Shown here: positions 1 to 64,000 of the stretch, one piece after another
Numbering within the stretch: the first letter of the stretch is position 1
Layout: each line of letters opens with the position of its first letter
NCBI GenBank assembly: GCA_020723385.1
Contig: DYIZ01000004.1
Coordinates: 1-64,000, forward strand
Direction: 5' to 3'
Origin: Candidatus Aquidulcis sp.
GTDB taxonomy: Bacteria; Chloroflexota; Anaerolineae; Anaerolineales; UBA4823
DNA length: 64,000 nt
Made by a program: the position numbers and the translations under genes
The notes under the pieces: generated by a model
The model's database searches: none
The model's input: only the letters and a program-made list of their open reading frames with translations
What the model was told of the DNA's origin: nothing

Positions 1-64
1 GGTTTTTAGGCCGTTTTCTCGACCTCGGCCACTATTTGCACAAAACTTACGCTAAGGAGTTCCT

Positions 65-2068
65 ATGTCCACCGCAATGAACTTGCCGTACACCACCAAT
101 GAACGTGAATACAAACGCCGCGTTTGGGCCTGGACAATGTATGATTGGGCTAATTCGGCCTTCGCAACCACGATCCTGGCTGTCGTTCTGCCGGTTTATT
201 TCAGCCAGGTGGCCGGGTCCACGCTGCCCAGCCCGGCGGTTGCGACATCGTATTGGAGCGCCGGGCTGAGCATCTCGCTGCTCATCGTTGCCATTTTGTC
301 GCCCATCCTCGGCACGATCTCGGATGTGATGCGCGGCAAGAAGCGCTTCCTGGCCTTCTTCGCTGGGGTCGGTATCTTTGGAACGGCGCTGCTGGTCTTT
401 GTAGGTACGGGGGATTGGGTTTTGGCTTCGGTGCTCGCCATCATTGGACGGATCGGTTTCAATGGGTCTCTGTCGTTCTATGACGCGCTGCTGCCGCACG
501 TCGCCCGGCCCGATGACCAGGATCGCGTTTCCGCTCTCGGGTACGCAATGGGCTACCTGGGCGGCGGGCTGCTGCTGGCGGTCAATATCGTGATGATCCA
601 GCTCCTTCCCGGCACGTGGGGGGCGCGGCTGTCATTCTTGAGCGTTGCAATCTGGTGGGCGGTCTTCTCGATACCGGTATTCCTGCGGATTCCCGAACCC
701 CCCGCGGCTACCGCGGTGCTCACCCGGGGTGAGAATGTCGTCTCGGCTGGATTCAAACGCCTGTGGGGGACGATCAAAGACATTCGCCAATATCGCGAGC
801 TGTTCAAATTCCTGATCGCCTTTTTTATCTACAATGATGGCATCGGCACGATCATCGGCGTGGCGGCGATCTACGGCGCGGAGCTGGGTTTTGGCAGCCT
901 GGAATTGATCCTGGCGCTGCTGCTCGTGCAGTTCGTTGGCATTCCCTACAGCCTGATCTTCGGGCGTCTGCCCAGCCAGGGCGACAAGCGACGCCCGTTC
1001 TTCCTGGCGTTCGTTTTGTTCAACCTTGTGGCGCTGCCGCTGGTGGGGATCGTCGGGCGGCTGGTGATGCCGGTTGACTTGAGCGGCGCGCCGGCAGCGC
1101 GCTTTGCAGACACGGCAACCGCAGCAGGTGAAGGCTCATATTATTACGTTGATATCGCCGCTGGTTTGAATGGCCCCGCCTGGCAATCCGAGCTGGTTTC
1201 GGCGAAGGTCGCTGGCGAGGCGAAAGATGTGATCTATGCCTGGACGGGCGCCGTCCGATCGTCGCTGGAATTTCCCTTCAACGGCCAAAAAGTACAGGTG
1301 ACTTATAGCGCAGGGCCGGATCATGGTATCTGGGAGGTGCAGATTGATGGACAGCCGCTTCCGGATGAAGACACCGGCCAACCCTTCGAAGTAGACGCGT
1401 ACAACCGGACATTACGCTACGGCGAAACGATAACCTTCGCGGCTGCCGCTCCAGGTGAGCACATACTCACACTGGTGAACTCAGGCCGTAAAAACTCAGC
1501 CAGCAGCGGCACGAATATGGGCATTGCCACGGTGTCTATCTTGCCAGGCGTTCGCCAGAGCAGCCTTGGGCTGGTGATCGGGATGATCATCGTCACCGAG
1601 TTGGTGGGGCTGGCGCTGGCATGGCTGGTGGGTAAGGCTTTGTTCTCGCGGCTGGCCGAAACGTTCAACACTCAGCGCAGCATTCTCCTCGCATTGATCG
1701 TCTACGCCATCATCGCCGTGTGGGGCTTCTTTATCAACTCTGTGGTGGAATTTTGGTTCCTGGCCTGGATGGTGGCAATCGTGCAGGGCGGCAGCCAGGC
1801 GCTGGGTCGCAGCCTGTACGCCAGCCTGTCGCCGGCCTCCAAGAGCGGCGAATTCTTCGGATTGTTCGGGATCATGGAGAAATTCTCAGCTATCCTCGGA
1901 CCGCTGTTCTTTGCGCTGGCAGGGACGATCTTTGGCAGCAGCCGCCCGGCGGTGTTGAGCTTGATCGCTTTGTTCATCGTGGGAGGATTTATCTTGACCC
2001 GCGTGAACGTGGCCGAAGGGCGGCGCGTGGCCGCAGCGGAAGATGCGGCGCTCCTGAAAGGCGGCTGA
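65..2068 (+). CDS. MFS permease of the UMF1/Atg22-like group with a large exported insert
   Basis: Predicted inner-membrane transporter; substrate unknown. The N-terminus has the MYDWANSAFA signature (residues 25-34) typical of UMF1/Atg22-like MFS proteins, followed by many hydrophobic helices. At 667 residues it is longer than the usual 430-480. The excess is a polar, beta-rich segment at about residues 341-497 between two helices. This segment looks like a galactose-binding-type beta sandwich: it has a VQIDG turn, then a GEHILTLVNSGRKN stretch typical of lectin-like domains. The start at 65 follows an AAGGAG ribosome site (about 54-59). The stop overlaps the next start (TGATG), so ubiX is probably co-translated. 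Fold of the insert is inferred from pattern only. Confidence 0.85.
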   Translation: MSTAMNLPYTTNEREYKRRVWAWTMYDWANSAFATTILAVVLPVYFSQVAGSTLPSPAVATSYWSAGLSISLLIVAILSPILGTISDVMRGKKRFLAFFAGVGIFGTALLVFVGTGDWVLASVLAIIGRIGFNGSLSFYDALLPHVARPDDQDRVSALGYAMGYLGGGLLLAVNIVMIQLLPGTWGARLSFLSVAIWWAVFSIPVFLRIPEPPAATAVLTRGENVVSAGFKRLWGTIKDIRQYRELFKFLIAFFIYNDGIGTIIGVAAIYGAELGFGSLELILALLLVQFVGIPYSLIFGRLPSQGDKRRPFFLAFVLFNLVALPLVGIVGRLVMPVDLSGAPAARFADTATAAGEGSYYYVDIAAGLNGPAWQSELVSAKVAGEAKDVIYAWTGAVRSSLEFPFNGQKVQVTYSAGPDHGIWEVQIDGQPLPDEDTGQPFEVDAYNRTLRYGETITFAAAAPGEHILTLVNSGRKNSASSGTNMGIATVSILPGVRQSSLGLVIGMIIVTELVGLALAWLVGKALFSRLAETFNTQRSILLALIVYAIIAVWGFFINSVVEFWFLAWMVAIVQGGSQALGRSLYASLSPASKSGEFFGLFGIMEKFSAILGPLFFALAGTIFGSSRPAVLSLIALFIVGGFILTRVNVAEGRRVAAAEDAALLKGG

Positions 2069-2631
2069 TGGATCGGCTGATCGTTGGGATGACCGGCGCT
2101 TCGGGGGCGATTCTTGGAATCCGGCTGCTGGAGACTCTGCGCCCGATGGGAATCGAGACCCATTTGGTCATCTCCGCCGCCGCCCGAACGACGATTGTCG
2201 AGGAGACCGGCTGGCGGGTGGCGGATGTTCTATCCCTGTCGGTTGTGACCTATGATCCCCACGATGTCGGCGCGGCGATTGCCTCCGGGTCGTTTGCCTC
2301 CCTGGGGATGGTGATCATCCCCTGTTCGATCAAGACCCTGTCGGCCATCGCCAACTCCTACTCGGACGATTTGCTCTCGCGGGCGGCGGATGTCACGCTG
2401 AAGGAGGGCCGCCCGCTCGTGCTGGTCGTGCGTGAAACCCCGCTGCATCGCGGCCATCTGCGCCTGATGAGTCTGGCCGCCGAGGCCGGGGCTGTCATCT
2501 TCCCGCCAGTTCCTGCCTTTTATGCCCATCCGCAAAGCGTTGACGACATCGTGAATAATCTCGTGGGGCGGGTGCTGGCGCGGCTGGGGGTGGAGAATGG
2601 GCTGTACACGAGCTGGCGAGAAACTGAATAA
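2068..2631 (+). CDS. ubiX: Flavin prenyltransferase UbiX
   Basis: 187 residues. UbiX joins dimethylallyl phosphate to FMN to make prenylated FMN, the cofactor of UbiD-type decarboxylases. The N-terminal nucleotide-binding turn GMTGASGAILG (7-17) and the SIKTLSAIANSYSDDLLSRA segment are family hallmarks, and the length is normal. The start ATG overlaps the stop of the permease. No ubiD-like gene is in the window, so the user of the cofactor is unknown. The gene was assigned the 2068 start because the upstream in-frame extension lies inside the permease gene. Confidence 0.93.
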   Translation: MDRLIVGMTGASGAILGIRLLETLRPMGIETHLVISAAARTTIVEETGWRVADVLSLSVVTYDPHDVGAAIASGSFASLGMVIIPCSIKTLSAIANSYSDDLLSRAADVTLKEGRPLVLVVRETPLHRGHLRLMSLAAEAGAVIFPPVPAFYAHPQSVDDIVNNLVGRVLARLGVENGLYTSWRETE

Positions 2632-2638
2632 GAACGGG

Positions 2639-2644
2639 TATAAT
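2639..2644 (+). promoter_or_regulatory. Possible -10 box for the DUF433/DUF5615 pair
   Basis: A perfect TATAAT lies just after the ubiX stop and 39 nt before the DUF433 start codon at 2684. No convincing -35 box was found at 16-18 nt, so this is a weak call. An AGGAGG ribosome site at 2671-2676 follows. Confidence 0.35.
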
Positions 2645-2683
2645 CGGCAGTACTGTATTGGTATCCGTTCAGGAGGCGTTCAG

Positions 2684-2920
2684 ATGCCTGGTTTCGAGCG
2701 CATTACTTTCAACCCAAATGTGATGGGCGGGCGAGCTTGCATCAGGGATACGCGCGTTTCGGTTTCCTTGATTCTGAATCTCGTTGCCAATGGCACAACC
2801 ATCCCCGAGATTGTCGCAGCATATCCGTATCTTGAACCGGAGGATATTCAGCAAGCCCTGCGTTATGCCGCATTGCTGACAGAAGAAGCGGTCTACTCTC
2901 TGGAGCAGGTTGCTGCATGA
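2684..2920 (+). CDS. DUF433 family protein, probable antitoxin
   Basis: 78 residues. DUF433 proteins are small winged-helix-like proteins usually encoded next to PIN-like DUF5615 proteins and regarded as antitoxins. Seen here: the GGRACIRDTRVSVSLIL motif (residues 15-31) and a PYLEPEDIQQALRYA helix, both typical of the family. The start at 2684 is chosen because AGGAGG ends 7 nt upstream; an earlier in-frame start at 2597 would lie inside ubiX. It overlaps the next gene by ATGA, the usual antitoxin-toxin coupling. Confidence 0.88.
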   Translation: MPGFERITFNPNVMGGRACIRDTRVSVSLILNLVANGTTIPEIVAAYPYLEPEDIQQALRYAALLTEEAVYSLEQVAA

Positions 2921-3282
2921 AATTTCTGGCAGATATGGGCATCTCGCCAATGACCGTGAGCTATCTGCGCGACGCTGGCTATGATGCCATTCATCTAAAC
3001 GAAGAGCATTTGCATCAATCGTCTGACTCTCAAATATTGGAGAAAGCTCGTGTCGAAGGCCGTGTTGTTCTGACGAACGACCTGGATTTCAGCGATTTGT
3101 TGGCTGCCAGCGGTGGGAAATTGCCAAGCGTTATCAGTTTTCGGCTGAAAGATATGCGGCCAGCCAATGTGAATCGCCATATCGGTGCTATTCTGAGCCA
3201 TCACAGCGATGTTCTGGCCGATGGAGCCATTGTCAGCGTGACCGAAATGCGCATTCGTGTTCGTCGGTTGCCCATCGTATGA
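2917..3282 (+). CDS. DUF5615 PIN-like protein, probable toxin
   Basis: 121 residues. DUF5615 proteins have a PIN-like nuclease fold and are the predicted toxic partner of DUF433. Visible features are the N-terminal KFLADMGIS strand with an acidic residue (D6), the VVLTNDLDFSDLL segment with clustered Asp residues, and a C-terminal strand ending in RVRRLPIV. Start and stop overlap both neighbours by ATGA, so antitoxin, toxin and methyltransferase form one translation-coupled string. RNase activity is inferred from the family, not shown. Confidence 0.85.
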   Translation: MKFLADMGISPMTVSYLRDAGYDAIHLNEEHLHQSSDSQILEKARVEGRVVLTNDLDFSDLLAASGGKLPSVISFRLKDMRPANVNRHIGAILSHHSDVLADGAIVSVTEMRIRVRRLPIV

Positions 3283-4019
3283 GCCAAAATCATCTTGATA
3301 AAGCCGCCCGCTGCGGCGAGCCGTCGTATGTGTGGCGCGCCGGGCAGGCGCGGCGGCTGGCGATGATTCTGGATGCCGCCGGTGAAAGGGTGAAGGGCCG
3401 CGTGCTGGAAAATGGCTGCGGGGTGGGAATGTACGTCGAGCATCTGACGCCGTATGGCGGGAAAGTGATCGGGTTGGAATACGATTTCGAGCGGGCGCGG
3501 GAGGCGGGGGAGCGGTCGCCGCTTATTGTGAACGGGGCCGGGGAGGGCCTGCCTTTCCCGGATGAGAGCTTTGATCTGATTCTCAGCCACGAAGTGCTCG
3601 AACACGTTCAGGATGACGCGGCGGCGGCGCGTGAGATGGCGCGGGTTCTGCGTCCCGGCGGGCGCATTGTGTTGTTCGTGCCTAATCGCGGTTACCCATT
3701 CGAAACGCACGGCGTTTTTTGGCGGGGGCGCTACCATTTTGGCAATATTCCGCTGGTCAATTGGCTGCCGCGCCGCTGGCGGGATAAGCTCGCTCCCCAT
3801 GTGCGCGTCTATACGAAGGGGGACCTCGAAAAAATATTTGTTGATTTACCCACTTGTTTCATTGCCCGCACGGTCATCTTTGGGGCTTATGACAACGTCA
3901 TCGCCCGCTATCCCCGGCTGGGCCAGGCGCTGCGTAATGTGCTACAATGGGCAGAGAAAACACCCCTAAAAACATGGGGATTGTCGCATTTTTGGGTCAT
4001 CGAAAAACGAAACATGTAA
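3279..4019 (+). CDS. Class I SAM-dependent methyltransferase
   Basis: 246 residues. A Methyltransf_11-type fold is indicated by motif I LENGCGVGMYVEHL (about 42-55), an acidic residue at the end of strand 2, and the FDLILSHEVLEHV post-motif segment, then RVLRPGGRIVLFVPN. Substrate not identifiable. The gene is translationally coupled (ATGA) to the DUF5615 gene but is probably unrelated to toxin function. Its C-terminus (TPLKTWGLSHFWVIEKR) lacks any extra domain. Confidence 0.88.
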   Translation: MSQNHLDKAARCGEPSYVWRAGQARRLAMILDAAGERVKGRVLENGCGVGMYVEHLTPYGGKVIGLEYDFERAREAGERSPLIVNGAGEGLPFPDESFDLILSHEVLEHVQDDAAAAREMARVLRPGGRIVLFVPNRGYPFETHGVFWRGRYHFGNIPLVNWLPRRWRDKLAPHVRVYTKGDLEKIFVDLPTCFIARTVIFGAYDNVIARYPRLGQALRNVLQWAEKTPLKTWGLSHFWVIEKRNM

Positions 4020-4100
4020 TGCGGGCCGATACGATGGAAAGTATTTGTCAATAAATACGTTTTAGCCCGAAAGTATTTTCGCCAACTCCAGGAGGATAAA

Positions 4101-5117
4101 ATGGCGCACATCTTAACTCTCAAAGGCCGAGTTCTCTATGCCAATGGCAAGCCCGCTCAGGCAGTGAGTGTGCGGGTATTCGACCGGGATAAACCGAGCC
4201 AGGGGAATCCGGACGATGAATTGACACCCCAACCGGCCGTTACCGATGGGACGGGTTGTTTCAGCGTTCCATTCGATACCAATCGAAATGTCGAACAGAC
4301 CGATCCTTTGACTCCTTACGCACAATTTACTTATCAAATCAATACAATCGAACGCCAGTTTGTCAAAAATTTCAGTTTCATCCCGTTTTTTCAAGAAGAA
4401 GTGGATATGGGGCATGTCGTGCTGCCTGTGTACGCGCCGATTCAGTTCGCCCCTCCGATGCACGGATTTCATTTTGTGAACAGTTTTCCCGGCGTCCCCC
4501 TGCCTTTCGATATCCCGCTGGAGCGCTTCAAAAGCGAGACCCACGGTCTGTGCGGCGGGATGGCTTATGGGGCAGCAGATTTTGTCATTTATGGGCGGCA
4601 AATCCCGGCTGCCACTCAGGTACCCCGAAAAGGCTCGTCTCTATACAATTTTTTGTACGGCCGGCTGCTGGATTCATTCGGGCCGGCTTTCAGCAATGTA
4701 TTCAAACTCCAGAATTGGTTGGCGCGCCCATCGGATACAGTGAATGGGCTGCAAAAGCTCACTTACGATGAATTCAAGCGTGTTCGGAATAAACTGGATG
4801 TGGGGCAACTGGTACCTCTCTTTGTGATGCTGGACAGAAAGGCTTTATGGAATAGCCACCAGGTCCTGGCATATCGGTACGTCGAACATCCCGATCATAC
4901 GACCGATATATTGGTTTATGACCCGAATTACCCCAACGATGATCGCGTGGCGATCCGCTGCACTGCAGTCAACGTGGCTCCGACCAGCGGTACGGCTATC
5001 ACCGGATTCGAATGCAAAATCATCAACACCGCTCACACGGGGACGCGGCTCTATTCGGACTGCTTCGCCTTTTTCGATCCGGGGTATAATCCAAAATTCC
5101 CGCCCCCCCGAGTGTGA
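4101..5117 (+). CDS. Unknown protein: transthyretin-like domain plus cysteine-peptidase-like domain
   Basis: 338 residues, function unknown. No signal peptide or membrane segment. Residues about 5-60 look like a transthyretin/CarbopepD-type beta sandwich (LKGRVLYANGKPAQAVSV, then VTDGTGCFSV). The second half has the arrangement of a papain-like or C39-like cysteine peptidase: HGLCGGMAYGAADF with Cys151 at a helix start, SHQVLAY with His253, and VYDPNYPND with Asp274. That order (C, H, D) fits a catalytic triad. The start follows a GGAGGAT ribosome site. The flanking gene behind it is the SWIM-SNF2 ATPase, separated by 45 nt. Function and activity are inferences. Confidence 0.8.
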   Translation: MAHILTLKGRVLYANGKPAQAVSVRVFDRDKPSQGNPDDELTPQPAVTDGTGCFSVPFDTNRNVEQTDPLTPYAQFTYQINTIERQFVKNFSFIPFFQEEVDMGHVVLPVYAPIQFAPPMHGFHFVNSFPGVPLPFDIPLERFKSETHGLCGGMAYGAADFVIYGRQIPAATQVPRKGSSLYNFLYGRLLDSFGPAFSNVFKLQNWLARPSDTVNGLQKLTYDEFKRVRNKLDVGQLVPLFVMLDRKALWNSHQVLAYRYVEHPDHTTDILVYDPNYPNDDRVAIRCTAVNVAPTSGTAITGFECKIINTAHTGTRLYSDCFAFFDPGYNPKFPPPRV

Positions 5118-5162
5118 GCATGGTTGGGCATGTCATGCGGTTGATTGGGAGATGCTGAACGT

Positions 5163-8100
5163 ATGTCTTTTTTAGATAAAAAGCGTTTTGCTGAGTCTTT
5201 GCACCACGGTAACTTCACCCGTTATCTGGGGTGGCAAATTACCGACGCTGGCAAAACTCTATACAACAACGATAAGGTAGAAATTGTCGCGTATACGGAC
5301 AACACACTCGAATGTCTGGTCGAGGACAAACTGAATAAGTATCGCGTGACGATGCGGTTGCAATACAACCAGCTTCTGAGCCATTGCGACTGTAAAGTGG
5401 GCATGACGCAAAACTTATGCAAACACATGGTGGCGTCGGCCATGGCGGTTCAAAAGGTGCTGAGCGAAGAAATCAAAAAATCATGGGAAAACCGCCTGTT
5501 GTTTGTCCACGAAACGCCTCGCCAGCGCCGGGAAACGCCCAAGAAAATCGCTGATTATGTGCTGGCGTTCGCGCTTGCCAATGATTACAGTGGATGGAAG
5601 ATCAAGCCATTGACCGCTCCGGCTGAAAGAGTATTCGCCGGAAAGACTCCGCCATCACCGGGTTGGAGTCAAGAACAGGTGGCGGACTTTTTGGCCCAAA
5701 ACCCCCGGGTGAGCAGTCAATTCAGCAGCCAGATCAAACACCCTTTGAATGCAGAAGCGTGTCTCAATGCTTCGCCGCAAATCGTCAGCCTGGCAAAGAT
5801 GCTGTCAGGTCTGAGCGATACGGTTTCCTATTACGGCGAGACCAATCTTTCCAAGGCATTACCAGGCGTACTGGAAATTTTGCGCGATGCAAATTTCCCT
5901 CTGTACCAGGGCGGGGCAACTTATAGCTCCGGCATCAATCTCATTATGTCGCAGCCACTGGCTATTCTGCGGGATACGGCCAGTATCCTGCTGGATATTG
6001 AGAATCATAAAGATGGGGGCTTGCGCTTGCAGTTCCACTTGTACCTGGGCGACACGCTCTGGAAAGTGACCAAGAAGCCTACCGTCGTCTCACAATCGCC
6101 GCTGTGGTTTTTACTTGACGAAGCGCTGATCCCAGCCCAGGAAGGGCTGGATGTCGAGCAGATCGAAAACCTGAGCAAGGCATCGCGGGTAATCATCCCT
6201 GCCGAAGAAAAAGGCCGCTTTCTTGAATTCTACCTGCCGCGCCTGGCCTCACAATTCAACATCACTGGCGAGGGCATCAAGACCAATGATCTCATCGTAA
6301 GGCCTCAACCGCGTCTGTACCTGCAAGATAATCAGGGTACGTTGGAAGTTTGGTTAAGATTCGGTTATGGCGATTTCGAGGTTTCGTTCGAGTCTCGTAT
6401 CCCGGAAACATCCTCAACTTACGACTCCGAGACATCCACATTCACCCGTATTTTCCGCGACGTGCAGGCCGAAAAAACGGCATTTGGCAGTGTCAGCGAT
6501 TATGGACTGAAACGCGTCACAGGCACTCCGGGCTTGTTCAACCTGCGCGCCAAAGTGGATGTGGTTGATTTTCTCATGCGCTACATCCCCAAAGCGGTCG
6601 CGGGTGGGTTTGAAATCTATGGGGAAGAAAATATCAAGAATGTGCGCATCAACCGCAACCAACCGAAAATCTCGTTCAATATCTCTTCGGGCATTGATTG
6701 GTTCGACTTGCAAACCGTGATTGCCTACGGCGATCAGCAAGTCCCGCTCAAAGATATGCGCCGGGCGCTCAAACGCCGCGAGAATTACATCAAATTGGCC
6801 GATGGCACGATTGGCGAAGTGCCTCAAGAGTGGCTGGAGCGCTACAAGCACTTATTTGGCCTGGGAGACGAAACGGAAGAAGGTCTGCGCTTCTCCAACC
6901 AGCAAGTGACTTTGCTCGATCAATTGCTCGGCGAATCGGAACGCGTGACCGCCGATGATGAATTCCAGCGCCGCCGGCAACGGCTGCGCGAATTTACCAG
7001 CATCACGCCCCAACCCGAACCGCGAAACCTGACCGGTGAGCTGCGTCCCTATCAAAAAGCTGGGCTGGATTGGCTGCATTTCCTGCGGCAATACGAGTTT
7101 GGCGGCTGCCTGGCGGATGATATGGGGCTTGGAAAAACCTTCCAGGTGCTGGCCTACCTGCAATCTCTGCGTGAACAGGGGATTTCCACGAAAGCCGCGC
7201 TCATCGTCGTGCCGCGTTCTCTTCTGGTCAACTGGCAGCGCGAAGTCGAAAAATTCACGCCCGGCTTGAGCATCCTCGAATATCACGGCCAATTCCGCGA
7301 AAAAGACCCGGCTGCTTTCGATCAGTACGATCTGGTCATCACGACATACGGCATCGTCATCAAAGATATTCAGCTTTTGCGTGGTTACCGTTTTCACTAC
7401 GTGATCCTGGATGAGTCACAGGCAATCAAGAATCCGCTTTCCCAATCGGCTAAGGCCTGCCGTCTGCTTCAATCGGAGCATCGTTTGGTGATGACGGGCA
7501 CGCCGGTCGAGAATTCCACCTTCGAGCTTTGGTCACAATTCGCCTTTTTGAATCCCGGCTTGCTCGGCAACCTGGAATATTTCAAATCCGAAATTGGCGG
7601 ACCCATCGAAAAGGATGGGGACGCTGAAGCCGCTCAATTTCTGCGTAAAATGGTTTATCCATTCATCTTGCGCCGCACCAAAGAGCAGGTTGCCCCGGAA
7701 CTGCCGCCCCGCACCGAGCGTATCGTCTACGGCGAGATGGAACCCGCTCAGCGCAAGCTCTACGCTCGCACGCGCGACGATTACCGTAAGTCGCTGCTCG
7801 GGTTGATCGAAGGCCAGGGCATGGATAATGCCCGCATGAAAATCCTGGAAGGATTGCTGCGCCTGCGCCAGATTTGCATCCACCCCCGGCTGGTAGACAA
7901 AACCTATCGCGGCGAATCAGCCAAGTTCGAGCTGCTGCTCGAAAACATCGAGACTCTGCTCGCCGAGGGCCACAAGGCCCTGATCTACTCCCAATTCGTC
8001 GAAACGCTCAAACTGCTGCGCGCCGAGCTGGACGCGCGGAAAATCCGCTACACCTACCTCGACGGCCAGACCAACAACCGCCAGGAACAGGTGGATATTT

Positions 8101-8423
8101 TCCAGGGTGATCCCACCATCCCGTTTTTCCTGATCAGCCTGAAGGCAGGCGGCGTTGGACTTAACCTGACCGCGGCCGATTACGTGATTCACCTCGACCC
8201 GTGGTGGAATCCCGCCGTCGAAATGCAAGCCAGCGACCGCGCCCACCGCATCGGCCAGGAAAAACCCGTTTTCGTCTATAAATATATTTTACGAGACTCG
8301 GTGGAAGAGAAGATTTTGCAGTTGCAAGAGCGCAAGAAGAACCTGGTCGAGCAGCTTATCACCACCGAAACCAGCTTCTTCAAGAGCATTACGACTGAAG
8401 ATGTGAAGGCATTGTTCAGCTAG
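5163..8423 (+). CDS. SNF2-family DNA-dependent ATPase with SWIM zinc finger
   Basis: 1086 residues. Bacterial SNF2 proteins (RapA/HepA and relatives) move on duplex DNA or act on transcription or repair complexes. Order: SWIM finger with CxC-x8-CxH (C75, C77, C86, H88), a long middle region of unknown fold (about 100-610), then the two RecA-like ATPase lobes. Visible motifs are DDMGLGKT (about 650), DESQ in place of DEAH (about 749), MTGTPVEN, and the C-terminal DRAHRIGQ (about 1025). The ATG at 5163 is preferred over an in-frame TTG at 5145, since GGGAG lies 11 nt before it. It may form an operon with the preceding gene. Confidence 0.92.
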   Translation: MSFLDKKRFAESLHHGNFTRYLGWQITDAGKTLYNNDKVEIVAYTDNTLECLVEDKLNKYRVTMRLQYNQLLSHCDCKVGMTQNLCKHMVASAMAVQKVLSEEIKKSWENRLLFVHETPRQRRETPKKIADYVLAFALANDYSGWKIKPLTAPAERVFAGKTPPSPGWSQEQVADFLAQNPRVSSQFSSQIKHPLNAEACLNASPQIVSLAKMLSGLSDTVSYYGETNLSKALPGVLEILRDANFPLYQGGATYSSGINLIMSQPLAILRDTASILLDIENHKDGGLRLQFHLYLGDTLWKVTKKPTVVSQSPLWFLLDEALIPAQEGLDVEQIENLSKASRVIIPAEEKGRFLEFYLPRLASQFNITGEGIKTNDLIVRPQPRLYLQDNQGTLEVWLRFGYGDFEVSFESRIPETSSTYDSETSTFTRIFRDVQAEKTAFGSVSDYGLKRVTGTPGLFNLRAKVDVVDFLMRYIPKAVAGGFEIYGEENIKNVRINRNQPKISFNISSGIDWFDLQTVIAYGDQQVPLKDMRRALKRRENYIKLADGTIGEVPQEWLERYKHLFGLGDETEEGLRFSNQQVTLLDQLLGESERVTADDEFQRRRQRLREFTSITPQPEPRNLTGELRPYQKAGLDWLHFLRQYEFGGCLADDMGLGKTFQVLAYLQSLREQGISTKAALIVVPRSLLVNWQREVEKFTPGLSILEYHGQFREKDPAAFDQYDLVITTYGIVIKDIQLLRGYRFHYVILDESQAIKNPLSQSAKACRLLQSEHRLVMTGTPVENSTFELWSQFAFLNPGLLGNLEYFKSEIGGPIEKDGDAEAAQFLRKMVYPFILRRTKEQVAPELPPRTERIVYGEMEPAQRKLYARTRDDYRKSLLGLIEGQGMDNARMKILEGLLRLRQICIHPRLVDKTYRGESAKFELLLENIETLLAEGHKALIYSQFVETLKLLRAELDARKIRYTYLDGQTNNRQEQVDIFQGDPTIPFFLISLKAGGVGLNLTAADYVIHLDPWWNPAVEMQASDRAHRIGQEKPVFVYKYILRDSVEEKILQLQERKKNLVEQLITTETSFFKSITTEDVKALFS

Positions 8424-8455
8424 GATAAATTTGAAAACAGGGTATATGGGGTGAG

Positions 8456-8509
8456 CCGATTTTGAACGGGCCAGCCACACTTTTGTGTGGCTGGCCCGTT
8501 CAAAATCGG
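8456..8509. terminator. Perfect 25-bp hairpin between convergent genes
   Basis: The arms 8456-8480 and 8485-8509 are exact reverse complements with a TTTT loop. The element sits between the ends of the SNF2 gene (plus) and a methyltransferase gene (minus), so it may stop transcription from both sides. There is no T-tract after either arm, and it could instead be one of the dispersed palindromes common in this window. Confidence 0.7.
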
Positions 8510-8535
8510 TCATATCGGCTCCCGAAGGGAGCTAT

Positions 8536-9477
8536 TTAGTTTGCTTCTCTGAAATCATAAATCCCATCCCGCATCTCCCACCGCTTGCCGCACGCCGGAC
8601 AGACGAGCGCGTCGCCAGCCTCGTCCAGCGGATGATGTGTGCAGTCCGGGCAGCGGAAGAAACTTCCGGCCGGGGCCACACGGCCCTCGCCCACCGCCCG
8701 GTTGCGGGTGAACACGCTGGGGCTGAGCTGCCACCAATCGCCGGTGAGCTGCGCCAGCCCATCCATTGCCGCCAGCACGCCCGCCGGGACGATCCGCTTG
8801 AACAATCTCATCCGAAAATGCGACACGGTAAGCTGGCGTTCGACCGCGAACCCGCTCTCTGCCAGCCATTGCCGCACCGCCTTGGGGTGAAAATCGAAGT
8901 TCAGCGCGGCAAATTCCACCGGCTCCAGCGTGAACGGACTCCAGGCCTGGCGGCGCAGCACGTAACGCAGGACGGCTTTCAGATTCAGTTTGTTGGCAAA
9001 TTCTAGGATGAAGGTTGCCTCGGGTTGCAACACCTGCCGCACCTGGCGCAGCGCTAATGGGGCGTCTGCCATGTGATGGAGGGCGCGGATCATCGTGGCG
9101 GCGTCGAACAGGCCGGGGACGAACGGCAACCGGTAGATGTCGGCGGCGACGTAGACGTATCGCTCGCCGCGCCCCAACCGGGTTTGGGCCTGCTGCAACT
9201 GGGTGCGCGAATAATCCAACAGGACGACGCGCTCGAACCCCCGGTAACGCGATGTATTTCTCCCGGCGCCCGCTCCCAATTCGAGCAGCATCTTCCCGCC
9301 GGGCGGGAGCAGCCTCCCCAGGGCTATCGCTTCCGCCCGGTCTTCATACTCCCGTTCTCCGGCGTCCCAAAAACTGCTTTGATAATCCGACCCCTCGTAA
9401 TCGCAAACGGGAGGGCGCATCTCCTCCCCATCAGCTTTTTCCTGATGGGGAGGAATGGGGTGGGGCGTCATTGTCAT
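8536..9477 (-). CDS. SAM-dependent methyltransferase with C-terminal zinc ribbon
   Basis: 313 residues from the first start. Motif [16 protein letters not shown] (64-78), the acidic DYS end of strand 2, and LHHM followed by [13 protein letters not shown] define a class I methyltransferase. The C-terminus has a Trm112-like zinc ribbon, C276-x2-C279 and C293-x2-C296, as in UbiE/MenG-like fusions that carry a Trm112-type tail. Substrate unknown. The ATG at 9477 overlaps the ugd stop (ATGA), favouring coupling. An in-frame ATG at 9420 directly follows GGGGAGGAG and begins nearer the conserved domain, so it is an alternative start. Confidence 0.85.
9423..9453 (-). repeat. 12-bp hairpin that could mask a ribosome site
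   Basis: Arms 9423-9434 and 9442-9453 are exact reverse complements, with a 7-nt loop. On the minus strand the second-transcribed arm contains GGGGAGG, part of the Shine-Dalgarno stretch just before the alternative start at 9420. It lies in the codons for residues 9-18 of the longer methyltransferase form. Confidence 0.55.
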
Positions 9478-10790
9478 TTATCGCTGGCGCCATTGTAGCC
9501 GCGCCCAAGGCCGCGATAGGAAAATCCCATAGCTGTCATGTCTTCCGGGTCATAGATGTTGCGCCCATCAAAAATCACTGGCCTGCGCATGAGACTCTTG
9601 ATCTTTTCGAGGTCGAGCTGCTTGAATTCGTTCCATTCGGTGACAACCATCAGCGCGTCGCAGCCTTCAGCGAGGGTGTAAGGATCGGACATCATCTCGA
9701 CCTGGGGCAGCAGCCCGCGGGCGACATCCATCGCCACGGGGTCGTATGCTCGAACGGTTGCGCCTCCTGCCAAAAGTTTTTGCGCCAACGTGATCGAGGG
9801 GGCGTCGCGCATATCGTCGGTGTTGGGTTTGAACGAAAGGCCCAGCAAACCGATCAGTTTTCCCCGGAAATCGCCCACCATGTCTTGCAGGTGAAGAATG
9901 GCCGTCCGGCGGCGGTCGTCGTTGATGTCCATGACGGCGCGCAGCAACTGGGGGTGGCGGCCTTTTTCGGCGGCCATGTACGCCAGGGCTTTCACATCCT
10001 TGGGAAAGCACGATCCCCCGTATCCCAGGCCTGCATCCAGGAAAGCCTTTCCAATGCGTGCATCATACCCCATGCCGATGGCGACCTCTTTGACATCCGC
10101 ACCGAGCGCCTCGCAAATGTTGGCGATTTCGTTGATGAACGAGATTTTCGTCGCCAGGAAGGCGTTGGAGGCATATTTGATCATTTCGGCGGTGCGCAGG
10201 TCGGTGATGACGATGGGGGCGCGCAGCGGCAGGTGCAGTTGGGCGACTTTCTCGGCGGCATCTCGGTCGAGCGAGCCGAGCACCGTGCGGTGCGGCTGCG
10301 TAAAGTCGCCGATTGCGGAGCCTTCGCGCAGGAATTCGGGACAGGAGACCACCGCGAAGGGGATCGGCTTCGGTTGGTGACTCTTGACGATGTCGGCCAC
10401 CCAGTCGCCAGTGCCCACCGGCACAGTAGACTTGTTGACGATGATGAGCGGCGAGGTCATGGTTTCGGCGATGGTGCGCGCTACCGTCTCGACATAGCGC
10501 AGATCGGCTTCGCCATCTACACCCGATGGGGTGCCAACGGCGATGAAGACGAACTGGGTGCCCGAAAGGCCCTCAGCATACGATGTGGTGAAACTCAAAC
10601 GCCCGGAGCGCGCATTGTGGTCTACCACTTCTTTCAGCCCCGGTTCGTAGATTGGCATCACCCCGCGCTTGAGACCCTCGACCCGTTCTTCGTTGATGTC
10701 CAAAGCGATGACGCGGTTGCCTAAATCGGCAAAGCAAGCCGCGGTGACCAAGCCGACATAACCAACGCCGATAACGCAGATTTGTTTCAT
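9474..10790 (-). CDS. ugd: UDP-glucose 6-dehydrogenase
   Basis: 438 residues. Oxidises UDP-glucose to UDP-glucuronate with two NAD+, feeding surface polysaccharide synthesis. The Rossmann motif GVGYVG is at 8-13. The central domain carries K205 and N209, and the nucleophile is C261 in [12 protein letters not shown]. Ending and length are normal for the family (about 430-450). The start at 10790 is chosen because GGAGG (10800-10804) precedes it; a longer ORF to 10850 has no such site. The stop overlaps the next start by ATGA. The same enzyme fold also serves UDP-ManNAc dehydrogenases, but the motifs fit Ugd best. Confidence 0.92.
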
Positions 10791-10882
10791 AAGGAAATTC
10801 CTCCAAAAATAATTTAGGGCTTTCCGCCTTTGACGAGGGAATATTCCCACCGAAGGTAGGAGAGCCGTACTTTATAAATTTT

Positions 10883-10927
10883 GATTCAACGAATCAGCGA
10901 TTCGTCGAATCGCTGATTCGTTGAATC
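10883..10927. repeat. Perfect 45-nt palindrome upstream of ugd
   Basis: Two 22-nt arms (10883-10904 and 10906-10927) are exact reverse complements around a single base. The repeated core is GAATCAGCGATTCG. It lies in the 294-bp gap between the divergent ugd and Rrf2 genes, about 95 nt upstream of the ugd start. A related core, GAATCACTGATTCG, sits in the hairpin at 11512-11542. It could be an operator or a dispersed palindromic repeat. Confidence 0.8.
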
Positions 10928-11009
10928 TTACCATGTCTTCGGCCTTCCGGTAGGGTGTTCGTGATATTTGGCACGATAATGGTCATAAAATCGGGATGAC
11001 GACTGTCAC

Positions 11010-11038
11010 TTGATAATTAGCCTATTTTAGTCTAAAAT
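11010..11038 (+). promoter_or_regulatory. Sigma-70-type promoter with palindromic operator for the Rrf2 gene
   Basis: TTGATA (11010-11015), a 17-nt spacer, and TAAAAT (11033-11038) make a near-consensus promoter 47 nt before the Rrf2 start. The -10 box is inside a 15-bp perfect palindrome, ATTTTAGTCTAAAAT (11024-11038). Its position suggests an operator for autorepression by the encoded regulator. Confidence 0.75.
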
Positions 11039-11084
11039 GAATGGAGATAAATTTTATCTGTAAACCCAACAAAGGATAATTACT

Positions 11085-11504
11085 ATGCAGATTACCCGAC
11101 AAGCCGATTATGCAGTCCGTGCGATGGTTTATTTAGCGAAACTAGGGCCAGAACAGCGTGCTGCCACCAGCCAGATTGCTCAAGATAAGAAAATTCCGCC
11201 ATCATTCCTTGCTAAGATAGTTTCTCAGCTTTCGGTGGCAGGTTTGCTTCAAACATCGCGTGGCGCGCATGGCGGCGTCTCGCTGGCAAAATCTCCCGCC
11301 GCGATTACACTGTTGGATGTTGTCGAGGCGATTGACGGTCCGATCCTGCTCAATGATTGCGTGGATGGGACGAATAGTTGCTCATTTGGCGATGCGTGTC
11401 CCATGCGTCCTGTGTGGTGCGAAGCCCAGGAACAACTGATTGCCAAGCTGAAGTCCACAACATTCGATTATTTTACGGGATCATTACCGATCAGCTCAAT
11501 GTAA
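11085..11504 (+). CDS. Rrf2-family Fe-S transcriptional regulator
   Basis: 139 residues. Rrf2 proteins (IscR, NsrR, RsrR, CymR) bind DNA through a winged helix and often sense Fe-S status, nitric oxide or redox state. The N-terminal ITRQADYAVRAMVYLA and PPSFLAKIVSQL are hallmark segments. Four cysteines, C92, C99, C105 and C112, match the position of the IscR cluster ligands (C92, C98, C104), so a [2Fe-2S] or [4Fe-4S] cluster is likely. No target Fe-S assembly operon is next to it. A good promoter with a palindrome on its -10 box precedes it. Confidence 0.9.
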   Translation: MQITRQADYAVRAMVYLAKLGPEQRAATSQIAQDKKIPPSFLAKIVSQLSVAGLLQTSRGAHGGVSLAKSPAAITLLDVVEAIDGPILLNDCVDGTNSCSFGDACPMRPVWCEAQEQLIAKLKSTTFDYFTGSLPISSM

Positions 11505-11511
11505 CCACAGC

Positions 11512-11542
11512 CTGTGAGGCGAATCACTGATTCGCCTCACAG
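11512..11542 (+). terminator. Hairpin after the Rrf2 gene
   Basis: 13-bp perfect arms (11512-11524 and 11530-11542) with a 5-nt loop, 7 nt after the stop codon. It has no strong T-tract. Its core GAATCACTGATTCG resembles the palindrome at 10883-10927, so the Rrf2 gene is bracketed by related palindromes. Confidence 0.5.
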
Positions 11543-11572
11543 ATGTGATTTGGGCATGAAAGGAGGGTCAAG

Positions 11573-11827
11573 ATGCCCCTGGGAATCATGCTCCAGCGCA
11601 GCCTGGTTTTCGTGCTTAAAAATGGCGCGATTGTTCTGGATTGGGGGGATGGGGCAGCCATTGATTTGCTCGAAAACGAGTTTCTTCGTTTCGATGAACG
11701 CGATTACAGCCATGCGGTCTCGGATGAAGAATTGGAATTTTTGAAACACGCCGGGCGGGTGGCAAGTTATGACAGCCGGACCGTGTATGTTCATTCGCTG
11801 CCGGAGCCGCCGCAGAAATCCCTTTGA
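11573..11827 (+). CDS. Small hypothetical protein
   Basis: 84 residues, not recognised. A strong GGAGGG ribosome site precedes the ATG, which supports real translation. The protein is acidic with alternating hydrophobic residues (MLQRSLVFVLKNGAIVLDWG, then an NEFLRFDERDYSHAVSDEELEFL stretch broken by charged residues), with no membrane segment, cysteine or known motif. It follows the Rrf2 gene after a hairpin and could be a separate unit. Confidence 0.6.
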   Translation: MPLGIMLQRSLVFVLKNGAIVLDWGDGAAIDLLENEFLRFDERDYSHAVSDEELEFLKHAGRVASYDSRTVYVHSLPEPPQKSL

Positions 11828-12004
11828 TTACCAGTTTGTGATCTTTATTGCCCAACCTCAGCCGGGGAGGGTTGGTCAATTTGGGTGGGTGGCCCTTTTG
11901 ACCGCGGCGCACACCCGTGAATTAATACGGGCTTTCGGTATTGATTCTGGACACTCAATTGCTCACGACAAACTCAAATCTATTCAAATCTAAGGAGAGC
12001 TTTC

Positions 12005-12853
12005 ATGAAATACCGATCTTGTTTCCTGGGAATAGTTATTTGTTTGCTGCTTGCCTCGCTGGCTTGCCAGAATCCGGTGGCTATGCTGCTGGCTACTGCA
12101 ACGCCCACTGCTACCAATACCCCAACGCAAACCGCCACACCCACTGCAACCGCCACCGCAACTGCAACCGCGACCCCAACGAACACACCCACTGCCACTG
12201 CAACCGCTACCGAAACTGCCACACCGACTAACACCCCGATACCCCCGTCGCCCACTCCCGTCCCGGATATCATTGCAGAGGTAATGGATAATGAGACGGT
12301 CAAAATAACGGACCGCCCCTATGGTTATAGTTTTATGCTGCCAATCGAATGGCAGGTTGCGGATGTCTCGACGAGCGAAATCAAAGTTGTATTCAACCAG
12401 GCCGGAAGCGATTCGGATTTTATAGACTTTGCGACGACCTCTGTGAGTTCCATGCCGAAAACGACGCGAATTTTCGGCTCCGATAGTGATCCTGACCATA
12501 TGTCACAGACCAGCCGCCCTCTGATTTATTCTACGATCAATGAGGCTGCTTTCGGTATGGATTTGCAGATGATCCTTGACTCTTCCGAAGAAGCCTTTAC
12601 CCAATTTTTCTCTGGAACAACGATTATTTCCTCGGGTGTTCGAGAACTGGAAAATGGCACCGAGATAGGAGAACTGGAACTCACCCTGTCAATCTCTATG
12701 GGCGGCGTAACCGTGACCGTGTACGAACACATGATCATGTTTTACGCTGGCGACTCGCTTATCATGGTGGTTTTAGGGATCAACGATGATATGTCGAGCG
12801 AAATGATGCCAACCTTCGAGTCCATTGTCAACTCAATCGAATTGGTTCCCTGA
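12005..12853 (+). CDS. Lipoprotein with Thr/Pro/Ala-rich stalk
   Basis: 282 residues. A lipoprotein signal peptide ends in a lipobox (LLLASLAC, Cys19). Residues about 29-83 are a low-complexity stalk of TAT/TPT repeats, a feature common in exported Anaerolineae proteins, likely O-glycosylated or cell-wall spanning. The C-terminal part (about 90-282) is a soluble domain beginning with a PYGYSFMLPIEWQV segment similar to photosystem-II PsbP-like or DUF1795-type exported domains; exact family uncertain. GGAGAG precedes the start, and a terminator hairpin follows the gene. Confidence 0.8.
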   Translation: MKYRSCFLGIVICLLLASLACQNPVAMLLATATPTATNTPTQTATPTATATATATATPTNTPTATATATETATPTNTPIPPSPTPVPDIIAEVMDNETVKITDRPYGYSFMLPIEWQVADVSTSEIKVVFNQAGSDSDFIDFATTSVSSMPKTTRIFGSDSDPDHMSQTSRPLIYSTINEAAFGMDLQMILDSSEEAFTQFFSGTTIISSGVRELENGTEIGELELTLSISMGGVTVTVYEHMIMFYAGDSLIMVVLGINDDMSSEMMPTFESIVNSIELVP

Positions 12854-12887
12854 TATATAAACTGGCTTTACCTACTTCTCGATCCAG

Positions 12888-12929
12888 CCCCTCCTGGCGT
12901 ATAATCAGCCGGGAGGGGATTACTTTTTT
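12888..12929 (+). terminator. Rho-independent terminator of the lipoprotein gene
   Basis: An 11-bp GC-rich stem (12888-12898 with 12908-12918, one G-T pair) and 9-nt loop are followed by ATTAC and six T residues (12924-12929). Confidence 0.85.
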
Positions 12930-12967
12930 CAGCCCCCAATATCAGGTGGCCTCTGTTATTGAAAACT

Positions 12968-13003
12968 TGACACTTGATACTGGGTAACGTGACACTTTGA
13001 TAC
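12968..13003 (+). repeat. Direct repeat before hutU
   Basis: TGACACTTGATAC (12968-12980) and TGACACTTTGATAC (12990-13003) are near-identical and begin 22 nt apart, ending 13 nt before the hutU start. They may be an operator, or a remnant of a 'cttgatac' type intergenic repeat. Confidence 0.5.
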
Positions 13004-13016
13004 GAGGAGGTTTTTT

Positions 13017-14669
13017 ATGTCCGCTCCGAGAGTCGTCCGCGCCCCGCGTGGCACCACCCTCACCTGCAAGTCCTGGCTCACCGAAGCCGCTTACCGCATG
13101 ATCCAGAACAACCTCGATCCCGAGGTGGCTGAAAAGCCCGAGAACCTGGTGGTTTATGGCGGGCGCGGCCAGGCCGCCCGCAGTTGGGAAGCCTTCGACG
13201 CCATTCTGGAAACGCTCAAAAACCTGGAAAACGACGAAACCCTGTTGGTACAGTCTGGCAAGCCGGTGGTCGTGTTTAAAAGCCATCCCGACGCCCCGCG
13301 GGTGCTGATCGCCAACTCGAATCTCGTCCCCCATTGGGCCACGCAGGCTCATTTCGATGAATTGGCCGCCAAGGGGCTTATCATGTACGGGCAGATGACC
13401 GCTGGCTCGTGGATTTACATCGGCACGCAGGGGATTTTACAGGGGACTTATGAAACCCTGGGGGCGCTGGCCCACCAACGGGGTTGGCCCTCCCTGCGTG
13501 GGAAATTTGTGCTCACCGCGGGTCTCGGCGGGATGGGCGGCGCGCAGCCGCTGGCGATCACGATGAACGAAGGGGTGGGTCTCGTCGTGGAGGTGGACCC
13601 CGCCCGCGCTCAGCGCCGCCATCAGATCGGCTACGTGGATGTGGTGGTCAACGAACTCGAAGAGGCGATGACCCTCGTCGAGGATTGCTGCGAGCGCGGC
13701 GAGCCGAAATCCATCGCTCTCATCGGCAACGCCGCTGATATTTACCCCGAGCTGGCCCTGCGCGGCGTCGTCCCCGATGTGGTCACCGACCAGACTCCCG
13801 CTCACGATGTGCTGTATTACGTTCCCAGCGGGTTGTCTGTGGAAGAGGCGGAAGCCATGCGCCGCCACGACCCCGAGGGCTACGCCCGCCGCTCACTGGA
13901 CTCGATGGCCCGCCACGTCGAAGCCATGCTCGAATTCCAGCGCCGCGGCGCGGAAGTCTTTGATTACGGCAACAATCTGCGCCAGCGCGCCTTCGATCAC
14001 GGTGTCAAGAACGCCTTCAATTTCCCCGGTTTCGTCCCGGCTTACATCCGCCCGCTGTTCTGCGAGGGCAAGGGGCCGTTTCGCTGGGTGGCGCTCTCCG
14101 GCGACCCGGAGGACATCTACCGCACTGACGAAGCTATCATGGAACTGTTTCCTGAGGATGAGCACCTGCACCGCTGGCTGAAGATGGCCCGTGAGAAAAT
14201 CCCCTTCCAGGGGCTGCCCTCCCGCATCTGCTGGCTTGGCTACGGCGAGCGCGCCGACGCCGGGCTGCTGTTCAATAACCTTGTGGCCGATGGCACGGTG
14301 AAAGCGCCCATCGTCATTGGGCGCGACCACCTCGACTGCGGCTCGGTGGCATCCCCCAACCGCGAGACCGAGGGCATGAAAGACGGCACCGACGCGGTGA
14401 GCGACTGGCCGCTGCTGAACGCCATGATCAACGCGGTGGGCGGGGCAACGTGGGTCTCGTTCCATCACGGCGGGGGCGTGGGCATCGGCTACAGCCAGCA
14501 CGCCGGGCAGGTGATCGTCGCCGACGGCACACCCGAAGCCGCTGCCCGCATCGAGCGGGTGCTCACCACCGACCCTGGGATGGGCGTCGTCCGTCACGCC
14601 GATGCGGGGTACGATATTGCCATCGCAGCCGCCAAGCGGCATGGCATCAAGATGCCGATGTTGAAGTGA
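13017..14669 (+). CDS. hutU: Urocanate hydratase
   Basis: 550 residues, normal length (about 555). Converts urocanate to 4-imidazolone-5-propanoate in histidine degradation, using tightly bound NAD+ as an electrophile. The NAD-binding turn [12 protein letters not shown] lies near residue 170. The C-terminal half carries the conserved [20 protein letters not shown] and [16 protein letters not shown] segments. GAGGAGG precedes the start. No hutH, hutI or hutG is adjacent, so the rest of the pathway must be elsewhere. It stands alone between two lipoprotein genes. Confidence 0.96.
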
Positions 14670-14717
14670 GTTGCAGGTTGAATGTTGAAAGTTAGCAGCC
14701 TCGATTTGGAGGTCAGG

Positions 14718-15332
14718 ATGATTCGACGACTGTTTGTCATTGCAGCAGCTTTTTCGCTGATGGGCTGCGCGGTGTTCACAAAGGTTTTTGCTCCCACATC
14801 TACCCCGATCCCGACATCAACCCCGACTCTCTCACCTGAGGCTGTTGAAAAGGAGGAGTATGCAGTCTATTCCGCCCTGATCGGGATCAATTACCCGGCA
14901 GAACTGATCGTCATTCGGGATCATACCAGCCCGGGGCTAGAATCAGGTGGATTGGACGAGACAATGGAATACATCCAAGAAGAAATGTCCATCGAACAAG
15001 AACTGGTGGACAGCTTCAAAGCCAGAAATGACCAATCTTATCCGTTGGATGACGCCTTTACGCTGAAAGCAAAAGTCATTCTGGTCAGCGATGCTGATTT
15101 GCACGACATCTTTAACGCTCAAAGCGGGTGGGATGAATTTTATAAACAGTATCCCGATTCCCAGGGTGAGATGACACTCTCGCGGGTGGGGTTTAACCAC
15201 GATATGACTGAGGCGTTGGTTTATGTTGGGAACCAATCCTATTACCTGGCGGGCGCTGGTTGGTATGTGTGGCTGGTGAAGGTCAATGGCGCCTGGGAAA
15301 TCAAACAGCAGGTGATGAGCTGGATTTCTTGA
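14718..15332 (+). CDS. Small lipoprotein with Thr/Pro linker
   Basis: 204 residues. Signal peptide with lipobox LMGC (Cys near residue 15), a short Ser/Thr/Pro linker (about 22-36), then a soluble domain of unknown family rich in acidic residues. The segment after the linker (VYSALIGINYPAELIVIRDH) recurs in Chloroflexota lipoproteins but no function is known to me. GGAGG ends 9 nt before the ATG at 14718, so the earlier in-frame start at 14682 is not used. A terminator follows. Confidence 0.75.
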   Translation: MIRRLFVIAAAFSLMGCAVFTKVFAPTSTPIPTSTPTLSPEAVEKEEYAVYSALIGINYPAELIVIRDHTSPGLESGGLDETMEYIQEEMSIEQELVDSFKARNDQSYPLDDAFTLKAKVILVSDADLHDIFNAQSGWDEFYKQYPDSQGEMTLSRVGFNHDMTEALVYVGNQSYYLAGAGWYVWLVKVNGAWEIKQQVMSWIS

Positions 15333-15378
15333 TCGGGTTGATTCTTCATGGAAACGGCATGGCTCGAGCTGTAAATGC

Positions 15379-15414
15379 AACCGCCCCGCGTTCATCACGC
15401 GGGGCGGTTGTTTT
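15379..15414. terminator. Bidirectional terminator between convergent genes
   Basis: A 12-bp perfect GC-rich stem (15379-15390 with 15398-15409) is followed by GTTTT on the plus strand. It lies between the small lipoprotein gene and the minus-strand DUF4367 gene. Confidence 0.85.
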
Positions 15415-15429
15415 AGAGGGGAAACATTA

Positions 15430-17340
15430 TCACTTCATGCTCTCGGCGATGGCGATCAGCATATCCTTCGGGAGCGCCTTTTCGAGGAACACGTCAATCT
15501 CGTAGCGTACATCATCCACGAACCACGTCAAAGTCTGGTAGCAGGCAGTTGTTCTGGTGACCGGGTCTTCCCAGCAATCCTGCCGGTGGAGCGCCGCCTG
15601 GCCGTTGACGCTGGCCGTCTCGTAGCCGCCGCCCATCGCCAGCTCGTCCAAAGTCTGCTGGCCGGGGGCAAAAGTCTGGGCGATGAAGATACTGGCGTAG
15701 CGGCCGTCGCTGCCATCCCCGATGGGGCTGCCCAGGTAGAGCAGGTAGACATCTTCCGACCCGCCGGAGCGCCAGAAACCGGGCGGCGCATCGTTGGGAT
15801 AATAAACCCCGTGATCGAAGTAAAAACCGGCCAACATCAGAGTGGGCGATTTGACCTCGAATCCCGCCAGCGATTTGGCAACCTCGACGGAGTTCAGCCG
15901 CTCGGGATCGAGGGCATCCGCCGGGAGAGTCGCGACGCCCGTCAGGCTCTCGGCGACACGGCGCATCTCCACATCAGACAGGAAGCCGCGCCCGTTGAAA
16001 TTGTCCACCACCGCCCCGAGGACGAAACTCATCCCGTTGAAGCGCCACAGCAGCGCCTTGTTGGTCGTCATCTCTATCCCGCCGCAGATCGCGCCGAGGT
16101 TGACGCCGTTGGAAGCCAGCAAAGCGTAACCTGGCTCGACGCCGCCGATTTCCGGCGCAGCAATCGAGACGGGGATATCAATGGGCTGGCCGTTATAGAA
16201 TTGCTTGATCTTGATATCTTCCACCGACGGCAACTGGCCGTTGCTTTGGAAGAGAGTCAGCGTCGGCGCGGCGGCCTCCAGCCGGTAGCTGTAGTACAGG
16301 CAGACGCCGTTCCACTCGGGGGCGTAGGTGGCCCCGGCCAGCAGGTACCCCGCTGGCAGCCAGGCCGGTTCAACGATAGCGAACCCGGAGCGTGTGGCGG
16401 CCTGCTCGATGGTCAGATAAGCCGCCTGGCTGATTGCGCCAGAGCTGGCGGGTTTGGCGGTCAATTGGGAAGCCAGCGCCGCTAGCCCAGATTTGTCGAA
16501 CAACGGGCCATCGCCGGTCTTCGAGGCGTAGAACCACAGCGTATAGCGCATGCCGTCCTGCTCCCAGCGCAAAGTCTGGATGCCCTCATGGGTTTCCCAT
16601 CTCACGAGACCGGCTTCGCTGATTCCCAGGCCAGACCACCCGCCCTGGATGTACTCGCCGGGCAGATTCCCGATGGAAACGGCTTCGACCAGCGTGTCGG
16701 AGGAGATCTCGAAGAGCTGAGGATCGTCGGATCCAGCCGGCCCTTGGGCCAGGTAGAGCGCGCCCCTCGAGCCGGCGTACATCACGATGATATTCTCAGT
16801 CCCCCCGCTAGCCCCGGTCAGTTCCATCCCTTCGGGGATTGCGGCCAATCCTTTCACCGGGAAATCCACCATCTTGCCGATCTGCTCGATGGTGCAGCGC
16901 GGGTAGGGCAGGCTCCCGCAGGCGTCGTTGAAAGGCAACAGGGCCTCCGGACGGGGGGTGGGCGTGACGATCAGTTGCTCAGCCTGGGCAGGCGTTTCTT
17001 CAGCCGGGGATACTTCGATCAGTGTGAGCGGGTCTTGGGTTGGGATGAGATGGGTGTTGCTTTCGGAGCGGGTGAAGAAGCGCAGTACAGTCTGCGCCCA
17101 GGCCTGCCCCTGGGGGGTAGAAACCAGCGCGGCGGCCATGAGCAGCAGCACTGCGAGAAAAGCGATTGCCGCAATGCGGCGAGGGTGAGTAAAACTTGTT
17201 TTCATGGAAAAAGCTCCTTGGTTTGCGTGAGTTTTACTCGTCTCCAAGCGCGCCCGCACAGCAGCGCGATAATCCACCTCGGCGGGGATGCCGTCTTCGG
17301 CCAGATCATGCAAAATTGGGGTTAGCGGATGGTTCTTCAT
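15430..17340 (-). CDS. Membrane-anchored anti-sigma-type protein with DUF4367-like domains
   Basis: 636 residues. A short cytoplasmic N-terminus (about 1-50), one membrane helix (about 53-72), then a large exported region. After the helix comes STPQGQAWAQTVLRFF, nearly the same as in the paralogue at 18109-18906. The exported part has several modules of DUF4367 type, each starting with a TIEQ/TIEE helix and containing a GYLLAG- or NLPGEYIQG-like strand. The start overlaps the stop of the upstream ECF sigma gene by ATGA. The pairing indicates a partner or anti-sigma role; no HxxxCxxC zinc motif is seen, so the mechanism may differ from the ZAS group. Confidence 0.82.
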   Translation of the reverse strand: MKNHPLTPILHDLAEDGIPAEVDYRAAVRARLETSKTHANQGAFSMKTSFTHPRRIAAIAFLAVLLLMAAALVSTPQGQAWAQTVLRFFTRSESNTHLIPTQDPLTLIEVSPAEETPAQAEQLIVTPTPRPEALLPFNDACGSLPYPRCTIEQIGKMVDFPVKGLAAIPEGMELTGASGGTENIIVMYAGSRGALYLAQGPAGSDDPQLFEISSDTLVEAVSIGNLPGEYIQGGWSGLGISEAGLVRWETHEGIQTLRWEQDGMRYTLWFYASKTGDGPLFDKSGLAALASQLTAKPASSGAISQAAYLTIEQAATRSGFAIVEPAWLPAGYLLAGATYAPEWNGVCLYYSYRLEAAAPTLTLFQSNGQLPSVEDIKIKQFYNGQPIDIPVSIAAPEIGGVEPGYALLASNGVNLGAICGGIEMTTNKALLWRFNGMSFVLGAVVDNFNGRGFLSDVEMRRVAESLTGVATLPADALDPERLNSVEVAKSLAGFEVKSPTLMLAGFYFDHGVYYPNDAPPGFWRSGGSEDVYLLYLGSPIGDGSDGRYASIFIAQTFAPGQQTLDELAMGGGYETASVNGQAALHRQDCWEDPVTRTTACYQTLTWFVDDVRYEIDVFLEKALPKDMLIAIAESMK

Positions 17341-17954
17341 GGTTCGCTACTCCTTTTCGCGCCTCGCTTGGGCTCGACGCTGGAATCGGGGGCCGCCAAT
17401 GCAACCAACCAGTGACGCAGCCTACGGCGGGCGGTGTGAACCAGCCACTTGATGGTTCCAGTCGGGCGCTGTAAGCTGGCGCTCATTTCGGCTTCGCTGT
17501 ACCCCAGGTAGTAGCGCTGCACGATGGCGACGCGCTGCTCGGGAGCCAGCCGCGCCAGGGCTTGCCACACCTCTCGACGAGTCTCGGCGCTGACGGCCAG
17601 GGTTTCCGGGTCGGGATGCGGGTCGGTGAGTGTTTCGATCAGCGAGGCGGCTTGGGCGCGTTCGGCCTCATCCAGCGAGATTTGCCGCTGCTGCCTTTTG
17701 GCGGCTTTGAGGGCGTCGTTGACCACGCTGCGCAAGAACCACGGCCCAAAGGGGCGGGCCTCGTCGAATTGGTGGATTGTCTGGTGCAGCCTGACGAAGG
17801 CATCTTGTACGACATCCTCCGCCAGCGGGCGGTCGCCAACGATCAGGTAGGCGGCGCGCACCGCGCGAAGCTGGTAGCGGATCATCAAGGTATCCAGCCC
17901 GGCGAGGTCGCTGCGTTTGAGACGAGTAATGGCTTGAAAGTCGGTTTCTTCCAT
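17337..17954 (-). CDS. ECF RNA polymerase sigma factor
   Basis: 205 residues. Region 2 (YQLRAVRAAYLIVGDRPLAE then VVQDAFVRLHQTI) and region 4 (LARLAPEQRVAIVQRYYLGY then TGTIKWLVHTARRRLR) are clear. It should direct RNA polymerase to an unknown regulon under control of the membrane partner encoded immediately downstream (ATGA overlap). The ATG at 17954 is preferred; the upstream extension to 18071 runs into a hairpin and lacks conserved sequence. Confidence 0.9.
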   Translation of the reverse strand: MEETDFQAITRLKRSDLAGLDTLMIRYQLRAVRAAYLIVGDRPLAEDVVQDAFVRLHQTIHQFDEARPFGPWFLRSVVNDALKAAKRQQRQISLDEAERAQAASLIETLTDPHPDPETLAVSAETRREVWQALARLAPEQRVAIVQRYYLGYSEAEMSASLQRPTGTIKWLVHTARRRLRHWLVALAAPDSSVEPKRGAKRSSEP

Positions 17955-18028
17955 GGAAGTCGCTTTGGTTGAGGTGCCTCTGATGATACTATCTTTTGGA
18001 GCGGCAAAAGGTTTGAAAGTCAAATGCC

Positions 18029-18061
18029 AGCCCCGGCAGGTGTCGAAAACCTGCCGGGGCT
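18029..18061. terminator. Hairpin between the two sigma/partner operons
   Basis: 13-bp perfect arms (18029-18041 and 18049-18061) with a 7-nt loop lie 48 nt past the end of the 18109-18906 gene, in the 154-bp gap before the next sigma gene. No T-tract on the minus strand. The arms (AGCCCCGGCAGGT type) resemble dispersed Chloroflexota palindromes such as the one at 62950-62982. Confidence 0.55.
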
Positions 18062-18108
18062 TTGCTTTCAAGCGAGAATGTCCAACCAGGTTGTAGAAGT
18101 GGAATTTC

Positions 18109-18906
18109 CTACGGATTAGCCATCAGCATTTCCGCCAGCCGGATCAGCGCAGCTTTGTCGAGCCATTCGATCGGTTGCGTATCCCCCGATTTTTCGAGAG
18201 CATATTGATATACCCCATCGCTCCAATGGAGCCGAAAGACCGGCGCCGCGGCCTCCCAGGTGGCTGATTCGGCGTCCGGGAAGACGACGAACGTGCCTTG
18301 TGCGTATTCGCCTGGATTGCCGCCTACTGGGGCCGGTTCGATGGCTTCGGGCGGCACTTCGCTCCAGGGGCTGGGCGGGAAATTGCTCAAACCCTGGGCA
18401 AGGACAAGCTCCCCGCCCTCGGCGCTGTAATGGAGATAGACAATGGGCTGTGCAAGATCAACTTCGGCAACGCTGAATGTAAATCCCTGCGGGTCAGCTA
18501 CGAAATGCCGGATGCTAAAGCCGACGGCGCTTTCGGCTTCCTCGATGGTCTCATAAGTGACGGTTGACGCTACATTGTTTGCCTCTGGCGATGCATTTGA
18601 GACGGGAGGCGCTGGGAACGAGGTCGCCTGCGCCGGGACGAAGAAGCCGAAAAGGGTTTCGGCAAAGGCGCGGCCTTGGGGGGTGATAACCCACAGAGAA
18701 GCGACGGCTATCAATAGCAAAAGGGCTATCGCTGTCAGACGTAGTTTGGTGTTCATTATTAGATTTCCTCGAACCGACTGGGGTCTGTGTACCCAGGGTG
18801 CATTTTCCATGCGGCGGTAAAACCGCGCGCCGGGAACAGGTTGGATTTGAGCGAGCAGTTTTTCGATTTGCTGCTCATCGGGGGTAGCGTGTGGTTTCTG
18901 GTTCAT
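18109..18906 (-). CDS. Membrane-anchored sigma-factor partner, DUF4367-like
   Basis: 265 residues. Cytoplasmic N-terminus (about 50 residues), one membrane helix (LTAIALLLLIAVASLWVI), the juxtamembrane TPQGRAFAETLFGFF motif, then an exported DUF4367-like domain beginning VTYETIEEAESAVGFSI with a GNPGEYAQGTF strand. It starts 2 nt after the stop of the upstream ECF sigma gene, so it is almost certainly its partner. The ATG at 18906 is used because the longer form to 18933 would overlap the sigma gene. Confidence 0.82.
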   Translation of the reverse strand: MNQKPHATPDEQQIEKLLAQIQPVPGARFYRRMENAPWVHRPQSVRGNLIMNTKLRLTAIALLLLIAVASLWVITPQGRAFAETLFGFFVPAQATSFPAPPVSNASPEANNVASTVTYETIEEAESAVGFSIRHFVADPQGFTFSVAEVDLAQPIVYLHYSAEGGELVLAQGLSNFPPSPWSEVPPEAIEPAPVGGNPGEYAQGTFVVFPDAESATWEAAAPVFRLHWSDGVYQYALEKSGDTQPIEWLDKAALIRLAEMLMANP

Positions 18907-18908
18907 CG

Positions 18909-19487
18909 TTACGACTCCTCGGGCGCAGGCCACTGGTTTTGCAGCCGCGCCAGCGCCCGGCGGATGGCGACGGATACGGTGTTCTCGGGGACGCTGAGGT
19001 ACTCCGCAATTTGATTGACGCGCCAGCCGAGCAGGTAGCGCAGCACGAGCATTTCGCGTGGTTTATCGGGCAGAGCCTGCAACAGCGTCCACAAAATCTG
19101 GCGCTGCTCATCGGCGACGAGTCCCTCTTCGAGCGGGGCGTCGAGAGATGGCAAATCCGCTGGAAGCTCATCGGCCGGGTTCGCCGCTTTCTGGCGGCGG
19201 TAGGCATCAATCACCAGCCGTCGGGCGATCTTCAGCAGCCAGCCGAGCGCGGCGGCTTCATCGCCGTCGAAGGTGTGGCGGGCTTTCCAGGCGCGGGCGA
19301 ACGTCTCGGCGGCCAGATCCTCGACTTCCTCTTGCGGGCCGCCACGTAACCCATAGATATACCGGAATACTGATATGTGCGCCCGTTCATAAACGGCTGC
19401 AAAGGCCGCAGGAGCGCCAAGGGGCGAAACCCCAGAGATAGGTTTAAAGAATTGGGAGAGATTTTGCAATGGTTTTGTTCGAGTCAA
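18909..19487 (-). CDS. ECF RNA polymerase sigma factor
   Basis: 192 residues from a TTG start; GAGGAG lies about 8 nt upstream and no internal Met could serve. Region 2 (VFRYIYGLRGGPQEEVEDLA, AETFARAWKAR) and region 4 (LPDKPREMLVLRYLLGWRVN, QIAEYL, NTVSVAIRRALARL) are well formed. Pairs with the DUF4367-like membrane protein encoded directly after it. The short 8-bp inverted repeat 19501-19508/19520-19527 just upstream may be part of its control region. Confidence 0.88.
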   Translation of the reverse strand: MTRTKPLQNLSQFFKPISGVSPLGAPAAFAAVYERAHISVFRYIYGLRGGPQEEVEDLAAETFARAWKARHTFDGDEAAALGWLLKIARRLVIDAYRRQKAANPADELPADLPSLDAPLEEGLVADEQRQILWTLLQALPDKPREMLVLRYLLGWRVNQIAEYLSVPENTVSVAIRRALARLQNQWPAPEES

Positions 19488-19577
19488 ATTCCTGTGCTCC
19501 TCTCATCACGCGCATGACATGATGAGAAACGCACTGACCTCTAAAATCTGACAGATTCCCCGCAAATAAATGGCAAC

Positions 19578-19853
19578 CTACTCGGATTCTGGCGGTGTTG
19601 ATTCCCCCTCGGCCTCGGAAGCCAGGAATTGCCGCAATTCTTCGAAACTGGCCGGTTCCGGGCCAGTTGCCAGGCGTTCAGCAATCTGGTTCTGAGCGCT
19701 CATGGCATCCCATAATTCTTTGCGTAACACGGGGATTTCACGCGGGGCAGTCACACCAATCTTGATTTTGTCCCCCTCGATGGCCAGGATGGTTACCACG
19801 ATGTTTTCGCCAATCACCAGGCTTTCGTCAACCCGCCGGGTCAGAACCAGCAT
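19578..19853 (-). CDS. csrA: Translational regulator CsrA
   Basis: 91 residues. CsrA dimers bind GGA motifs in mRNA leaders; next to flagellar genes it usually represses flagellin translation and is opposed by FliW. The core MLVLTRRVDESLVIGENI and KIKIGVTAPREIPVLRKEL segments are canonical. The protein is longer than most (61-75) because of an acidic C-terminal tail (about 62-91). It is the last gene of the flgM-flgN-flgK-flgL-csrA string, 14 nt after flgL. No fliW is in the window. Confidence 0.95.
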   Translation of the reverse strand: MLVLTRRVDESLVIGENIVVTILAIEGDKIKIGVTAPREIPVLRKELWDAMSAQNQIAERLATGPEPASFEELRQFLASEAEGESTPPESE

Positions 19854-19867
19854 AGCTCACCTCGACA

Positions 19868-20767
19868 TTAACTCAGTAAATCGAACAGGCTCAACGCTGA
19901 AATGGCACGCTGCCCAACTTCCAAAACCGCCTGGTACACCGTCTCCTGACTGCGTAACATGCTAATCGCCTCGGCCATGTTGATGTCTTCTGTTTGCGAC
20001 AACAGGCTTTTTAGCTCGATTTGGTTTTTGCCGATGCTGTCAATGTTAGCGCGCACTTGCTGCTGGCGTGTGCCGTTATTGGCGGCTGTCTCGCTGATCG
20101 TTTTCTGGGCAGCATCGAGCGGTGCAAGCGCGGCCTGTATGGCAGTGCTGTCATTGGCATTCAGAGCATCGCGGGCTGCAATGATGGCATCGAACAACGG
20201 TGTGAAAATCCCGCTGCCAGTCGTATTTTGGGGGATGGTGCGGCCCGGGGCGATGGCGCGCAGCATGATTCCAGCGTCGCCATTGTAGTTGACTGCATCA
20301 TACAGGCCATCGGCGTTGTTGTCAACCGGCGCAAACGGGACGGTTGTGGTTTTGAAGCCTGCGAAAATATACTGGTTTTTATGAGATGTGTTGCCGGCTC
20401 CGATAGCATCTTCGAGTAATTGATCCATCTCTAAAGCCAGGGCGCGCCGCTCATCTGCGCCTAGGGTGTCCGAGATGCCTTTTTGCGCCAGCGTCATGGC
20501 TTGCCCGGCCAATTTTACCGTCTGCGCCAATGCCGCATCTGTGGCAGACATCCAGTCATTAATGGTGTGAGTCGTGTCCAGATAGGCCTGGCTGGCCTCC
20601 AGACTGGAGCGCAGGGTCAGCGAGGCAGCCGCTCGCGCCGGGTCATCCGATGGCTGCTGAAACTGCTTGCCAGAAGCAATCTTTTGCTGGAGCGAATAAA
20701 GCCGTTGCAAATTCTCGTCCATATACTGGATAGCGTTACCCGTCATCAGTTGGTGTGTGATACGCAT
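19868..20767 (-). CDS. flgL: Flagellar hook-filament junction protein FlgL (HAP3)
   Basis: 299 residues. Joins the hook to the filament together with FlgK. The flagellin-like N-terminus MRITHQLMTGNAIQYMDENL and LYSLQQKIASGKQFQQPSDD and the C-terminal helix (EAISMLRSQETVYQAVLEVG) are typical. Secreted by the flagellar export apparatus, so it lacks a signal peptide. AGAGGTG precedes the start. Located between flgK and csrA, in the sigma-28-controlled operon. Confidence 0.95.
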   Translation of the reverse strand: MRITHQLMTGNAIQYMDENLQRLYSLQQKIASGKQFQQPSDDPARAAASLTLRSSLEASQAYLDTTHTINDWMSATDAALAQTVKLAGQAMTLAQKGISDTLGADERRALALEMDQLLEDAIGAGNTSHKNQYIFAGFKTTTVPFAPVDNNADGLYDAVNYNGDAGIMLRAIAPGRTIPQNTTGSGIFTPLFDAIIAARDALNANDSTAIQAALAPLDAAQKTISETAANNGTRQQQVRANIDSIGKNQIELKSLLSQTEDINMAEAISMLRSQETVYQAVLEVGQRAISALSLFDLLS

Positions 20768-20792
20768 GGCGCACCTCTTTCATCTCTTGCCT

Positions 20793-22211
20793 TTACCGAC
20801 CAACCAACCCCATACCGTTGATCACCCGGTCGAGCATATCGTCCATCACGTTCATCAAGCGGGCGGCAGCCTGGTAAGCGCGTTGGGATTTGACCAGGTT
20901 GGCGGCTTCTTCGTCGAGCGAAACGCCCACAGCCGATTCGTGCTGAGCCTTCAGGTAGCTGGCAGTCATTAGCTTGTCGCTTGCCCGGTCTGAGGCGGTT
21001 TTCACCTCGACGCCCAGCTCGCCGATTTTCTGGGTGTAATATTGGTTGAGAGTGGTCGTGCCGCCGTTCATGAACAGCCCAGCGCTTATGTCATGAATGG
21101 CGGCAGCCTGGCTGCCGTCGCCGGGCGAATCCATTCCACCGGCGGCTGCCAGGTTGTTCAAGTCGTTCAAATTATCGCTGATGCGGATTTCGAGCGCGTA
21201 ATCCGTAGTTGTGAACGGCTCGAAGAAATCCAGGTTGGTGGCATTATTCAACCCATAACCGCCGCGATGCAGGGTGTTGACACGCGTTGCCAGTTCGTAA
21301 GCCAGGGTATTCAGCCCCGAAAGTTGATCGGGGACGACGCGGTCGCGCACGTCGAACAGGGATGCGATCTCCCCGGATGGCGCGTCCAACACCTGACCAT
21401 CATCAACCCAGGTGACGCTCGCCAGGTTGTTGTTAGCTGGATCGGGGGAAGTCTCAAGCTCGAAAGCGGTCGAACCGACGACAAGGGCGTGCCGGCCAAT
21501 TGAAACCACCGCCTCACCGTTCTCCTGGGTGTAGGAGACGGCCCCCGCAATTTCAGACAACCGGTTTAGCAGTTGATCCCGCTGGTCGAGGAGATCGTTG
21601 GGCTGGTCGCCTGCGGCTTTGACCTTGACGATCTCAGCATTCAGACGGGCAATCAGCGAAGCAGCCGTGTTGATCTCACTGACCCGTTGTTCGATTGCCA
21701 AATCCTGGTCTTTGCGGAAGGCTATCAGGCCTTCTGCCCGCCCATGGATCGCTTCGGCGAGATTTTCGGCATCTGCCCGTAATTCGGCCCGCAAAGCCAT
21801 ATTGGCCGGGTCGCTGCTCAACGCCTGCCAACCCTTCCAGAAGGCATCCAACTTGGGAATCAGCCCATCTGTGGAGGTCTCTGCGAGGGTCGCTTCCACT
21901 TGCGCCAGCATGTTGCTCGCCAACTCCCATTGCTTCGCTTCACCGACCGTGCGCCGGTAACGGCCATCGAAAAAGTCGAGGTTGAAGCGGTTGATGCGGC
22001 TGGTCATCACGCCGTTGCCCATCTGGCCGGCAAAGGCGCCTCCCAGCAGGGTAGGATAGGGATACGGCAACTCAGCCGACAGGACTGATTCCTGGCGGTG
22101 GTATCCCGGTGTGTTGGCGTTGGCAACATTGTGTTCGATCACCTCGATGGCGCGCTGGTGAGCGAGGATGGCATTTAGAGCCAGGTTGACACCTGAGTGG
22201 AGGGTAGGCAT
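20793..22211 (-). CDS. flgK: Flagellar hook-associated protein FlgK (HAP1)
   Basis: 472 residues, on the short side of the family (about 450-650). Forms the hook-filament junction. N-terminus LNAILAHQRAIEVIEHNVAN followed by ANTPGYHRQ is the conserved axial-protein motif, and the C-terminus has DEEAANLVKSQRAYQAAARL then MNVMDDMLDRVI. The middle domain is small. Preceded by flgN and followed by flgL. Confidence 0.95.
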   Translation of the reverse strand: MPTLHSGVNLALNAILAHQRAIEVIEHNVANANTPGYHRQESVLSAELPYPYPTLLGGAFAGQMGNGVMTSRINRFNLDFFDGRYRRTVGEAKQWELASNMLAQVEATLAETSTDGLIPKLDAFWKGWQALSSDPANMALRAELRADAENLAEAIHGRAEGLIAFRKDQDLAIEQRVSEINTAASLIARLNAEIVKVKAAGDQPNDLLDQRDQLLNRLSEIAGAVSYTQENGEAVVSIGRHALVVGSTAFELETSPDPANNNLASVTWVDDGQVLDAPSGEIASLFDVRDRVVPDQLSGLNTLAYELATRVNTLHRGGYGLNNATNLDFFEPFTTTDYALEIRISDNLNDLNNLAAAGGMDSPGDGSQAAAIHDISAGLFMNGGTTTLNQYYTQKIGELGVEVKTASDRASDKLMTASYLKAQHESAVGVSLDEEAANLVKSQRAYQAAARLMNVMDDMLDRVINGMGLVGR

Positions 22212-22226
22212 CTTCGTATCTCGCTG

Positions 22227-22757
22227 TTACATGCCCTGGTCAACATCCCAGGCCAACTCAAGCCCGGTAACTCGGGTTTCGACGCCGGGGCGCTGGTAAA
22301 CCAGGGAAGGCCGGTAGAGATCCAGCAGAAACGACTGCACAGCGTCTACCCGCTCCAGGGCAATCATCGCCAGGGTATGGTTGCCGCGCGTCAGGTTGTG
22401 AATATCGCTGGAGAGGGCCAGGATACCCTCACGCAGGCGCGCCATCCGGCCGGCCGCGTTCGAATGCAGGGTTTTGGCCTGCAGCGTTTTCGCCAGCGCG
22501 GCAATGGTCGCAGGTTCAGTATTCATGCCCAAGAATAGCGCCAAATCCTGGGTGATCATTCGCCGGTGATCTTCGACCTGCCCCAATTCGTCGAGCAGCG
22601 CTTCTTTATGCTCGACCGCCAGCGACAGCGCCTGGACATCATTCTTGGATAAAAGCTGGCGCTCACTTTGGGTAAGCGCGTGCAAGTTTTGGCAAATGCG
22701 AAATTCTTGCACCAGTAGTTCTTCGAGGGTACTAACAAGGCTATCTGCGTTTTCCAT
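22227..22757 (-). CDS. flgN: Flagellar export chaperone FlgN
   Basis: 176 residues. FlgN keeps FlgK and FlgL unfolded for export. The protein is mostly helical with the FlgN-family pattern of a long N-terminal coiled helix (LVSTLEELLVQEFRICQNLH) and a weakly conserved C-terminus. Identification rests on this plus its place between flgM and flgK. The start at 22757 is an ATG with a weak ribosome site; a TTG at 22796 would add 13 residues. Confidence 0.8.
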   Translation of the reverse strand: MENADSLVSTLEELLVQEFRICQNLHALTQSERQLLSKNDVQALSLAVEHKEALLDELGQVEDHRRMITQDLALFLGMNTEPATIAALAKTLQAKTLHSNAAGRMARLREGILALSSDIHNLTRGNHTLAMIALERVDAVQSFLLDLYRPSLVYQRPGVETRVTGLELAWDVDQGM

Positions 22758-22819
22758 AGCACGGTTTCCAGCCGCAAAGGTGAGATTATTTGTCAAAATT
22801 TTCGCAACACTCCGCTTCG

Positions 22820-23122
22820 CTATTCCTTGAACCGCGAGACCAATACATGGGCGAGTTTTTCGATGGGGATTTGATATTGGCCGGAATTGACCTGGCTGCG
22901 CAGCTCGTTGACCAGGTACTCCCGAACCTCGGGGGTCTCATCGAGCTGGGTGTGCATCTTGGCCAGCAGGCGGGCGCGCTCCGAGAGAGAGGCGCGGTCT
23001 TTGCCGGTGAGCGCATCCGCGCGCGCGTCGGTTTCACCCGTGCGCAAAGATTTCTCGACCGGGTCGGTGTTCCCGGTTTGCTTGGGGGTGATGCGGTTGG
23101 CGTGGGTTGGGTCAACTTTCAT
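22820..23122 (-). CDS. flgM: Anti-sigma-28 factor FlgM
   Basis: 100 residues. FlgM holds FliA inactive until the hook is complete and FlgM is exported. Seen: the disordered N-terminus with Thr/Asp-rich sequence, then the C-terminal FliA-binding part with VREYLVNELRSQVNSGQYQI and PIEKLAHVLVSRF, which matches FlgM proteins well. First gene after a perfect sigma-28 promoter, so FliA would activate its own inhibitor, as in enterics and Bacillus. Confidence 0.92.
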   Translation of the reverse strand: MKVDPTHANRITPKQTGNTDPVEKSLRTGETDARADALTGKDRASLSERARLLAKMHTQLDETPEVREYLVNELRSQVNSGQYQIPIEKLAHVLVSRFKE

Positions 23123-23182
23123 GGCTGCTCTCCGGTGAGTGAGGGTGCGAGTGGGCTGGGAACGTGTGATAATCCTGCTCTA

Positions 23183-23209
23183 TTATCGGCAGCCCGCCGC
23201 TAAACTTTA
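23183..23209 (-). promoter_or_regulatory. Sigma-28 (FliA) promoter of flgM-flgN-flgK-flgL-csrA
   Basis: On the minus strand: -35 TAAAGTTT (23202-23209), an 11-nt spacer, and -10 GCCGATAA (23183-23190). This is an exact match to the classical FliA/SigD consensus. The -35 element overlaps the flgG stop codon (23207-23209). Expected transcription start is near 23176, about 54 nt before the flgM start codon. Confidence 0.92.
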
Positions 23210-23944
23210 TGCCCTGATATGGATCGCCTCGCCGAGCATTTGATCGGTCTGTTGAAAAGTGCGCAGCGATAGCTCGAACGAGCGTTGTAAAGAGATCATC
23301 TGGGTCATTTCGCTGGCCATATCCACGTTCGATTGTTCGACGGCGTTGCCCACGATCTGTCCGAAATTTTCTGAGGCTGGCGCCCCGGCTTCTGCTGCGC
23401 CCGAAACATCGCTCGCCAGCCAGAGATTTTGTCCAAAGTTTTGCAGCCCATTGGGGTTGGGGAACCGGTTGAGTTGGATCGTCCCCACCTGGTTCCAGGT
23501 ATCCCCTTGTTGAGCCATCACCGTCCCATCTGGATTGATATGGACTGCGACGGCATCCTGCGGGATTTGTCCATCCCATACCAGCGGGTAGCCATTGGCG
23601 CTGACGATTTGCAGATCCGGCCCCAGGCCGAACCTGCCGTCACGAGTGTAGGCGGTGCGCCCATCGGGCAGGCTGACGGCGAAGAAACCCGGACCCTGGA
23701 TCGCCAGGTCGAGGGCGTTGGAAGTCTCGCTCAATGATCCTTGCTGCATGAAATTCTGGGTCGAGCTGAGTTGGACGCCGCCATACTGGCGGGCGTTGAG
23801 CAATTCCTGGAAGTTCGCCCGGCTGCTCTTGTAGCCGATCGTATTCACATTGGCGAGATTGTTGCTGACCACGTCCAGATCGAGCAGTTGGGTGAGCATC
23901 CCGCTGCGGGTGACGTTGAGAATTTGGGTAAGGGTGAAGGTCAT
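23207..23944 (-). CDS. flgG: Flagellar rod protein FlgG
   Basis: 245 residues. Axial rod or hook-basal-body protein. The N-terminus has the axial motif SNNLANVNTIGYKSSRANFQ, then a QLSSTQNFMQQGSLSETSN segment, an ALDLAIQGPGFFAV turn, and the C-terminal helix NVDMASEMTQMISLQRSFEL. Two such genes lie in tandem (this and 24031-24789); this one is taken as FlgG because the C-terminal helix and the SNALDLAIQG segment fit best, but FlgF/FlgG assignment could be swapped. AGGAG precedes the start. Confidence 0.85.
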   Translation of the reverse strand: MTFTLTQILNVTRSGMLTQLLDLDVVSNNLANVNTIGYKSSRANFQELLNARQYGGVQLSSTQNFMQQGSLSETSNALDLAIQGPGFFAVSLPDGRTAYTRDGRFGLGPDLQIVSANGYPLVWDGQIPQDAVAVHINPDGTVMAQQGDTWNQVGTIQLNRFPNPNGLQNFGQNLWLASDVSGAAEAGAPASENFGQIVGNAVEQSNVDMASEMTQMISLQRSFELSLRTFQQTDQMLGEAIHIRA

Positions 23945-23968
23945 ATCAGGCTCCTGTCAATGATCGTC

Positions 23969-24024
23969 GAAGGTGTAGCGTGGAGGATGGAGCGACTTTT
24001 CGCTTCACCCTCTACGCTCCACCT
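23969..24024. repeat. Imperfect 26-nt inverted repeat between the two rod genes
   Basis: Arms 23969-23994 and 23999-24024 match at 22 of 26 positions, with a CTTT loop. A run of T follows on the plus strand, which is opposite to the direction of transcription of both neighbours, so it is not a terminator for flgF. It looks like a dispersed palindromic element of GGTGTAGCGTGGAGG type. Confidence 0.65.
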
Positions 24025-24030
24025 TTTTTG

Positions 24031-24789
24031 TTAAACGCCACCCAGGCTGGAAATCGTCTTGCCGAGCAGCTCGTCCTGCGTTTTTACCATGGTCTGCGCC
24101 GCTTCGTAGGCGCGGGTTACCGCGACCATCTGGGTCATCAAGTTGGCCGGGTTGGCGTTGGCCATTTCGAGTACACCTTGCTGGACGAGGCCAATTTCTT
24201 GCCCGGTCGGGGCGCCGGCGGCGGCGAACAAGTTCGGCAGATCACGGGTCAGCTCGGCGGCAGGGTCCGCAAACGAGGCCAGGCCCAACTGGCCGGCAGC
24301 CTGACCGTTCACCATCAGCGTGCCATCCAGGGCGACCGAGAGATCGCCTTCTGGCAGGTTGATTGGCTGGCCGCCAGTGTCCAGCACCGGGTAGCCGTCC
24401 AATGTGACCAGGTTGCCTGCCGCGTCACGGTCGAAACGGCCGTCGCGAGTGTAGCGTTCACCATTGGGGGTCTGGATGCGGAAAAACCCCGGGCCATGGA
24501 TCGCCAGGTCGTAGGGCTGCCCCGTCTCTTGCAGCGCCCCATCGCTGTAATCGGTTTCCTCGGGTAATGCCTCGACCCCCAGCCCCAGGTTTCCAATCCA
24601 GCGCAGGGGTTGGGCGGTCGCCGTTGGGCCGAAGGGGGTAATCTCGGCAGTCTGGATGAAATCCTGGAGGGGCGTCAACACCTGCTTGAAGCCCGGTGTG
24701 TTCAGGTTGGCGATGTTGTGCGCCAGCGCGCCCTGGCGGGCGAGGTTCGCCAGCATGGCCGAAGCCGCTGAATATAAGCCTTTGATCAT
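24031..24789 (-). CDS. flgF: Flagellar basal-body rod protein FlgF (FlhO-like)
   Basis: 252 residues. The N-terminus MIKGLYSAASAMLANLARQG with LAHNIANLNTPGFKQ is the conserved rod/hook motif; AIHGPGFFRIQTPNGERYTR follows, and the C-terminal helix ANPANLMTQMVAVTRAYEAA ends the protein. Member of the FlgF/FlgG/FlhO group. Start overlaps the stop of the upstream 143-residue gene by ATGA. Transcribed before flgG, as flgF usually is. Confidence 0.85.
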   Translation of the reverse strand: MIKGLYSAASAMLANLARQGALAHNIANLNTPGFKQVLTPLQDFIQTAEITPFGPTATAQPLRWIGNLGLGVEALPEETDYSDGALQETGQPYDLAIHGPGFFRIQTPNGERYTRDGRFDRDAAGNLVTLDGYPVLDTGGQPINLPEGDLSVALDGTLMVNGQAAGQLGLASFADPAAELTRDLPNLFAAAGAPTGQEIGLVQQGVLEMANANPANLMTQMVAVTRAYEAAQTMVKTQDELLGKTISSLGGV

Positions 24790-25217
24790 TCCGTTATCTC
24801 CGTGGTTGTGCGCCGCTGGCTCATGCTCAAGATAAGCCGCACTTCGTCGCGGGTCATCCCCATCTGGCGGGCGATGTCAATGTCTGTCATGCCGCCGGCA
24901 GCCATTGCCGTGACGACCGTATTGCGCTCGGTAGGCGATGATGACGGCAGTGAATGGGCGCCGCTGCCGTTGCCACGTTGAACGACGCTCAACAAGGTGC
25001 GAAAATCGTCTTGCGCCATCACCCCGGAAGCTTGCAGGGGAGCCTTTGCCGTGGCGGTCTGCGCCTCATGCGACTCGTTGACGATGGTGCGCAAGCCATC
25101 CACCAGCGGGGTGAGCCGCTCGGCCTGGGCTTTTTGACCCTGCACACGGGCAGTCTCACGCGCCAGTTGGATCAGATTGAGTGTGTCGTTGAGCATAACG
25201 GGTGTGATTTGGGACAT
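24786..25217 (-). CDS. Unknown flagellar-operon protein with a C-terminal HTH-like segment
   Basis: 143 residues, not recognised. N-terminal half is helical (LNDTLNLIQLARETARVQGQ). The C-terminus AMAAGGMTDIDIARQMGMTR then DEVRLILSM has the spacing of a helix-turn-helix (like the RNA-polymerase region-4 or DUF6115-type tails of some Firmicutes flagellar operon proteins). Position between fliA and flgF, with ATGA coupling to flgF, suggests a role in flagellar gene control or assembly. Confidence 0.7.
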   Translation of the reverse strand: MSQITPVMLNDTLNLIQLARETARVQGQKAQAERLTPLVDGLRTIVNESHEAQTATAKAPLQASGVMAQDDFRTLLSVVQRGNGSGAHSLPSSSPTERNTVVTAMAAGGMTDIDIARQMGMTRDEVRLILSMSQRRTTTEITE

Positions 25218-25261
25218 TTCAGCACCTTGGAGCCTGTAAGAATTTCACTGGATTGTGGGTT

Positions 25262-26116
25262 TTAGCCCGCTGTGGGCTGCAAACTGAAGTCTGCACTCCG
25301 GTTATTCATTGCTTCATCCCGGCGCGGGGGCGGGATTGGCGGGGGACGTCCCGTTTCCGGGTAAGGCTGCCGAAGCAGCGCCCGCAGGTTCATCACGGCG
25401 CGCCCATGCAACTGGCATACGCGTGATTCAGATACTTCCAGAACCGCGCCGATTTCCTTGAAAGTCAATTCTTCGTGATAATACAGCGAGAGCACCATCT
25501 GCTCACGCTCGGAGAGCGCCTTCAACGTTTCTACCAATCGGGATTTCAAGTCGCATTCTTCGTAAGCCTCTGCCGGGCCGGCATGCTCTTCGTCGGGCAG
25601 CAGCTCGTGCAAGGAGGTCGCCTCGTCGCCATCAGATTCCACCAGGCTGTCCAGTGAGATCATCATCCGGCTGCTGTCGGTCAGCGCCCGGTGCAGGCGC
25701 GGCAGGTCAATTTTCAAGTGAGAAGCCAGCTCGTCATCAGATGGCGCTCGCTGGAGCACACACCAGAGGGATGAGATTGCCTGCTGGACGGCGCGCACCC
25801 GCTGGCGTGCGCCTCGCGACAGCCAATCCATCGAGCGTAAGTGGTCCAGCACTTTGCCGCGCACCCGCAGCATAGCATACGTGCTGAACTGCGCCCCGAA
25901 AGCAGGGTCGAAGCGATCCACTGCCTCGATCAGGCCCAGAAAACCCTGGCTGACGGCGTCCTCGTAATCGGCGCCCATGCTCTGCGACAATCCCAGCCGC
26001 CCGAGGGTGTAATGGACCAATGGCACGTAGCGCAAGATAATTGCCTCGCGCGACCCGGGATCACGGTTGGCGATATATTGGGAGATCAGTTCGGCATCGT
26101 CTTGTCTGGCATCCAT
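25262..26116 (-). CDS. fliA: Flagellar sigma factor sigma-28 (FliA/SigD/WhiG type)
   Basis: 284 residues. Directs RNA polymerase to late flagellar promoters. Region 2 is VSQGFLGLIEAVDRFDPAFG with AQFSTYAMLRVRGKVLDHLR; region 3 has VRAVQQAISSLWCVLQRAP; region 4 has LSEREQMVLSLYYHEELTFK then EIGAVLEVSESRVCQLHGRA. These match FliA/SigD. The sigma-28 promoter in front of flgM, and FlgM itself, are present in the same region, giving a full FliA-FlgM circuit. There is a 30-residue Pro/Arg-rich C-terminal tail after region 4. Confidence 0.95.
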   Translation of the reverse strand: MDARQDDAELISQYIANRDPGSREAIILRYVPLVHYTLGRLGLSQSMGADYEDAVSQGFLGLIEAVDRFDPAFGAQFSTYAMLRVRGKVLDHLRSMDWLSRGARQRVRAVQQAISSLWCVLQRAPSDDELASHLKIDLPRLHRALTDSSRMMISLDSLVESDGDEATSLHELLPDEEHAGPAEAYEECDLKSRLVETLKALSEREQMVLSLYYHEELTFKEIGAVLEVSESRVCQLHGRAVMNLRALLRQPYPETGRPPPIPPPRRDEAMNNRSADFSLQPTAG

Positions 26117-26126
26117 GATCGGTTAC

Positions 26127-26495
26127 TCACGCCTCGGTTTCTATTGTGCTGAATGGCCGCTTGCTGGTCGCGGCCTGGGCTTCCTCGCTGGCTTTCAGCG
26201 CCTGGAGCAGTTCCAGCCGTGTACTTTCCAACGCGCCGCGGGCGACAAGCCAACTGGCGAGCCACAATAACAATCCCACGGTCAGCATCGCCGCCCCGGC
26301 ACGCACAACCGCCCAAACCAGGCTGGCGCCGGCGAAGATCGAGATGGTCACGGTGAGCAAACCAACGATGATCACGATCAGCCGGGAGACAGAAAAAAAG
26401 ATGTCCAACAGCAGCGGCACTTGCTTGGCTGAGCGGCGTTTGGCCCTTGGATGGGGCTGGATATTTTCGGGGGAGGGTTGTTGTTCTTCGGCCAT
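26127..26495 (-). CDS. Small membrane protein of the flagellar operon, unknown
   Basis: 122 residues from the ATG at 26495 (a GTG at 26540 would add 15). A polar N-terminus (about 1-25), then two hydrophobic helices (SVSRLIVIIVGLLTVTISIF and VVRAGAAMLTVGLLLWLASW), and a short helical cytoplasmic tail. No known family. It lies between flhF and fliA, 10 nt before fliA. Confidence 0.6.
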   Translation of the reverse strand: MAEEQQPSPENIQPHPRAKRRSAKQVPLLLDIFFSVSRLIVIIVGLLTVTISIFAGASLVWAVVRAGAAMLTVGLLLWLASWLVARGALESTRLELLQALKASEEAQAATSKRPFSTIETEA

Positions 26496-26580
26496 TTGAA
26501 GGATACTTATTTTGGGCGCTTCGGCGCTCTTCGACTGCACTCAGAGCGCCTATTTCGCAAACTGTCGGGTGGCTAGAAGG

Positions 26581-27813
26581 TCATCCATTCTTGCTCAATA
26601 GCAAATCTACCAGCCGCGAGGATTGAGCAGGCTGCAAATCATCCGGGATGCGCCGCCCGGCAGTGAAATACACCAGCGGCAGGCGGCTGCGCCAGGTGAA
26701 ATTGAAAGCGCTGCCGAAAGAGCCGGTCTCGTCGAGTTTGGTAATCACCAGCCCGGTCAGGTGGAATGGGCCGAATGCCGCCGCCGCATCGCTCAGGTCG
26801 CTCTCGCGGGCGGTGGCAGGCGCAGCCAGGTAAGTTGCCCGCCGGGGCAGCGCTGTGATGAACGCGCCCAGCTCGACGATTTCTGCCTCACGGCGCGGGT
26901 TGACCGAAGGTGTGTCCACCACCACCCAATCGGCATCCACTTCCGTCGCGGCGGCGGCCAATTCTTCGGGGGTATAGGCCAGCCGGAGGGGGATACCCAG
27001 CGTTTCGGTGTAGGCACGCGCCAGCGCAATGGCCCCGGCGCGCACCGTATCGGCGCATATCCAGGCGACTTTCTGCCCTTGCTGGCGGCGCTGGGCTGCC
27101 AGGCTGGCGCAGATGCTGGTCTTGCCCGCGCCGCTGGTTCCCACAACGCACACCAGCCGGTCGGTAGATGGCTGGCGCACGCGCAGCTCAGCTTCGAGCT
27201 GGCGCTGGATGTGCAGGCGGACGCGGCTGGCATCTTCCAGAGCGTTCCGGTTGAGAGAATTGTGGCAGGTTTCGATGACTTTGACAGCCAGTGAATCGTC
27301 CACACCCTGGGCGGACAGCCTGGCCCGAATGGTTTTCAAGGCAGCCGGGAGCAGAACGGGAGCCGCAGGGGGTGTTGCGGCCGCCGGAGCGCCGCTCACC
27401 CGGGGAGGTGTGCTCTGCGCGGTTCGAGGGGCTGGCTTCAGCGGGATGGGGGTCTCTTCGGGAACCGGCTCCCGCTTCCTTTCCGGGATCGTCTGTGGGC
27501 GAAGCATCTTTCCGCTTTGGGCATTCTGCCCGATGCGCGCCGTCAATTGCGACAGGAGTTCTTCGATGTCCTCACGGTGGGCGGGCGGGCGCTTGCGTCC
27601 CGGCGGCGTCACCGGCAGCGGGGATGGTTTGCGGGCAGACGAATCTTCCGCGGGTACAGCCATCACTTCGACTTCGGTGGGTTTCCATACCTGCCAGGCC
27701 GGGCCGGATGGCACCTGCCGCACGGAAACGATCATCGCCTCGGCGCCCAACTCGCGCTGGATCTGTTCGAGGGCGGCTTGTGTATTGGGAGCGCGAAAAG
27801 TTTGAGGGTTCAT
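26581..27813 (-). CDS. flhF: Flagellar GTPase FlhF
   Basis: 410 residues. SRP-type GTPase controlling flagellar position and number. The N-terminal B domain has MNPQTFRAPNTQAALEQIQR with ELGAEAMIVSVR. A Pro-rich linker (about 57-155) follows, then the N-G domain: P-loop GTSGAGKT (225-232), DTPSVNPRREAEI at the G3 position where DTAG is usual, and ITKLDETGSFG (G4/G5). The D-T-P change in G3 is noteworthy. FlhG/MinD-like partner not seen nearby. Placed directly after flhA. Confidence 0.93.
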   Translation of the reverse strand: MNPQTFRAPNTQAALEQIQRELGAEAMIVSVRQVPSGPAWQVWKPTEVEVMAVPAEDSSARKPSPLPVTPPGRKRPPAHREDIEELLSQLTARIGQNAQSGKMLRPQTIPERKREPVPEETPIPLKPAPRTAQSTPPRVSGAPAAATPPAAPVLLPAALKTIRARLSAQGVDDSLAVKVIETCHNSLNRNALEDASRVRLHIQRQLEAELRVRQPSTDRLVCVVGTSGAGKTSICASLAAQRRQQGQKVAWICADTVRAGAIALARAYTETLGIPLRLAYTPEELAAAATEVDADWVVVDTPSVNPRREAEIVELGAFITALPRRATYLAAPATARESDLSDAAAAFGPFHLTGLVITKLDETGSFGSAFNFTWRSRLPLVYFTAGRRIPDDLQPAQSSRLVDLLLSKNG

Positions 27814-27814
27814 A

Positions 27815-29884
27815 TCAGACGATCATCCCATGTGATTTTACTTTTGTCCCAGGGCTGACTTCAGAGAAGGCCAGCACAACCAGGTTGGGCAGCGCTTGTT
27901 CGATCAGGCGGCGGAAGGCCAGGCGCAGCTCACGCGGGCAGAGCAGGATGGGGAAATAACCCATTTGGGCCAATTTTTCCATTTGCTCGCCGGTATGCGT
28001 GAGGATGGTTTGCGCCAGCGAGGCGTCCAGTTGGAAGCCCACGCCGCTGTCGGCGGGGACCAGCGATTCACGCAGCGTGGCCTCCACCTGCGGAGAAATC
28101 GTGAATACGTGCAGGTAATTTTTCTCGTCGCGATACTGGTTCGACAGGGTGCGGGCCATCGTCTGCCGTACGGCTTCAGCCAAAATATTCGGGTTGCGGG
28201 TGATGGCGGCGTTGTTCGCCAGCACTTCCAGGATGCCGCTCAGGTCGCGGATGGGGACGCGCTCGCGCAGCAGGTTGCGCAGCACGGTTTGCAGCTCACC
28301 CAATGAGAGCATTTCTGGCACCACACCTTCGACCGCAGCGGGTGATTTCTGGCGAAGCTGGCCGATCATCTCCTGTACCATCTGGCGGGTGAGCAGCTCC
28401 CCGGCGTAGGTGCGCACGATCTCGGTGAGATGGGTGCTGAGCACTGAGAGGGGATTGACCACGGTATAGCCCATCAGCTCGGCGCGGCCCTTCTCGGCAT
28501 CGGTGATCCACAGGGCGGGCAGCCCGAAAGCCGGTTCGGTGGTGGTGATGCCGCGTAACTGCCCGTCGGTTTCCGAGGATGGGATCGCCAGGTAGCGGTC
28601 AACCATCAGTTCGCCTTCCGCCACTTCTTCACGGCGGATTTTGATGTGATAGGCCTGCGGCGACAAGCGCAGGTTGTCGCGCACACGCACCACCGGCAGC
28701 ACCAGCCCCAGCTCGGCCATCACCTGGCGGCGGATGCCGATGATGCGGCGCAGCATGTTGTCGGCCTGGCTTTCGTCAATCAGCGGGATGAGAGCATAGC
28801 CAATTTCCAGTTCCAGCGGATCGGCGACAACCATTTCGAGCATATCTTGCGGCGACTCTGGCTCGGCCAGGGCGGTGACGGGCGCAGCCTCGGCCTGGGG
28901 CGCTTTTTTCTGGTAGCGCCACAGGGCATACGCCCCGCTGCCCATCGCGCCGCCGATGGCAAGAAACGGCAGCTTGGGGAGGCCGGGCACCAGCGCCAGC
29001 GCGGCGATAATGATTGTGCCAATAACCAAAACATTGAAATTGGACAATTGGCCGACCATGTCGGTGCCGAGCGATGACTCGGAGGTGTTGCGGGTGACGA
29101 TCAGGCCGGAGGCGGTGGAGATGATAATGGCCGGGATTTGAATGGCGAGTCCCGCCCCGACGGTGAGCAAGACGTAGCTTTGCAGCGCATCCAGCAGGGA
29201 GAGCTGGCGCTGCAACACGCCAATGACGAACCCGCCGAGGATGTTGACCACCATGACGACTACGGCAGCGATCGCGTCGCCGCGCACGAACTTGCTGGAG
29301 CCGTCCATCGCGCCGTAGAAATCGGCTTCGGTGGCGATCTCCCGCCGCCGGGAGCGGGCCTGGGTCTCGTCAATCAGGCCGGCGTTGAGGTCGGCGTCAA
29401 TTGCAAGCTGCTTGCCGGGCATGGCATCCAGGGTGAAGCGGGCAGCCACTTCGGCCACGCGCCCGGCGCCGTTGGTGATGACGACGAACTGGATGATCAT
29501 CAACATCAGGAAAACCACCACCCCTACAACATAATTGCCGCCCACCACCAAACTCCCGAAGGTCGAGACGATCTTGCCGGCGTCGCCTTGCAGCAGGATC
29601 AGGCGGCTGGCCGAGATGCTGAGGCCCAGCCGGAAGAGGGTCACCAGCAGCAAGATGGTCGGGAAAACCGAAAAATCCATTGGGCGGGCGATGTACATGG
29701 TGAGCAGCATCACCCCAATGGACAGCGCCAAATTGACCACGATCAGCAGGTCTACGGCGAAGGGCGGCAGCGGAACGATCATCATGCCAATGATCATCAC
29801 CAGCGCCACAGCCATCACGGCGTCTTTCGAGCGGAGCAGGGTGCGGAGATTCAGGGAAGGGAGGGTGGTGGATATGGTGGACAT
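27815..29884 (-). CDS. flhA: Flagellar export gate protein FlhA
   Basis: 689 residues, normal length. FlhA forms the nonameric export gate and docks chaperone-substrate complexes. The N-terminal half has about eight membrane helices and the highly conserved RFTLDAMPGKQLAIDADLNA segment followed by GLIDETQARSRR (the FHIPEP region). The C-terminal cytoplasmic domain ends with VKSHGMIV. Preceded by the caggtt repeat array and flhB, followed by flhF 1 nt later. Confidence 0.96.
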   Translation of the reverse strand: MSTISTTLPSLNLRTLLRSKDAVMAVALVMIIGMMIVPLPPFAVDLLIVVNLALSIGVMLLTMYIARPMDFSVFPTILLLVTLFRLGLSISASRLILLQGDAGKIVSTFGSLVVGGNYVVGVVVFLMLMIIQFVVITNGAGRVAEVAARFTLDAMPGKQLAIDADLNAGLIDETQARSRRREIATEADFYGAMDGSSKFVRGDAIAAVVVMVVNILGGFVIGVLQRQLSLLDALQSYVLLTVGAGLAIQIPAIIISTASGLIVTRNTSESSLGTDMVGQLSNFNVLVIGTIIIAALALVPGLPKLPFLAIGGAMGSGAYALWRYQKKAPQAEAAPVTALAEPESPQDMLEMVVADPLELEIGYALIPLIDESQADNMLRRIIGIRRQVMAELGLVLPVVRVRDNLRLSPQAYHIKIRREEVAEGELMVDRYLAIPSSETDGQLRGITTTEPAFGLPALWITDAEKGRAELMGYTVVNPLSVLSTHLTEIVRTYAGELLTRQMVQEMIGQLRQKSPAAVEGVVPEMLSLGELQTVLRNLLRERVPIRDLSGILEVLANNAAITRNPNILAEAVRQTMARTLSNQYRDEKNYLHVFTISPQVEATLRESLVPADSGVGFQLDASLAQTILTHTGEQMEKLAQMGYFPILLCPRELRLAFRRLIEQALPNLVVLAFSEVSPGTKVKSHGMIV

Positions 29885-29890
29885 GGCTGA

Positions 29891-30022
29891 TAGGTTGAAG
29901 GTTAGCAGGTTACAGGTTACAGGTGGCAGGTCACAGGTAGCAGGTTACAGGTGGCAGGTTACAGGTGGCAGGTTAGGGTGAGAACTTTCAACGTTCCACC
30001 TGCAACTTTCCACCTGCAACTT
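29891..30022. repeat. Tandem/inverted 'caggtt' repeat array between flhA and flhB
   Basis: About ten copies of 7-10 nt units such as CAGGTTA and CAGGTGG lie in plus orientation from 29891 to 29980. Units in reverse orientation (CCACCTGCAACTT type) follow at about 29985-30022. The array fills the gap before flhA and extends into the last codons of flhB. Such arrays are common between Chloroflexota genes. It does not have CRISPR repeat-spacer structure. Confidence 0.85.
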
Positions 30023-31061
30023 GTTTCATCCGGTACACATAAGCAAGGATTTCCGCCATCGCCACATACAATTCCGGCGGGATTTCCTGGTCAACCTCGA
30101 CTGTGCGGTAAATAGCACGCGCCAGAGGGATGTTCTGGATTACGGGGATATGATTGAGCTTTGCCAGGGCGACGATGCGCTCGGCGATCAAATGAGCACC
30201 CTTGGCCAGCACCCTGGGAGCGTGCATCGCCGTGGAGTCGTATTGGATGGCGATAGCCAGGTGGGTGGGGTTGACAATAACCACGTCGGCTTTGGGTACG
30301 TTTGCCATCATGCGCATGCGCACCATGCGGCGCTGCTGGTTGCGGATGCGGCTTTTGATCATCGGGTCGCCTTCGCTGCGCTTCATATCCTCTTTGACTT
30401 CTTCTTTGGTCATGCGCATGGATCGAGTGAACTGCCAGCGCTGGTAGGCGTAATCGGCAATCGCCAGCAGCAGATAGGTTCCGCCCACGCGCATAATCAG
30501 ACTGGAAGCCATTTGCACCCACGCGCCTACCGCCGAGAAGAAATCGGTCTGTCCCAGGCTAAGTAGATCGTTGATGCGCCCTCTCAGGAAGCTGTATGCC
30601 ACCCACCCGACAGCCAACAACTTGATCAGGGCTTTCAGGAATTCCACCAGCCCCTGACCCGAGAAAAGCCGCTTGAAACCGGTGAGGGGGTTGAGTTTAT
30701 TGAAATCAAAGCCGATGCGTTTGCTGGCCCATAAAAAGCGGGTCTGGGCAACCGTCACGATAACGCCGGTTGCCATCAGGCCGAGAACGATCACGCTCAG
30801 GTCAGAAACCAGCCGGATTGAGTCGCTCATGAACAACTCTGATAACCACACTTTGCCGCTGGCTACATCGGGCAGCAAAGTCAGTGTATTGAGCACCATT
30901 CCCTGCAAATCGTTGTACAACTGCCGCCCGGGGCCAGTCAACAGCCAGCCGCCAATCAGCAGCGCAGCAGCAGCATTCAACTCCATACTGCGCGCTACCT
31001 GCCCTTCGGCGCGTGCCTCGCCTACTTTTCGAGCGGTTGGGGCCTCGGTCTTTTCGGACAT
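29988..31061 (-). CDS. flhB: Flagellar export protein FlhB
   Basis: 357 residues. FlhB switches export specificity from rod-hook to filament type by self-cleavage at NPTH; here NPTH is residues 264-267 (VVIVNPTHLAIAIQYD). The N-terminus SEKTEAPTARKVGEARAEGQ is canonical, followed by four membrane helices. The last 12 or so residues (KQVAGGKLQVER) are encoded by the caggtt-type repeat array, so the natural C-terminus has probably been replaced. Starts 6 nt after fliR. Confidence 0.95.
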   Translation of the reverse strand: MSEKTEAPTARKVGEARAEGQVARSMELNAAAALLIGGWLLTGPGRQLYNDLQGMVLNTLTLLPDVASGKVWLSELFMSDSIRLVSDLSVIVLGLMATGVIVTVAQTRFLWASKRIGFDFNKLNPLTGFKRLFSGQGLVEFLKALIKLLAVGWVAYSFLRGRINDLLSLGQTDFFSAVGAWVQMASSLIMRVGGTYLLLAIADYAYQRWQFTRSMRMTKEEVKEDMKRSEGDPMIKSRIRNQQRRMVRMRMMANVPKADVVIVNPTHLAIAIQYDSTAMHAPRVLAKGAHLIAERIVALAKLNHIPVIQNIPLARAIYRTVEVDQEIPPELYVAMAEILAYVYRMKQVAGGKLQVER

Positions 31062-31067
31062 AATGGC

Positions 31068-31829
31068 TCAGACTCCAATCAATGCCAACATGCGGGTGGT
31101 AATCGAGCCGAACAGTTCGGTAAATGTGGGGAATAGAATGGTGAGGGTCAATGCCAATACCAGTAACCCGATCCCCACCTTGAGCGGGATACCCAGGAAG
31201 AAAACCTGCACCTGGGGAGCGACGCGCGCCAGCAGCCCAAGGGTCACATCCGTCAAAAGCAAAGTCCCCACCACCGGCAGGGACATTTGGACCCCGGCGG
31301 TGATCAACCCGGAAGTGATGGTCAGCAGCCGTTCCACCGGAAGCCCCGGAAGCGGGTTATTGACCGGCAGCAGCGTAAAAGTGCGCTGGATGCCGATGAG
31401 AAAAGCGTGATGGCCATCCATGATCAAAAACAGTAAAATCGCCATCATCACAAAAATCTGATCGAGTGAGGATCCGGTGCCGCCCAGGGTGGGGTTAAGG
31501 ATTTGCCCGGCGGCGAAACCGCTGCCCAATCCCATCAGGTTGCCGGCGATTTCCAACGCAGCGAAGATGAGCGCCGCGGCAAACCCGGCCAGTGTGCCGA
31601 TGAGCAGCTCGCGTCCGATGGCAATCGCGAAGGCCAGTGTGGGAATGACGGCAGCCTCGGCAGGCAGCGGCTGCCAGGGGATGATGACGATGGTCAGCAA
31701 AAAGCCCAGGCCGATCTTGATCGTGTCGGGGACCATGCGCCCGCCGAGCACCGGCACCTGGATGATGAGCGCCAGGATGCGGGTGAGGGCAAGAAAGAAA
31801 ATTTGGGCTTGAGCGAGCGAGACGGTCAC
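31068..31829 (-). CDS. fliR: Flagellar export protein FliR
   Basis: 253 residues. Membrane component of the export channel with FliP and FliQ. Six predicted helices; conserved PVLGGRMVPDTIKIGLGFLL and the GSLAGFAAAL-like helix region with GIQRTFTLLPVN. The start is a GTG at 31829 with AGGAA upstream. First gene after the direct-repeat promoter at 31944-32010, so it may open the fliR-flhB-flhA-flhF-fliA transcription unit even though the upstream genes point the same way. Confidence 0.93.
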   Translation of the reverse strand: MTVSLAQAQIFFLALTRILALIIQVPVLGGRMVPDTIKIGLGFLLTIVIIPWQPLPAEAAVIPTLAFAIAIGRELLIGTLAGFAAALIFAALEIAGNLMGLGSGFAAGQILNPTLGGTGSSLDQIFVMMAILLFLIMDGHHAFLIGIQRTFTLLPVNNPLPGLPVERLLTITSGLITAGVQMSLPVVGTLLLTDVTLGLLARVAPQVQVFFLGIPLKVGIGLLVLALTLTILFPTFTELFGSITTRMLALIGV

Positions 31830-31869
31830 GGCGGCGGGTTCCTGTTGGGCAAAATCTCTCTGTCAAAGT

Positions 31870-31907
31870 GCAGGCTTTAGCCTGCGCCGGTTGGCGGGCT
31901 GAAGCCC
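31870..31907. repeat. Two short palindromes upstream of fliR
   Basis: GCAGGCT-TT-AGCCTGC (31870-31885) and GGGCT-GA-AGCCC (31896-31907) lie in the fliR leader region, between its predicted promoter and its start. They look like a copy of a dispersed 'caggctttagcctgc' element. Confidence 0.6.
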
Positions 31908-31943
31908 TCAACCCGGCTATTCTCAGATGATTCGACTAGCCCA

Positions 31944-32010
31944 AGGATACCGTTACCCGCTCGGTTTTTCAGTAAAGGGGGGATGAAGGGTGACTAAAGA
32001 TGGCGTAAAA
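31944..32010 (-). promoter_or_regulatory. Phased direct-repeat promoter upstream of fliR
   Basis: On the minus strand, four hexamers at exactly 11-bp steps: TTTTAC (32005-32010), CTTTAG (31994-31999), CTTCAT (31983-31988), CTTTAC (31972-31977). After the last, 22 nt lead to TATCCT (31944-31949), the likely -10 box. Expected start near 31937, about 110 nt before the fliR start codon. It begins just after the end of the response-regulator gene. Confidence 0.82.
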
Positions 32011-32024
32011 TTGCCCGGCAGGCC

Positions 32025-32471
32025 TCAAGCAGGCGTCATTTCTGCCGATAATAACGGCTTATTCCCCACTGCCGGGAGCACGACCGCCCCGGCTTCTTCC
32101 ATCGCTTGCTGGATACGGTCCACCAGCACTTCCACATCGAACGGCTTGACGATGAAATCGCGCGCCCCGGCGCTGATTGCTTGTTGTACGATTTCGAGAT
32201 AACCCAGCCCCGAGATGACGATGACCGTGGTATTCTGCAAATCGCCCCCCGCATTGAGCTGTTTCAGCACATCCAGGCCGTTCATTTGGGGCAGGAGGAT
32301 GTCGAGCACCATCACCTGCGGGTGAGCGGCGTGAAAATGCTCTAAGGCTTCGAGGCCGTTGCTGGCGGTCAGCGCGGAGTAACCCAGTACCCGCTTTGTG
32401 ACCAGGTAAATCAAATCACGCAGCGGGGGATCGTCTTCGACGATCAAGATGGTGGGTGTGGGGGTGTTCAT
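32025..32471 (-). CDS. Single-domain response regulator between fliQ and fliR
   Basis: 148 residues; a CheY-like receiver with no output domain. Motifs: TILIVEDDPPLRDLI (acidic pocket), VMVLDILLPQMNGLDV with the phosphorylated Asp, then a Thr/Ser and the FIVKPF Lys. A 20-residue tail follows. Sitting inside the export-gene string between fliQ and fliR is unusual for a receiver. It may feed signals to FliM/FliN or the two-component system at 38-42 kb. Start ATG at 32471; the longer frame to 32501 lacks a ribosome site. Confidence 0.88.
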   Translation of the reverse strand: MNTPTPTILIVEDDPPLRDLIYLVTKRVLGYSALTASNGLEALEHFHAAHPQVMVLDILLPQMNGLDVLKQLNAGGDLQNTTVIVISGLGYLEIVQQAISAGARDFIVKPFDVEVLVDRIQQAMEEAGAVVLPAVGNKPLLSAEMTPA

Positions 32472-32559
32472 TGGATCGCCTTGTCTAACATTACAGCGCA
32501 AGATCTGGATCTTATCTCGCCGGTAGACCCTAACCCGGACAAGCCGGAAAAAGATTAAA

Positions 32560-32680
32560 CGCGAAGGTTACAAAGGGCCTCACGAGGGAAACAAAAGGAA
32601 ACTATTTTAAAGCCTTCATGCCCTTCGTGAATCCTTTGTTCCCTTTGTGTTTCAAAATCTTTGCATAAAAAGCACAGGTT
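32560..32680. repeat. Degenerate inverted repeat in the fliQ to response-regulator gap
   Basis: The 267-bp gap (32472-32738) holds no gene. It has words of the type GAAGG-TTACAAAGG in the left half and CCTTTGTTCCCTTTGTG in the right half, an imperfect inverted repeat of a family common in Chloroflexota intergenic DNA. Nothing else recognised. Confidence 0.5.
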
Positions 32681-32738
32681 CGCAAGGAAAACCTTTAGGG
32701 TCTGGGTAAGCAGGTTGACATTGCGTTGTAATCCTATC

Positions 32739-33008
32739 TCAGCGGGGCATGGTGGGGAGGTTGACGAAGATACTCGTCGTAAAGGCCACCAACTTTTGCA
32801 CCATCCACGATCCCAGGAGTGCCAGCACCAGCCCGATCGAGATGATCTTCGGCACGAAAGAAATCGTGACCTCGTTGATCTGCGTCGCCGCCTGGAACAG
32901 GCTGACCAGGCTCCCAACGAGCAAGCTGACAATCAGAACCGGCGCAGCCAGCACCAGGGCCAGCATCACCGCGTCTTGAGCAAAACTGAGCACATAAGCT
33001 TCGGTCAT
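32739..33008 (-). CDS. fliQ: Flagellar export protein FliQ
   Basis: 89 residues, standard size. Two membrane helices (VMLALVLAAPVLIVSLLVGS and IISIGLVLALLGSWMVQKLV) separated by the conserved LVSLFQAATQINEVTISFVP loop. Encoded 15 nt after fliP, in the usual fliP-fliQ order. Confidence 0.95.
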   Translation of the reverse strand: MTEAYVLSFAQDAVMLALVLAAPVLIVSLLVGSLVSLFQAATQINEVTISFVPKIISIGLVLALLGSWMVQKLVAFTTSIFVNLPTMPR

Positions 33009-33023
33009 CGTAACTCTCCGGGG

Positions 33024-33785
33024 TTAGAAAAAGCTCTTTGCAAGCGAGTTGGCGATCAGGTACCAGCCGTCCACCATCACGAACAGTAAAATCTTGAACG
33101 GCAGCGAGATCAACGATGGCGGCAGCATCATCATTCCCATCGAGAGCAGGATAGACGATATCACCAGGTCAATCACCAGAAACGGCACGTAGATGGCGAA
33201 GCCCATGATGAATGCCGTGCGAAGCTCGCTAATGACAAAAGCCGGCATCAACACGACGGTAGGAATTTCATCGAGGGTTTGTGGGCGTTCCTGCCCATTC
33301 AGCTCGATGAACAACAGCAGGTCTTTTTCGCGGGTTTGTCTGAACATGAACTCCCGTATCGGCTCTGCTGCCCGGTCGAGCGCCGTCGCCTGGTCAATCT
33401 CATTGTTGAGGTAGGGCTGCAACGCGTCCTGGTTGACCTGGTTGTAAACTGGCGACATGATGAAGAACGTCAAGAGCATTGATAATCCGATGATAATCTG
33501 GTTGGGCGGGATTTGCGGCGTACCGATGGCATTCCGCAGCAGCGAGAGCACGATGATGATGCGAGTGAATGAGGTTGCCAGGATCAGGATGGATGGCGCC
33601 AGTGACAACACGGTGAGTAAAAGCAGCAACTGTACACCGCTGCTCACTTGCTGCGGCCCGCCCGCCGGGTCAACGGTCAGCGTGACGCCCGGCGCAGATA
33701 GCTCCGGGCTGCCCGAACAAGCCGACAATCCCAGCGCCATCACCGCGACGCCGACGATCAGGAGTAAACGTTTGGATTTCATCAT
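33024..33785 (-). CDS. fliP: Flagellar export protein FliP
   Basis: 253 residues. Forms the FliP5 core of the export channel. After the leader come LLLTVLSLAPSILILATSFT with RIIIVLSLLRNAIGTPQIPP, both highly conserved, and FVISELRTAFIMGFAIYVPF. The N-terminal leader contains a lipobox-like LSAC (20-23) followed by a short exported polar segment, so maturation as a lipoprotein cannot be excluded. FliP normally has a cleaved Sec leader. Lies between fliO and fliQ. Confidence 0.95.
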   Translation of the reverse strand: MMKSKRLLLIVGVAVMALGLSACSGSPELSAPGVTLTVDPAGGPQQVSSGVQLLLLLTVLSLAPSILILATSFTRIIIVLSLLRNAIGTPQIPPNQIIIGLSMLLTFFIMSPVYNQVNQDALQPYLNNEIDQATALDRAAEPIREFMFRQTREKDLLLFIELNGQERPQTLDEIPTVVLMPAFVISELRTAFIMGFAIYVPFLVIDLVISSILLSMGMMMLPPSLISLPFKILLFVMVDGWYLIANSLAKSFF

Positions 33786-33788
33786 ATC

Positions 33789-34304
33789 TCACCGTTTGAC
33801 GAGCAGGCTCGACAGCACATTGCCGAAATTGGAGGCTGGCAAGAGCGTGGCCGGTTGGGACTCTGCCATCGCGGGCTGTTTCTCAACCTGGGGGAGGGCA
33901 TCCACCTCGGAAACCAGCGTCACGTTGCTGTCAGTGGCCCCGATGAGAAAAACCTGCTGCCCCACTTTTACCAGGTGAATGGCCTGGCGGGGCGAGAGAC
34001 GCGTCGTTTCCAGGATGCTCATCTTGCGGGTCGAGCCGCCTAATTTGCCGCCTTGCCAGCGGCGCAGGAGGTACAAGCTGGCATAGATCAGCAGAAGCAC
34101 CAGCCCCAGCTTCCAGAAAACGCTCAACGCCATCCCGGCAGCCGACAGGGCATCGCCGCCTGACAAAGCCGGGGTCTCTGGCGCTTGGACATCCGTCCCG
34201 AACGGAATGGATGCCAGCCCCATAAGCGCCAATAGCCCGATGCCCCATACCCACCTGGGCAGCCTTTTCAGACGTTGAAGCCAATGCGAAAGGCCAGGCA
34301 TCAT
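33789..34304 (-). CDS. fliO: Flagellar export accessory protein FliO
   Basis: 171 residues. FliO helps assemble the FliP ring. N-terminal hydrophobic segment, a second helix (VFWKLGLVLLLIYASLYLLR), then a cytoplasmic domain with RKMSILETTRLSPRQAIHLV then KVGQQVFLIGATDSNVTLVS, typical of the FliO/FliZ family. Overlaps the fliN stop by ATGA. Confidence 0.92.
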   Translation of the reverse strand: MMPGLSHWLQRLKRLPRWVWGIGLLALMGLASIPFGTDVQAPETPALSGGDALSAAGMALSVFWKLGLVLLLIYASLYLLRRWQGGKLGGSTRKMSILETTRLSPRQAIHLVKVGQQVFLIGATDSNVTLVSEVDALPQVEKQPAMAESQPATLLPASNFGNVLSSLLVKR

Positions 34305-34747
34305 CCACCTCCAGAATCGTTGTTGGGGGTGATCAATTCGGTGATGCGCACGCCGAATTTGTCGTCTACTACCACCACCTCGCCGCGCGCAATCAAATGA
34401 TCGTTGACGTATACGTCCACTGCGTCACCCGCGATGCGATTTAGCTCCACCACGGAGCCTTTCTGTAAATCGAGAATTTGTTTCACAGTCAGGCGGGTGC
34501 GCCCCAGCTCGACAGCCAGTTGCAGGTTGACATCCGAGAGCATGTCAATGGCTTTTTGTTTGCTGGCAGGGAGCGATGAGGCGCGCACCTCGTCGTGGTG
34601 ACCATTCGGGGCTGGAGCCGCCGCGGGCATCGGCATCCCAAGCAGTTCAGGCGCGTCTGGCTGGCGTTCTCCGGGCGTGGTGCGGATATCGTTCATTTCT
34701 AATCCCTCCAATGTTGTAACGGATGGGTAGGTTGACAATTCGCTCAT
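34301..34747 (-). CDS. fliN: Flagellar switch protein FliN
   Basis: 148 residues. Forms the bottom of the C-ring with FliM; controls rotation direction and anchors export cargo. The C-terminal SpoA domain (about 68-140) has DVNLQLAVELGRTRLTVKQI and GEVVVVDDKFGVRITEL. The N-terminal 65 residues are Pro-rich and unconserved, without the CheC-like domain of Bacillus FliY. GGAA precedes the start; ATGA overlap with fliO. Confidence 0.94.
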   Translation of the reverse strand: MSELSTYPSVTTLEGLEMNDIRTTPGERQPDAPELLGMPMPAAAPAPNGHHDEVRASSLPASKQKAIDMLSDVNLQLAVELGRTRLTVKQILDLQKGSVVELNRIAGDAVDVYVNDHLIARGEVVVVDDKFGVRITELITPNNDSGGG

Positions 34748-34757
34748 AAGATTTTCC

Positions 34758-35798
34758 TCAACTCAGTATCTGATCAAGCCCCATGGGCTTGATCGCCGAT
34801 GTCACCTGCGCTGCCAGACGTTTCCCCTTTTTACCGATCCGGGCAAGGAAAACGGGTTTGTCGGCCACGTACATCATCAAATCCTGTTGTACTGATGTGT
34901 CTAAATTGATAATGTCGCCGGGCTGTAATTGGCCCAGGTCGCTGACGGTCAGGCTGCTGGCGCCCAGAAAGACTCGCACCATCAAGCTGGTCTCGGAAAG
35001 ATTATTCATCGCCGTTTGCCGGGATTCTTGATCCGTTTGGCGTTCTTTGCGGCCCGAGAACCAGTCGTGGGGGTTGAGGACATTCGCAATGGGTTTGAGC
35101 ATCGTAAACGGGATGTAGATATTCATCGTCCCGGCGACGTTTTGAAGCGATAATTCGAATGTAATCAGCATAACGCGCTCGTTGCCGATTACCATTTGCA
35201 CCCAATGCTGGTTGACTGTGCTGTCTTCCAAACCCGGTTCGACCGCCACGACTTTGCTCCACGAGGCTTTAATGTCGTTCAACATGTGCTCGACCATGCC
35301 GCGCAGCAGGGATTGATCTATTTCGGTCAGACCGCGCTGTTTTTTACCGGTGTCATTTCGTCCGCCTAGGCGCTGCTCCAGGACGACGTGACTGACATCC
35401 GGGCTGATGGTCAGCACGATTTGTCCCGGCAGAGGCGCGAGGGCAATCATGTGAAAAAGGCTGGCTTGCGGCAGGTCTTTCAAAAAATCGTGGAAGCGGC
35501 CTTGTTCGGTGTGAACCACACGCGGGCGCAGGTTGGTGCGCAGGAAGGATGGCAGCGAGCTGGTTAGCCGTTCGGCCAAGTCTTCGTGAACCAGCTCGAC
35601 AGCCCGCATCTGATCTTTCGAGAAGTGCTCCGGCGACCAGAAGTTATACGGCTTGACTTCGTGGCTGCCGCGAATTTCTTTGGGCGCCGAAGTAGGCTGT
35701 CCCATCAGCTCAGCCAGATTCACTCGGGCCTGATTTTCGGGATCCTCGATCTCGATTGCGCCAGCCAACAGTGCGTCAATTTCTGCCTGTGTCAACAT
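34758..35798 (-). CDS. fliM: Flagellar switch protein FliM
   Basis: 346 residues. Middle C-ring protein that receives CheY-P. The N-terminal CheY-binding peptide MLTQAEIDALLAG is present. The CheC-like middle domain (LSPDVSHVVLEQRLGGRN type) and the C-terminal SpoA domain (LGASSLTVSDLGQLQPGDII) are intact. Eleven nt after its stop lies fliN. A single CTTTAC-like hexamer (35818-35823) upstream is not a full repeat promoter. Confidence 0.95.
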   Translation of the reverse strand: MLTQAEIDALLAGAIEIEDPENQARVNLAELMGQPTSAPKEIRGSHEVKPYNFWSPEHFSKDQMRAVELVHEDLAERLTSSLPSFLRTNLRPRVVHTEQGRFHDFLKDLPQASLFHMIALAPLPGQIVLTISPDVSHVVLEQRLGGRNDTGKKQRGLTEIDQSLLRGMVEHMLNDIKASWSKVVAVEPGLEDSTVNQHWVQMVIGNERVMLITFELSLQNVAGTMNIYIPFTMLKPIANVLNPHDWFSGRKERQTDQESRQTAMNNLSETSLMVRVFLGASSLTVSDLGQLQPGDIINLDTSVQQDLMMYVADKPVFLARIGKKGKRLAAQVTSAIKPMGLDQILS

Positions 35799-35840
35799 AA
35801 CTGCACACCCTAATGCTGTAAAGAATTAACTTCTTTAATA

Positions 35841-36446
35841 CTACTGGACAACGAACTCGGTGAAGTAAACGAAGATGACCCGATATTCATGAAGCTGGGT
35901 ATTGACGGTATCCAGCAACTCTTTACGCAGGATTTCTTTCCCATCTGCGGTATAAACCGAATCAAACGTTTTGCTGGAGATCAAGGTGATGATGACATCA
36001 TTGATAATCGGCATCTTGTTGTTGATATCTTCTTCGAAGGTGGTGATGAAGAGGGCCTTCTCCTCTTCGGGCATGGTGTAGAAGCGCAGGTCGGTCGGAG
36101 CAAATTCCAGGTAGATGCCAACCCGCAGATACTTGCGCCCGGTCGGATCAACCAGGTTGACGATCTTCGAGCCGGTGTCTATCATCAAGCCCTGTCCTGG
36201 ACGAATCTCAAGTGGGGCAGAAGGGGGTTCTTCGGTCGGGGTGCCCGCTCCGGTATGTTCTGAGGCGGCCTCAGTTTCAGTTTGAGCCTGGGCGGAGGCC
36301 ACGTCGCCATAGAGGCGGGTGTAAATGGGGTCGTAAAGCTCCGGCGGAGCAATCAAGACGAAAGCCATGATCAAGTTCATCGCCAGCAAACTGCCAATGG
36401 CGATGTATCCAAACACCTTGGGGATTTTTTTAAACAGATTTTTCAT
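35841..36446 (-). CDS. fliL: Flagellar stator-associated protein FliL
   Basis: 201 residues. FliL surrounds and stabilises the stator. One N-terminal membrane helix (GYIAIGSLLAMNLIMAFVLI), a Ser/Thr/Glu/Pro linker (about 50-80), and the C-terminal exported FliL domain with LRFYTMPEEEKALFITTFEE and LHEYRVIFVYFTEFVVQ. Start overlaps the motB stop (ATGA). Confidence 0.9.
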   Translation of the reverse strand: MKNLFKKIPKVFGYIAIGSLLAMNLIMAFVLIAPPELYDPIYTRLYGDVASAQAQTETEAASEHTGAGTPTEEPPSAPLEIRPGQGLMIDTGSKIVNLVDPTGRKYLRVGIYLEFAPTDLRFYTMPEEEKALFITTFEEDINNKMPIINDVIITLISSKTFDSVYTADGKEILRKELLDTVNTQLHEYRVIFVYFTEFVVQ

Positions 36447-37210
36447 GGTTGAATTTGACCTCCAGTTGATGGGATGTCCAAATTGATGGCGTCTTCGACG
36501 ACAGAGTAAACGACGATGATATCCGCCCGGCTGTTGAGGGCGCGATGCTCGGGGGTATCGTTGGGGAAGATCGGGTTGTATTCACCCCGTCCGGCGACGG
36601 TCATCCGCTGTGGAGAAACGCCGGTTGCTTCGAGATATTGTGAAATCTTATAGGCCCGTGCGAAGGAAAGCTCCCAGTTGGTTGGGTAGCGTGGGTCGGT
36701 GGGGGTTGAGTCATCGGTATAACCGACGATGCGAAGCTCATTGTCCAGATGCATGACCATCTTGGCGATGGTGTCCAAAACCGGATAGCCGTCGGGGTTC
36801 AACTCGGCTGTGCCCGGTGTAAACACGAGCTTTTCGCTCAAGGAAATCAGGATGCCCTCGATGTTGTTTTGGATGCTGACTGAACCGCCCAGGTTGGAGG
36901 CCGACAGCATATCGGTCAACTGGCTGGCGACTTCGACTGAGTTCACTGGCACGCTCGGAATACCGGGGATGATGATGGGAGCCGCTTCTTCATCCTGGCC
37001 TATGCCGCCAGCCTGATCAATCCCTGGGTCAACAATGCGTTCGGGGCCGCCGGAGAAAGCCGCCCGCAAGCTGGTGGCAAGCTGGCGGTATCGCTCGATG
37101 TCCGTTTGCCCCATGGCATAGAGTACGACGAACAAAACCATCAGCAAGGTAATGAAATCTGCGTAACTGACCAGCCAACGTTCTGAACCGCCGCCGCCGT
37201 GACCGCTCAT
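36443..37210 (-). CDS. motB: Flagellar motor stator protein MotB
   Basis: 255 residues. Anchors the stator to the cell wall and provides the ion-channel Asp. The N-terminal helix RWLVSYADFITLLMVLFVVL contains the critical Asp (D18 in SYADF). The C-terminal OmpA/Pal-like peptidoglycan domain has LSFARAYKISQYLEATGVSP then RMTVAGRGEYNPI and ALNSRADIIV. Overlaps motA by ATGA. A proton or sodium preference cannot be told from sequence alone. Confidence 0.96.
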   Translation of the reverse strand: MSGHGGGGSERWLVSYADFITLLMVLFVVLYAMGQTDIERYRQLATSLRAAFSGGPERIVDPGIDQAGGIGQDEEAAPIIIPGIPSVPVNSVEVASQLTDMLSASNLGGSVSIQNNIEGILISLSEKLVFTPGTAELNPDGYPVLDTIAKMVMHLDNELRIVGYTDDSTPTDPRYPTNWELSFARAYKISQYLEATGVSPQRMTVAGRGEYNPIFPNDTPEHRALNSRADIIVVYSVVEDAINLDIPSTGGQIQP

Positions 37211-38016
37211 GCCTGGGCCTTCGCTTTCTGCGCGCCGCCGGCAGCCGCCGCCTCGACCGGGCGCTCTTTGGGCGAGAGGAAGGCGCTCAATTTTTCTCGA
37301 ACGATACGGGGGTTCTCGCCAGCCTGCAATGATAGGATGCCTTCCATCAACATGTGTCGGTATGCCACTTCTTCATCGCTCTTACTGCGCAGCTTGCCAG
37401 CCAGAGGAAGCCAGATCAGATTGGCGGAGAGAATGCCCCACAGGGTCGCGAGGAAAGCCACGGCAATCTTTTGACCTAACTCACCGGGCTTATCCAACTC
37501 CTGGAGCACAGTAACCAGCCCCATCACGGTACCGATGATGCCCATAGTCGGCCCATAGCCGCCAGCGGCGGTGAAAAAGCCAATGCCCCCTTGCTCGTGG
37601 CGTTCCTGCATGTGGTGGATGTCTATCTCCAGGATCGAGCGCACCTGAGCCGGGTCAACGCCATCAACGACGAGCATGACGCCTTTCTTCAGGAAAGGAT
37701 CGGCAATGGCTTTGCTCTCTCCTTCCAGCGCCAGCAATCCCTCCCGGCGTGCTTTATCGGCCATTTTAGCCAGAAGCTCGATGGCCTGTCGCGGATCGAT
37801 TTTGTGCCCCATGACCGTGATCAGGAACCACTTCGGGATAGCCATCACGTTTTTCATGGGCATCGAGATAACCGTGGCGACGATGGCGCCTCCCATGGTC
37901 AGCAGGATGGCCTGCGGTGCGGCGAACAACTCAACTGGCGAACCGCCGTCAATGATCATGACGACGGCCACCAGGGCCAATCCTATTATCAGTCCAAGGA
38001 TAGTGGTTAGATCCAT
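37207..38016 (-). CDS. motA: Flagellar motor stator protein MotA
   Basis: 269 residues. Four membrane helices with the cytoplasmic loop that contacts FliG. Hallmarks: RREGLLALEGE in the loop and AAGGYGPTMGIIGTVMGLVT with LQELDKPGELGQKIAVAFLA near the third helix. Encoded between flbD and motB. Confidence 0.97.
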   Translation of the reverse strand: MDLTTILGLIIGLALVAVVMIIDGGSPVELFAAPQAILLTMGGAIVATVISMPMKNVMAIPKWFLITVMGHKIDPRQAIELLAKMADKARREGLLALEGESKAIADPFLKKGVMLVVDGVDPAQVRSILEIDIHHMQERHEQGGIGFFTAAGGYGPTMGIIGTVMGLVTVLQELDKPGELGQKIAVAFLATLWGILSANLIWLPLAGKLRSKSDEEVAYRHMLMEGILSLQAGENPRIVREKLSAFLSPKERPVEAAAAGGAQKAKAQA

Positions 38017-38018
38017 GT

Positions 38019-38231
38019 TTACTCTCCGTTATGAAGGCCTAATTGCGAATAATGATGAACTCGTTGTTGATAAGCGATGATCTTTTCGATAACGACCTCC
38101 GGAGGTTCTTTGACGACTACTTTGACGTTGTTCATCAAGGTAATGACTGTATCGGGAGTCCCCTCTATTGACTGGATGATCTCGGCGTTCAAGTAGAATT
38201 GGGTACCATTGAAGCGGGTCAGAGGTATCAT
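38019..38231 (-). CDS. flbD: FlbD family flagellar protein
   Basis: 70 residues. Small FlbD/YlzI-type protein found in front of motA in Firmicutes and relatives; role unclear. Seen: MIPLTRFNGTQFYLNAEIIQ, SIEGTPDTVITLMNNVKVVV and EPPEVVIEKIIAYQQ, a close match to the family. The ATG at 38231 is preferred to a GTG two codons upstream. First gene after the direct-repeat promoter at 38319-38385; spacing to motA is 2 nt. Confidence 0.93.
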   Translation of the reverse strand: MIPLTRFNGTQFYLNAEIIQSIEGTPDTVITLMNNVKVVVKEPPEVVIEKIIAYQQRVHHYSQLGLHNGE

Positions 38232-38318
38232 AAGCACTATCCCATATCGAGCAGAGGATTATGGCTGCTGTAAGCATCTCGACTATCCTCGATAGATAGT
38301 TCAATTGCGTCCGGATTG

Positions 38319-38385
38319 AATTTAACATAATGCCGGACGAAAAGGTATAAATTGGCTGTGAAGGGGGAGTAAAGACGGCCTAAAA
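38319..38385 (-). promoter_or_regulatory. Phased direct-repeat promoter upstream of flbD-motA
   Basis: On the minus strand four hexamers at 11-bp steps: TTTTAG (38380-38385), CTTTAC (38369-38374), CTTCAC (38358-38363), ATTTAT (38347-38352). Then 22 nt and a TAAATT -10-like box (38319-38324). Predicted start near 38312, about 81 nt before the flbD start. It would drive flbD, motA, motB, fliL, fliM, fliN, fliO, fliP and fliQ. Confidence 0.85.
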
Positions 38386-38387
38386 AG

Positions 38388-39992
38388 CTATTGGATGGGT
38401 AATACCACTTCGAATTCAGTGCCGGCGCCAATCCGGCTGTTGACAAGAATATGACCCCCGTGTTGTTTGACGATGCGGTGGCAGACTGAAAGCCCCAGGC
38501 CGGTGCCGTGCCCTGGGTTTTTGGTGGTGTAGAAAGGCTCAAAAATACGTTGAATACGCTCAGGAGGGATTCCCATGCCGGTGTCGGCCAAGATGATATG
38601 AATGGCGCTTCCCTGCTGGCGGGTGCTCACCCGAAGCTCGCCGGGCGCATTGTTGAGCGCGTCAATGGCGTTCATCATAAGATTCAGCCAGACCCCTTGC
38701 AGGTGATCTTTACTGGCCTCGATGAGCGGCAGATCGCCAGCCAGATCGAGTGTTAACTGGATCGGGCGGCTGACCAATTCGTGATGCACCAGAGCCAGGG
38801 CATTCTGGATCGTTTCGTTGATATCGGTAGGCAGGAATTCGTAATGTTCTTTTCGGGCCAGATCGAGCAAGTTACGCACAACCTGCGCGGCGCGGGTACC
38901 CGCGCGCGTGATCAAATCAACCAGCTCTTGCCGATCATCGTCGGGGTTAAGCTCTCGTTGGAGCAGTTGGGCGTTGGCAAGGATCGCAGTCAATGGGTTG
39001 TTGATCTCATGGGCCACGCCCGCCGCCAACTGTCCAACGGCCGCCAGCTTTTCAGATTGCGCCAGCGTCGCTTCCATGCGGTGTTTTTCGGTCACATCTT
39101 GCTCGAAGAGAATGGCTTGCACCACTTGCCCATCTTCATCCCGGATGGGATAGGTGTTGATTTCCCATTCCTGAGATTCACCATCCGGTTTCCAGATGCG
39201 GTTTATCCGATTCGTATTCTGCCCGCCATACAGCGATTCGAGCACTCGGCAGTCCTGGCAGGCATCCTGGCGCTGGTAGAGCGCTTCGTAACAATGTTTC
39301 CCCCACAGCATGTTGGGACGGCTGTCCGCAATCTTGGCGCGGTTCATGTTGATAGCGACAAGAGCGAACTTTTGGTCAATGATATAGAATGATACCGGAA
39401 CGCTGTCGAACAAGGCGCGCAAGATATTGCGTGAGCGCAGCAACTGCCAGCGCATGGCTTCCAGATCAGCATTCGATATTTTGAGTTGTTGAATCAGGCG
39501 TGCATTATATGTTACACCGGCCAGGAAGGTCGCCATGAGGCCCAGCAGCTCCTCATCGTGGGCGTTGTAATCACCGCCGCGCTTGTTCAACACAGCCACC
39601 AACCCTAATGATCGCCCGTCAATGTTGAGAGGCGCGCAAAGGATTGATTGGATATCCATCCCCGGCAAGACAGTGCGCAGGATTTTCGTGTTGACGTTCC
39701 CATTGTTCGTTATTAGCGGCTTACTGTTCTGGAGGCATTGCCACAGAACGTGTTCATCTTCGCCAATCTCAATGGGATAAACCCAACGCAGCTCGGTCTC
39801 CGTTGATGACTTGACGACCAGCTCTGGTTGGGATTCGCCCATGAACAAGAGAAGCCCGGCTTCGCTGACTAGAATCTCTGTTATACCTGCGGCTACGCGC
39901 TCGTAGATTTCACTCGGCGGCAAGTTAGGTTGAGCGATCTCGGCAATCAATTGAGTCATTGCCACATTCTGATTGCGATGACGCGCTTCCAT
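38388..39992 (-). CDS. Soluble histidine kinase with GAF and PAS domains
   Basis: 534 residues from the ATG at 39992 (a TTG at 40025 is also in frame). No membrane helices. A GAF domain (about 25-165, with VLWQCLQNSKPLITNNGNVN and SILCAPLNIDGRSLGLVAVL), a PAS domain (about 190-305, ending with the ILFEQDVTEKHRMEATLAQS linker), a HisKA with phospho-acceptor H328 (GVAHEINNPLTAIL), and a HATPase_c with NLMMNAIDALNN, DTGMGIP and GTGLGLSVC. A CQDC pair inside the PAS domain (about 245-250) could bind a metal or cluster. Probable second kinase for the adjacent OmpR-type regulator. Confidence 0.9.
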   Translation of the reverse strand: MEARHRNQNVAMTQLIAEIAQPNLPPSEIYERVAAGITEILVSEAGLLLFMGESQPELVVKSSTETELRWVYPIEIGEDEHVLWQCLQNSKPLITNNGNVNTKILRTVLPGMDIQSILCAPLNIDGRSLGLVAVLNKRGGDYNAHDEELLGLMATFLAGVTYNARLIQQLKISNADLEAMRWQLLRSRNILRALFDSVPVSFYIIDQKFALVAINMNRAKIADSRPNMLWGKHCYEALYQRQDACQDCRVLESLYGGQNTNRINRIWKPDGESQEWEINTYPIRDEDGQVVQAILFEQDVTEKHRMEATLAQSEKLAAVGQLAAGVAHEINNPLTAILANAQLLQRELNPDDDRQELVDLITRAGTRAAQVVRNLLDLARKEHYEFLPTDINETIQNALALVHHELVSRPIQLTLDLAGDLPLIEASKDHLQGVWLNLMMNAIDALNNAPGELRVSTRQQGSAIHIILADTGMGIPPERIQRIFEPFYTTKNPGHGTGLGLSVCHRIVKQHGGHILVNSRIGAGTEFEVVLPIQ

Positions 39993-40059
39993 TGAGGCAG
40001 GTTCTCGGGGCGTTGGAGTTGGCAAATTTTTATCCGTTCAGAAATTATGCTTCAATTTT

Positions 40060-40109
40060 TTGGCGGGAACCCCCCAGATTGGGGGCTGTGCGCGTCACAC
40101 GCCCGCCAA
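40060..40109 (-). other. Possible three-way-junction RNA or DNA element
   Basis: The 155-bp gap between the regulator and kinase genes (39993-40147) contains closing arms 40060-40067 and 40102-40109 (TTGGCGGG with CCCGCCAA). These enclose a CCCCC/GGGGG hairpin (40071-40075 with 40081-40085) and a short TGTG/CACA hairpin (40087-40090 with 40096-40099). It could be a processing site, a terminator or a dispersed repeat. No T-tract. Confidence 0.5.
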
Positions 40110-40147
40110 TTGGGAGATTCGTCCCGTCGAAAACGGGAGAGTTGAAA

Positions 40148-40966
40148 TTATTCTGGATTGATCGAATATCCGTAGCCTGGGATCGTTCGAATGAACAGAG
40201 GGGTACGGGGATCATCTTCGATCCGCTCGCGCAGGTTTTTAATATGGACCCTCACCAGATCAGGGCTGCCTGCGTCGGTGGGATAATCCCACACCTCGTC
40301 CAATAACCGGGCGGGTGTAAAAATCTGCCCGGGATGGCTCATCAAATGGTAGAGCAAGTCGTATTGCACGGGCGTCAGGCGGAGTTTGCCCCGATGCGGC
40401 GTGTGTAATTCGAAAGTGCGCGTGTCCAATACGTACTCGCCGATGACCAGGCATTGGTTGGCTTCGACCGCTTTCGTCTCACCGCCGGCCTGGTTCAGGA
40501 TGGCGCGTACGCGTGGGCTGATGCTGGCGTCGCCGCTGTCAATGGCAGCGCTGGCGGCAGCCTCTTGAGATTGTTGAAGCTCAGCTTGCCGCCGGGTGCG
40601 CCGTAAAATGGCGCGTACCCGCAGGATTAGCTCGTCAATATTGAAGGGTTTGGAAAGGTAGTCGTCCGCGCCGGCGTTGAACCCGGCGATCTTGTCTTCA
40701 TCCTTGATCTTGGCAGTGAGGAACAGGATGGGGATGTTGGAGGTGAGCGGGTTTGCGCGCATCTCCCGGCAAACCGTATAACCATCCATTCCGGGCATGA
40801 TGATATCCAGAATCACCAGGTCCGGGTTGTTTTGCCGGGCGATTTTGAGGCCTTCGACGCCGCCGTTCGAAATCGTTATTTTGAAGCCTTTCCCACGCAG
40901 GCTGCGCTCGATGGTGCGAGCCACGATTTCATCATCTTCAATGATCAGTATATCGGCTTCTGACAT
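40148..40966 (-). CDS. OmpR/PhoB-family response regulator
   Basis: 272 residues. Receiver domain with EDDE, phospho-acceptor D54 (VILDIIMPGMDGY), Thr at the LFLTA strand and K106 (SKPF). A long linker (about 120-165), then a C-terminal winged helix with LRLTPVQYDLLYHLMSHPGQ, FTPARLLDEVWDYP and VRVHIKNLRERIEDDP. This family binds direct repeats of about 11-bp spacing. Encoded in a three-gene unit between two histidine kinases, 3 nt after the upstream kinase. It is the best candidate to bind the direct-repeat promoters found in this island; that is an inference. Confidence 0.93.
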   Translation of the reverse strand: MSEADILIIEDDEIVARTIERSLRGKGFKITISNGGVEGLKIARQNNPDLVILDIIMPGMDGYTVCREMRANPLTSNIPILFLTAKIKDEDKIAGFNAGADDYLSKPFNIDELILRVRAILRRTRRQAELQQSQEAAASAAIDSGDASISPRVRAILNQAGGETKAVEANQCLVIGEYVLDTRTFELHTPHRGKLRLTPVQYDLLYHLMSHPGQIFTPARLLDEVWDYPTDAGSPDLVRVHIKNLRERIEDDPRTPLFIRTIPGYGYSINPE

Positions 40967-40969
40967 AGC

Positions 40970-42457
40970 TCAACTCTCCAGAGGAAATACGATGCGGAAA
41001 ATTGTACCACTCTCGGGGGTACACTCAGCGCTGATTTCACCGGCGTGCTGGCGGACAATCTCCCGGCAGATGCTCAACTCGATGCCGGTTCCCCGCCCGG
41101 TGGCGCTCCCATAGAAATCAGGCTCGAAGAGTGTGTCGAGATGATCTGGCGAGATGGGTATCCCATTATCCCAGATTTCCACGCACAGTGTGGAAGCAGA
41201 TGCCATCTTCGAGCGTATGCTGATTTTGTGCGGTTGATTGTCGGTCATCGCACCTTGCGCCAAAAGCAACAAATTTACCCATAGGTCTTCCAATTGGCGG
41301 GCGTTTCCGCGAACCTCGTGCAAGTTTTCGACCAGCTCCAAGTTTAGGCTGATACCCGACGATACGATGCGCGCACCAACGAGGGCTAACGCATGGTGGA
41401 TCGTTTGGTTGATCGAGATGGGTTGGAGTAGTGTGGTGGACGGCCGCGAGAAATCCAACAGCCGCTCTACAACAGCCTGCGCGCGCCAGCCGGCCTGTGA
41501 AATGGCTTCGGCAGATTCCCGGCTTTCGTGATTGTCGGGCAGCGCTTGTAACAAAAGCTGGGCATCGGCTATGATCGTCGTCAGGGGATTATTGATTTGA
41601 TGGGCGACGCCTGAAGCCAGTTCTCCGAGGGTTGCCAGCCGCGCCGATTGGGTCAGCCGCGATTGCGCTGCCAGAATCTGCGCTTCCATGCGTTTTTGCT
41701 CGGTGATGTCAATGATGATGCCCTGGATAGCGTCGGCATGGCCGGTATCGTCTACTACAAAGACGCACGCGTCGCGCACCCATTTCACATCGCCATCACG
41801 CGTGATCACGCGATACTCGACCTGGAAAGGTGCTTTGTTTTCCAAAAAGCACCGGTAATCAATCGCCACACGGGCATGATCATCCGGGTGAACGAGCCTA
41901 GCCCATAGGACTGGTATTGAAATCCATTCCTCTGGGGCATAGCCGAATATTTCTCTAGCCTGGGGGCTGATATACACCGGGCCGGTCAGCTCATCTGGTC
42001 TGGCTATATACGTAACAGCGGGGATTTGTTCGACCAGGGTGCGGTAACGAGCCTCGACCCGCCGTGCAGAAAGCTGGGTTTGATAAGCCCGGATAACTTT
42101 TTCGATGAATGTGGGCAGCGTCAGCAGGTGATCGCTATTTTTGATCAGGTAATCCATCGCGCCCAGTTGAATCGCCTGGACAGCAATCCTTTCATCTCCC
42201 TGTCCGGTGAGCATCACCACCGGTACTTTATAACCTCGCCGCCCGATTTCGGCCAGAGCTTCCAAACCTGTGCCATCCGGCAAACGGTAATCCAGCAAAA
42301 TGATGTCATAATGATGCGCAGCCAGATGGTCCCAAATACTATGAATATCTACTGCCCAGTCCACCGAAAACGTGCTGGTGATTCCTAGTAAATCCGTCAC
42401 CATCTCGACGTGGTTGCTGTCGTCATCAACGATCAATACTTGAACACTATTGGGCAT
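40970..42457 (-). CDS. Hybrid histidine kinase: receiver, PAS, HisKA, HATPase
   Basis: 495 residues, no membrane helices. N-terminal receiver domain (1-125) with DDDS and D56 (IILLDYRLPDGTG), a PAS domain (about 135-252, ending with an IIIDITEQKRMEAQ linker), HisKA with H286 (GVAHQINNPLTTII), and HATPase_c (WDNGIPISPDHL, GRGTGIELSIC). The first N-box is weak (LWVNLLLLAQGAM). An N-terminal receiver suggests it takes input from another kinase, such as CheA. First gene after the two-hexamer promoter at 42504-42548. Confidence 0.9.
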   Translation of the reverse strand: MPNSVQVLIVDDDSNHVEMVTDLLGITSTFSVDWAVDIHSIWDHLAAHHYDIILLDYRLPDGTGLEALAEIGRRGYKVPVVMLTGQGDERIAVQAIQLGAMDYLIKNSDHLLTLPTFIEKVIRAYQTQLSARRVEARYRTLVEQIPAVTYIARPDELTGPVYISPQAREIFGYAPEEWISIPVLWARLVHPDDHARVAIDYRCFLENKAPFQVEYRVITRDGDVKWVRDACVFVVDDTGHADAIQGIIIDITEQKRMEAQILAAQSRLTQSARLATLGELASGVAHQINNPLTTIIADAQLLLQALPDNHESRESAEAISQAGWRAQAVVERLLDFSRPSTTLLQPISINQTIHHALALVGARIVSSGISLNLELVENLHEVRGNARQLEDLWVNLLLLAQGAMTDNQPHKISIRSKMASASTLCVEIWDNGIPISPDHLDTLFEPDFYGSATGRGTGIELSICREIVRQHAGEISAECTPESGTIFRIVFPLES

Positions 42458-42503
42458 AAGTGGAATTACCTCTCAAAAAGCCATTGGTCTAAACGATGCC
42501 AAA

Positions 42504-42548
42504 ATCATAATGCCAGAGGCGTTAAAAAGCCATAAAATCTGCGTAAAG
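42504..42548 (-). promoter_or_regulatory. Short direct-repeat promoter of the kinase-regulator operon
   Basis: On the minus strand CTTTAC (42543-42548) and, 11 bp on, TTTTAT (42532-42537), followed by exactly 22 nt and TATGAT (42504-42509), a 5/6 match to the -10 consensus. Start expected near 42497, about 40 nt before the kinase start. Only two good hexamers, but the spacing is the same as at the four-hexamer sites. Suggests autoregulation. Confidence 0.65.
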
Positions 42549-42564
42549 AAACCGACGCAGATTT
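42535..42564 (-). terminator. Hairpin after the PilZ gene
   Basis: A 10-bp perfect stem (42535-42544 with 42555-42564) and 10-nt loop, followed on the minus strand by the T-rich stretch TTTATGGCTTTTTAA. It could end the chemotaxis/PilZ transcript. It overlaps the direct-repeat promoter, which is unusual. Confidence 0.55.
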
Positions 42565-42624
42565 GTGGCCTGGATGATGAATTCGATGGACGCGGCGATC
42601 TTTACGGAAAAGTGTTCGGAACGC

Positions 42625-43353
42625 CTATCGAGGATTAGTCTGGCTATCGTTCCCCGCTTTGAGCTGACTGACCATCTCGTACAATAGTTTGACTTCCCGC
42701 ATGATCTCGGCCTGGCGCTGTGAGACGAATCGCAGGATGTTTTGCTTGGCTTTGGCATCGGGCAGTGTGTTGATTCCCAGACGGTAAGAGCCTTGATTTT
42801 CTTTGATATACATCACTTTTCCGGGCAATACAGTTTCGGCAGTCTCACCCGGAAGGCGTAACTTGATTTGGGCAGGGGCGTCTTTCTTTAGAACGCGGGG
42901 AGCGACTTGATAAATATACATCGCTACCAAAACCACACCAACCCCATCTACCGAAATATCTGCCAGGTTCCCGGGGATTTTTCGATGATCGCTGCAAATG
43001 GTGACGGGTACAGGCTCTTTCGGCGAGACGCGCACCGCCGTCCTTCCGCCGATGGTGATTGGGGCGCGGGAAAAATCCGTCAGGACAGCCGTCAGAGCCG
43101 TGATATCTACCATCCCCACCCGCGACTTGATGACAAAGGGAATAACCTCAGATTGGATGAAGGTTTGCTTTTCGTAAGCCAGGCAAACCGATTGATATTT
43201 ATGAATATTAAAGGTCACCTCTGTTTCATCGAAACTCTGGATAACCGCCGGATAGGATATGGGTAATCCATGAAACACGTTGAATAACCTGATCTCAGCC
43301 TGAGTCGAGGCGATTTGTTCCAGATCGTGGAGGATGGTCAAATCAAATTTCAT
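42625..43353 (-). CDS. PilZ-domain protein (YcgR-like)
   Basis: 242 residues. PilZ domains bind cyclic di-GMP; YcgR-type proteins use it to brake the flagellar motor. The N-terminal half is a YcgR-N-like beta domain. The PilZ domain has R104-TAV-R108 as the RxxxR loop and D132-I-S-x-D-G137 as the (D/N)xSxxG motif. The residues needed for c-di-GMP binding are present. Encoded 2 nt after a chemoreceptor gene, so chemotaxis and c-di-GMP signals are coupled here. Confidence 0.9.
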   Translation of the reverse strand: MKFDLTILHDLEQIASTQAEIRLFNVFHGLPISYPAVIQSFDETEVTFNIHKYQSVCLAYEKQTFIQSEVIPFVIKSRVGMVDITALTAVLTDFSRAPITIGGRTAVRVSPKEPVPVTICSDHRKIPGNLADISVDGVGVVLVAMYIYQVAPRVLKKDAPAQIKLRLPGETAETVLPGKVMYIKENQGSYRLGINTLPDAKAKQNILRFVSQRQAEIMREVKLLYEMVSQLKAGNDSQTNPR

Positions 43354-43355
43354 TT

Positions 43356-46043
43356 CTAGAGTACTTTCACCGGACGCCCGTTGCCAGGTTTGAGAGTTGC
43401 TGTTGAGATCTTAGGTTCAGCCGAGCCTGACGGCGATCCAGCGCCCCAGGAACGGCTTTCTGATTCCCTGTTGGGTTTGTTTTGCTTCGGCGATTCTTCG
43501 ATGACGAACCCCGCGACGACAGATTTGAGGGTCTGCGCCATCTCGGCCAATGCCTGCGCCGATGCGTTGACTTCCTCAACCTGGGCGCTCATTTCCTCGG
43601 CGGAAGCAGATACCTCTTCGGTCGCGGCAGAGCTCTCCTCGCTAACGCTGGCGATGGTCTCGATGGCTTGCCTTACCTCGGAAGATCCGGCAGCCATTTC
43701 TTCTGTAGCGGCAGTGTTTTCCTCAACAACTGCTGAAACCGAATCCATCGCATTCACCAGCTCATTCGATGATGCGCTCATGCGCTGTGCAGCTTCCGCC
43801 GCCTGCACCGCCTGTTGATACACGGCTTCGGCAGCCTTCGAAATATCGGCCAGCGCCTGGCCGGCCTCGCTGGCTCGCGCGACCCCGCGGTCCATCTCTT
43901 GCACGCCATCGTTCATCGCGGTTTCGGCCTCGGCAACGATTTGCTGGATGCCGCGAATCAGCTCACCGATTTCTTTGGTTGCGGCAGACGCGCGTTCGGA
44001 TAATTTGCGAACCTCATCGGCGACAACGGCAAAACCTTTGCCTTGTTCGCCGGCGCGCGCGGCCTCGATTGCCGCATTGAGAGCCAGCAAGTTGGTCTGT
44101 GATGCGATGTCCTCGATGGTTTCCACGATCGCTCCGATCTGGTCGGAGCGCTGACCCATCTCGTTCACTTTACGCGCTGACAGCCCGACTTTGATTTTGA
44201 TGCTCTCCATATCGTTGACCGTTTCCTGTACGGTTTTAGCGCCATGCCGAGCAGCGTCGGCAGTCTTGGCCGAGTCACGCGTTACCATATCGGCATTGCC
44301 GGCGACCTGTTGGACGGCGACAGTGATTTGGGCGGCGATATTAGAAACTTTGCCAATCGAAGCAGCTTGATCTTGCGCGCCTTTCGCCACGCCATCTATC
44401 GCCTGCGTCATCTGCTCGACTGAAGCTGCGGTGCGCGTCCCAGCTTCGGATTGCTGCATGGCGCCTCTGGCTACTTGCTGTACCGTGATGGCGATTTGAT
44501 TGGTGGCCTGCCTGGCCTGGCCCGCGGCTGAAGCCAACTGGTTTGAAGCCATTTCCAAGCCAGCGGCATTTTGGGCTACCTGGCGAATGGTCTCTCGCAG
44601 TGAAGTGATCATGGTTGCAAAGGCGTTGCCCAGGGCGTCGCGTTCCGAGCGTGGAATGATTTCGGCGGTGAGATCGCCCTGCGCCAGGCGGTCAGCAGCG
44701 GCAGCCATTTCCTCGATGTAAACCGTCATCCGCCGGAAAGCCTCGGCCAGCAAGCCAACTTCGTCTCGACTTTGGTAGGCGATTCCATCGTTGATAGCGA
44801 GATCCCCTTCGGCCAGGTTGCCTGCCACACGGGCCAGACGATTGACTGGGTTAGCGATCGTGCGGGCAATGAGGATCACGATCAAAGTAATCACCACAGC
44901 AGCCGCTAAACTGACCACGCCCATCATGTTGACCATTTGAGAGCGCCCGTTTTCCAGGATGGCGCGATATTCTATAAGATCGTCTTCATACACGCCTGCG
45001 CCAATCACCCAATCCCAGGGCGCGTAATACATCAGGCGGGCAATCTTCATGCGGGCCGCTTTTTCGCCAATATTTTGCCAGGTATAACGCTCGGTCGCCA
45101 TCTCGCCTGGCCCAAGGGCGATGGCTTTTTCTACGATGGATTGTATGAAGTAGCGCCCATCGGCGTCTTGTGAGCCCCAAATATTCTCGCCATCCCGTGC
45201 GCCATCCTTCGAGATGATGTAATGGCCTTTTTGGTCGCCTGAGCCGCCCAGAATGTACACGTAACCGGTTTTGCCGACTGTCGTGTCGAGTATTGCCTGG
45301 CGCAGGGAGGTGACGTTTTCTTGTTTGATGCCGGCGTAGAGCATTCCAATGATCTCGCCATCCCCGTCCCGGATCGGCTCGTAGGCTGTGATGTACCAGT
45401 CATTCACCACGTATGCGCGACCCCGGTAGGCGTTGCCTTGCAGGATGGCGGCGATAACGGCATTGGGAACGCCGTCGGGATTAACGGCCGGGATGTAGGT
45501 GCCCACGGCGCGCTGCCCATCGGCCGTGGCGACGTTGGTCGCCACGCGCAGCATGTCGCCAGCTTCGTTCATGCGTTGAAAGATCGTGCAGGTGCCGCCG
45601 ACCAGATGCTGAACCTCATCCACGACGGGTGAAGCGACCGCCAAGTCGGAATTCTGGCCCAGCCACTGGGAGCCAGCCAGCATCTTGGGGATGCGTACCC
45701 TCTCCGATTCGCCGCTAAGCTGGTTGACGGCCGACCATTCGACAGTTTCTGCGCTCAGGCTGACCTGGCCGGTTTGCGAAAGGACATAGCGCGCAGTGTT
45801 GAGGCTGTTGCTCACTTCCTGCTGCACGGCCTCGTCTTGCGCTTTGACCATGTTATAAACGCCCATAGTAATATGATCCAAATCGCTATCGGTCAGTTTG
45901 TTTATTTCACTTTGAGCCAGCGTGTTGTACTGGCCGCTCAACCAAAAAACCAGGATCACGAGGATCAATGCAATACCGAGCACGCTGACTGTGCAAACCA
46001 GGGAGAGTTTGAGGCTGAGTTTGAGATTTCTAAACGCTTTCAT
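43356..46043 (-). CDS. Methyl-accepting chemotaxis protein with double Cache sensor
   Basis: 895 residues from the ATG at 46043 (GAGGTG upstream). TM1 at about 12-34; an exported sensor of about 330 residues with Cache3/Cache2-fusion features ([40 protein letters not shown]) and an sCache part ([38 protein letters not shown]); TM2 about 366-390; HAMP and a second HAMP-like segment to about 500; then the long signalling coiled coil with tip [20 protein letters not shown] near 680. No C-terminal CheR-binding pentapeptide. The ligand is unknown. The only chemoreceptor in the window. Overlaps nothing; PilZ follows. Confidence 0.95.
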
Positions 46044-46260
46044 CGCAGCACCTCTAATCGTGAGATCACGTGTCTTGGTTCGCCTGCAGGCCGCCATTGA
46101 CTGGCGAAACCCGAAGGGTCCCAAGCGGTTGCTGACCGCTGAAGATCAGCATCGGATGTGATGCCGGATCCCCTCCTTTGTCTCCCTGGTTATGTTTTGT
46201 GGCTCTCCCGCCGGAATCGGGGCGCCTGTTTCGTTTTTTGGCGCTAAGGATATTCGATCA
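46044..46260 (-). other. Structured 5' leader of the chemoreceptor gene
   Basis: Non-coding 217 nt. Hairpins on the minus strand: GCGCC/GGCGC (46222-46226 with 46240-46244), GCATC/GATGC (46149-46153 with 46160-46164), AGCGGT/ACCGCT (46124-46129 with 46135-46140), ACCC/GGGT (46109-46112 with 46116-46119), CGCCA/TGGCG (46092-46096 with 46102-46106). The density suggests a regulatory RNA or riboswitch. No class could be assigned: the conserved segments of the cyclic-di-GMP-I (GEMM) motif are not present in the transcript. Confidence 0.5.
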
Positions 46261-47469
46261 TCATCCCAGCGCCAGCTCGTTACCGACGACTGATGTCCAG
46301 CGCAGTGCATCGAGGTATGCATCACGAATTTGCGAGCGATTCAAAGGAAATGCTTCGACGATGGTCCAATCGCCCTTTTCGTAAGCCAGGGAGCACTTCA
46401 ATACCTGGCCTAACTTGCCTTCGTATCGCATCAATGCGGCAGTGACATCCTCGCTCAATGGCAGCGTGGTCAGCGCCTGATCCATGGGAAGCTCCATCAG
46501 CGCGTCCAGCACCGAAAATAATCCGACTAAAAAATGGGTTTCGGAATTTTGCTCGCCCATTGCCAGGGCCAGCCTCTCACACATTTTCCCTCGGATCATG
46601 GCGAAGGTGGTCAGGGCGCGCGGTTTTTCGCCAAGCCCTGAAAGGAGGAAGAGCGTCAGCCAGCCGCGTAGTTTTTGGATACCCAGCAGCGACATGGCCT
46701 GGCGGATGGATTTGACTTTGGTCGGGATGCCATAATAGGCCGAGTTGACCAGGCGCAGCAGTTTGTAGCCGAGGGTCACGTCTTGGGCCACGACGTTTTC
46801 CAGCTCTTGAAATTCGACTTTCGGGTTGTGCAGCCGGCCTAAAGTTTGCATGACCACCAACCGGCTGGTGGGGACCGCGTGGCCCTTGACCATCTCGGGC
46901 CGGCATAAAAAATAGCCTTGAAAGTAGTCGAAGCCCAGGCTGAGACACTCGTCGAAATCTGCCTGGGTTTCGACTTTCTCGGCCAAGAGCCTGATCTGAT
47001 ATTTTCGGAGACAGGCAATGCTTTTCGCCAGCGCATCCCGATCGGTCAAGATCAGATCTACCTTGACGATGTTCGCCACTCCCAGGAGAGAATCAACCGA
47101 GCATGGGTTGACCACATCATCCAGGGCGATCTGATATCCCCGTTCGGATAAGCCTTTCAAGGCCCCGATCAACTCATCGTCAACCAGAATGTTCTCTGGC
47201 ACTTCTAAAACCACTTGCTCAGGTGAAAAGGGAATAGGATAATGGTCCAGGATGAAATTGCGGGTGAGGTTGATATACGCCTTCTGGCTCCCGACGATGC
47301 CCTCCAAACCAAACTCGGCAAATGCGTTCAGAATCACCTGAGATGTGGCGGTATCGCTGTCGCTGAATTCGGCGCGATTATTGTCGCCGTTCCGGTATAG
47401 CAGCTCATAACCGGTGATATTGGCGCGCCGATCGAAAATTGGTTGCCTGGCGATGAGAATATCTGACAT
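46261..47469 (-). CDS. Degenerate EAL plus HDOD signalling protein (YuxH type)
   Basis: 402 residues from ATG at 47469. N-terminal EAL domain (about 1-195) lacks catalytic residues: the EAL position is ELL in GYELLYRNG, and metal ligands are not preserved (LEVPENILVD, IALDDVV). It should bind, not cleave, c-di-GMP or be a pure interaction domain. The C-terminal HDOD domain (about 195-395) also lacks the HD metal pair. Combination is common in motility and chemotaxis loci. Starts 5 nt after the end of cheX; last gene before the MCP leader. Confidence 0.85.
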   Translation of the reverse strand: MSDILIARQPIFDRRANITGYELLYRNGDNNRAEFSDSDTATSQVILNAFAEFGLEGIVGSQKAYINLTRNFILDHYPIPFSPEQVVLEVPENILVDDELIGALKGLSERGYQIALDDVVNPCSVDSLLGVANIVKVDLILTDRDALAKSIACLRKYQIRLLAEKVETQADFDECLSLGFDYFQGYFLCRPEMVKGHAVPTSRLVVMQTLGRLHNPKVEFQELENVVAQDVTLGYKLLRLVNSAYYGIPTKVKSIRQAMSLLGIQKLRGWLTLFLLSGLGEKPRALTTFAMIRGKMCERLALAMGEQNSETHFLVGLFSVLDALMELPMDQALTTLPLSEDVTAALMRYEGKLGQVLKCSLAYEKGDWTIVEAFPLNRSQIRDAYLDALRWTSVVGNELALG

Positions 47470-47473
47470 GAGA

Positions 47474-48001
47474 TTAAGGCCTTTCTCGCGCAGGATTCCA
47501 AGACGGGGCGGCGAAACTTTCCTCGACCACACGCGCCCCATTGGCTTCGCGCAGCGCCAGGTGGGTTTCCAGTTGGCCCCAATCTCCCACCAAAGGGACG
47601 ATCAGCCGGGCATAATCCAGTGTGGAAATCGTCGCGCCTTTACCGCGCAGCAGGGTTGGCGGTGAGATGACCGAACCAAAACCGGCGTTAGCGAGCTTGA
47701 CACTCGCCCTGCCGGTGATGACGTTCCCCAATTCGGCGACGCCGCTTTGCGCCAGGCCATTGATGGCTGTGAATGTCTCGCCCATGATTCGTGAAGCGAG
47801 GAATAAAGCCGTTGACTCTGACATGCTGTAAATGACGTTCCCCACCACTTGACCGATCAGGCTGATGATCACCGTCACATCATTGGTGATGTAAGGCTCC
47901 TTTTCCAGTCTTAGCTCGCCACGCCGGGTGACATAGCCGATCTCAGCCTGGATGACCTCGGTGGCAGCATCAACAAAGGGGTTTAGAAATTTGACGTTCA
48001 T
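47474..48001 (-). CDS. cheX: CheX-like CheY-P phosphatase (copy 1)
   Basis: 175 residues. CheX/CheC/FliY-family phosphatase that removes phosphate from CheY-P. The active-site pair is E90 and N93 in SGVAELGNVITGRAS. Length is typical. It starts MNVKFLNPFVDAATEVIQAE, almost the same as the next gene (MDVNFMNPFVDSAAEVLKAE), so the two are a tandem duplication. The 120-bp gap from the upstream copy contains an imperfect hairpin region. GGAGAT precedes the start. Confidence 0.9.
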   Translation of the reverse strand: MNVKFLNPFVDAATEVIQAEIGYVTRRGELRLEKEPYITNDVTVIISLIGQVVGNVIYSMSESTALFLASRIMGETFTAINGLAQSGVAELGNVITGRASVKLANAGFGSVISPPTLLRGKGATISTLDYARLIVPLVGDWGQLETHLALREANGARVVEESFAAPSWNPARERP

Positions 48002-48121
48002 AGTATCTCCGTTACAGTCATGACGCAGACCCTGGAGGTCTTTTCAATCTGTCGAGACTTGGAAAAGGTGATCGAGTTACACTGTTGATGACGGCCGCTG
48101 CAGCAGGCCTTGAGGGTCTGC

Positions 48122-48646
48122 TCAACCAATGGCTTTTTGGCTCTCGACAACGAGAGGGATCAAGCCGACGTTTTGTTTATCCGATGCGCTTTGACGCAGC
48201 GCCAGGTGGACCACAAGCTCACCATGCTCAGTGACCAGCGGCACGACGAGGCGGGAAAAATCCAGCGTCGAGATGGTGACGCCCCTGCCCTGAATGAGGG
48301 TGGGAGGCGAGATCGTGGCTTGATAGCCGGCTTGCGAAAGGCGCACCGTCGCTCTACCGGTGATCACATTGCCTAATTCGGCCATGCCGCTTTGAGCCAG
48401 GTTGTCGAACACGGCAAATTCCTGTCCCATGACCCGTGAAACCAAAGCCAGCGCGGTCGCAAATGGCATCTCGTAAAGCACCACCCCCTGCACCTGCCCG
48501 ATCATGCTGAGGAGCACGGTGATATCGTTGGTGGTCAAGGCCGATTTGTGCATCGTAATAGCGCCGCGCGTTACCGACAATCCGGCTTCGGCTTTCAGAA
48601 CTTCTGCCGCGGAATCAACGAATGGGTTCATAAAGTTTACATCCAT
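48122..48646 (-). CDS. cheX: CheX-like CheY-P phosphatase (copy 2)
   Basis: 174 residues. Same family; E90 and N93 in SGMAELGNVITGRAT are conserved. The N-terminus and the phosphatase motif match copy 1 closely while the rest has diverged, as expected for paralogues that may serve different receivers (CheY at 51403, the lone receiver at 32025, or the two-component kinase receiver). Starts 3 nt after the HDOD gene. Confidence 0.9.
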   Translation of the reverse strand: MDVNFMNPFVDSAAEVLKAEAGLSVTRGAITMHKSALTTNDITVLLSMIGQVQGVVLYEMPFATALALVSRVMGQEFAVFDNLAQSGMAELGNVITGRATVRLSQAGYQATISPPTLIQGRGVTISTLDFSRLVVPLVTEHGELVVHLALRQSASDKQNVGLIPLVVESQKAIG

Positions 48647-48649
48647 AAC

Positions 48650-49504
48650 TCAGACTCTCCTCGTTTGGATCAGGTAATCGGCTTCGTCAATGAATGGTAT
48701 GACGCGTTCGAGCAGCTCATTGAAGCCGCTTTCATTCCAACCGACACGCTCACAGGCTTCCGGGTCCAGTTGGTATTGCAAGCCATCGCGTCCCAGCCCG
48801 ACGCCCATCATCATCATTGCGGCGTCGGCGACATGAACTGATGCCGCCAGGAGCGCTCCCTCGGTCGCTTGAGCGGGGTGGTGGTGATGGGCGACAGCAT
48901 CTACCATTCGACGGGGCAGCCGCCAACGTTGAACCATCTCGGCTCCCAGGGCGGCATGGTCAATCCCGAAATGAGCCAATTCCAGATCTGAAAAAGATTG
49001 CCCCCGCCAATCGGGGGTGTTTGTATCCACCTGGCGCAGCAGAATCTCGAATACCAGCTTGCCGATATCGCTGAGCAGGCCTGCGTGGTAGGCTTCCTCG
49101 GACACCTGGGGGCCGAACCGGGCTGCGATCAGCCGCGCCCCCGCTGCGACGCCGATCGAATGACGCCACAGGTCGCCACGCTCGAGGGCGTATCCGGGCG
49201 CTGGCCGGTCGAGCAGCGCTGCCACGGAGGCTGCCAGAATCAAACTGTGCAGCGTCCTCTGTCCGAGATAAACCACGGCCTGCTGTACGGTCGCCACCGG
49301 GAATTTTAGGCCGAAGTAAGCGGAATTAGCCCAGCGCAGCACCAGGCCGGTCAGCGATTGATCCATCGTCAGCACGGATGCCAGCGTACCCATATCTGAA
49401 TCTGGGTTGCGGATTAATTCCAGCGCCCTTTGCGCGACCTGCGGCATGGGCGGTAGCTCACCGACCCGGGCGATCAACTCATTGGCGGACAGTTTGACAG
49501 TCAT
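48650..49504 (-). CDS. HDOD domain signalling protein
   Basis: 284 residues. HDOD proteins lack nuclease/phosphohydrolase metal ligands of true HD domains and act in signal transduction. The HDOD segment covers nearly the whole length: NELIARVGELPPMPQVAQRA, SVLTMDQSLTGLVLRWANSA YFG-type core, and HHHPAQATEG near the C-terminus. Coupled to cheR by ATGA overlap. Confidence 0.85.
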   Translation of the reverse strand: MTVKLSANELIARVGELPPMPQVAQRALELIRNPDSDMGTLASVLTMDQSLTGLVLRWANSAYFGLKFPVATVQQAVVYLGQRTLHSLILAASVAALLDRPAPGYALERGDLWRHSIGVAAGARLIAARFGPQVSEEAYHAGLLSDIGKLVFEILLRQVDTNTPDWRGQSFSDLELAHFGIDHAALGAEMVQRWRLPRRMVDAVAHHHHPAQATEGALLAASVHVADAAMMMMGVGLGRDGLQYQLDPEACERVGWNESGFNELLERVIPFIDEADYLIQTRRV

Positions 49505-50307
49505 GCGGATACCTTTCGGTAGAACGAAATCCCGCAGCCAGTCAGGCCGACTTCCTGAGGCCGGGAGATAATTTCTGTGGCTCCTACGAACAGCACGCCG
49601 CCTTCTCTCAATGCGGCGGAAAATTTTCGATACAGAGCGTCTTTCGTCTCAGCAGTGAAATAGATGACGACATTCCGGCACAGGATCAAATCCATAGCAT
49701 CGGGGAATGGATCGGAGAGCAGGTTTTGTTCTCGAAATTCGACCCGCTTGGCCAGGCTGGGCTTGACATAATAGGGCGGGACGGCATTCTCGAGATAGGT
49801 GACCCGCTGGGAGGCCGACAGATTTTGGGTCTCATCGGCATTGAAGGGGCCGCGCCTCGCCGCTTTTTGCAGCACCCCCCGGTCGAGATCAGTCGCCAGT
49901 AAGAAATGGCGGCGAGCGGGCGATAGCTCATCGAGGAGGATCGCCAGGCTGAAAGGCTCGGCCCCGATCGAACACCCGGCGCTCCACACTCGCAAGCCGG
50001 CGTTGGCCGGCCGCAGCCGCAGCGCATCACTCAGCAGCCCCGGAATGATCTTTTCCCGTAACGCCTGCCAGCGCTCTGGGTCGCGGAACAGGGCGGTGAC
50101 GTTGATGGTGAGGTAATCGCGAAAACGGGAGCGCTCGGTCTCATCGCCGCGCAATCGGTGGAAGTAAGTATTCCAATCGGGAGTGCCAGAGCGCACCAGC
50201 CAGGAATCCAGCCGCCGCCGCATCTGCTCATCCTTGTAATGATCGAGGTTGATATCGAGCAGCTTTTTGACGTTATTCTTGACTTGAGAATAGACTTCGA
50301 TTTCCAT
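49501..50307 (-). CDS. cheR: Chemotaxis protein methyltransferase CheR
   Basis: 268 residues. Methylates Glu side chains of chemoreceptors using SAM. N-terminal helical domain (MEIEVYSQVKNNVKKLLDIN then LDHYKDEQMRRRLDSWLVRS), then SAM-binding VWSAGCSIGAEPFSLAILLD (motif I, where CSTGEEPYSLA is more common), DLDRGVLQKA and FDLILCRNVVIYF-like LILCRNVVIYF. Encoded 3 nt after cheB. Confidence 0.95.
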   Translation of the reverse strand: MEIEVYSQVKNNVKKLLDINLDHYKDEQMRRRLDSWLVRSGTPDWNTYFHRLRGDETERSRFRDYLTINVTALFRDPERWQALREKIIPGLLSDALRLRPANAGLRVWSAGCSIGAEPFSLAILLDELSPARRHFLLATDLDRGVLQKAARRGPFNADETQNLSASQRVTYLENAVPPYYVKPSLAKRVEFREQNLLSDPFPDAMDLILCRNVVIYFTAETKDALYRKFSAALREGGVLFVGATEIISRPQEVGLTGCGISFYRKVSA

Positions 50308-50310
50308 CGT

Positions 50311-51393
50311 TTACGCTCTCACCGCTTTCTCGATGGCTGCCGCTACTCTCGGCAGCGGCGCGACCTCATCGGCTACGCCAGATTCAATCACGCTGCGAGG
50401 CATCCCCCACACCACGCAGGTTGACTCATCCTCGGCAATCACGCGGCCTCCAGCGGCGTGGATCAGCGCTGCGCCGTTTGCGCCGTCGCTGCCCATCCCG
50501 GTGAGCACCACCCCGACCACGGATGCGCCAAAATGCTGGGCGATGGCGGTCATGGTCACATCCACTGACGGGCGGACGCCGTGTACCGGAGGGTGCTGGT
50601 TCAAGGCGATTTGGCCGGCGCGGTCAACGGTCAGGTGATAACCGCCGGGGGCAATCAGGACGCTCCCAATTTCAAGACGGTCGCCGGGGGCAGCCTCTCG
50701 GATCGCCAGTTCTGAAACGCTATCCAGGCGTTCGGCCAGGGAGCGGGTAAACCCCGCGGGCATGTGCTGGACGATCACCACCGCGGCAGGTAAATCGGCT
50801 GGGAGCATTGGCATGACCGTGTTCAGCGCACGCGGCCCGCCAGTCGAAGCGCCGATAACCACGATTTTGTCCCAGCTTTGCACGGGCCGAGGTTGTTTCT
50901 TGGTTCTTGCAGCTTGCTGCGAATTGGACAAAACCACTTGAGGCGCAAGGACAACCCGTGCTTTAACAGCCCGGCGGATCTTGGTTATCACTTCGTCAAT
51001 CACGTTTTCCACGTTAGCCCGGATGGTCGGTTTTGCGACGAAATCTACCGCGCCCAAAGTCAGGGCCTGTACCGTCTCGCGTGCCCCATCGGTTGTCAGG
51101 CTGCTGAGCATGATGACGGGGCAGGGATGGGTGGCCATAATTTCGCGCAGCGTGGACAGGCCATCCAGCCGTGGCATCTCGACATCCAGCGTAATCACGT
51201 CCGGTTTGAGTTTCGCCAGCATCGTCAGCGCTTCTTGCCCGTCGCGGGCTGCGCCAACAACGTGGATGCCTTCTGCCTCATTCAATCGTTTCGTGATCGT
51301 AAAACGCATGAAGGCCGAATCGTCCACCACCAGGACGCGCACGGGCGCGCTGCCGGATGTTTCCGAAGACGATGCGCTAACAGGAATTGTCAT
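50311..51393 (-). CDS. cheB: Chemotaxis response regulator methylesterase CheB
   Basis: 360 residues. Receiver domain with DD at 24-25, phospho-acceptor D70 (VITLDVEMPRLDGLS), and KPT. C-terminal methylesterase with the catalytic triad S183 (IGASTGGPRAL), H210 (IVQHMPAGFT) and D303 (GMGSDGANGA). Standard length. Placed between cheR and cheY. Confidence 0.96.
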   Translation of the reverse strand: MTIPVSASSSETSGSAPVRVLVVDDSAFMRFTITKRLNEAEGIHVVGAARDGQEALTMLAKLKPDVITLDVEMPRLDGLSTLREIMATHPCPVIMLSSLTTDGARETVQALTLGAVDFVAKPTIRANVENVIDEVITKIRRAVKARVVLAPQVVLSNSQQAARTKKQPRPVQSWDKIVVIGASTGGPRALNTVMPMLPADLPAAVVIVQHMPAGFTRSLAERLDSVSELAIREAAPGDRLEIGSVLIAPGGYHLTVDRAGQIALNQHPPVHGVRPSVDVTMTAIAQHFGASVVGVVLTGMGSDGANGAALIHAAGGRVIAEDESTCVVWGMPRSVIESGVADEVAPLPRVAAAIEKAVRA

Positions 51394-51402
51394 TCGGTCG
51401 CC

Positions 51403-51756
51403 TCAGCCGAGAATCTTATTGATGGCGTTCAGCACCCGCTCACGCTCGAACGGCTTGACGATGAAATCGCGCGCGCCCGACTTGACTGCTTCCAACACGA
51501 CCGATTCCTGGCCGAGTGCGGTGAGCATAATAACCCGCGCTTTTGGATCGAATGCCCGGATTTCCTTGAGAGCGGTAAGCCCATCCATTTCGGGCATGGT
51601 GATGTCCATCAGCACCAGGTCTGGATGAGCGTCTTTGTAACGCTCGACGGCGCGCGCGCCGTTGTCGGCTTCGATGATTTCATTACCGCCGCCTAACATC
51701 TTGGAAATGCGCACCCGCAAGAATTCGGCGTCATCTACGATGAGTATTTTTGCCAT
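51403..51756 (-). CDS. cheY: Chemotaxis response regulator CheY
   Basis: 117 residues, single receiver domain. DD at 8-9, phospho-acceptor D51 (VLMDITMPEMDGL), Thr in MLTALG and Lys in FIVKPF. Should bind FliM, whose CheY-binding peptide is conserved here. GAGGAG before the start. Between cheB and cheD. Confidence 0.95.
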   Translation of the reverse strand: MAKILIVDDAEFLRVRISKMLGGGNEIIEADNGARAVERYKDAHPDLVLMDITMPEMDGLTALKEIRAFDPKARVIMLTALGQESVVLEAVKSGARDFIVKPFERERVLNAINKILG

Positions 51757-51776
51757 TGGTTAACTCCTCTTCGACC

Positions 51777-52262
51777 TTAAACTTCTCGTTCCATGTTTCC
51801 CGCAGTGCGGATTGTCATACGTCCATCCGCCACGTATAACCTTACCGTTCGGCCAATGTTGCCGCCGACTTCTTGCCCGACGATCTTGAGGTTCAGCGCG
51901 GCAAGTGTTGATACAGCCATCCCAACATTCCGAGAGCCAATATCCAGGAATCGCGTAAAGCCAGGCGCAGTCAGCATATTGGCGCCGCCGGCCATTCGCA
52001 CGACCAGCCGTTTTCGGTCAGAACCTGCGCGCCGCATCTCGTCCAGTAAAAGGGCAATCCCACTGTCTACATATTTGGATGGCTGGCCGTCGGAACTGCC
52101 TGGGCAACTGGGTAAGATGGCGTGCAGCATGCCGGTTACGCGTGTGACCGGATCGTAAAGACCGACGCCCACACAGGAGCCAAGCCCATACGCGACCAGG
52201 ACTTCCCCTGGGTCACGGCTGATTTTTATTTCGCCTAGCCCGACGGTCAGACTGGTCAGCAT
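51777..52262 (-). CDS. cheD: Chemoreceptor glutamine deamidase CheD
   Basis: 161 residues. Deamidates receptor Gln and binds CheC. Active-site C30 (GLGSCVGVGLYDP) and H47 (GMLHAILP) are present, with a Thr further on. ATG at 52262 lies 4 nt after the cheC stop and has GAAGGGA upstream; a longer in-frame start at 52301 would overlap cheC. Confidence 0.95.
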   Translation of the reverse strand: MLTSLTVGLGEIKISRDPGEVLVAYGLGSCVGVGLYDPVTRVTGMLHAILPSCPGSSDGQPSKYVDSGIALLLDEMRRAGSDRKRLVVRMAGGANMLTAPGFTRFLDIGSRNVGMAVSTLAALNLKIVGQEVGGNIGRTVRLYVADGRMTIRTAGNMEREV

Positions 52263-52266
52263 ATCG

Positions 52267-52878
52267 TTATTCTTCCCTTCCGGCAGCGGGATTGAACGCA
52301 TTTTTATCCGGGATTACCCAGAAGTTGGCTTGCGTTCCTCGGCCGTCGCGCTCGAAAGTGGCATGGATCATTAGCACTGTCTCGGTCAATCCATCTGCTG
52401 TGGCGAGGATAATATCCAGAATAGAGCCGATCATATCCACGATCACAGCAGGCGGCGATGGGCGGATGCTGATGCCGGTCGAGTCGGAAATTGCATTCAG
52501 GAAATACGAACAGGTGATATTGCCCAATTCGGCCAGCGCCGAACGTTCCAATTTACCCAGGTGGTCTGTGGTGCCAGGAGGAAAATCCATCAAGAGGTCC
52601 ACCAACTCCAGTGCCTTGGGGCATGGGATCACCATCATAATTTGCCCGCTCATCAGTCCCTCGGCCCGCAAGTAGATGCCGACTGCCTCCGCTTCCGGCC
52701 CGCCCAATAAATCGGGGATTTCGGTTAACTGGGCCACATGGATGGATGGCGTCGAGACGGTGAGCGACTCGCCAACCAATCGGGAGATGCCCTCGACAGC
52801 ATTGTTGATGCCCACTCCGGCAACTTCTGCCATACGGGATAATGTTTTTTCATCGAATTTTTCTTGGTTTGTGTCCAT
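52267..52878 (-). CDS. cheC: CheY-P phosphatase CheC
   Basis: 203 residues. Two-lobed phosphatase regulated by CheD. The second active site is intact (SALAELGNITCSYFLNAI), while the first (AEVAGVGINNAVEGI) has Gly where Asn is needed, so only one lobe may be active. ATG at 52878 follows GGGAGGG. The longer frame to 52962 runs inside cheA. Confidence 0.93.
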   Translation of the reverse strand: MDTNQEKFDEKTLSRMAEVAGVGINNAVEGISRLVGESLTVSTPSIHVAQLTEIPDLLGGPEAEAVGIYLRAEGLMSGQIMMVIPCPKALELVDLLMDFPPGTTDHLGKLERSALAELGNITCSYFLNAISDSTGISIRPSPPAVIVDMIGSILDIILATADGLTETVLMIHATFERDGRGTQANFWVIPDKNAFNPAAGREE

Positions 52879-52879
52879 A

Positions 52880-55225
52880 TCAACCCTCCCTGGTTTTATG
52901 GTTCGACGGTCTGTGAATATCAATGGCAGCCGCGGTTGCCAATTTGAAGAGTCCCTGCACATCTAAAATCAATGCGACGCGGCCATCGCCTAAAATGGTC
53001 GCACTCGAAATCCCGGTCGTTTCGCCAACGATTGACCCCAGTGACTTGACCACGACATCTTGTTCACCGACCAATAGATCCACGATCAGCCCCATTTGCG
53101 ATTTGGACGAACGGACAACGACCAAATACGCGCTCTCCGGTTCGCCTTTGCCGTTCCCGGATACATCCAGGCACAACAGTTTTGACAGCCGGTAGACTGG
53201 CAGGATGTGGTCGCGGAATCGGATGACCGGCTTACCCTTGACGGTATGTATCTCGGAGGTATTGATCCGCAGCGCCTCACTGACTGTGACCAGCGGGAGG
53301 ACGAAGGTAATATCGCCTACACCGATGAGCAGCGCAGGTACGATTGCCAGGGTCAGCGGAAGCACAATCTGAAACCGTGTGCCGCGTCCAGGCCAGGTCT
53401 CGACCATAATACTGCCATTGATGCGCTCGAGGTTGTTGCGAACGATATCCATGCCAACGCCGCGCCCCGAAATATTGCTGACTTCCTGGGCTGTAGACAG
53501 GCCAGATAAATATATCAAGTCAATGGCCTCATCGTCGGAAAGCGCTGCGGCTTCTTTTGCTGATAATTTTCCTTTTTCGACCGCTTTGGCCTTGACCCGC
53601 GCCACATCAATCCCTTGCCCATCATCTTCGATCGTCAAAATGATGCGGCCTTGCTCATGCTGCGCGGTCAGCAGAATCAGGCCGCGTTCTGGCTTACCAG
53701 CCGCCACCCGGTCAGCGGGGCTTTCGATCCCATGTCCGACTGCATTCCGCAGCAAGTGAATCAACGGATCGCTGATCTCCTCGACCACCGAACGATCCAG
53801 CTCAGTATCCTCACCCCGGATCACCAGGTCTACCTGCTTTTGCATGTCACGCGCCAGGTCGCGCACCAGCCGTGGGAATTTGTTGAAAACGCCGGCGATG
53901 GGCAGCATGCGAATCCCCATCACCTCAGCCTGCAATTGATCGGTAATTAAGTTGACATGCGTGATTGTTTCGGTCAGCGTCTCGATCCGGGTGTCGCCTC
54001 GGAAACGATTGGTCAGATCATTACGAATCATGTGCAGCCGGTTCCGGTCGGTAATCAGCTCGCCGATCAGATTCATCAGCCGGTCCAGTCGCTCCACGCT
54101 GGTGCGGACGGTTTTCTCGGAATGCGTGCGGACAGCCCCGTTAGCAGGCCCATCAGGAGATGGGGGACGTTTGTGGAGGTTCTGTTCGGAAACAACTTCG
54201 TCTAGAACTTCTTGCGTGATCATCCCCATTTTTATGAGAGTTGTGCCGAGCAGCGCGGTCGGTCCGCTTTCTCCTTTTTGTTGTTGGAGCGCCTCCTGTA
54301 ATTGCGCCGGTGAGATCAGACCGTTCGCCACCAGTATTTCGCCCAGGCGTGGATTGGCTTTCGGATTGGTGGTTTGAGCTGGCTGGGTAAGGGCGCCAGG
54401 CCGCTGCTGTAAAGTTTCAATGCCATCAATGCCATCAATGATTACCCGCTCGATTTCAGAGACCGCCCACAAGGCATTACACACTTTATCGCAAGTGATG
54501 GTGCTGTCCGCCGGGCGAAAAATCGCTTTTAGCTCATGAATGGGAGTGGCGGTTTCGATCTGCGCCTGGTTGGGCTGCATTTCCAGAATGTCGCCCATTT
54601 CTTGTAATGCCAGCATCACCTGGAACGCGCGGGCGGCCGAAGCAATGCTGTCGGGAGCGATAATGGCCTGGACTGTTATTGCGCCGGGTGAAGCCGCTGC
54701 TGGTGAGCGCTCCTCATCCGATGCTGACAGCTTATCCGGAGAGGAAGCGGCCTCCGTTTGAACTGTTTTCTGGGCCATAGGGGGAGGGTAAACAACCGGG
54801 GTGGCGATCCCTTCCTGGACAAAATCATTGAGCTGCTCGACCAATGGGGTGATATCCAACAGGCTGGCTTGACCGTCTACAATTTCGTCGCACAGCAGCC
54901 GCAGCGCATCAATCGCTTCCAGGCAGGTATCTACCATCTCGTTGCTGATGGCGATCGTATGTTTACAGACCCCATCCAATACCGTTTCCATAGCATGGGT
55001 GAGTTTCACCATCCGCTGGTGATTGATTACCCCCGAGGACCCTTTCAGGGTGTGCGCGGCGCGAAACAGTGTCCGCAGCAGTTCGCTGTCATCGGCGTTC
55101 TGCTCCAGCCGCACCAATCCCTCATCCAAAACCTGCAACTGCTCATCCGCTTCGGCCTGAAAAATTGGCAGCTCTTCTTCCGAAATGTCGAAAACTAGCC
55201 TTGTATCCACATGGTTGCCTGTCAT
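52880..55225 (-). CDS. cheA: Chemotaxis histidine kinase CheA with an MshEN-like insert
   Basis: 781 residues. P1 Hpt domain with H58 (AAHTLKGSSG), a P2-like domain (about 182-268), then an extra module at 291-350 (GEILVANGLISPAQLQEAL, then LGTTLIKMGMITQEVLDEVV) that has the twin GxxLxxxGxIxxxxLxxAL pattern of the MshEN/GspE N-terminal family. P3 dimerisation (about 370-435), P4 kinase (N-box LLRNAVGHGIE 491-501, DDGQGID, GRGVGMD) and P5 CheW-like (about 625-765) follow. The N-box has Gly at the usual Asp of DHGIE. No separate cheW in the window. The start overlaps the two-CW gene by ATGA. Confidence 0.95.
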   Translation of the reverse strand: MTGNHVDTRLVFDISEEELPIFQAEADEQLQVLDEGLVRLEQNADDSELLRTLFRAAHTLKGSSGVINHQRMVKLTHAMETVLDGVCKHTIAISNEMVDTCLEAIDALRLLCDEIVDGQASLLDITPLVEQLNDFVQEGIATPVVYPPPMAQKTVQTEAASSPDKLSASDEERSPAAASPGAITVQAIIAPDSIASAARAFQVMLALQEMGDILEMQPNQAQIETATPIHELKAIFRPADSTITCDKVCNALWAVSEIERVIIDGIDGIETLQQRPGALTQPAQTTNPKANPRLGEILVANGLISPAQLQEALQQQKGESGPTALLGTTLIKMGMITQEVLDEVVSEQNLHKRPPSPDGPANGAVRTHSEKTVRTSVERLDRLMNLIGELITDRNRLHMIRNDLTNRFRGDTRIETLTETITHVNLITDQLQAEVMGIRMLPIAGVFNKFPRLVRDLARDMQKQVDLVIRGEDTELDRSVVEEISDPLIHLLRNAVGHGIESPADRVAAGKPERGLILLTAQHEQGRIILTIEDDGQGIDVARVKAKAVEKGKLSAKEAAALSDDEAIDLIYLSGLSTAQEVSNISGRGVGMDIVRNNLERINGSIMVETWPGRGTRFQIVLPLTLAIVPALLIGVGDITFVLPLVTVSEALRINTSEIHTVKGKPVIRFRDHILPVYRLSKLLCLDVSGNGKGEPESAYLVVVRSSKSQMGLIVDLLVGEQDVVVKSLGSIVGETTGISSATILGDGRVALILDVQGLFKLATAAAIDIHRPSNHKTREG

Positions 55226-55524
55226 TGATGTTTATTCTTCGCCAGATTTGTGGCGCCAATAAATTCTTGCCTTTCTTCCTTCATCACCAGTTTATGGAAT
55301 TCGCACAGTAAACAATCCCCCAGTTTCATGGCGAAGGTTCCCTGCACTTGCCCGCCGCACAAAGTTCCGGTGATGGCCCAACAGATTCGCCCACCGTTGA
55401 TCCCCTGGTTGATCCCATTTGCAGTAGATATAACGGCTGCCGGGCAGACGCCTAACTCGGCGGCTTTGGCGCCGCCTGGTGTTCGGTAGCATTTTTTGTA
55501 TTCCCAGCAATTCAACTTTTCCAT
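55222..55524 (-). CDS. Two-CW domain protein leading the chemotaxis operon
   Basis: 100 residues. Cys-rich protein of the 'two-CW' type named for two Cys-Trp pairs: C6-W7 with C12 and C27, and C48-W49 with C56, C71 and C74 (GDCLLCEFHKL). Eight or fewer Cys could hold a metal or cluster, or form disulphides. Family often fused to chemoreceptors or kinases; here it stands alone. The start ATG at 55524 (GGAGAT upstream) is supported by a predicted transcription start near 55556, so the longer frame is untranslated. Coupled to cheA by ATGA. Function unknown. Confidence 0.8.
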   Translation of the reverse strand: MEKLNCWEYKKCYRTPGGAKAAELGVCPAAVISTANGINQGINGGRICWAITGTLCGGQVQGTFAMKLGDCLLCEFHKLVMKEERQEFIGATNLAKNKHQ

Positions 55525-55562
55525 ACAGCCTATCTCCATTGGAATGATCGGGTCACAGACCA

Positions 55563-55629
55563 ATCCTAGCACGGCGCTATCACGAGGACTGTAAAGCGAT
55601 CATAAAATTACTGGAAAAGAGGAGTAAAA
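55563..55629 (-). promoter_or_regulatory. Phased direct-repeat promoter of the two-CW-cheA operon
   Basis: On the minus strand four hexamers at 11-bp steps: TTTTAC (55624-55629), TTTTCC (55613-55618), TTTTAT (55602-55607), CTTTAC (55591-55596). Then 22 nt to TAGGAT (55563-55568). Predicted start near 55556, 32 nt before the two-CW start codon. The upstream end abuts the stop of the M23 gene. Confidence 0.82.
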
Positions 55630-56277
55630 CTAACTCATCGTAAAGCTGGTGGGGTCTATCTGCTGTCCATCCAGGCGCACTTCGTAGTGCAGGTGCGGCC
55701 CGGTGGAATTGCCCGTGTTGCCCGAAAGGCCAATCGTATCGCCGGCGTGAACCGTTTGCCCGGCCTGAACCGGCAGTTCGGAGAGGTGGGCGTAATAGGT
55801 GCGATACGGGCCGTTCTCGACGATCACCAGGTTGCCGTAGCCCTCGTCGTTCCAGCCGGAGTACACCACGGTGCCCGACATGGTCGCATGGACTTCCGTA
55901 CCCACCGGGACCCCGAAATCGAGAGCCACGTGGCCCGGATGCGACACTTGTGTGATCGGCCCTTCGAGCGGCTTGCCCTGCGGGGTGTCATTTTCGGGCG
56001 TTTCCGGCTCACCTTCCGGCTCAGACTCCACCGACTGCGCCAGCAGTTTTTCCATAAGTTGGAGCATGACCGGCATCATCAAAGCCCCCATACCCATGCT
56101 ATCGCCCGAACTGCCCGATGAACTGAAGCTGCTCAAAAGCATCAACGTCAGGAGCTGGCGAAACTCGGGCAAGGAAGTTGGCGCGTCTGGGGTCGAGTTG
56201 CCGCTGCTGGCTGCCAGCGGTGAAGCGTATCCACTGGCGGAAGAAATCACAGATGGGGAAATCGCTGAACTGTTCAT
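55630..56277 (-). CDS. M23-family peptidase of the flagellar region, no signal peptide
   Basis: 215 residues. LytM/M23 metallopeptidase: H116-x3-D120 (GHVALDFG), H164 in YYAHLSELP and H195-L-H197 (GPHLHYEV), the complete zinc and catalytic set. The N-terminus (about 30-80) is a helical segment, PEFRQLLTLMLLSSFSSSGS then LMMPVMLQLMEKLLAQSV, reminiscent of the N-terminal part of rod-assembly proteins. No Sec signal or membrane helix, so export by the flagellar apparatus is a plausible route for local peptidoglycan cutting. Preceded by a weak direct-repeat promoter. Confidence 0.82.
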   Translation of the reverse strand: MNSSAISPSVISSASGYASPLAASSGNSTPDAPTSLPEFRQLLTLMLLSSFSSSGSSGDSMGMGALMMPVMLQLMEKLLAQSVESEPEGEPETPENDTPQGKPLEGPITQVSHPGHVALDFGVPVGTEVHATMSGTVVYSGWNDEGYGNLVIVENGPYRTYYAHLSELPVQAGQTVHAGDTIGLSGNTGNSTGPHLHYEVRLDGQQIDPTSFTMS

Positions 56278-56286
56278 AGCGTTCCA

Positions 56287-56320
56287 ATTGTAGAGCGTGT
56301 CTTTAGGATTGTCCGTAAAA
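56287..56320 (-). promoter_or_regulatory. Weak direct-repeat promoter of the M23 gene
   Basis: On the minus strand one good hexamer TTTTAC (56315-56320), a poorer ATTAAT 11 bp upstream (56326-56331), and a TACAAT -10 box (56287-56292) exactly 22 nt after the good hexamer. The expected start is about 3 nt before the ATG, so the mRNA may be leaderless. Confidence 0.5.
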
Positions 56321-56401
56321 CGAAGATTAATTCACCAACCGGCTCATTTCCATCTCTCCCAAATCCAAAACAAAAATTGTGGAGATACCGGGTGAAGGCT
56401 T

Positions 56402-56468
56402 CTTTACCCTGCCTTTATGCAATCTTCAGCGCCTATTTACGGCAGGTTACCGGCGATTGTCGTAGAGT
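56402..56468 (+). promoter_or_regulatory. Phased direct-repeat promoter of TPR-glycosyltransferase 1
   Basis: CTTTAC (56402-56407), CTTTAT (56413-56418), CTTCAG (56424-56429) and ATTTAC (56435-56440) at 11-bp steps, then 22 nt and TAGAGT (56463-56468). Predicted start near 56475, about 100 nt before the gene's ATG. Confidence 0.82.
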
Positions 56469-56575
56469 AGTGATTGCCAGAGCCAGACGATCTTGGCGTA
56501 AGAAAATCGAAGGGACGATCCCAACTATCCGTACCTGCAAACACCATCTCTCTAATTTCCACCCAAAAGGCACCC

Positions 56576-58183
56576 ATGCTCCCTGAATCATTCGACCACC
56601 TCTTGGCCCAGGCCGACGCCTCTGCCCAGCGCGGCGACTGGCTGGCCGCTTTCGATCACTTGCAATCAGCCAACCGCCTGGTTCCAGATCATACCGGTGT
56701 GCTGACCGGCATGGGGACGTGCCTGATTCAGCTTTCGCGCGCCCCCGAAGCCATCCTATATTTCCAGCAGGTGACCGCCTTAGCCCCCGATTCCCCCGAG
56801 GCATTCAACAATCTTGGGGTGGCTCAGGCCCTCGACGGCCAGCTCGACGGGGCTGAAGCCGCTTACCAGCAGGCGATCACCCTCGCTCCTGAGCATCAGC
56901 AGGCTTGGAAGAATCTGGCGGTCGTTTATTTGCGGCAGGCGCGCTGGGAAGAAGGTGTACCCATCCTGGCAGCCCTGATCAAAGACCACCCGCAGGATGT
57001 GGAGAGCCTGGATTTGCTGGCGCAATGTTACGAGGCGGGCGGCGAAATCGAATCGGCCCGCGCGTTATACCAGCAGATCCTGTCGCTCGACAGTGAACAC
57101 GAAGCAGCCCGAGCGGCGCTGGCGCGCCTGACGCCGGCTGCATCTCCTGACCGCATCGCCCGACCGGAACACGCCAAAAAGTTGGCTGCGCTCAAAGGGT
57201 TGAAACAAGACGTTTCGGCGCAGGCCAGGGCAGCCCAATCGGTTGTGATCTATGCCCCCGATGAATTGGCTGACAGCGACCGGATGAAGAAGATGGCCGA
57301 GACGCTGGCGGGTGAGGGCTGGACGCCGCGCCTCTCACCGGCCTTCGACCCTGCCGACCTGGGACGCGACGATCTGCTCGTGTTCGCCCAGCCTCATTTC
57401 TCCGGCAACCTGCTCGCCGGCGTGAGCGCCTGCATCCAGTCTGGCAAGCCTTTCGCCATTGACCTGGTTCAAGACGACCGCTGCCTGCCGGTGGAACACC
57501 CGCTTTACAGTCAGCTTGGGCCGGGCAACCCGCGCGCCGCCCAGACGCTGGAAGTCATGCTGCGCGAGGCGCAGTGGGTGAGCCTGACTTCACCGGCGCT
57601 GGCTGAGCGTTTCCGTCCGCAGGCCAAAGAGGTCAAAGTCATCCTGCCGGCCTGGAGCCATGCCAACCCGCTTTGGGAGAAACCCTGCGCGCCGCACATC
57701 ACCCTCAACATTGGCTGGATCGGAAACCCCGCCGAACGCGGCGATTTGCTGGCGATCCGGCCTGACTTGCTCAAAATCCTGCGCGCCGTGCCGCAGTCGG
57801 CGCTGGTCATCGCCGGGGATGGGGGGGCTTACGAGCGCTTCCATGCCCTGCCCGAAGCGCGCCGCCAGTTTCTTCCAGCAGCCTCCTCCGGCGACATTCC
57901 CTATTTACTGGCGCAGCTCGATATATTGATCATCCCCTGGCGGGCCAGCCCCTGGAACCAGACCCGCTCCGACCAGCCGCTCATGCAGGCCGGGATTCGC
58001 CGCGTCCCCTGGGTAGCAACGCCTATCCCGGCTTATAAAGCCTGGGAAGCAGGCGGACTGTTCGCCGAAAAGGCTGGCGATTGGTACACCGCGTTGAAAA
58101 AATTGGCTTTAGATCCAGGCTTGCGCAAAGAACTGGGTGAGGCGGGGCGGGAGAAAGCGAAAGACCGCCAGCTGGCCGAGTGA
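56576..58183 (+). CDS. TPR-glycosyltransferase fusion protein
   Basis: 535 residues. N-terminal tetratricopeptide repeats (about 1-170: NNLGVAQALDGQLDGAEAAY and AWKNLAVVYLRQARWEEGVP and LAQCYEAGGEIESARALYQQ), then a GT-B-like glycosyltransferase half (about 215-535) with IGWIGNPAERGDLLAIRP, ALVIAGDGGAYERFHALPEA, and a LIIPWRASPWNQTRSDQPLM donor-type segment. Substrate unknown. ATG at 56576 is used because the predicted transcription start (about 56475) excludes the earlier in-frame start at 56474. First of three surface-glycan genes after the flagellar island. Confidence 0.8.
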   Translation: MLPESFDHLLAQADASAQRGDWLAAFDHLQSANRLVPDHTGVLTGMGTCLIQLSRAPEAILYFQQVTALAPDSPEAFNNLGVAQALDGQLDGAEAAYQQAITLAPEHQQAWKNLAVVYLRQARWEEGVPILAALIKDHPQDVESLDLLAQCYEAGGEIESARALYQQILSLDSEHEAARAALARLTPAASPDRIARPEHAKKLAALKGLKQDVSAQARAAQSVVIYAPDELADSDRMKKMAETLAGEGWTPRLSPAFDPADLGRDDLLVFAQPHFSGNLLAGVSACIQSGKPFAIDLVQDDRCLPVEHPLYSQLGPGNPRAAQTLEVMLREAQWVSLTSPALAERFRPQAKEVKVILPAWSHANPLWEKPCAPHITLNIGWIGNPAERGDLLAIRPDLLKILRAVPQSALVIAGDGGAYERFHALPEARRQFLPAASSGDIPYLLAQLDILIIPWRASPWNQTRSDQPLMQAGIRRVPWVATPIPAYKAWEAGGLFAEKAGDWYTALKKLALDPGLRKELGEAGREKAKDRQLAE

Positions 58184-58201
58184 TTAATTGGGTAAATTCC
58201 G

Positions 58202-61200
58202 ATGAATCCGAATCGTATCGCCATTCTCATCACCAATTACAACATGCCCGAGCGCGCCAACGCCCTGGTCGAAGCGATCCGGCAGCGGGTGAAATGGCCG
58301 CACGACCTGATCCTCGTGGACAACGGCTCCGATCTCGAGCCGCCCAGCCTATATACCACCCTGCGGCTGGCGAATAACATCCAGACCACCGGCGGGTGGC
58401 TGAAGGGTCTGGATTACGCCGGCCAACTGGCGCTCGAACACGGCGAGCCATATCTCGCTTATTGGTTCCTGATCACCTCCGCCGAATTTCTGCCCGGCGG
58501 CGGCGACCCATTAGCCCCGCTGGCCGAACTGCTGCTCAACGACCCCAATGCGGTCGGCGTTCATCCGGCGCTGGCCCCCGACAGCACGACCAATTGGGAG
58601 CATTTGGTTGCCCAGGGCGGCGACCAGCCTCGCCGGGCGTGGATGATTGACAACATTGCAAGCCTTTACCGCGCCGACTGGTTCGACAGCATTGGGCGCT
58701 TCGACCCGGCGTTGACCTTCGCTCACGGCATTGACCTGGAAACCTGCTGGAAAGCCCGCCGTGAGGGCCGCTCGTTGTGGGTTCACGAGGGCAGCCAGGT
58801 TAAGAAGATCAGCAACATTGGTTACACCATGAACCGCATGAACATGACCGCCTCCGACCGGGTGCGGCTGGCAAAAGAAAACATGGATGCCGTGCTCGGC
58901 CAGCGTTACGGTGCGGATTATTGGGAGCGGTTGATGAATGAGTATCGAGACTATGAACAGGTTCGTAGTGACGGCTTCTGCCGTCCTCCCGCGAATGCGA
59001 CTGAAGTCGCTACTACGAACCACACCCCCGTTCGCAGCGACGGCTTCAGCCGTCCTCCTGCGATGAATCCCGCCATCCTCCTCGTCGCCCACGGATTCCC
59101 GCCCAAAACCCTGGGCGGCGTGGAACTGTATACCTATTACCTGGCTCAGGAACTGAGCCAGCGCGGCCACCACGTGCGGGTGCTCTACCCCGAATGGGAC
59201 GACACCCGCCCGGCTGGTGAAATCGCCGAGGCCGTTTTCGACAATATCCCCGTAACGATCTTGAACCTGAATCGCTCGGCAAACCAGGCCGATACTTTCA
59301 AGAACGAGGCCGTCGCCGCCGTCATTGAGCGCTGCCTGTCAGAACTGAAGATTGACGTTGTGCACTTCAATCACCTGATCGGCGTATCGGCCTCAGCCTT
59401 GCACGCCTGCGCCCGGCTTGGCCTCCCAACCGTACTGACCCTGCACGATGGCTGGCTGCTGTGCGAGCAGATACACTTCAATCACCCTGATGGCCGGTTA
59501 TGTCCCGGCCCAGAAACGATAGACAACTGCGCCCAGTGCTTCGCCCAACGACATCCCGAGATCGCTGCACCTGGCAAACTCCCGGAAATCTATTACACCC
59601 TGGCGCTGCGCAGGGACTATTTGCAGCGCAGCCTGGGACTGATCCACACCATCACCGTCCCCACGCGTTTCCTGCGGGATCGCCTCGAAGAGTTTGGGTT
59701 TCAGCATCCCCGGGTCATTCTCGCCCCCCTGGGGCTGAAACCCTTCCCGCCGCTTCCGTTGATCCCCCGCCAGGGCCGGGTGCGCTTCACCTGCCTGGGA
59801 AGTATCTACCCCACGAAGGGTACGGATGTATTGATCCGCGCCTTCAACCAGGTTGACCCGCAGAAAGCGCAGCTCGACCTGTACGGCAATATCCTCGATC
59901 CTGGCTACTACGAGAAAACTATGGCTTTGATCGAGCCGGGGCAGCCGGTGACCTATCACGGCAGCTATACGCCTGGTGATCTACCCGCTATCCTTTCCCA
60001 AACCGACGTGGCTGTGGTTCCCTCGCGCAGCGAAAACTACCCCACCGTTGTGCGCGAGTGTCTTCATGCCGGAACGCCGGTCATCGGGCCGGAAGTCGGC
60101 GGCGTGCCGGAGATTATCCAGGACGGCGACAACGGCCTTCTTTTTCGGGTGGGCGATGACGCCGATTTGGCCGGGAAGATCAATTTCATCGTAGAAACCC
60201 CGGATGTTATCGCCCTCCTGCGCCGGCGCATCCAGCCGGTGAGAACTATCGCCGAAGATGCGGATTGGTACGCTGGGCTGTACCGCCAGATTCTGGATGG
60301 CGATACTGCTTCGCCGTTAGCCCTCGACCGCCTCACCTCGATCCAGACAGATCTGTTCAGCCAGGCGCGCCAATTGCAGGCTGATCTTGTTCAGGCGCAT
60401 GATACCGAGAAAGCCCAACAGCGCCAGCTCGATTTCTGGCAGCGCCAGCTTGCAAACCGGGAAGCCGAAGATGCCCAGCATCGCCGCGCCCGCCGCCAGA
60501 TTTCGGAACGCGTGGATTTGGTGCGCGCCCAATTGGGCGGCGATGCGGCCTCCCCCGGCGACCTGCCAGCCTGCCGCCAGCCCTATGACATTCTGATCCC
60601 GATCTACAACGCCCGCGAACACGTTCAGCGCTGTGTGGAGAGCGTCATCCGGCATACGGACCCCGTTCACCCGGTTTACCTGCTCGATGATGCCAGCCCC
60701 GACCCGGCTATCCTGCCGCTGTTGTATGACTTCGAGCGCAATCACCCCCAGGTCAAAGTCGTCCCCTCCGAGTGCAATGGCGGCTTTATCGCCAACATCA
60801 ACCGCGGCTTTGGGTTGTCGCGCAACCCGGTCGTGATCCTCAATTCCGATACGGAAGTCACGCCCGGCTGGCTGGAACGGCTGGATCGCTGCGCGGCCAG
60901 CGACCCGCGCATCGGGATTGTGTCACCCCTCTCGAATAACGCCACACTCCTCTCGGTTCCAGAGATGAACGCCGCCAACCATCTGCCGGATGGGGTGACT
61001 CCCACCCGGGCGGCGGAAATCGTCGCCCGGGTCTCGCCGCGCGCCTATCCGCGCCTGCCGACTGCGGTCGGTTTTTGTATGCTCATCACCCGCCAAACGC
61101 TGGATTGCATCGGGGAATTCGACCTGGCTTTCGGGCTGGGCTATGGCGAGGAGAACGATTTTTGTATGCGCGCCTGGCAGGCCGGGTTCGAGACGGCTGC

Positions 61201-62941
61201 CTGCGATGACGCCTACGTTCACCATTACGGCGAGGCCTCCTTCAGCCAGGTCAAACAGATTGACGCCCGCCGCTTGCGCAACCAGGCGCTGCTCGACAAG
61301 CGTTGGCCGCAATATCACCACACCGTGCGCGCTTACTGTCACCTGAATCCCTTACGGTTGGTGCAGGAGCGCCTGGAAGCCGCCATACACCGGCGCGCCG
61401 GCGAGGCCCGCCCGCACGTGCTGCACGTCATTCACAGCTACGGCGTGCTGGCCGGCACGGAGTTGTTTACCAAAAACCTGGCAGATGGGCTGGCGGAGAG
61501 CTATCGTTCGACCGTTTTCTACCCCGTTGCGCAGCCTGACCTGTGGACCGACATCACCAGCGAGCGGCTCAACGAGCACACCCGGCTGCTCCGCATCAGC
61601 CGCGAGAACGCCGTTCCGAAAGATTATTTCTCCGGTTTCCCCGCCGAGCTGACCAACAGCGTGATGGAAACGAGCTTCGCCCGTGTCCTCGCCGGGGGCG
61701 ATTACGATATCGTCCATTTCCAACACCTGGGCGGCTGGCCGACGCTGCTCTTGCCGTTCATTGCCAAATCTTTCGGCAAAATCGTTATCCTGTCGCTGCA
61801 CGATTATTTCCTGCTCTGCCCAGAATACCATTTGGTGCTGCCCGAAGCGCGGCGCTGCGGCAAGCCCGGCGTCCAGCCGGATGACGCCGAATGCCAGCGC
61901 TGCCTGGCAGCCAAGCGATACACGCCCTCCGGGATGCAGACCCCGCTGACGGAATACCTGGCCGAACGGGCCGCTATTACCCGGCAGATCGTCGAAGCTG
62001 TGGATGTAATCATAGCGCCTTCGATTTTTGTGCGCAATCGTTATGTGCAAGCCTACGGCGAGGCGATTTCCGGCAAGATCGTCGTCATCCCGCATGGGGT
62101 AGACGTTCCCCGCCGCAGCCCGCGCCCGCCGCGCCAAAAGACTCTGCGTGTAGCCTTTCTGGGCAACATGACCGACCGCAAAGGGGGCCATGTTCTGCTG
62201 GAGGCGGCGCGCAAGCTGCGCGGCAAGCCCGTGCGGTTCGAGGTCTTCGGCAATGTACAGCCGGAATTCGTGGACGCGGCGGCCCAGGCTGGTGTGATCC
62301 TGCACGGCCCTTACCGGCCCGAAACGCTGCCCCGGCTGCTGGCCGGGGTTGACCTGGCGGCGATTCTATCGGTGGTGGACGAGGTGTTCTGCCTGACGTT
62401 GAGCGAGGCCCAGGCGATGGGCGTGCCGGTGATCGCCTCGTCTGTGGGGGCGATGAGCGAGCGGGTTGTGGATGGGCTGACCGGTTTCCTCGTTCCGCCG
62501 GGCGACGCAGATGCGCTCGCCGACCGGCTGCTGGCTTTGGCTGCCGATGCCCGCTCATTGCAGCCGGTCATCGCCGGGCTGGCGGCGCTGAAAGTCAAGT
62601 CAACGGCTGAAAACGTGGCAGATTATGGGCGTCTCTATGCAGAAATGTTGGGGGGACGCGGCGTCGAGTCGCAATGGCTGCGCTCGGTGCTCGCAGGGGG
62701 CGCGTCACACCCCGTTGAGCAGGCCGACCCTGGGACCGTCTTGCAAGCCTTGCTGGAAAGCGACGATTTGCCCGCCGCGCTGGAAGCGAACCACAGCCGC
62801 CTGAATGCCGGCTTGCTGGCGTTGGTGCGCCTGAACGCCAGCGCCGCCCGCGCCGATGGGGACGCCGAACTGGCCGAGGGTCTCGGGGCGCTGGGGGAGT
62901 ATATCGAGAGAGTGGTCTTCAACGGAATTCGAGCGGAGTAG
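58202..62941 (+). CDS. Giant multidomain glycosyltransferase
   Basis: 1579 residues. Four glycosyltransferase modules in order: GT2-like (about 1-250: AILITNYNMPERANALVEAI, LVDNGSD), a GT4 (about 288-700: HGFPPKTLGGVELYTYYLAQ, PSRSENYPTVVRECLHAGTP), a Gln/Arg-rich helical spacer (about 715-775), a GT2 (about 793-1050: YDILIPIYNA, ILNSDTEVTPGWLERLDR, LGYGEENDF), a second GT4 (about 1072-1490: GVLAGTELFTKNLADGL, LSEAQAMGVPVIASSVGAMS), and a helical tail. Residues 254-287 are coded by repeat DNA (see the repeat entry). The second module opens with a natural-looking start, MNPAILLVAHGF (M288). Likely builds a multi-sugar surface or flagellin glycan; no substrate can be named. Confidence 0.88.
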   Translation: MNPNRIAILITNYNMPERANALVEAIRQRVKWPHDLILVDNGSDLEPPSLYTTLRLANNIQTTGGWLKGLDYAGQLALEHGEPYLAYWFLITSAEFLPGGGDPLAPLAELLLNDPNAVGVHPALAPDSTTNWEHLVAQGGDQPRRAWMIDNIASLYRADWFDSIGRFDPALTFAHGIDLETCWKARREGRSLWVHEGSQVKKISNIGYTMNRMNMTASDRVRLAKENMDAVLGQRYGADYWERLMNEYRDYEQVRSDGFCRPPANATEVATTNHTPVRSDGFSRPPAMNPAILLVAHGFPPKTLGGVELYTYYLAQELSQRGHHVRVLYPEWDDTRPAGEIAEAVFDNIPVTILNLNRSANQADTFKNEAVAAVIERCLSELKIDVVHFNHLIGVSASALHACARLGLPTVLTLHDGWLLCEQIHFNHPDGRLCPGPETIDNCAQCFAQRHPEIAAPGKLPEIYYTLALRRDYLQRSLGLIHTITVPTRFLRDRLEEFGFQHPRVILAPLGLKPFPPLPLIPRQGRVRFTCLGSIYPTKGTDVLIRAFNQVDPQKAQLDLYGNILDPGYYEKTMALIEPGQPVTYHGSYTPGDLPAILSQTDVAVVPSRSENYPTVVRECLHAGTPVIGPEVGGVPEIIQDGDNGLLFRVGDDADLAGKINFIVETPDVIALLRRRIQPVRTIAEDADWYAGLYRQILDGDTASPLALDRLTSIQTDLFSQARQLQADLVQAHDTEKAQQRQLDFWQRQLANREAEDAQHRRARRQISERVDLVRAQLGGDAASPGDLPACRQPYDILIPIYNAREHVQRCVESVIRHTDPVHPVYLLDDASPDPAILPLLYDFERNHPQVKVVPSECNGGFIANINRGFGLSRNPVVILNSDTEVTPGWLERLDRCAASDPRIGIVSPLSNNATLLSVPEMNAANHLPDGVTPTRAAEIVARVSPRAYPRLPTAVGFCMLITRQTLDCIGEFDLAFGLGYGEENDFCMRAWQAGFETAACDDAYVHHYGEASFSQVKQIDARRLRNQALLDKRWPQYHHTVRAYCHLNPLRLVQERLEAAIHRRAGEARPHVLHVIHSYGVLAGTELFTKNLADGLAESYRSTVFYPVAQPDLWTDITSERLNEHTRLLRISRENAVPKDYFSGFPAELTNSVMETSFARVLAGGDYDIVHFQHLGGWPTLLLPFIAKSFGKIVILSLHDYFLLCPEYHLVLPEARRCGKPGVQPDDAECQRCLAAKRYTPSGMQTPLTEYLAERAAITRQIVEAVDVIIAPSIFVRNRYVQAYGEAISGKIVVIPHGVDVPRRSPRPPRQKTLRVAFLGNMTDRKGGHVLLEAARKLRGKPVRFEVFGNVQPEFVDAAAQAGVILHGPYRPETLPRLLAGVDLAAILSVVDEVFCLTLSEAQAMGVPVIASSVGAMSERVVDGLTGFLVPPGDADALADRLLALAADARSLQPVIAGLAALKVKSTAENVADYGRLYAEMLGGRGVESQWLRSVLAGGASHPVEQADPGTVLQALLESDDLPAALEANHSRLNAGLLALVRLNASAARADGDAELAEGLGALGEYIERVVFNGIRAE
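58961..59063 (+). repeat. Repeat DNA within the glycosyltransferase gene
   Basis: A 34-nt unit (58961-58994) is repeated with five or so changes at 59030-59063. The ends GTTCGTAGT (58961-58969) and ACTACGAAC (59012-59020) are exact reverse complements, and inner GACTGAAGTC is palindromic. The element is read in frame as linker residues 254-287. This looks like a dispersed 'gacttcagtc' repeat that merged two adjacent genes. Confidence 0.8.
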
Positions 62942-62949
62942 CCGATTTA

Positions 62950-62982
62950 AGACCCCAGGGGTTTCGAAAACCCCTGGGGTCT
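62950..62982 (+). terminator. Hairpin after the giant glycosyltransferase gene
   Basis: 15-bp perfect stem (62950-62964 with 62968-62982) with a CGA loop, 9 nt past the stop codon. Only weakly T-rich after it. Possibly a dispersed palindrome used as terminator; its GC-rich design resembles 18029-18061. Confidence 0.7.
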
Positions 62983-63002
62983 GTGTGCGAAGCCTCCTCG
63001 CC

Positions 63003-63069
63003 CTTTACCCCTCCTTTACGCCGCTTTCATCGTGTCTTTACTGACCACTCTGGCTCGAACTGGTAAAGT
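63003..63069 (+). promoter_or_regulatory. Phased direct-repeat promoter of TPR-glycosyltransferase 2
   Basis: CTTTAC (63003-63008), CTTTAC (63014-63019), TTTCAT (63025-63030) and CTTTAC (63036-63041) at exact 11-bp steps, then 22 nt and TAAAGT (63064-63069). Predicted start near 63076, about 30 nt before the ATG at 63106. Confidence 0.85.
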
Positions 63070-63105
63070 AGGGCCAGGACTGATTTAACTGTCGAAGGTA
63101 TTGTC

Positions 63106-64000
63106 ATGACCCAACTGGCCACCCATTCCCCCACCGATTTGAACGCCAGGAAGGCGCTTGGCCGGACGCATTTAAGCGAGAACCGGATCGAAGACGCCCT
63201 CCGCGTGTATGCCAGCATCTTGCGGGACTACCCCAATGATGTGGATTCTTACCTGGTCCTGGGGGATTGTTATCTGGCCGATGGGGATAACCGCTCCGCG
63301 AGTATTTTTTACTCCCAAGCGCTGAAACTGACTCCGACCAGCCTGGATATTCACCGCCGGCTGCGCCTGGCTGATGATGAGTGTGAAACGCCCTCCGGGG
63401 TCGTCCCTTCCGACCCGCGTGCGGTCGCCGACATGCTGCAACACCTGACGGGCCGCCCGACGCCGGTCAGCGATGCCGAGGTCAGCCGGGCAGCCAGCCT
63501 GTTGGATGAAATCGTCAATTGCCCGCACCCGGCGCAGGCGGTAGCCGAACACTTGAACGAGATTGACGCGCTGCTCCCGGCGCTGTTGGAGTTGAATATC
63601 CGCCAGGCGCGCTCGGATGGCCGCCCCGATCTGGCGCAGGCGCTGCAAAGTCTGTTGAATCACATTCACTTGCAAATGGACGAGCCAGCTTCCACTGGTG
63701 CGGAGTCCGGGCCGCCGCTGCAATTGCTCGCTGGCAGCAGAACAAAAGCAAAGCTGGTTCCGGCTGAGACGAGAATCCTGCTTCTCTCCGGGGCAGAGGA
63801 GACGCTCTCTTTCCGCCGATCCCTTTCGGCTGAGTCGCTTTCTGCTCTCGGCTGCCAACTCATCCGGGCGAAGGATTTTCCCTCCGAGCCGGGCGCCTTC
63901 GATATTGCTATCGTCCACAACCCGCACTGCACGCCTCACCTCATGGCTGGAATGGCCGGTTGCACGGCTTCTGGAACGCCGGTGATCGTGGATCTCGATC
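63106..64000 (+). CDS. TPR protein, probable glycosyltransferase (partial, runs off the window)
   Basis: 298 residues visible with no stop before the right edge. Begins MTQLATHSPTDLNARKALGR. Tetratricopeptide repeats at about 12-85 (VYASILRDYPNDVDSYLVLG, YSQALKLTPTSLDIHRRL), then a helical region, then from about 224 a Rossmann-like start (TRILLLSGAEETLSFRRSLS; FDIAIVHNPHCTPHLMAGMA). The last part aligns in pattern with the start of the glycosyltransferase half of the 56576 gene, so they look like paralogues. GAAGGT ahead of the ATG is a weak ribosome site. Confidence 0.75.
   Translation, partial: MTQLATHSPTDLNARKALGRTHLSENRIEDALRVYASILRDYPNDVDSYLVLGDCYLADGDNRSASIFYSQALKLTPTSLDIHRRLRLADDECETPSGVVPSDPRAVADMLQHLTGRPTPVSDAEVSRAASLLDEIVNCPHPAQAVAEHLNEIDALLPALLELNIRQARSDGRPDLAQALQSLLNHIHLQMDEPASTGAESGPPLQLLAGSRTKAKLVPAETRILLLSGAEETLSFRRSLSAESLSALGCQLIRAKDFPSEPGAFDIAIVHNPHCTPHLMAGMAGCTASGTPVIVDLD

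Follow-up and report, generated by a model that had tools for sequence, protein, structure and literature searches.

A locus that probably encodes a cytoplasmic flagellin glycosylation system of the Anaerolineales, with a TPR domain that would dock flagellin as in Caulobacter FlmG, was found at the end of the window (the whole 64,000-nt stretch of DNA analyzed) and in the extension of its contig. Two TPR-bearing glycosyltransferases (TPR-GTs) most likely decorate flagellin with sugar, because the flagellin gene adjoins, the on-switch is held in common with flagellar genes and the enzymes are gained and lost with the flagellum. These three lines support the flagellin glycosylation locus proposed in the preliminary description. 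Gene order, co-occurrence, common promoter and predicted fold were read from the sequence, and we infer the glycosylation itself, with its activity, substrate, donor, regulator identity and timing. The genes and the hairpin of the locus are as follows.

56576 (ATG) to 58183 (stop), forward strand: TPR-GT1, with N-terminal TPRs (Pfam) and a C-terminal GT-B/GT4-like half
58202 to 62941, forward strand: giant multidomain glycosyltransferase, with two GT4 domains and at least one GT2 domain (Pfam)
62950 to 62982, forward strand: 15-bp hairpin between the giant glycosyltransferase and TPR-GT2, terminator-like without a U-run
63106 to 64000 in the window, ending at contig position 64764, forward strand: TPR-GT2, head of a conserved cassette
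64761 to 65924, forward strand: GT387, a second glycosyltransferase (beyond the window, contig extension)
65921 to 66736, forward strand: SUMF1-like gene (beyond the window, contig extension)
66963 to 67883, forward strand: flagellin (beyond the window, contig extension)
67976 to 69634, forward strand: fliD (beyond the window, contig extension)
69722, 70222 and 70746: flaG, fliS and flgC, followed by fliE/fliF/fliG (beyond the window)

The flagellin gene had been expected outside the window, and the contig extension (C46) places it there. Flagellin, fliD, flaG and fliS lie on the same strand as TPR-GT2, directly downstream of its cassette (contig extension, Pfam), with 2.2 kb between TPR-GT2 and the flagellin start. 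The last 4 nt of TPR-GT2 are also the first of GT387 (stop 64764, start 64761). Among the 22 genomes carrying a TPR-GT, 21 loci were read (the G037 neighbourhood was left out). The order TPR-GT2, GT387, SUMF1-like gene was found in 16 of these 21, while GT387 alone of the three is absent from G149. The fliC gene lies on the same stretch as the TPR-GT locus in 10 of the 21 genomes; in seven, the stretch that carries the cassette, often a short contig, has no fliC.

As described previously, the two TPR-GTs stand on both sides of the giant glycosyltransferase and have a common module order, N-terminal TPR and C-terminal GT half, the latter homologous between them (41% over 317 aa). In Pfam the GT half of TPR-GT2 gave a weak match and its counterpart in TPR-GT1 none; both halves were assigned as glycosyltransferases because of their mutual homology and the predicted fold of TPR-GT2. 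The giant glycosyltransferase begins 18 nt past TPR-GT1 and has no repeat site of its own directly upstream. Comparison with the loci of relatives indicates that it is lineage-specific; the slot between the TPR-GTs holds different sugar genes there. The neighbour genes of relatives include GT2, sulfotransferase and NDP-sugar dehydratase genes.

The presence of these genes was found to follow that of flagella. Among 151 order-level relatives, a strong TPR-GT homologue occurs in 21 of the 28 flagellate genomes and in one of the 123 others (Fisher p 9e-19, a value inflated by ignoring kinship). Within genus g19, G029, G032, G034 and G037 have both TPR-GT and flagella and G018 has neither. No strong homologue was found in seven flagellate genomes (G036, G051, G053, G088, G090, G127 and G137), and flagella therefore do not require a TPR-GT. 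In the phylum sample, a strong homologue was found in 4 of 400 genomes, all four belonging to this order and flagellin-positive, and in none of the 44 flagellin-positive genomes outside the order.

Occurrence of the same locus in a non-flagellated relative had been named as a finding against the proposal. One such occurrence was observed, in G010, the sole carrier without flagellin or fliG; it keeps two of the glycosyltransferases, but the TPR half and the SUMF1-like gene are missing there. Since TPR and flagellin were lost jointly in this genome, the docking model is directly testable. This retention of two glycosyltransferases without flagella, and the polysaccharide-like character of the giant glycosyltransferase and of the relatives' sugar genes, would suit enzymes that make a cell-surface polysaccharide or envelope glycan and sit in the flagellar cluster incidentally. 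We consider this quite improbable, as the TPR-GTs were lost along with flagella and have a promoter common to flagellar operons, and polysaccharide polymerase/flippase families were not found in the neighbour proteins scanned.

The promoter in question is a set of four direct repeats followed by a -10-like element, and the sites below were located in the window.

56402 to 56440, forward strand: four 11-bp-spaced direct repeats (YTTYAY-N5) 5' of TPR-GT1
56462 to 56470, forward strand: -10-like GTAGAGTAG, 21 nt past the repeats, with column conservation in relatives
63003 to 63041, forward strand: four 11-bp-spaced direct repeats 5' of the TPR-GT2 operon, perfect YTTYAY-N5 x4
63063 to 63071, forward strand: -10-like GTAAAGTAG, 21 nt past the repeats, with column conservation in relatives
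55591 to 55629, reverse strand: repeat site 5' of a 116-aa ORF and the cheA operon
38347 to 38385, reverse strand: repeat site 5' of the operon with motB (36443-37210)
31972 to 32010, reverse strand: repeat site 5' of fliR (31068-31829)

The four-hexamer repeats reported upstream of both TPR-GT genes are thus present, and the -10 is of the TANAAT type, 21 bp past the repeats (column counts over 33 sites: T 29, A 30, T 25). Six sites combining repeats and -10 were found on the 86-kb contig, belonging to flagellar/chemotaxis operons and the two glycosyltransferase genes. In the window, CTTTAC-N5 x3 with up to 3 mismatches gave 6 matches against 0.01 expected, and none of 100 shuffles reached 6. 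The four-repeat pattern with up to 3 mismatches matched 20 times in the 6.43-Mb genome, compared with 2 matches for a reversed control; the 86-kb contig holds 8 of these 20, and 7 of the 12 found with up to 2 mismatches. In relatives, 13 of 17 TPR-GT2 loci and 11 of 14 flgC loci have a repeat site in the 300 nt upstream of the gene, the remaining four TPR-GT2 loci having none at up to 3 mismatches. No such site was found at this distance from GT387 (0/19), the SUMF1-like gene (0/17) or fliD (0/20), nor in 3000 control windows. The mean number of matches per genome is 6.6 in 28 flagellate genomes and 1.33 in 123 others (control, 0.5 and 0.36). Repeats in non-flagellate genomes were often CTTCAC-like in the whole-genome motif test; the repeat type is therefore not exclusive to flagellar genes. 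A literature search on the motif yielded no lead.

The claim of co-control with flagellar genes held for the promoter type, which is common to the glycosyltransferase and basal-body operons in relatives as well. Flagellin itself differs, 12 of 24 loci showing a sigma-28-like promoter there. For the glycosyltransferase genes, a promoter of this kind was rejected, as TCAAG-N-GATAA was found at 0 of 17 TPR-GT2 and 0 of 8 TPR-GT1 loci against these 12 fliC loci; the looser TMAA-N-SGATA gave 3 of 17, 1 of 8 and 15 of 24, respectively. Two candidate regulators are encoded in the window.

25262 to 26116, reverse strand: sigma-70-family factor of FliA-like make-up (regions 2, 3 and 4), candidate sigma-28 for flagellin
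40148 to 40966, reverse strand: OmpR-type response regulator (receiver and Trans_reg_C), candidate repeat binder

In 30 of 151 genomes a close homologue of the OmpR-type regulator was found (E up to 1e-60), some of these genomes being flagellin-negative; none was seen in several flagellate genomes, although with 16 candidates scored per genome some may have been missed. This distribution was rejected as proof of repeat binding.

The glycosyltransferases have the promoter type of the basal-body operon and not that of flagellin, and fliD, flaG and further flagellar genes are almost equally near; both points would also be compatible with another exported target such as the FliD cap or the hook. 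This is unlikely in our view: the TPR and Maf flagellar glycosyltransferases in the accessible parts of the literature modify flagellin (PMC7591256, PMC13317340), and in most linked loci no flagellar structural gene lies nearer than fliC.

The predicted structure of TPR-GT2 combines TPR and GT-B (pLDDT 87.6), and in this predicted fold its GT half matches GT4 enzymes (BshA: Z 27.8, 309 aligned, rmsd 2.8), the VIA-align rows representing the GT half only, with the TPR half barely covered. The best Foldseek matches of the model were the TPR-bearing protein glycosyltransferases SPINDLY and OGT, with whole-chain TM of 0.3-0.4; these OGT matches reflect the modelled TPR plus GT-B make-up. A solved-structure search with the TPR-GT alignment matched TPR proteins, and GT387 had no match among solved structures at E 0.001. 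Both the Maf-type glycosyltransferase and the GT41 catalytic domain are represented in Pfam; at E up to 0.01 the former was not found in TPR-GT1, TPR-GT2 or GT387, nor the latter among the proteins scanned. The SUMF1-like protein has a SUMF1/FGE domain (PF03781, E 1.9e-54) and lacks the cysteines of the RGGS..C....C stretch, which we take to be the catalytic pair of formylglycine-generating enzyme; the first is replaced by an invariant Tyr and the second has no counterpart.

The terminal Glu of the EX7E-type motif, presumably the GT4 signature, was found in 7 of 16 TPR-GT2, 6 of 7 TPR-GT1-type and 18 of 18 GT387 rows, and a basic residue three positions before it in 6 of 16 TPR-GT2 against 16 of 18 GT387 rows. 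In these aligned rows the motif is degenerate in TPR-GT2 and intact in GT387. With the 4-nt overlap and the co-travel of the two genes in relatives, these counts make a two-subunit variant of the main reading possible, if tentative, in which TPR-GT2 would be a substrate-docking pseudo-glycosyltransferase, GT387 the catalyst and the SUMF1-like protein a third subunit. Motif degeneracy does not prove inactivity, OGT-type GT-B enzymes being functional without an EX7E-type motif, and G149 lacks GT387. In the GtfA/GtfB pair, GtfB is the non-catalytic partner, and we know of no TPR in either protein. The available portion of one report describes GtfA and GtfB of serine-rich-repeat adhesins as cooperating (PMC7661464), a logic resembling that of TPR-GT2/GT387 in having two glycosyltransferases, one possibly non-catalytic, for one protein substrate, although the substrate and secretion route differ.

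Among known systems, FlmG of Caulobacter crescentus is, in the accessible text, a flagellin O-glycosyltransferase of TPR and GT-B whose TPR half binds flagellin (PMC7591256). The TPR-GTs are likened to it by make-up (N-terminal TPR, C-terminal GT-B, about 550-600 aa) and by the flagellin link, and an export signal is not expected; unlike FlmG, TPR-GT2 usually has GT387 and SUMF1-like partners and a degenerate GT4 motif, and a strong NeuB is not in every carrier. Flagellin glycosyltransferases of the Maf type, of which some carry a TPR or have GlfM as partner (PMC13317340), are similar in cytoplasmic flagellin modification and in specificity from TPR or a co-encoded partner, but the proteins scanned here have no Maf-type domain in Pfam. 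O-GlcNAc transferase and SPINDLY have the TPR plus GT-B make-up of a protein O-glycosyltransferase, whereas the GT half of TPR-GT2 is GT4-like with no GT41 match.

In the cytoplasmic glycosylation system that we favour, an activator bound to the four tandem repeats, which precede a housekeeping -10 by 21 bp, would switch on the glycosyltransferase operons at the same time as those for hook-basal body, motor, export and chemotaxis. Flagellin would be made later from a sigma-28 promoter, so that the enzymes would already be present when it appears. Before export, flagellin would be bound by the N-terminal TPR repeats of TPR-GT2 and would receive its first sugar, on Ser/Thr in its central region, from TPR-GT2 alone or from TPR-GT2 and GT387 together. 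A third part of this unit may be the SUMF1-like protein, with glycan binding or modification as a guess at its role, and TPR-GT1 and the giant glycosyltransferase might build or extend a strain-specific glycan. A more doubtful proposition is that flagellin is modified by a glycosyltransferase of new make-up with three parts (a TPR pseudo-glycosyltransferase capturing flagellin, the GT4-like catalyst GT387 and a subunit of SUMF1 fold lacking the FGE cysteines) under a new flagellar promoter class of four 11-bp direct repeats and a housekeeping -10.

According to the accessible part of one report, flagella in Chloroflexota were observed only in the genus Tepidiforma (PMC10284905), and that of another gives Thermanaerothrix daxensis as non-motile, yet with a genome encoding a flagellum (PMC4653793). 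Literature searches, covering sources in part, found no paper on flagellin glycosylation in Chloroflexota. The locus predicts a glycosylated filament, for which Thermanaerothrix daxensis and Bellilinea caldifistulae are suitable test isolates, and the promoter signature lets the flagellar regulon be read from genomes. The TPR loss in G010 only suggests binding between TPR and flagellin.

A strong NeuB (E below 1e-40), taken as a sign of a nonulosonic acid donor, was found in 17 of the 22 TPR-GT carriers, the exceptions being G026, G039, G047, G072 and G084, and none was found on contig C46 of the genome studied here. An obligatory pseudaminic or legionaminic acid donor was rejected, strong NeuB being missing in five carriers; pseudaminic acid would therefore not be an obligatory donor. 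Ser/Thr richness of the flagellin centre was likewise discarded as proof, as it ranges from 18.7 to 38.2% over all rows and does not separate carriers from non-carriers. The central part of the flagellin contains 24 Ser/Thr in 76 residues.

The window covers bases 1-64000 of contig C46, which runs to 86102 bp in a genome of 6.43 Mb (239 contigs), probably that of a member of the order Anaerolineales (Chloroflexota). The contig's reading beyond the window places a flagellin gene downstream of the two proteins with an N-terminal TPR and a C-terminal glycosyltransferase (GT) half, TPR-GT1 and TPR-GT2.

Genes at and beyond the end of the window
56576-58183, + strand: TPR-GT1 (gene reading, domain search)
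58202-62941, + strand: giant glycosyltransferase (gene reading, domain search)
63106-64764, + strand: TPR-GT2, ending outside the window (gene reading, domain search)
64761-65924, + strand, outside the window: GT387, a second glycosyltransferase, overlapping TPR-GT2 by 4 nt
65921-66736, + strand, outside the window: SUMF1-like protein, overlapping GT387 by 4 nt
66963-67883, + strand, outside the window: flagellin, after the SUMF1-like gene
3' of flagellin, + strand, outside the window: fliD, flaG, fliS and flgC
3' of flgC, + strand, outside the window: fliE, fliF and fliG (names from position and order)

The GT halves of TPR-GT1 and TPR-GT2 share 41% identity. A perfect 15 bp hairpin (62950-62982) lies between the giant glycosyltransferase and TPR-GT2; the 59-nt stretch containing it has a minimum free energy of -31.3 kcal/mol (z -4.7), and a U-run is absent at the hairpin.

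Within the order, 151 genomes were searched, among them that of the window. Flagellin passed the Pfam cut-off in 26, and FliG, with the protein at its place on C46 as the query, was likewise found in 26; both searches combined give 28 flagellate genomes. Strong TPR-GT homologues (>180 bits, the best genome below reaching 84 bits) occur in 22 genomes, namely 21 of the 28 flagellate ones and one of the 123 others, uncorrected for kinship. Weaker GT4-like matches (E <=0.001) were excluded from this count, which is 70 of 151 with them. A phylum sample of 400 genomes contains 48 with flagellin and four with a strong homologue, and these four are the same genomes as its flagellin-positive members of this order. 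Within one genus, g19, four genomes (G029, G032, G034 and G037) have both flagellin and TPR-GT whereas G018 has neither; G036 has flagellin and no strong TPR-GT.

The TPR-GT2 model (pLDDT 87.6) consists of helical repeats and a GT-B half, the mutual placing of which is uncertain given a pTM of 0.62. The GT half is best matched by GT4 enzymes (BshA, Z 27.8), and SPINDLY and OGT hold the top Foldseek ranks for the model. FlmG of Caulobacter shares this architecture, and its TPR half is reported to bind flagellins, the sugar being pseudaminic acid (PMC7591256). NeuB was over the cut-off in all 24 genomes searched, but 5 of the 22 carriers have no strong match. TPR-GT2 has a degenerate GT4 motif, with its terminal Glu in 7/16, whereas GT387 keeps that residue in 18/18; this pattern opens a reading in which the two proteins would form a two-subunit enzyme. 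The SUMF1-like gene is kept beside the glycosyltransferases and flagellin in relatives; its product lacks both FGE cysteines and has ToxD and CalU17 as its closest solved relatives.

TPR-GT flagellin glycosylation islands have already been reported in Proteobacteria and Clostridium (PMC7591256; PMC13317340). In Chloroflexota, a survey of 3780 genomes counted 233 as potentially flagellated (PMC12488501), and Tepidiforma is described as the only direct evidence of flagella (PMC10284905). Among the titles and abstract openings in our literature search, none dealt with glycosylated flagellin in Chloroflexota, and we rate the locus as a new variant of the known systems.

The order TPR-GT2, GT387, SUMF1-like was kept in 16 of the 21 genomes in which the locus was read. 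The SUMF1-like gene is missing in G009 and G042, GT387 in G149, and both the TPR part and the SUMF1-like gene in G010, while G084 has the TPR-GT1 type only. Among the 16, a contig end cuts TPR-GT2 in G020 and G039. Ten of the 21 have fliC on the stretch that carries the locus; in G050 and G140 it is elsewhere, and the neighbours of the cassette are flagellar regulators plus genes for chemotaxis or peptidases. What stands between TPR-GT1 and TPR-GT2 differs between genomes: the giant glycosyltransferase in the window's genome, an NDP-sugar dehydratase-like protein in G001, and two genes 5' of TPR-GT2 in G024.

Genes 5' of TPR-GT2 in G024 (stretch L084)
L084:12901-18384: 1828-aa multidomain glycosyltransferase
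L084:18405-19997: sulfotransferase-like protein

With this pair, G024 may have a sulfated filament glycan. Two cultured isolates of the same order, Thermanaerothrix daxensis and Bellilinea caldifistulae (L121, L133), have the cassette; T. daxensis is reported as non-motile (PMC4653793).

The one carrier without flagella is G010, in whose genome (98% complete) Flagellin_N and FliG were not found. Its stretch L077 (C9:14000-33999) is a degenerate flagellar cluster that retains csrA, flgN, a fliA-like sigma factor, regulators and glycosyltransferases, and flgK and flgL were not seen between csrA and flgN. The TPR-GT2 homologue, reduced to 380 aa, retains its repeat promoter site. Since the TPR part is missing while flagellin is gone, this single case fits a loss of the docking part after that of flagellin.

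The repeat site, four YTTYAY units at 11-bp spacing, lies 5' of TPR-GT1 and TPR-GT2 and also of fliR, the motB-containing operon, a 116-aa ORF with cheA, and flgC. Scanning the whole genome with <=2 mismatches gave 12 places, seven of them on C46 (1.3% of the genome); with <=3 there were 20 against 2 for the reversed control, and 36 stretches of relatives (485757 bases) gave 66 against 1. Counted per gene (<=300 nt upstream, <=3 mismatches), the site precedes TPR-GT2 in 13/17, TPR-GT1 in 5/8 (8/8 at <=5 mismatches), flgC in 11/14, fliC in 1/24 and the M23 peptidase gene in 1/6, and was absent from GT387 (0/19), SUMF1-like (0/17) and fliD (0/20) loci and from control windows (0/3000). Across 33 sites with <=4 mismatches a common -10 stands at a fixed distance (key columns T 29, A 30, T 25) and no -35 is evident. 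TCAAG-N10..20-GATAA occurs in 12 of the 24 fliC loci and in none of the TPR-GT, GT387, SUMF1-like, fliD or flgC loci. This difference between repeat and -10 promoters and the flagellin element suggests two classes, an earlier one that the GT operons share with the basal body and a late sigma-28 class for flagellin.

Tandem 11-bp repeats typically go with OmpR/PhoB-type regulators, and the flagellar cluster contains a candidate.

Candidate regulator and neighbouring kinases
40148-40966, - strand: OmpR/PhoB-type regulator
40970-42457 and 38388-40025: two histidine kinases, in the same cluster

Homologues of this regulator were also found in non-flagellate genomes. CTTCAC-type 11-bp repeats occur in relatives without flagella, where they probably represent another OmpR/PhoB-type regulon. 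Near csrA and flgL the window encodes two more members of the sigma-70 family (17337-18071 and 18909-19487), which have regions 2 and 4 and are ECF-like. The chemotaxis genes of the window include those for an EAL-HDOD protein (46261-47541) and an HDOD protein (48650-49504), beside a Cache-type MCP (43356-46124).

Follow-up and report, generated by a model that had tools for sequence, protein, structure and literature searches.

Organization of the locus

The gene considered here occupies 58202-62941 (+) of the window, a 64,000-nucleotide stretch of Candidatus Aquidulcis sp. DNA (contig DYIZ01000004.1), and is open over 1579 codons, giving a product of 1579 amino acids. Pfam finds GT4 (residues 305-667), GT2 (from residue 797) and GT4 (to residue 1449) domains within residues 288-1579, in modules 2, 3 and 4 respectively (Table 1). 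Residues 1-253, or module 1, have no Pfam match even at E ≤ 1, GT2 profiles included, and no PHROG match. The first-pass annotation had described the protein as GT2-GT4-GT2-GT4, and this description stands for modules 2-4; a GT-A fold is predicted for module 1, but module 1 has no GT2 family match and is of a virus-type family rather than an ordinary bacterial GT2 (see below). The GC3 and codon bias of module 1 equal those of the rest of the gene, and codon bias is 0.02 in the first linker versus 0.21-0.25 on either side. No repeat was found in the second linker, and the C-terminal region does not match the downstream TPR-glycosyltransferase protein.

The region upstream encodes CheA, CheB, CheR, CheD, CheX, FlhA, FliM and FlgK. 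The downstream order is the paralogous TPR-glycosyltransferase, another glycosyltransferase and an FGE-sulfatase-type protein, and then flagellin, FliD, FliF, FliG and FliH, so that the four-module gene lies about 4-5 kb ahead of fliC and fliD. Positions 65-64000 of the window together with locus L098 make up an extensive flagellar and chemotaxis region, FliK included. The upstream TPR-glycosyltransferase ends about 17 residues short of its paralogue (window 58150-58215), and right after its stop another frame reads VINWVN, like the missing tail; a frameshift or truncation at the point where module 1 was inserted is therefore possible.

Table 1. Features of the four-module gene and its neighbours (window positions unless marked as contig positions)
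Feature	Position	Strand	Evidence
Upstream TPR and glycosyltransferase gene, same cluster	56474..58183	+	Pfam TPR; 41% identical to downstream paralogue over 317 aa
Module 1, virus-type glycosyltransferase of predicted GT-A fold, residues 1-253	58202..58960	+	Full length against standalone viral homologues
REPIN-like element, complete, 60-bp inverted pair of GTAG-tagged palindromes	58961..59020	+	In-frame reading VRSDGFCRPPANATEVATTN
9-nt spacer CACACCCCC separating REPIN and second half-element	59021..59029	+	Sequence
Second half-element (single REP), read as VRSDGFSRPPA	59030..59063	+	Sequence, BLAST, pattern match
Module 2, GT4, residues 288 to about 705	59063..60316	+	Pfam Glyco_transf_4 and Glycos_transf_1
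Second linker, residues about 706-789	60317..60568	+	Translation inspected: helical/coiled-coil-like by eye
Module 3, GT2, residues about 790-1065	60569..61396	+	Pfam Glycos_transf_2
Module 4, GT4, residues about 1066-1485	61397..62656	+	Pfam Glyco_trans_1_4 at 1316-1449
C-terminal region	62657..62941	+	No domain match (Pfam)
Downstream TPR and glycosyltransferase gene	63106..64000, running on to contig position 64764	+	Pfam, paralogue comparison
Flagellin, fliC	contig 66963-67880 (L098)		
fliD	contig 67976-69634 (L098)		

The first linker is repeat DNA

The 34 residues that join modules 1 and 2 (254-287) are encoded wholly by repeat DNA. They had been noticed in the first-pass annotation as the reading of a 34-nt unit present twice and flanked by inverted ends. 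Both observations hold: the units at 58961-58994 and 59030-59063 are about 88% alike in direct comparison, and the ends, GTTCGTAGT (58961-58969) and ACTACGAAC (59012-59020), form a 60-bp inverted pair. The sequence of this pair, GTTCGTAGTGACGGCTTCTGCCGTC-CTCCCGCGAAT-GCGACTGAAGTCGCTACTACGAAC, sets two GTAG-tagged palindromes face to face, at 58961-58985 and, inverted, at 58997-59020; the palindrome has the form GTTC-GTAG-T followed by GACGGCTTCNGCCGTC. The second half-element also matches other repeat copies by BLAST, and its homology to the first copy stops at the A of ATG-288. The linker RNA is predicted to fold at -51.9 kcal/mol, with z = -4.7 relative to shuffled sequences.

That the repeat is dispersed, as had been supposed, is evident from the rest of the genome, where the half-element pattern occurs at 36 sites (≤3 mismatches) versus none for the reversed pattern, and where BLAST places about 25 repeat-related copies. 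Most of the clusters examined are convergent pairs, that is, dispersed inverted pairs. The repeat is also matched in 13 other genomes among 60 relatives, some of which carry 90-118 half-sites, and the GTAG is retained in nearly all listed copies, in the relatives too. Judged from its sequence, the repeat fits the GTAG class of REPs/REPINs, which occurs in several phyla, Chloroflexi among them (PMC3733652). The genome has six Y1 transposase (PF01797) loci, on contigs C176, C169, C66, C74, C95 and C133 (L117-L122). No RAYT (Y1 transposase) was found beside the repeat as its candidate mobiliser: the GTAG repeat was not detected in the examined flanks of any of the six.

Copies of the repeat also sit in frame inside other genes of the genome. 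One lies within CofE, the F420 ligase (L102:662-1474, +), where the CofE Pfam match (12-248) spans the insert at 122-141. Another lies within the C-terminal DUF3459 domain of an alpha-amylase (L106:787-2001, -; insert 326-351), and a third in the 3' half of a nucleotidyltransferase-like gene (L099:854-2101, +). These inserts add 20-31 residues and share one common peptide, VRSD(G/D)FSR..., which in CofE and the alpha-amylase reads VRSD(G/D)FSRP...AATT. The recurrence of this peptide in unrelated genes makes translation through the repeat plausible. It also argues that the linker is repeat DNA and not conserved protein: the alternative of a conserved linker, which would have undermined the first-pass reading, was rejected, since homologues of the enzyme do not share the linker, and the same peptide appears at REP copies elsewhere in this genome, in proteins unrelated to the enzyme. 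As some copies lie inside intact domains, a repeat could also have entered a fusion that already existed, a possibility taken up below.

Module 1 belongs to a virus-type family

An AlphaFold2 model of module 1, built on 19 homologues, has a mean pLDDT of 94.4, a pTM of 0.92 and a GT-A fold. Among solved structures, polypeptide GalNAc-transferases match it best through their GT-A domains (E about 1e-10 in the PDB), and the predicted fold can be assigned with confidence. In the viral structure library the best match is a glycosyl transferase family 2 protein of Pithovirus LCPAC302 (A0A481Z8F6), 48% identical over module 1; this is a 625-aa giant-virus protein, and its context differs from that of module 1.

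The close relatives are viral. A single-sequence search of IMG/VR with module 1 returned 30 contigs (best-segment identity 55-65%), and an alignment profile search returned 47 module-1 loci, some of them near-identical copies. The complete viral genes stand alone and measure 220-268 aa between the beginning of the match and the stop (typically about 245 aa), apart from one truncated in-frame case. In 18 of the 30 viral loci the module-1 homologue immediately follows a gene for the major head protein, and in others it adjoins a glycosyltransferase; a methyltransferase-like gene usually follows, with more glycosyltransferases close by. The module-1 sequence of the window is 53-63% identical to 18 representative relatives, which are 49-98% identical among themselves, and 47 columns are invariant over the full-length alignment of these 19 family sequences. 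Its score with the family profile is 418.9 bits, the profile itself including the window sequence. The viral members (L054-L083, L161-L207) form a coherent family that has neither a Pfam nor a PHROG model, and this family possibly serves virion glycosylation. In the exceptional case (L083, 2305-3759; also L202), a module-1 homologue, cut short at about 190 aa, continues in frame as a different gene whose start reads MKILLFCPTYN. This join is probably a deletion fusion, and the family would seem to tolerate or suffer such joins.

Cellular members are scarce. A single-sequence pattern scan of 84,980 GTDB bacterial and archaeal species genomes gave one further locus (L031). That locus is a 5-kb contig (JAOZOT010000274.1) in an Anaerolineae MAG, with UvsX and RuvC-like genes and a glycosyltransferase cassette, and it is phage-like. 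In 400 genomes of the phylum, searched both by sequence and by profile, no module-1 member turned up beyond the window, and none was found in 60 relatives, in plasmids or in named phages; phylum matches at 19-27 bits were rejected as generic GT2-like proteins. Because the cellular scans used short exact patterns or sampled genomes, rare cellular members may have been missed. In a tree, the module 1 of the window falls inside the viral diversity, though its placement among the viral sequences has no support. Module 1 thus looks like a virus-type family and not an ordinary bacterial GT2, and since its GC3 equals that of the rest of the gene, the transfer was not obviously recent.

Both sides of the junction occur as separate genes

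The expectation that relatives would have split genes was borne out, with module 1 standing alone in viruses and the GT4 module standing alone in other genomes. Module 2 relatives in other genomes of the class are standalone GT4 proteins of about 440-517 aa, and their alignments begin 4-5 query residues after M288; a search of viral contigs for the GT4 module found none. A counterpart of modules 3-4 by themselves is a 689-aa open reading frame (L152; 41% identity over residues 790-1482), and the protein therefore has at least three ancestral units. Among the joins of these units, only the first is repeat-derived. The contig that carries the 689-aa frame is 436 kb long and is classed as viral in IMG/VR; it may come from a very large phage, or else be cellular DNA within the viral set.

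The boundaries of the first junction can be placed closely. Viral homologues end 18-20 residues past a conserved YG, and the window protein has 18 residues past it and then the repeat. On the 3' side the repeat abuts the GT4 start codon, and standalone GT4 proteins begin at the equivalent of M288 ('MKILMAVHHFPP' in L085, 'MKILLTARRF' in L095), in agreement with the early impression that M288 looks like a natural gene start. Given the natural C-terminal length of module 1 and the natural GT4 start at M288, only repeat lies between the two.

Probable origin of the fusion

The gene is probably a composite glycosyltransferase, in which a virus-type gene and a host GT4-GT2-GT4 gene were fused through the REP/REPIN at their junction. 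A virus-type GT-A gene would have come to sit directly upstream of the host gene, within a cluster for flagellin glycosylation. The virus-type gene would have lost its stop codon to a GTAG-tagged REP/REPIN that was present, or inserted, precisely at its 3' end, and the repeat, being open in its phase, would then have supplied an in-frame linker of 34 residues and yielded the single 1579-aa protein. The head of the repeat, GTTCGTAGTGA, meets TAG in one phase and is open in the other two, and a landing at a 3' end could therefore fuse neighbouring genes in one step. GTAG REPs are often found near the 3' ends of genes, where they supply a TAG stop to flanking open reading frames (PMC3733652). The least costly account would place a REP(IN) at the 3' end of module 1, with loss of that module's stop as the result.

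The fusion might instead have come first, by stop-codon loss or overlap, with a REPIN and a REP inserted in frame later to decorate the linker. This order of events is unlikely, although it has a basis in the REPINs that lie in frame inside CofE and the DUF3459 domain of the alpha-amylase with the same peptide, and in described intragenic REP dimers coding 20-30 residues (PMC3733652). Against it, no residual linker lies outside the repeat, which begins at the point where the viral homologues finish and extends as far as the GT4 start codon, and REPs favour the 3' ends of genes (PMC3733652).

Less likely still, the frame may hold two separately translated genes that share a phase through an intergenic REPIN, with the GT4 protein starting at M288 and the fused product arising as minor read-through. 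REPs at the N-terminal end of annotated open reading frames are often extragenic, with translation starting downstream (PMC3733652), and M288 agrees with natural GT4 starts. However, no stop codon is left, so that ribosomes coming from module 1 must continue. In addition, the Shine-Dalgarno match at M288 is 2 nt, while a match of 4 nt or more precedes about 54% of 28 window genes, and ATG-288 is located in the stable repeat hairpin, at its foot. Independent initiation therefore looks weak, but the Shine-Dalgarno argument is itself a weak point because many window genes also have no clear one. An assembly or sequencing artefact (a mis-join through the repeat, or an error masking a stop or frameshift) is very improbable: the genome is a draft of 239 contigs with 4.5% estimated contamination, and dispersed repeats are typical mis-join points, but one mis-join at the repeat would not suffice when the same glycan cluster lies upstream of module 1, GC3 and codon bias agree on both sides, 1579 codons are open, and the context is flagellar on both sides.

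Fusion through the repeat is also what the first-pass annotation had proposed, with two genes joined in frame via a dispersed repeat. Much of that proposal stands, in that the linker is a dispersed repeat, both sides are separate elsewhere and there is no extra linker; calling the fusion repeat-mediated is likely to be right, with the order of events unproven. The fusion is present in one genome only, the sole member of its genus among the relatives searched, and no unfused sister was seen there, which is why the order cannot be read from comparison. What the data show directly is the open frame, the repeat nature of the linker DNA, the viral distribution of module 1, the modules as separate genes elsewhere and the flagellar surroundings; we infer the order of events, as well as the virus-to-host direction, expression as a single protein and the acceptor.

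Function, related systems and implications

Because the gene lies near fliC in a flagellar and chemotaxis region, the fusion protein is likely a flagellin-glycosylation enzyme, and the simplest function suggested by this position is flagellin O-glycan assembly. The four transferase modules would add successive sugars to the flagellin glycan or to another surface glycan.

Each part has known counterparts. GTAG REPs/REPINs (PMC3733652; PMC3116915) and the Rickettsia palindromic elements are likewise dispersed GTAG palindromes, mostly in inverted pairs, some of them in frame and coding 20-30 residues; the described cases decorate one gene, whereas here the repeat is the whole junction of two proteins of different origin. 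By analogy, the gene may be compared with FgtA/PA1091 of Pseudomonas aeruginosa and CD0240/CD0244 of C. difficile, also in flagellin-glycosylation clusters, where PA1091 unites in a single gene functions that C. difficile keeps separate (PMC11833859). PA1091 combines a GT2 with a phosphotransferase (PMC11833859), in contrast to four glycosyltransferase modules, one of them virus-type, and a repeat-coded linker. Flagellin glycosylation islands likewise have GT2 and GT4 genes and accessory genes beside fliC but, as far as the accessible portions of these accounts go, their glycosyltransferases are separate single-family genes and no repeat-coded linker is described (PMC4875605, PMC5109656). The literature searched, which lay mostly outside subscription journals, held no precedent for a REPIN-coded junction uniting a virus-type and a host glycosyltransferase. 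The parts, intragenic REPs and fused flagellin glycosyltransferases, are thus of known kinds; the combination is new.

The locus is a tangible example of a multi-domain enzyme whose linker peptide comes from mobile palindromic DNA, and of a host enzyme, encoded near flagellin, that has gained as one of its domains a glycosyltransferase of a family met elsewhere in viruses. The analysis also defines a viral glycosyltransferase family that has no Pfam or PHROG model, and two questions can now be put to the test: what part REPs play in creating fusions, as opposed to merely decorating proteins, and whether hosts reuse virion-glycan enzymes. More tentatively, REPINs may act as phase-dependent gene welders, one of which here might have domesticated a virus-encoded glycosyltransferase from a virion cluster, making it the leading domain of an enzyme with which the host glycosylates its flagellin; the surface recognised by flagellum-binding phages might have changed as a result.
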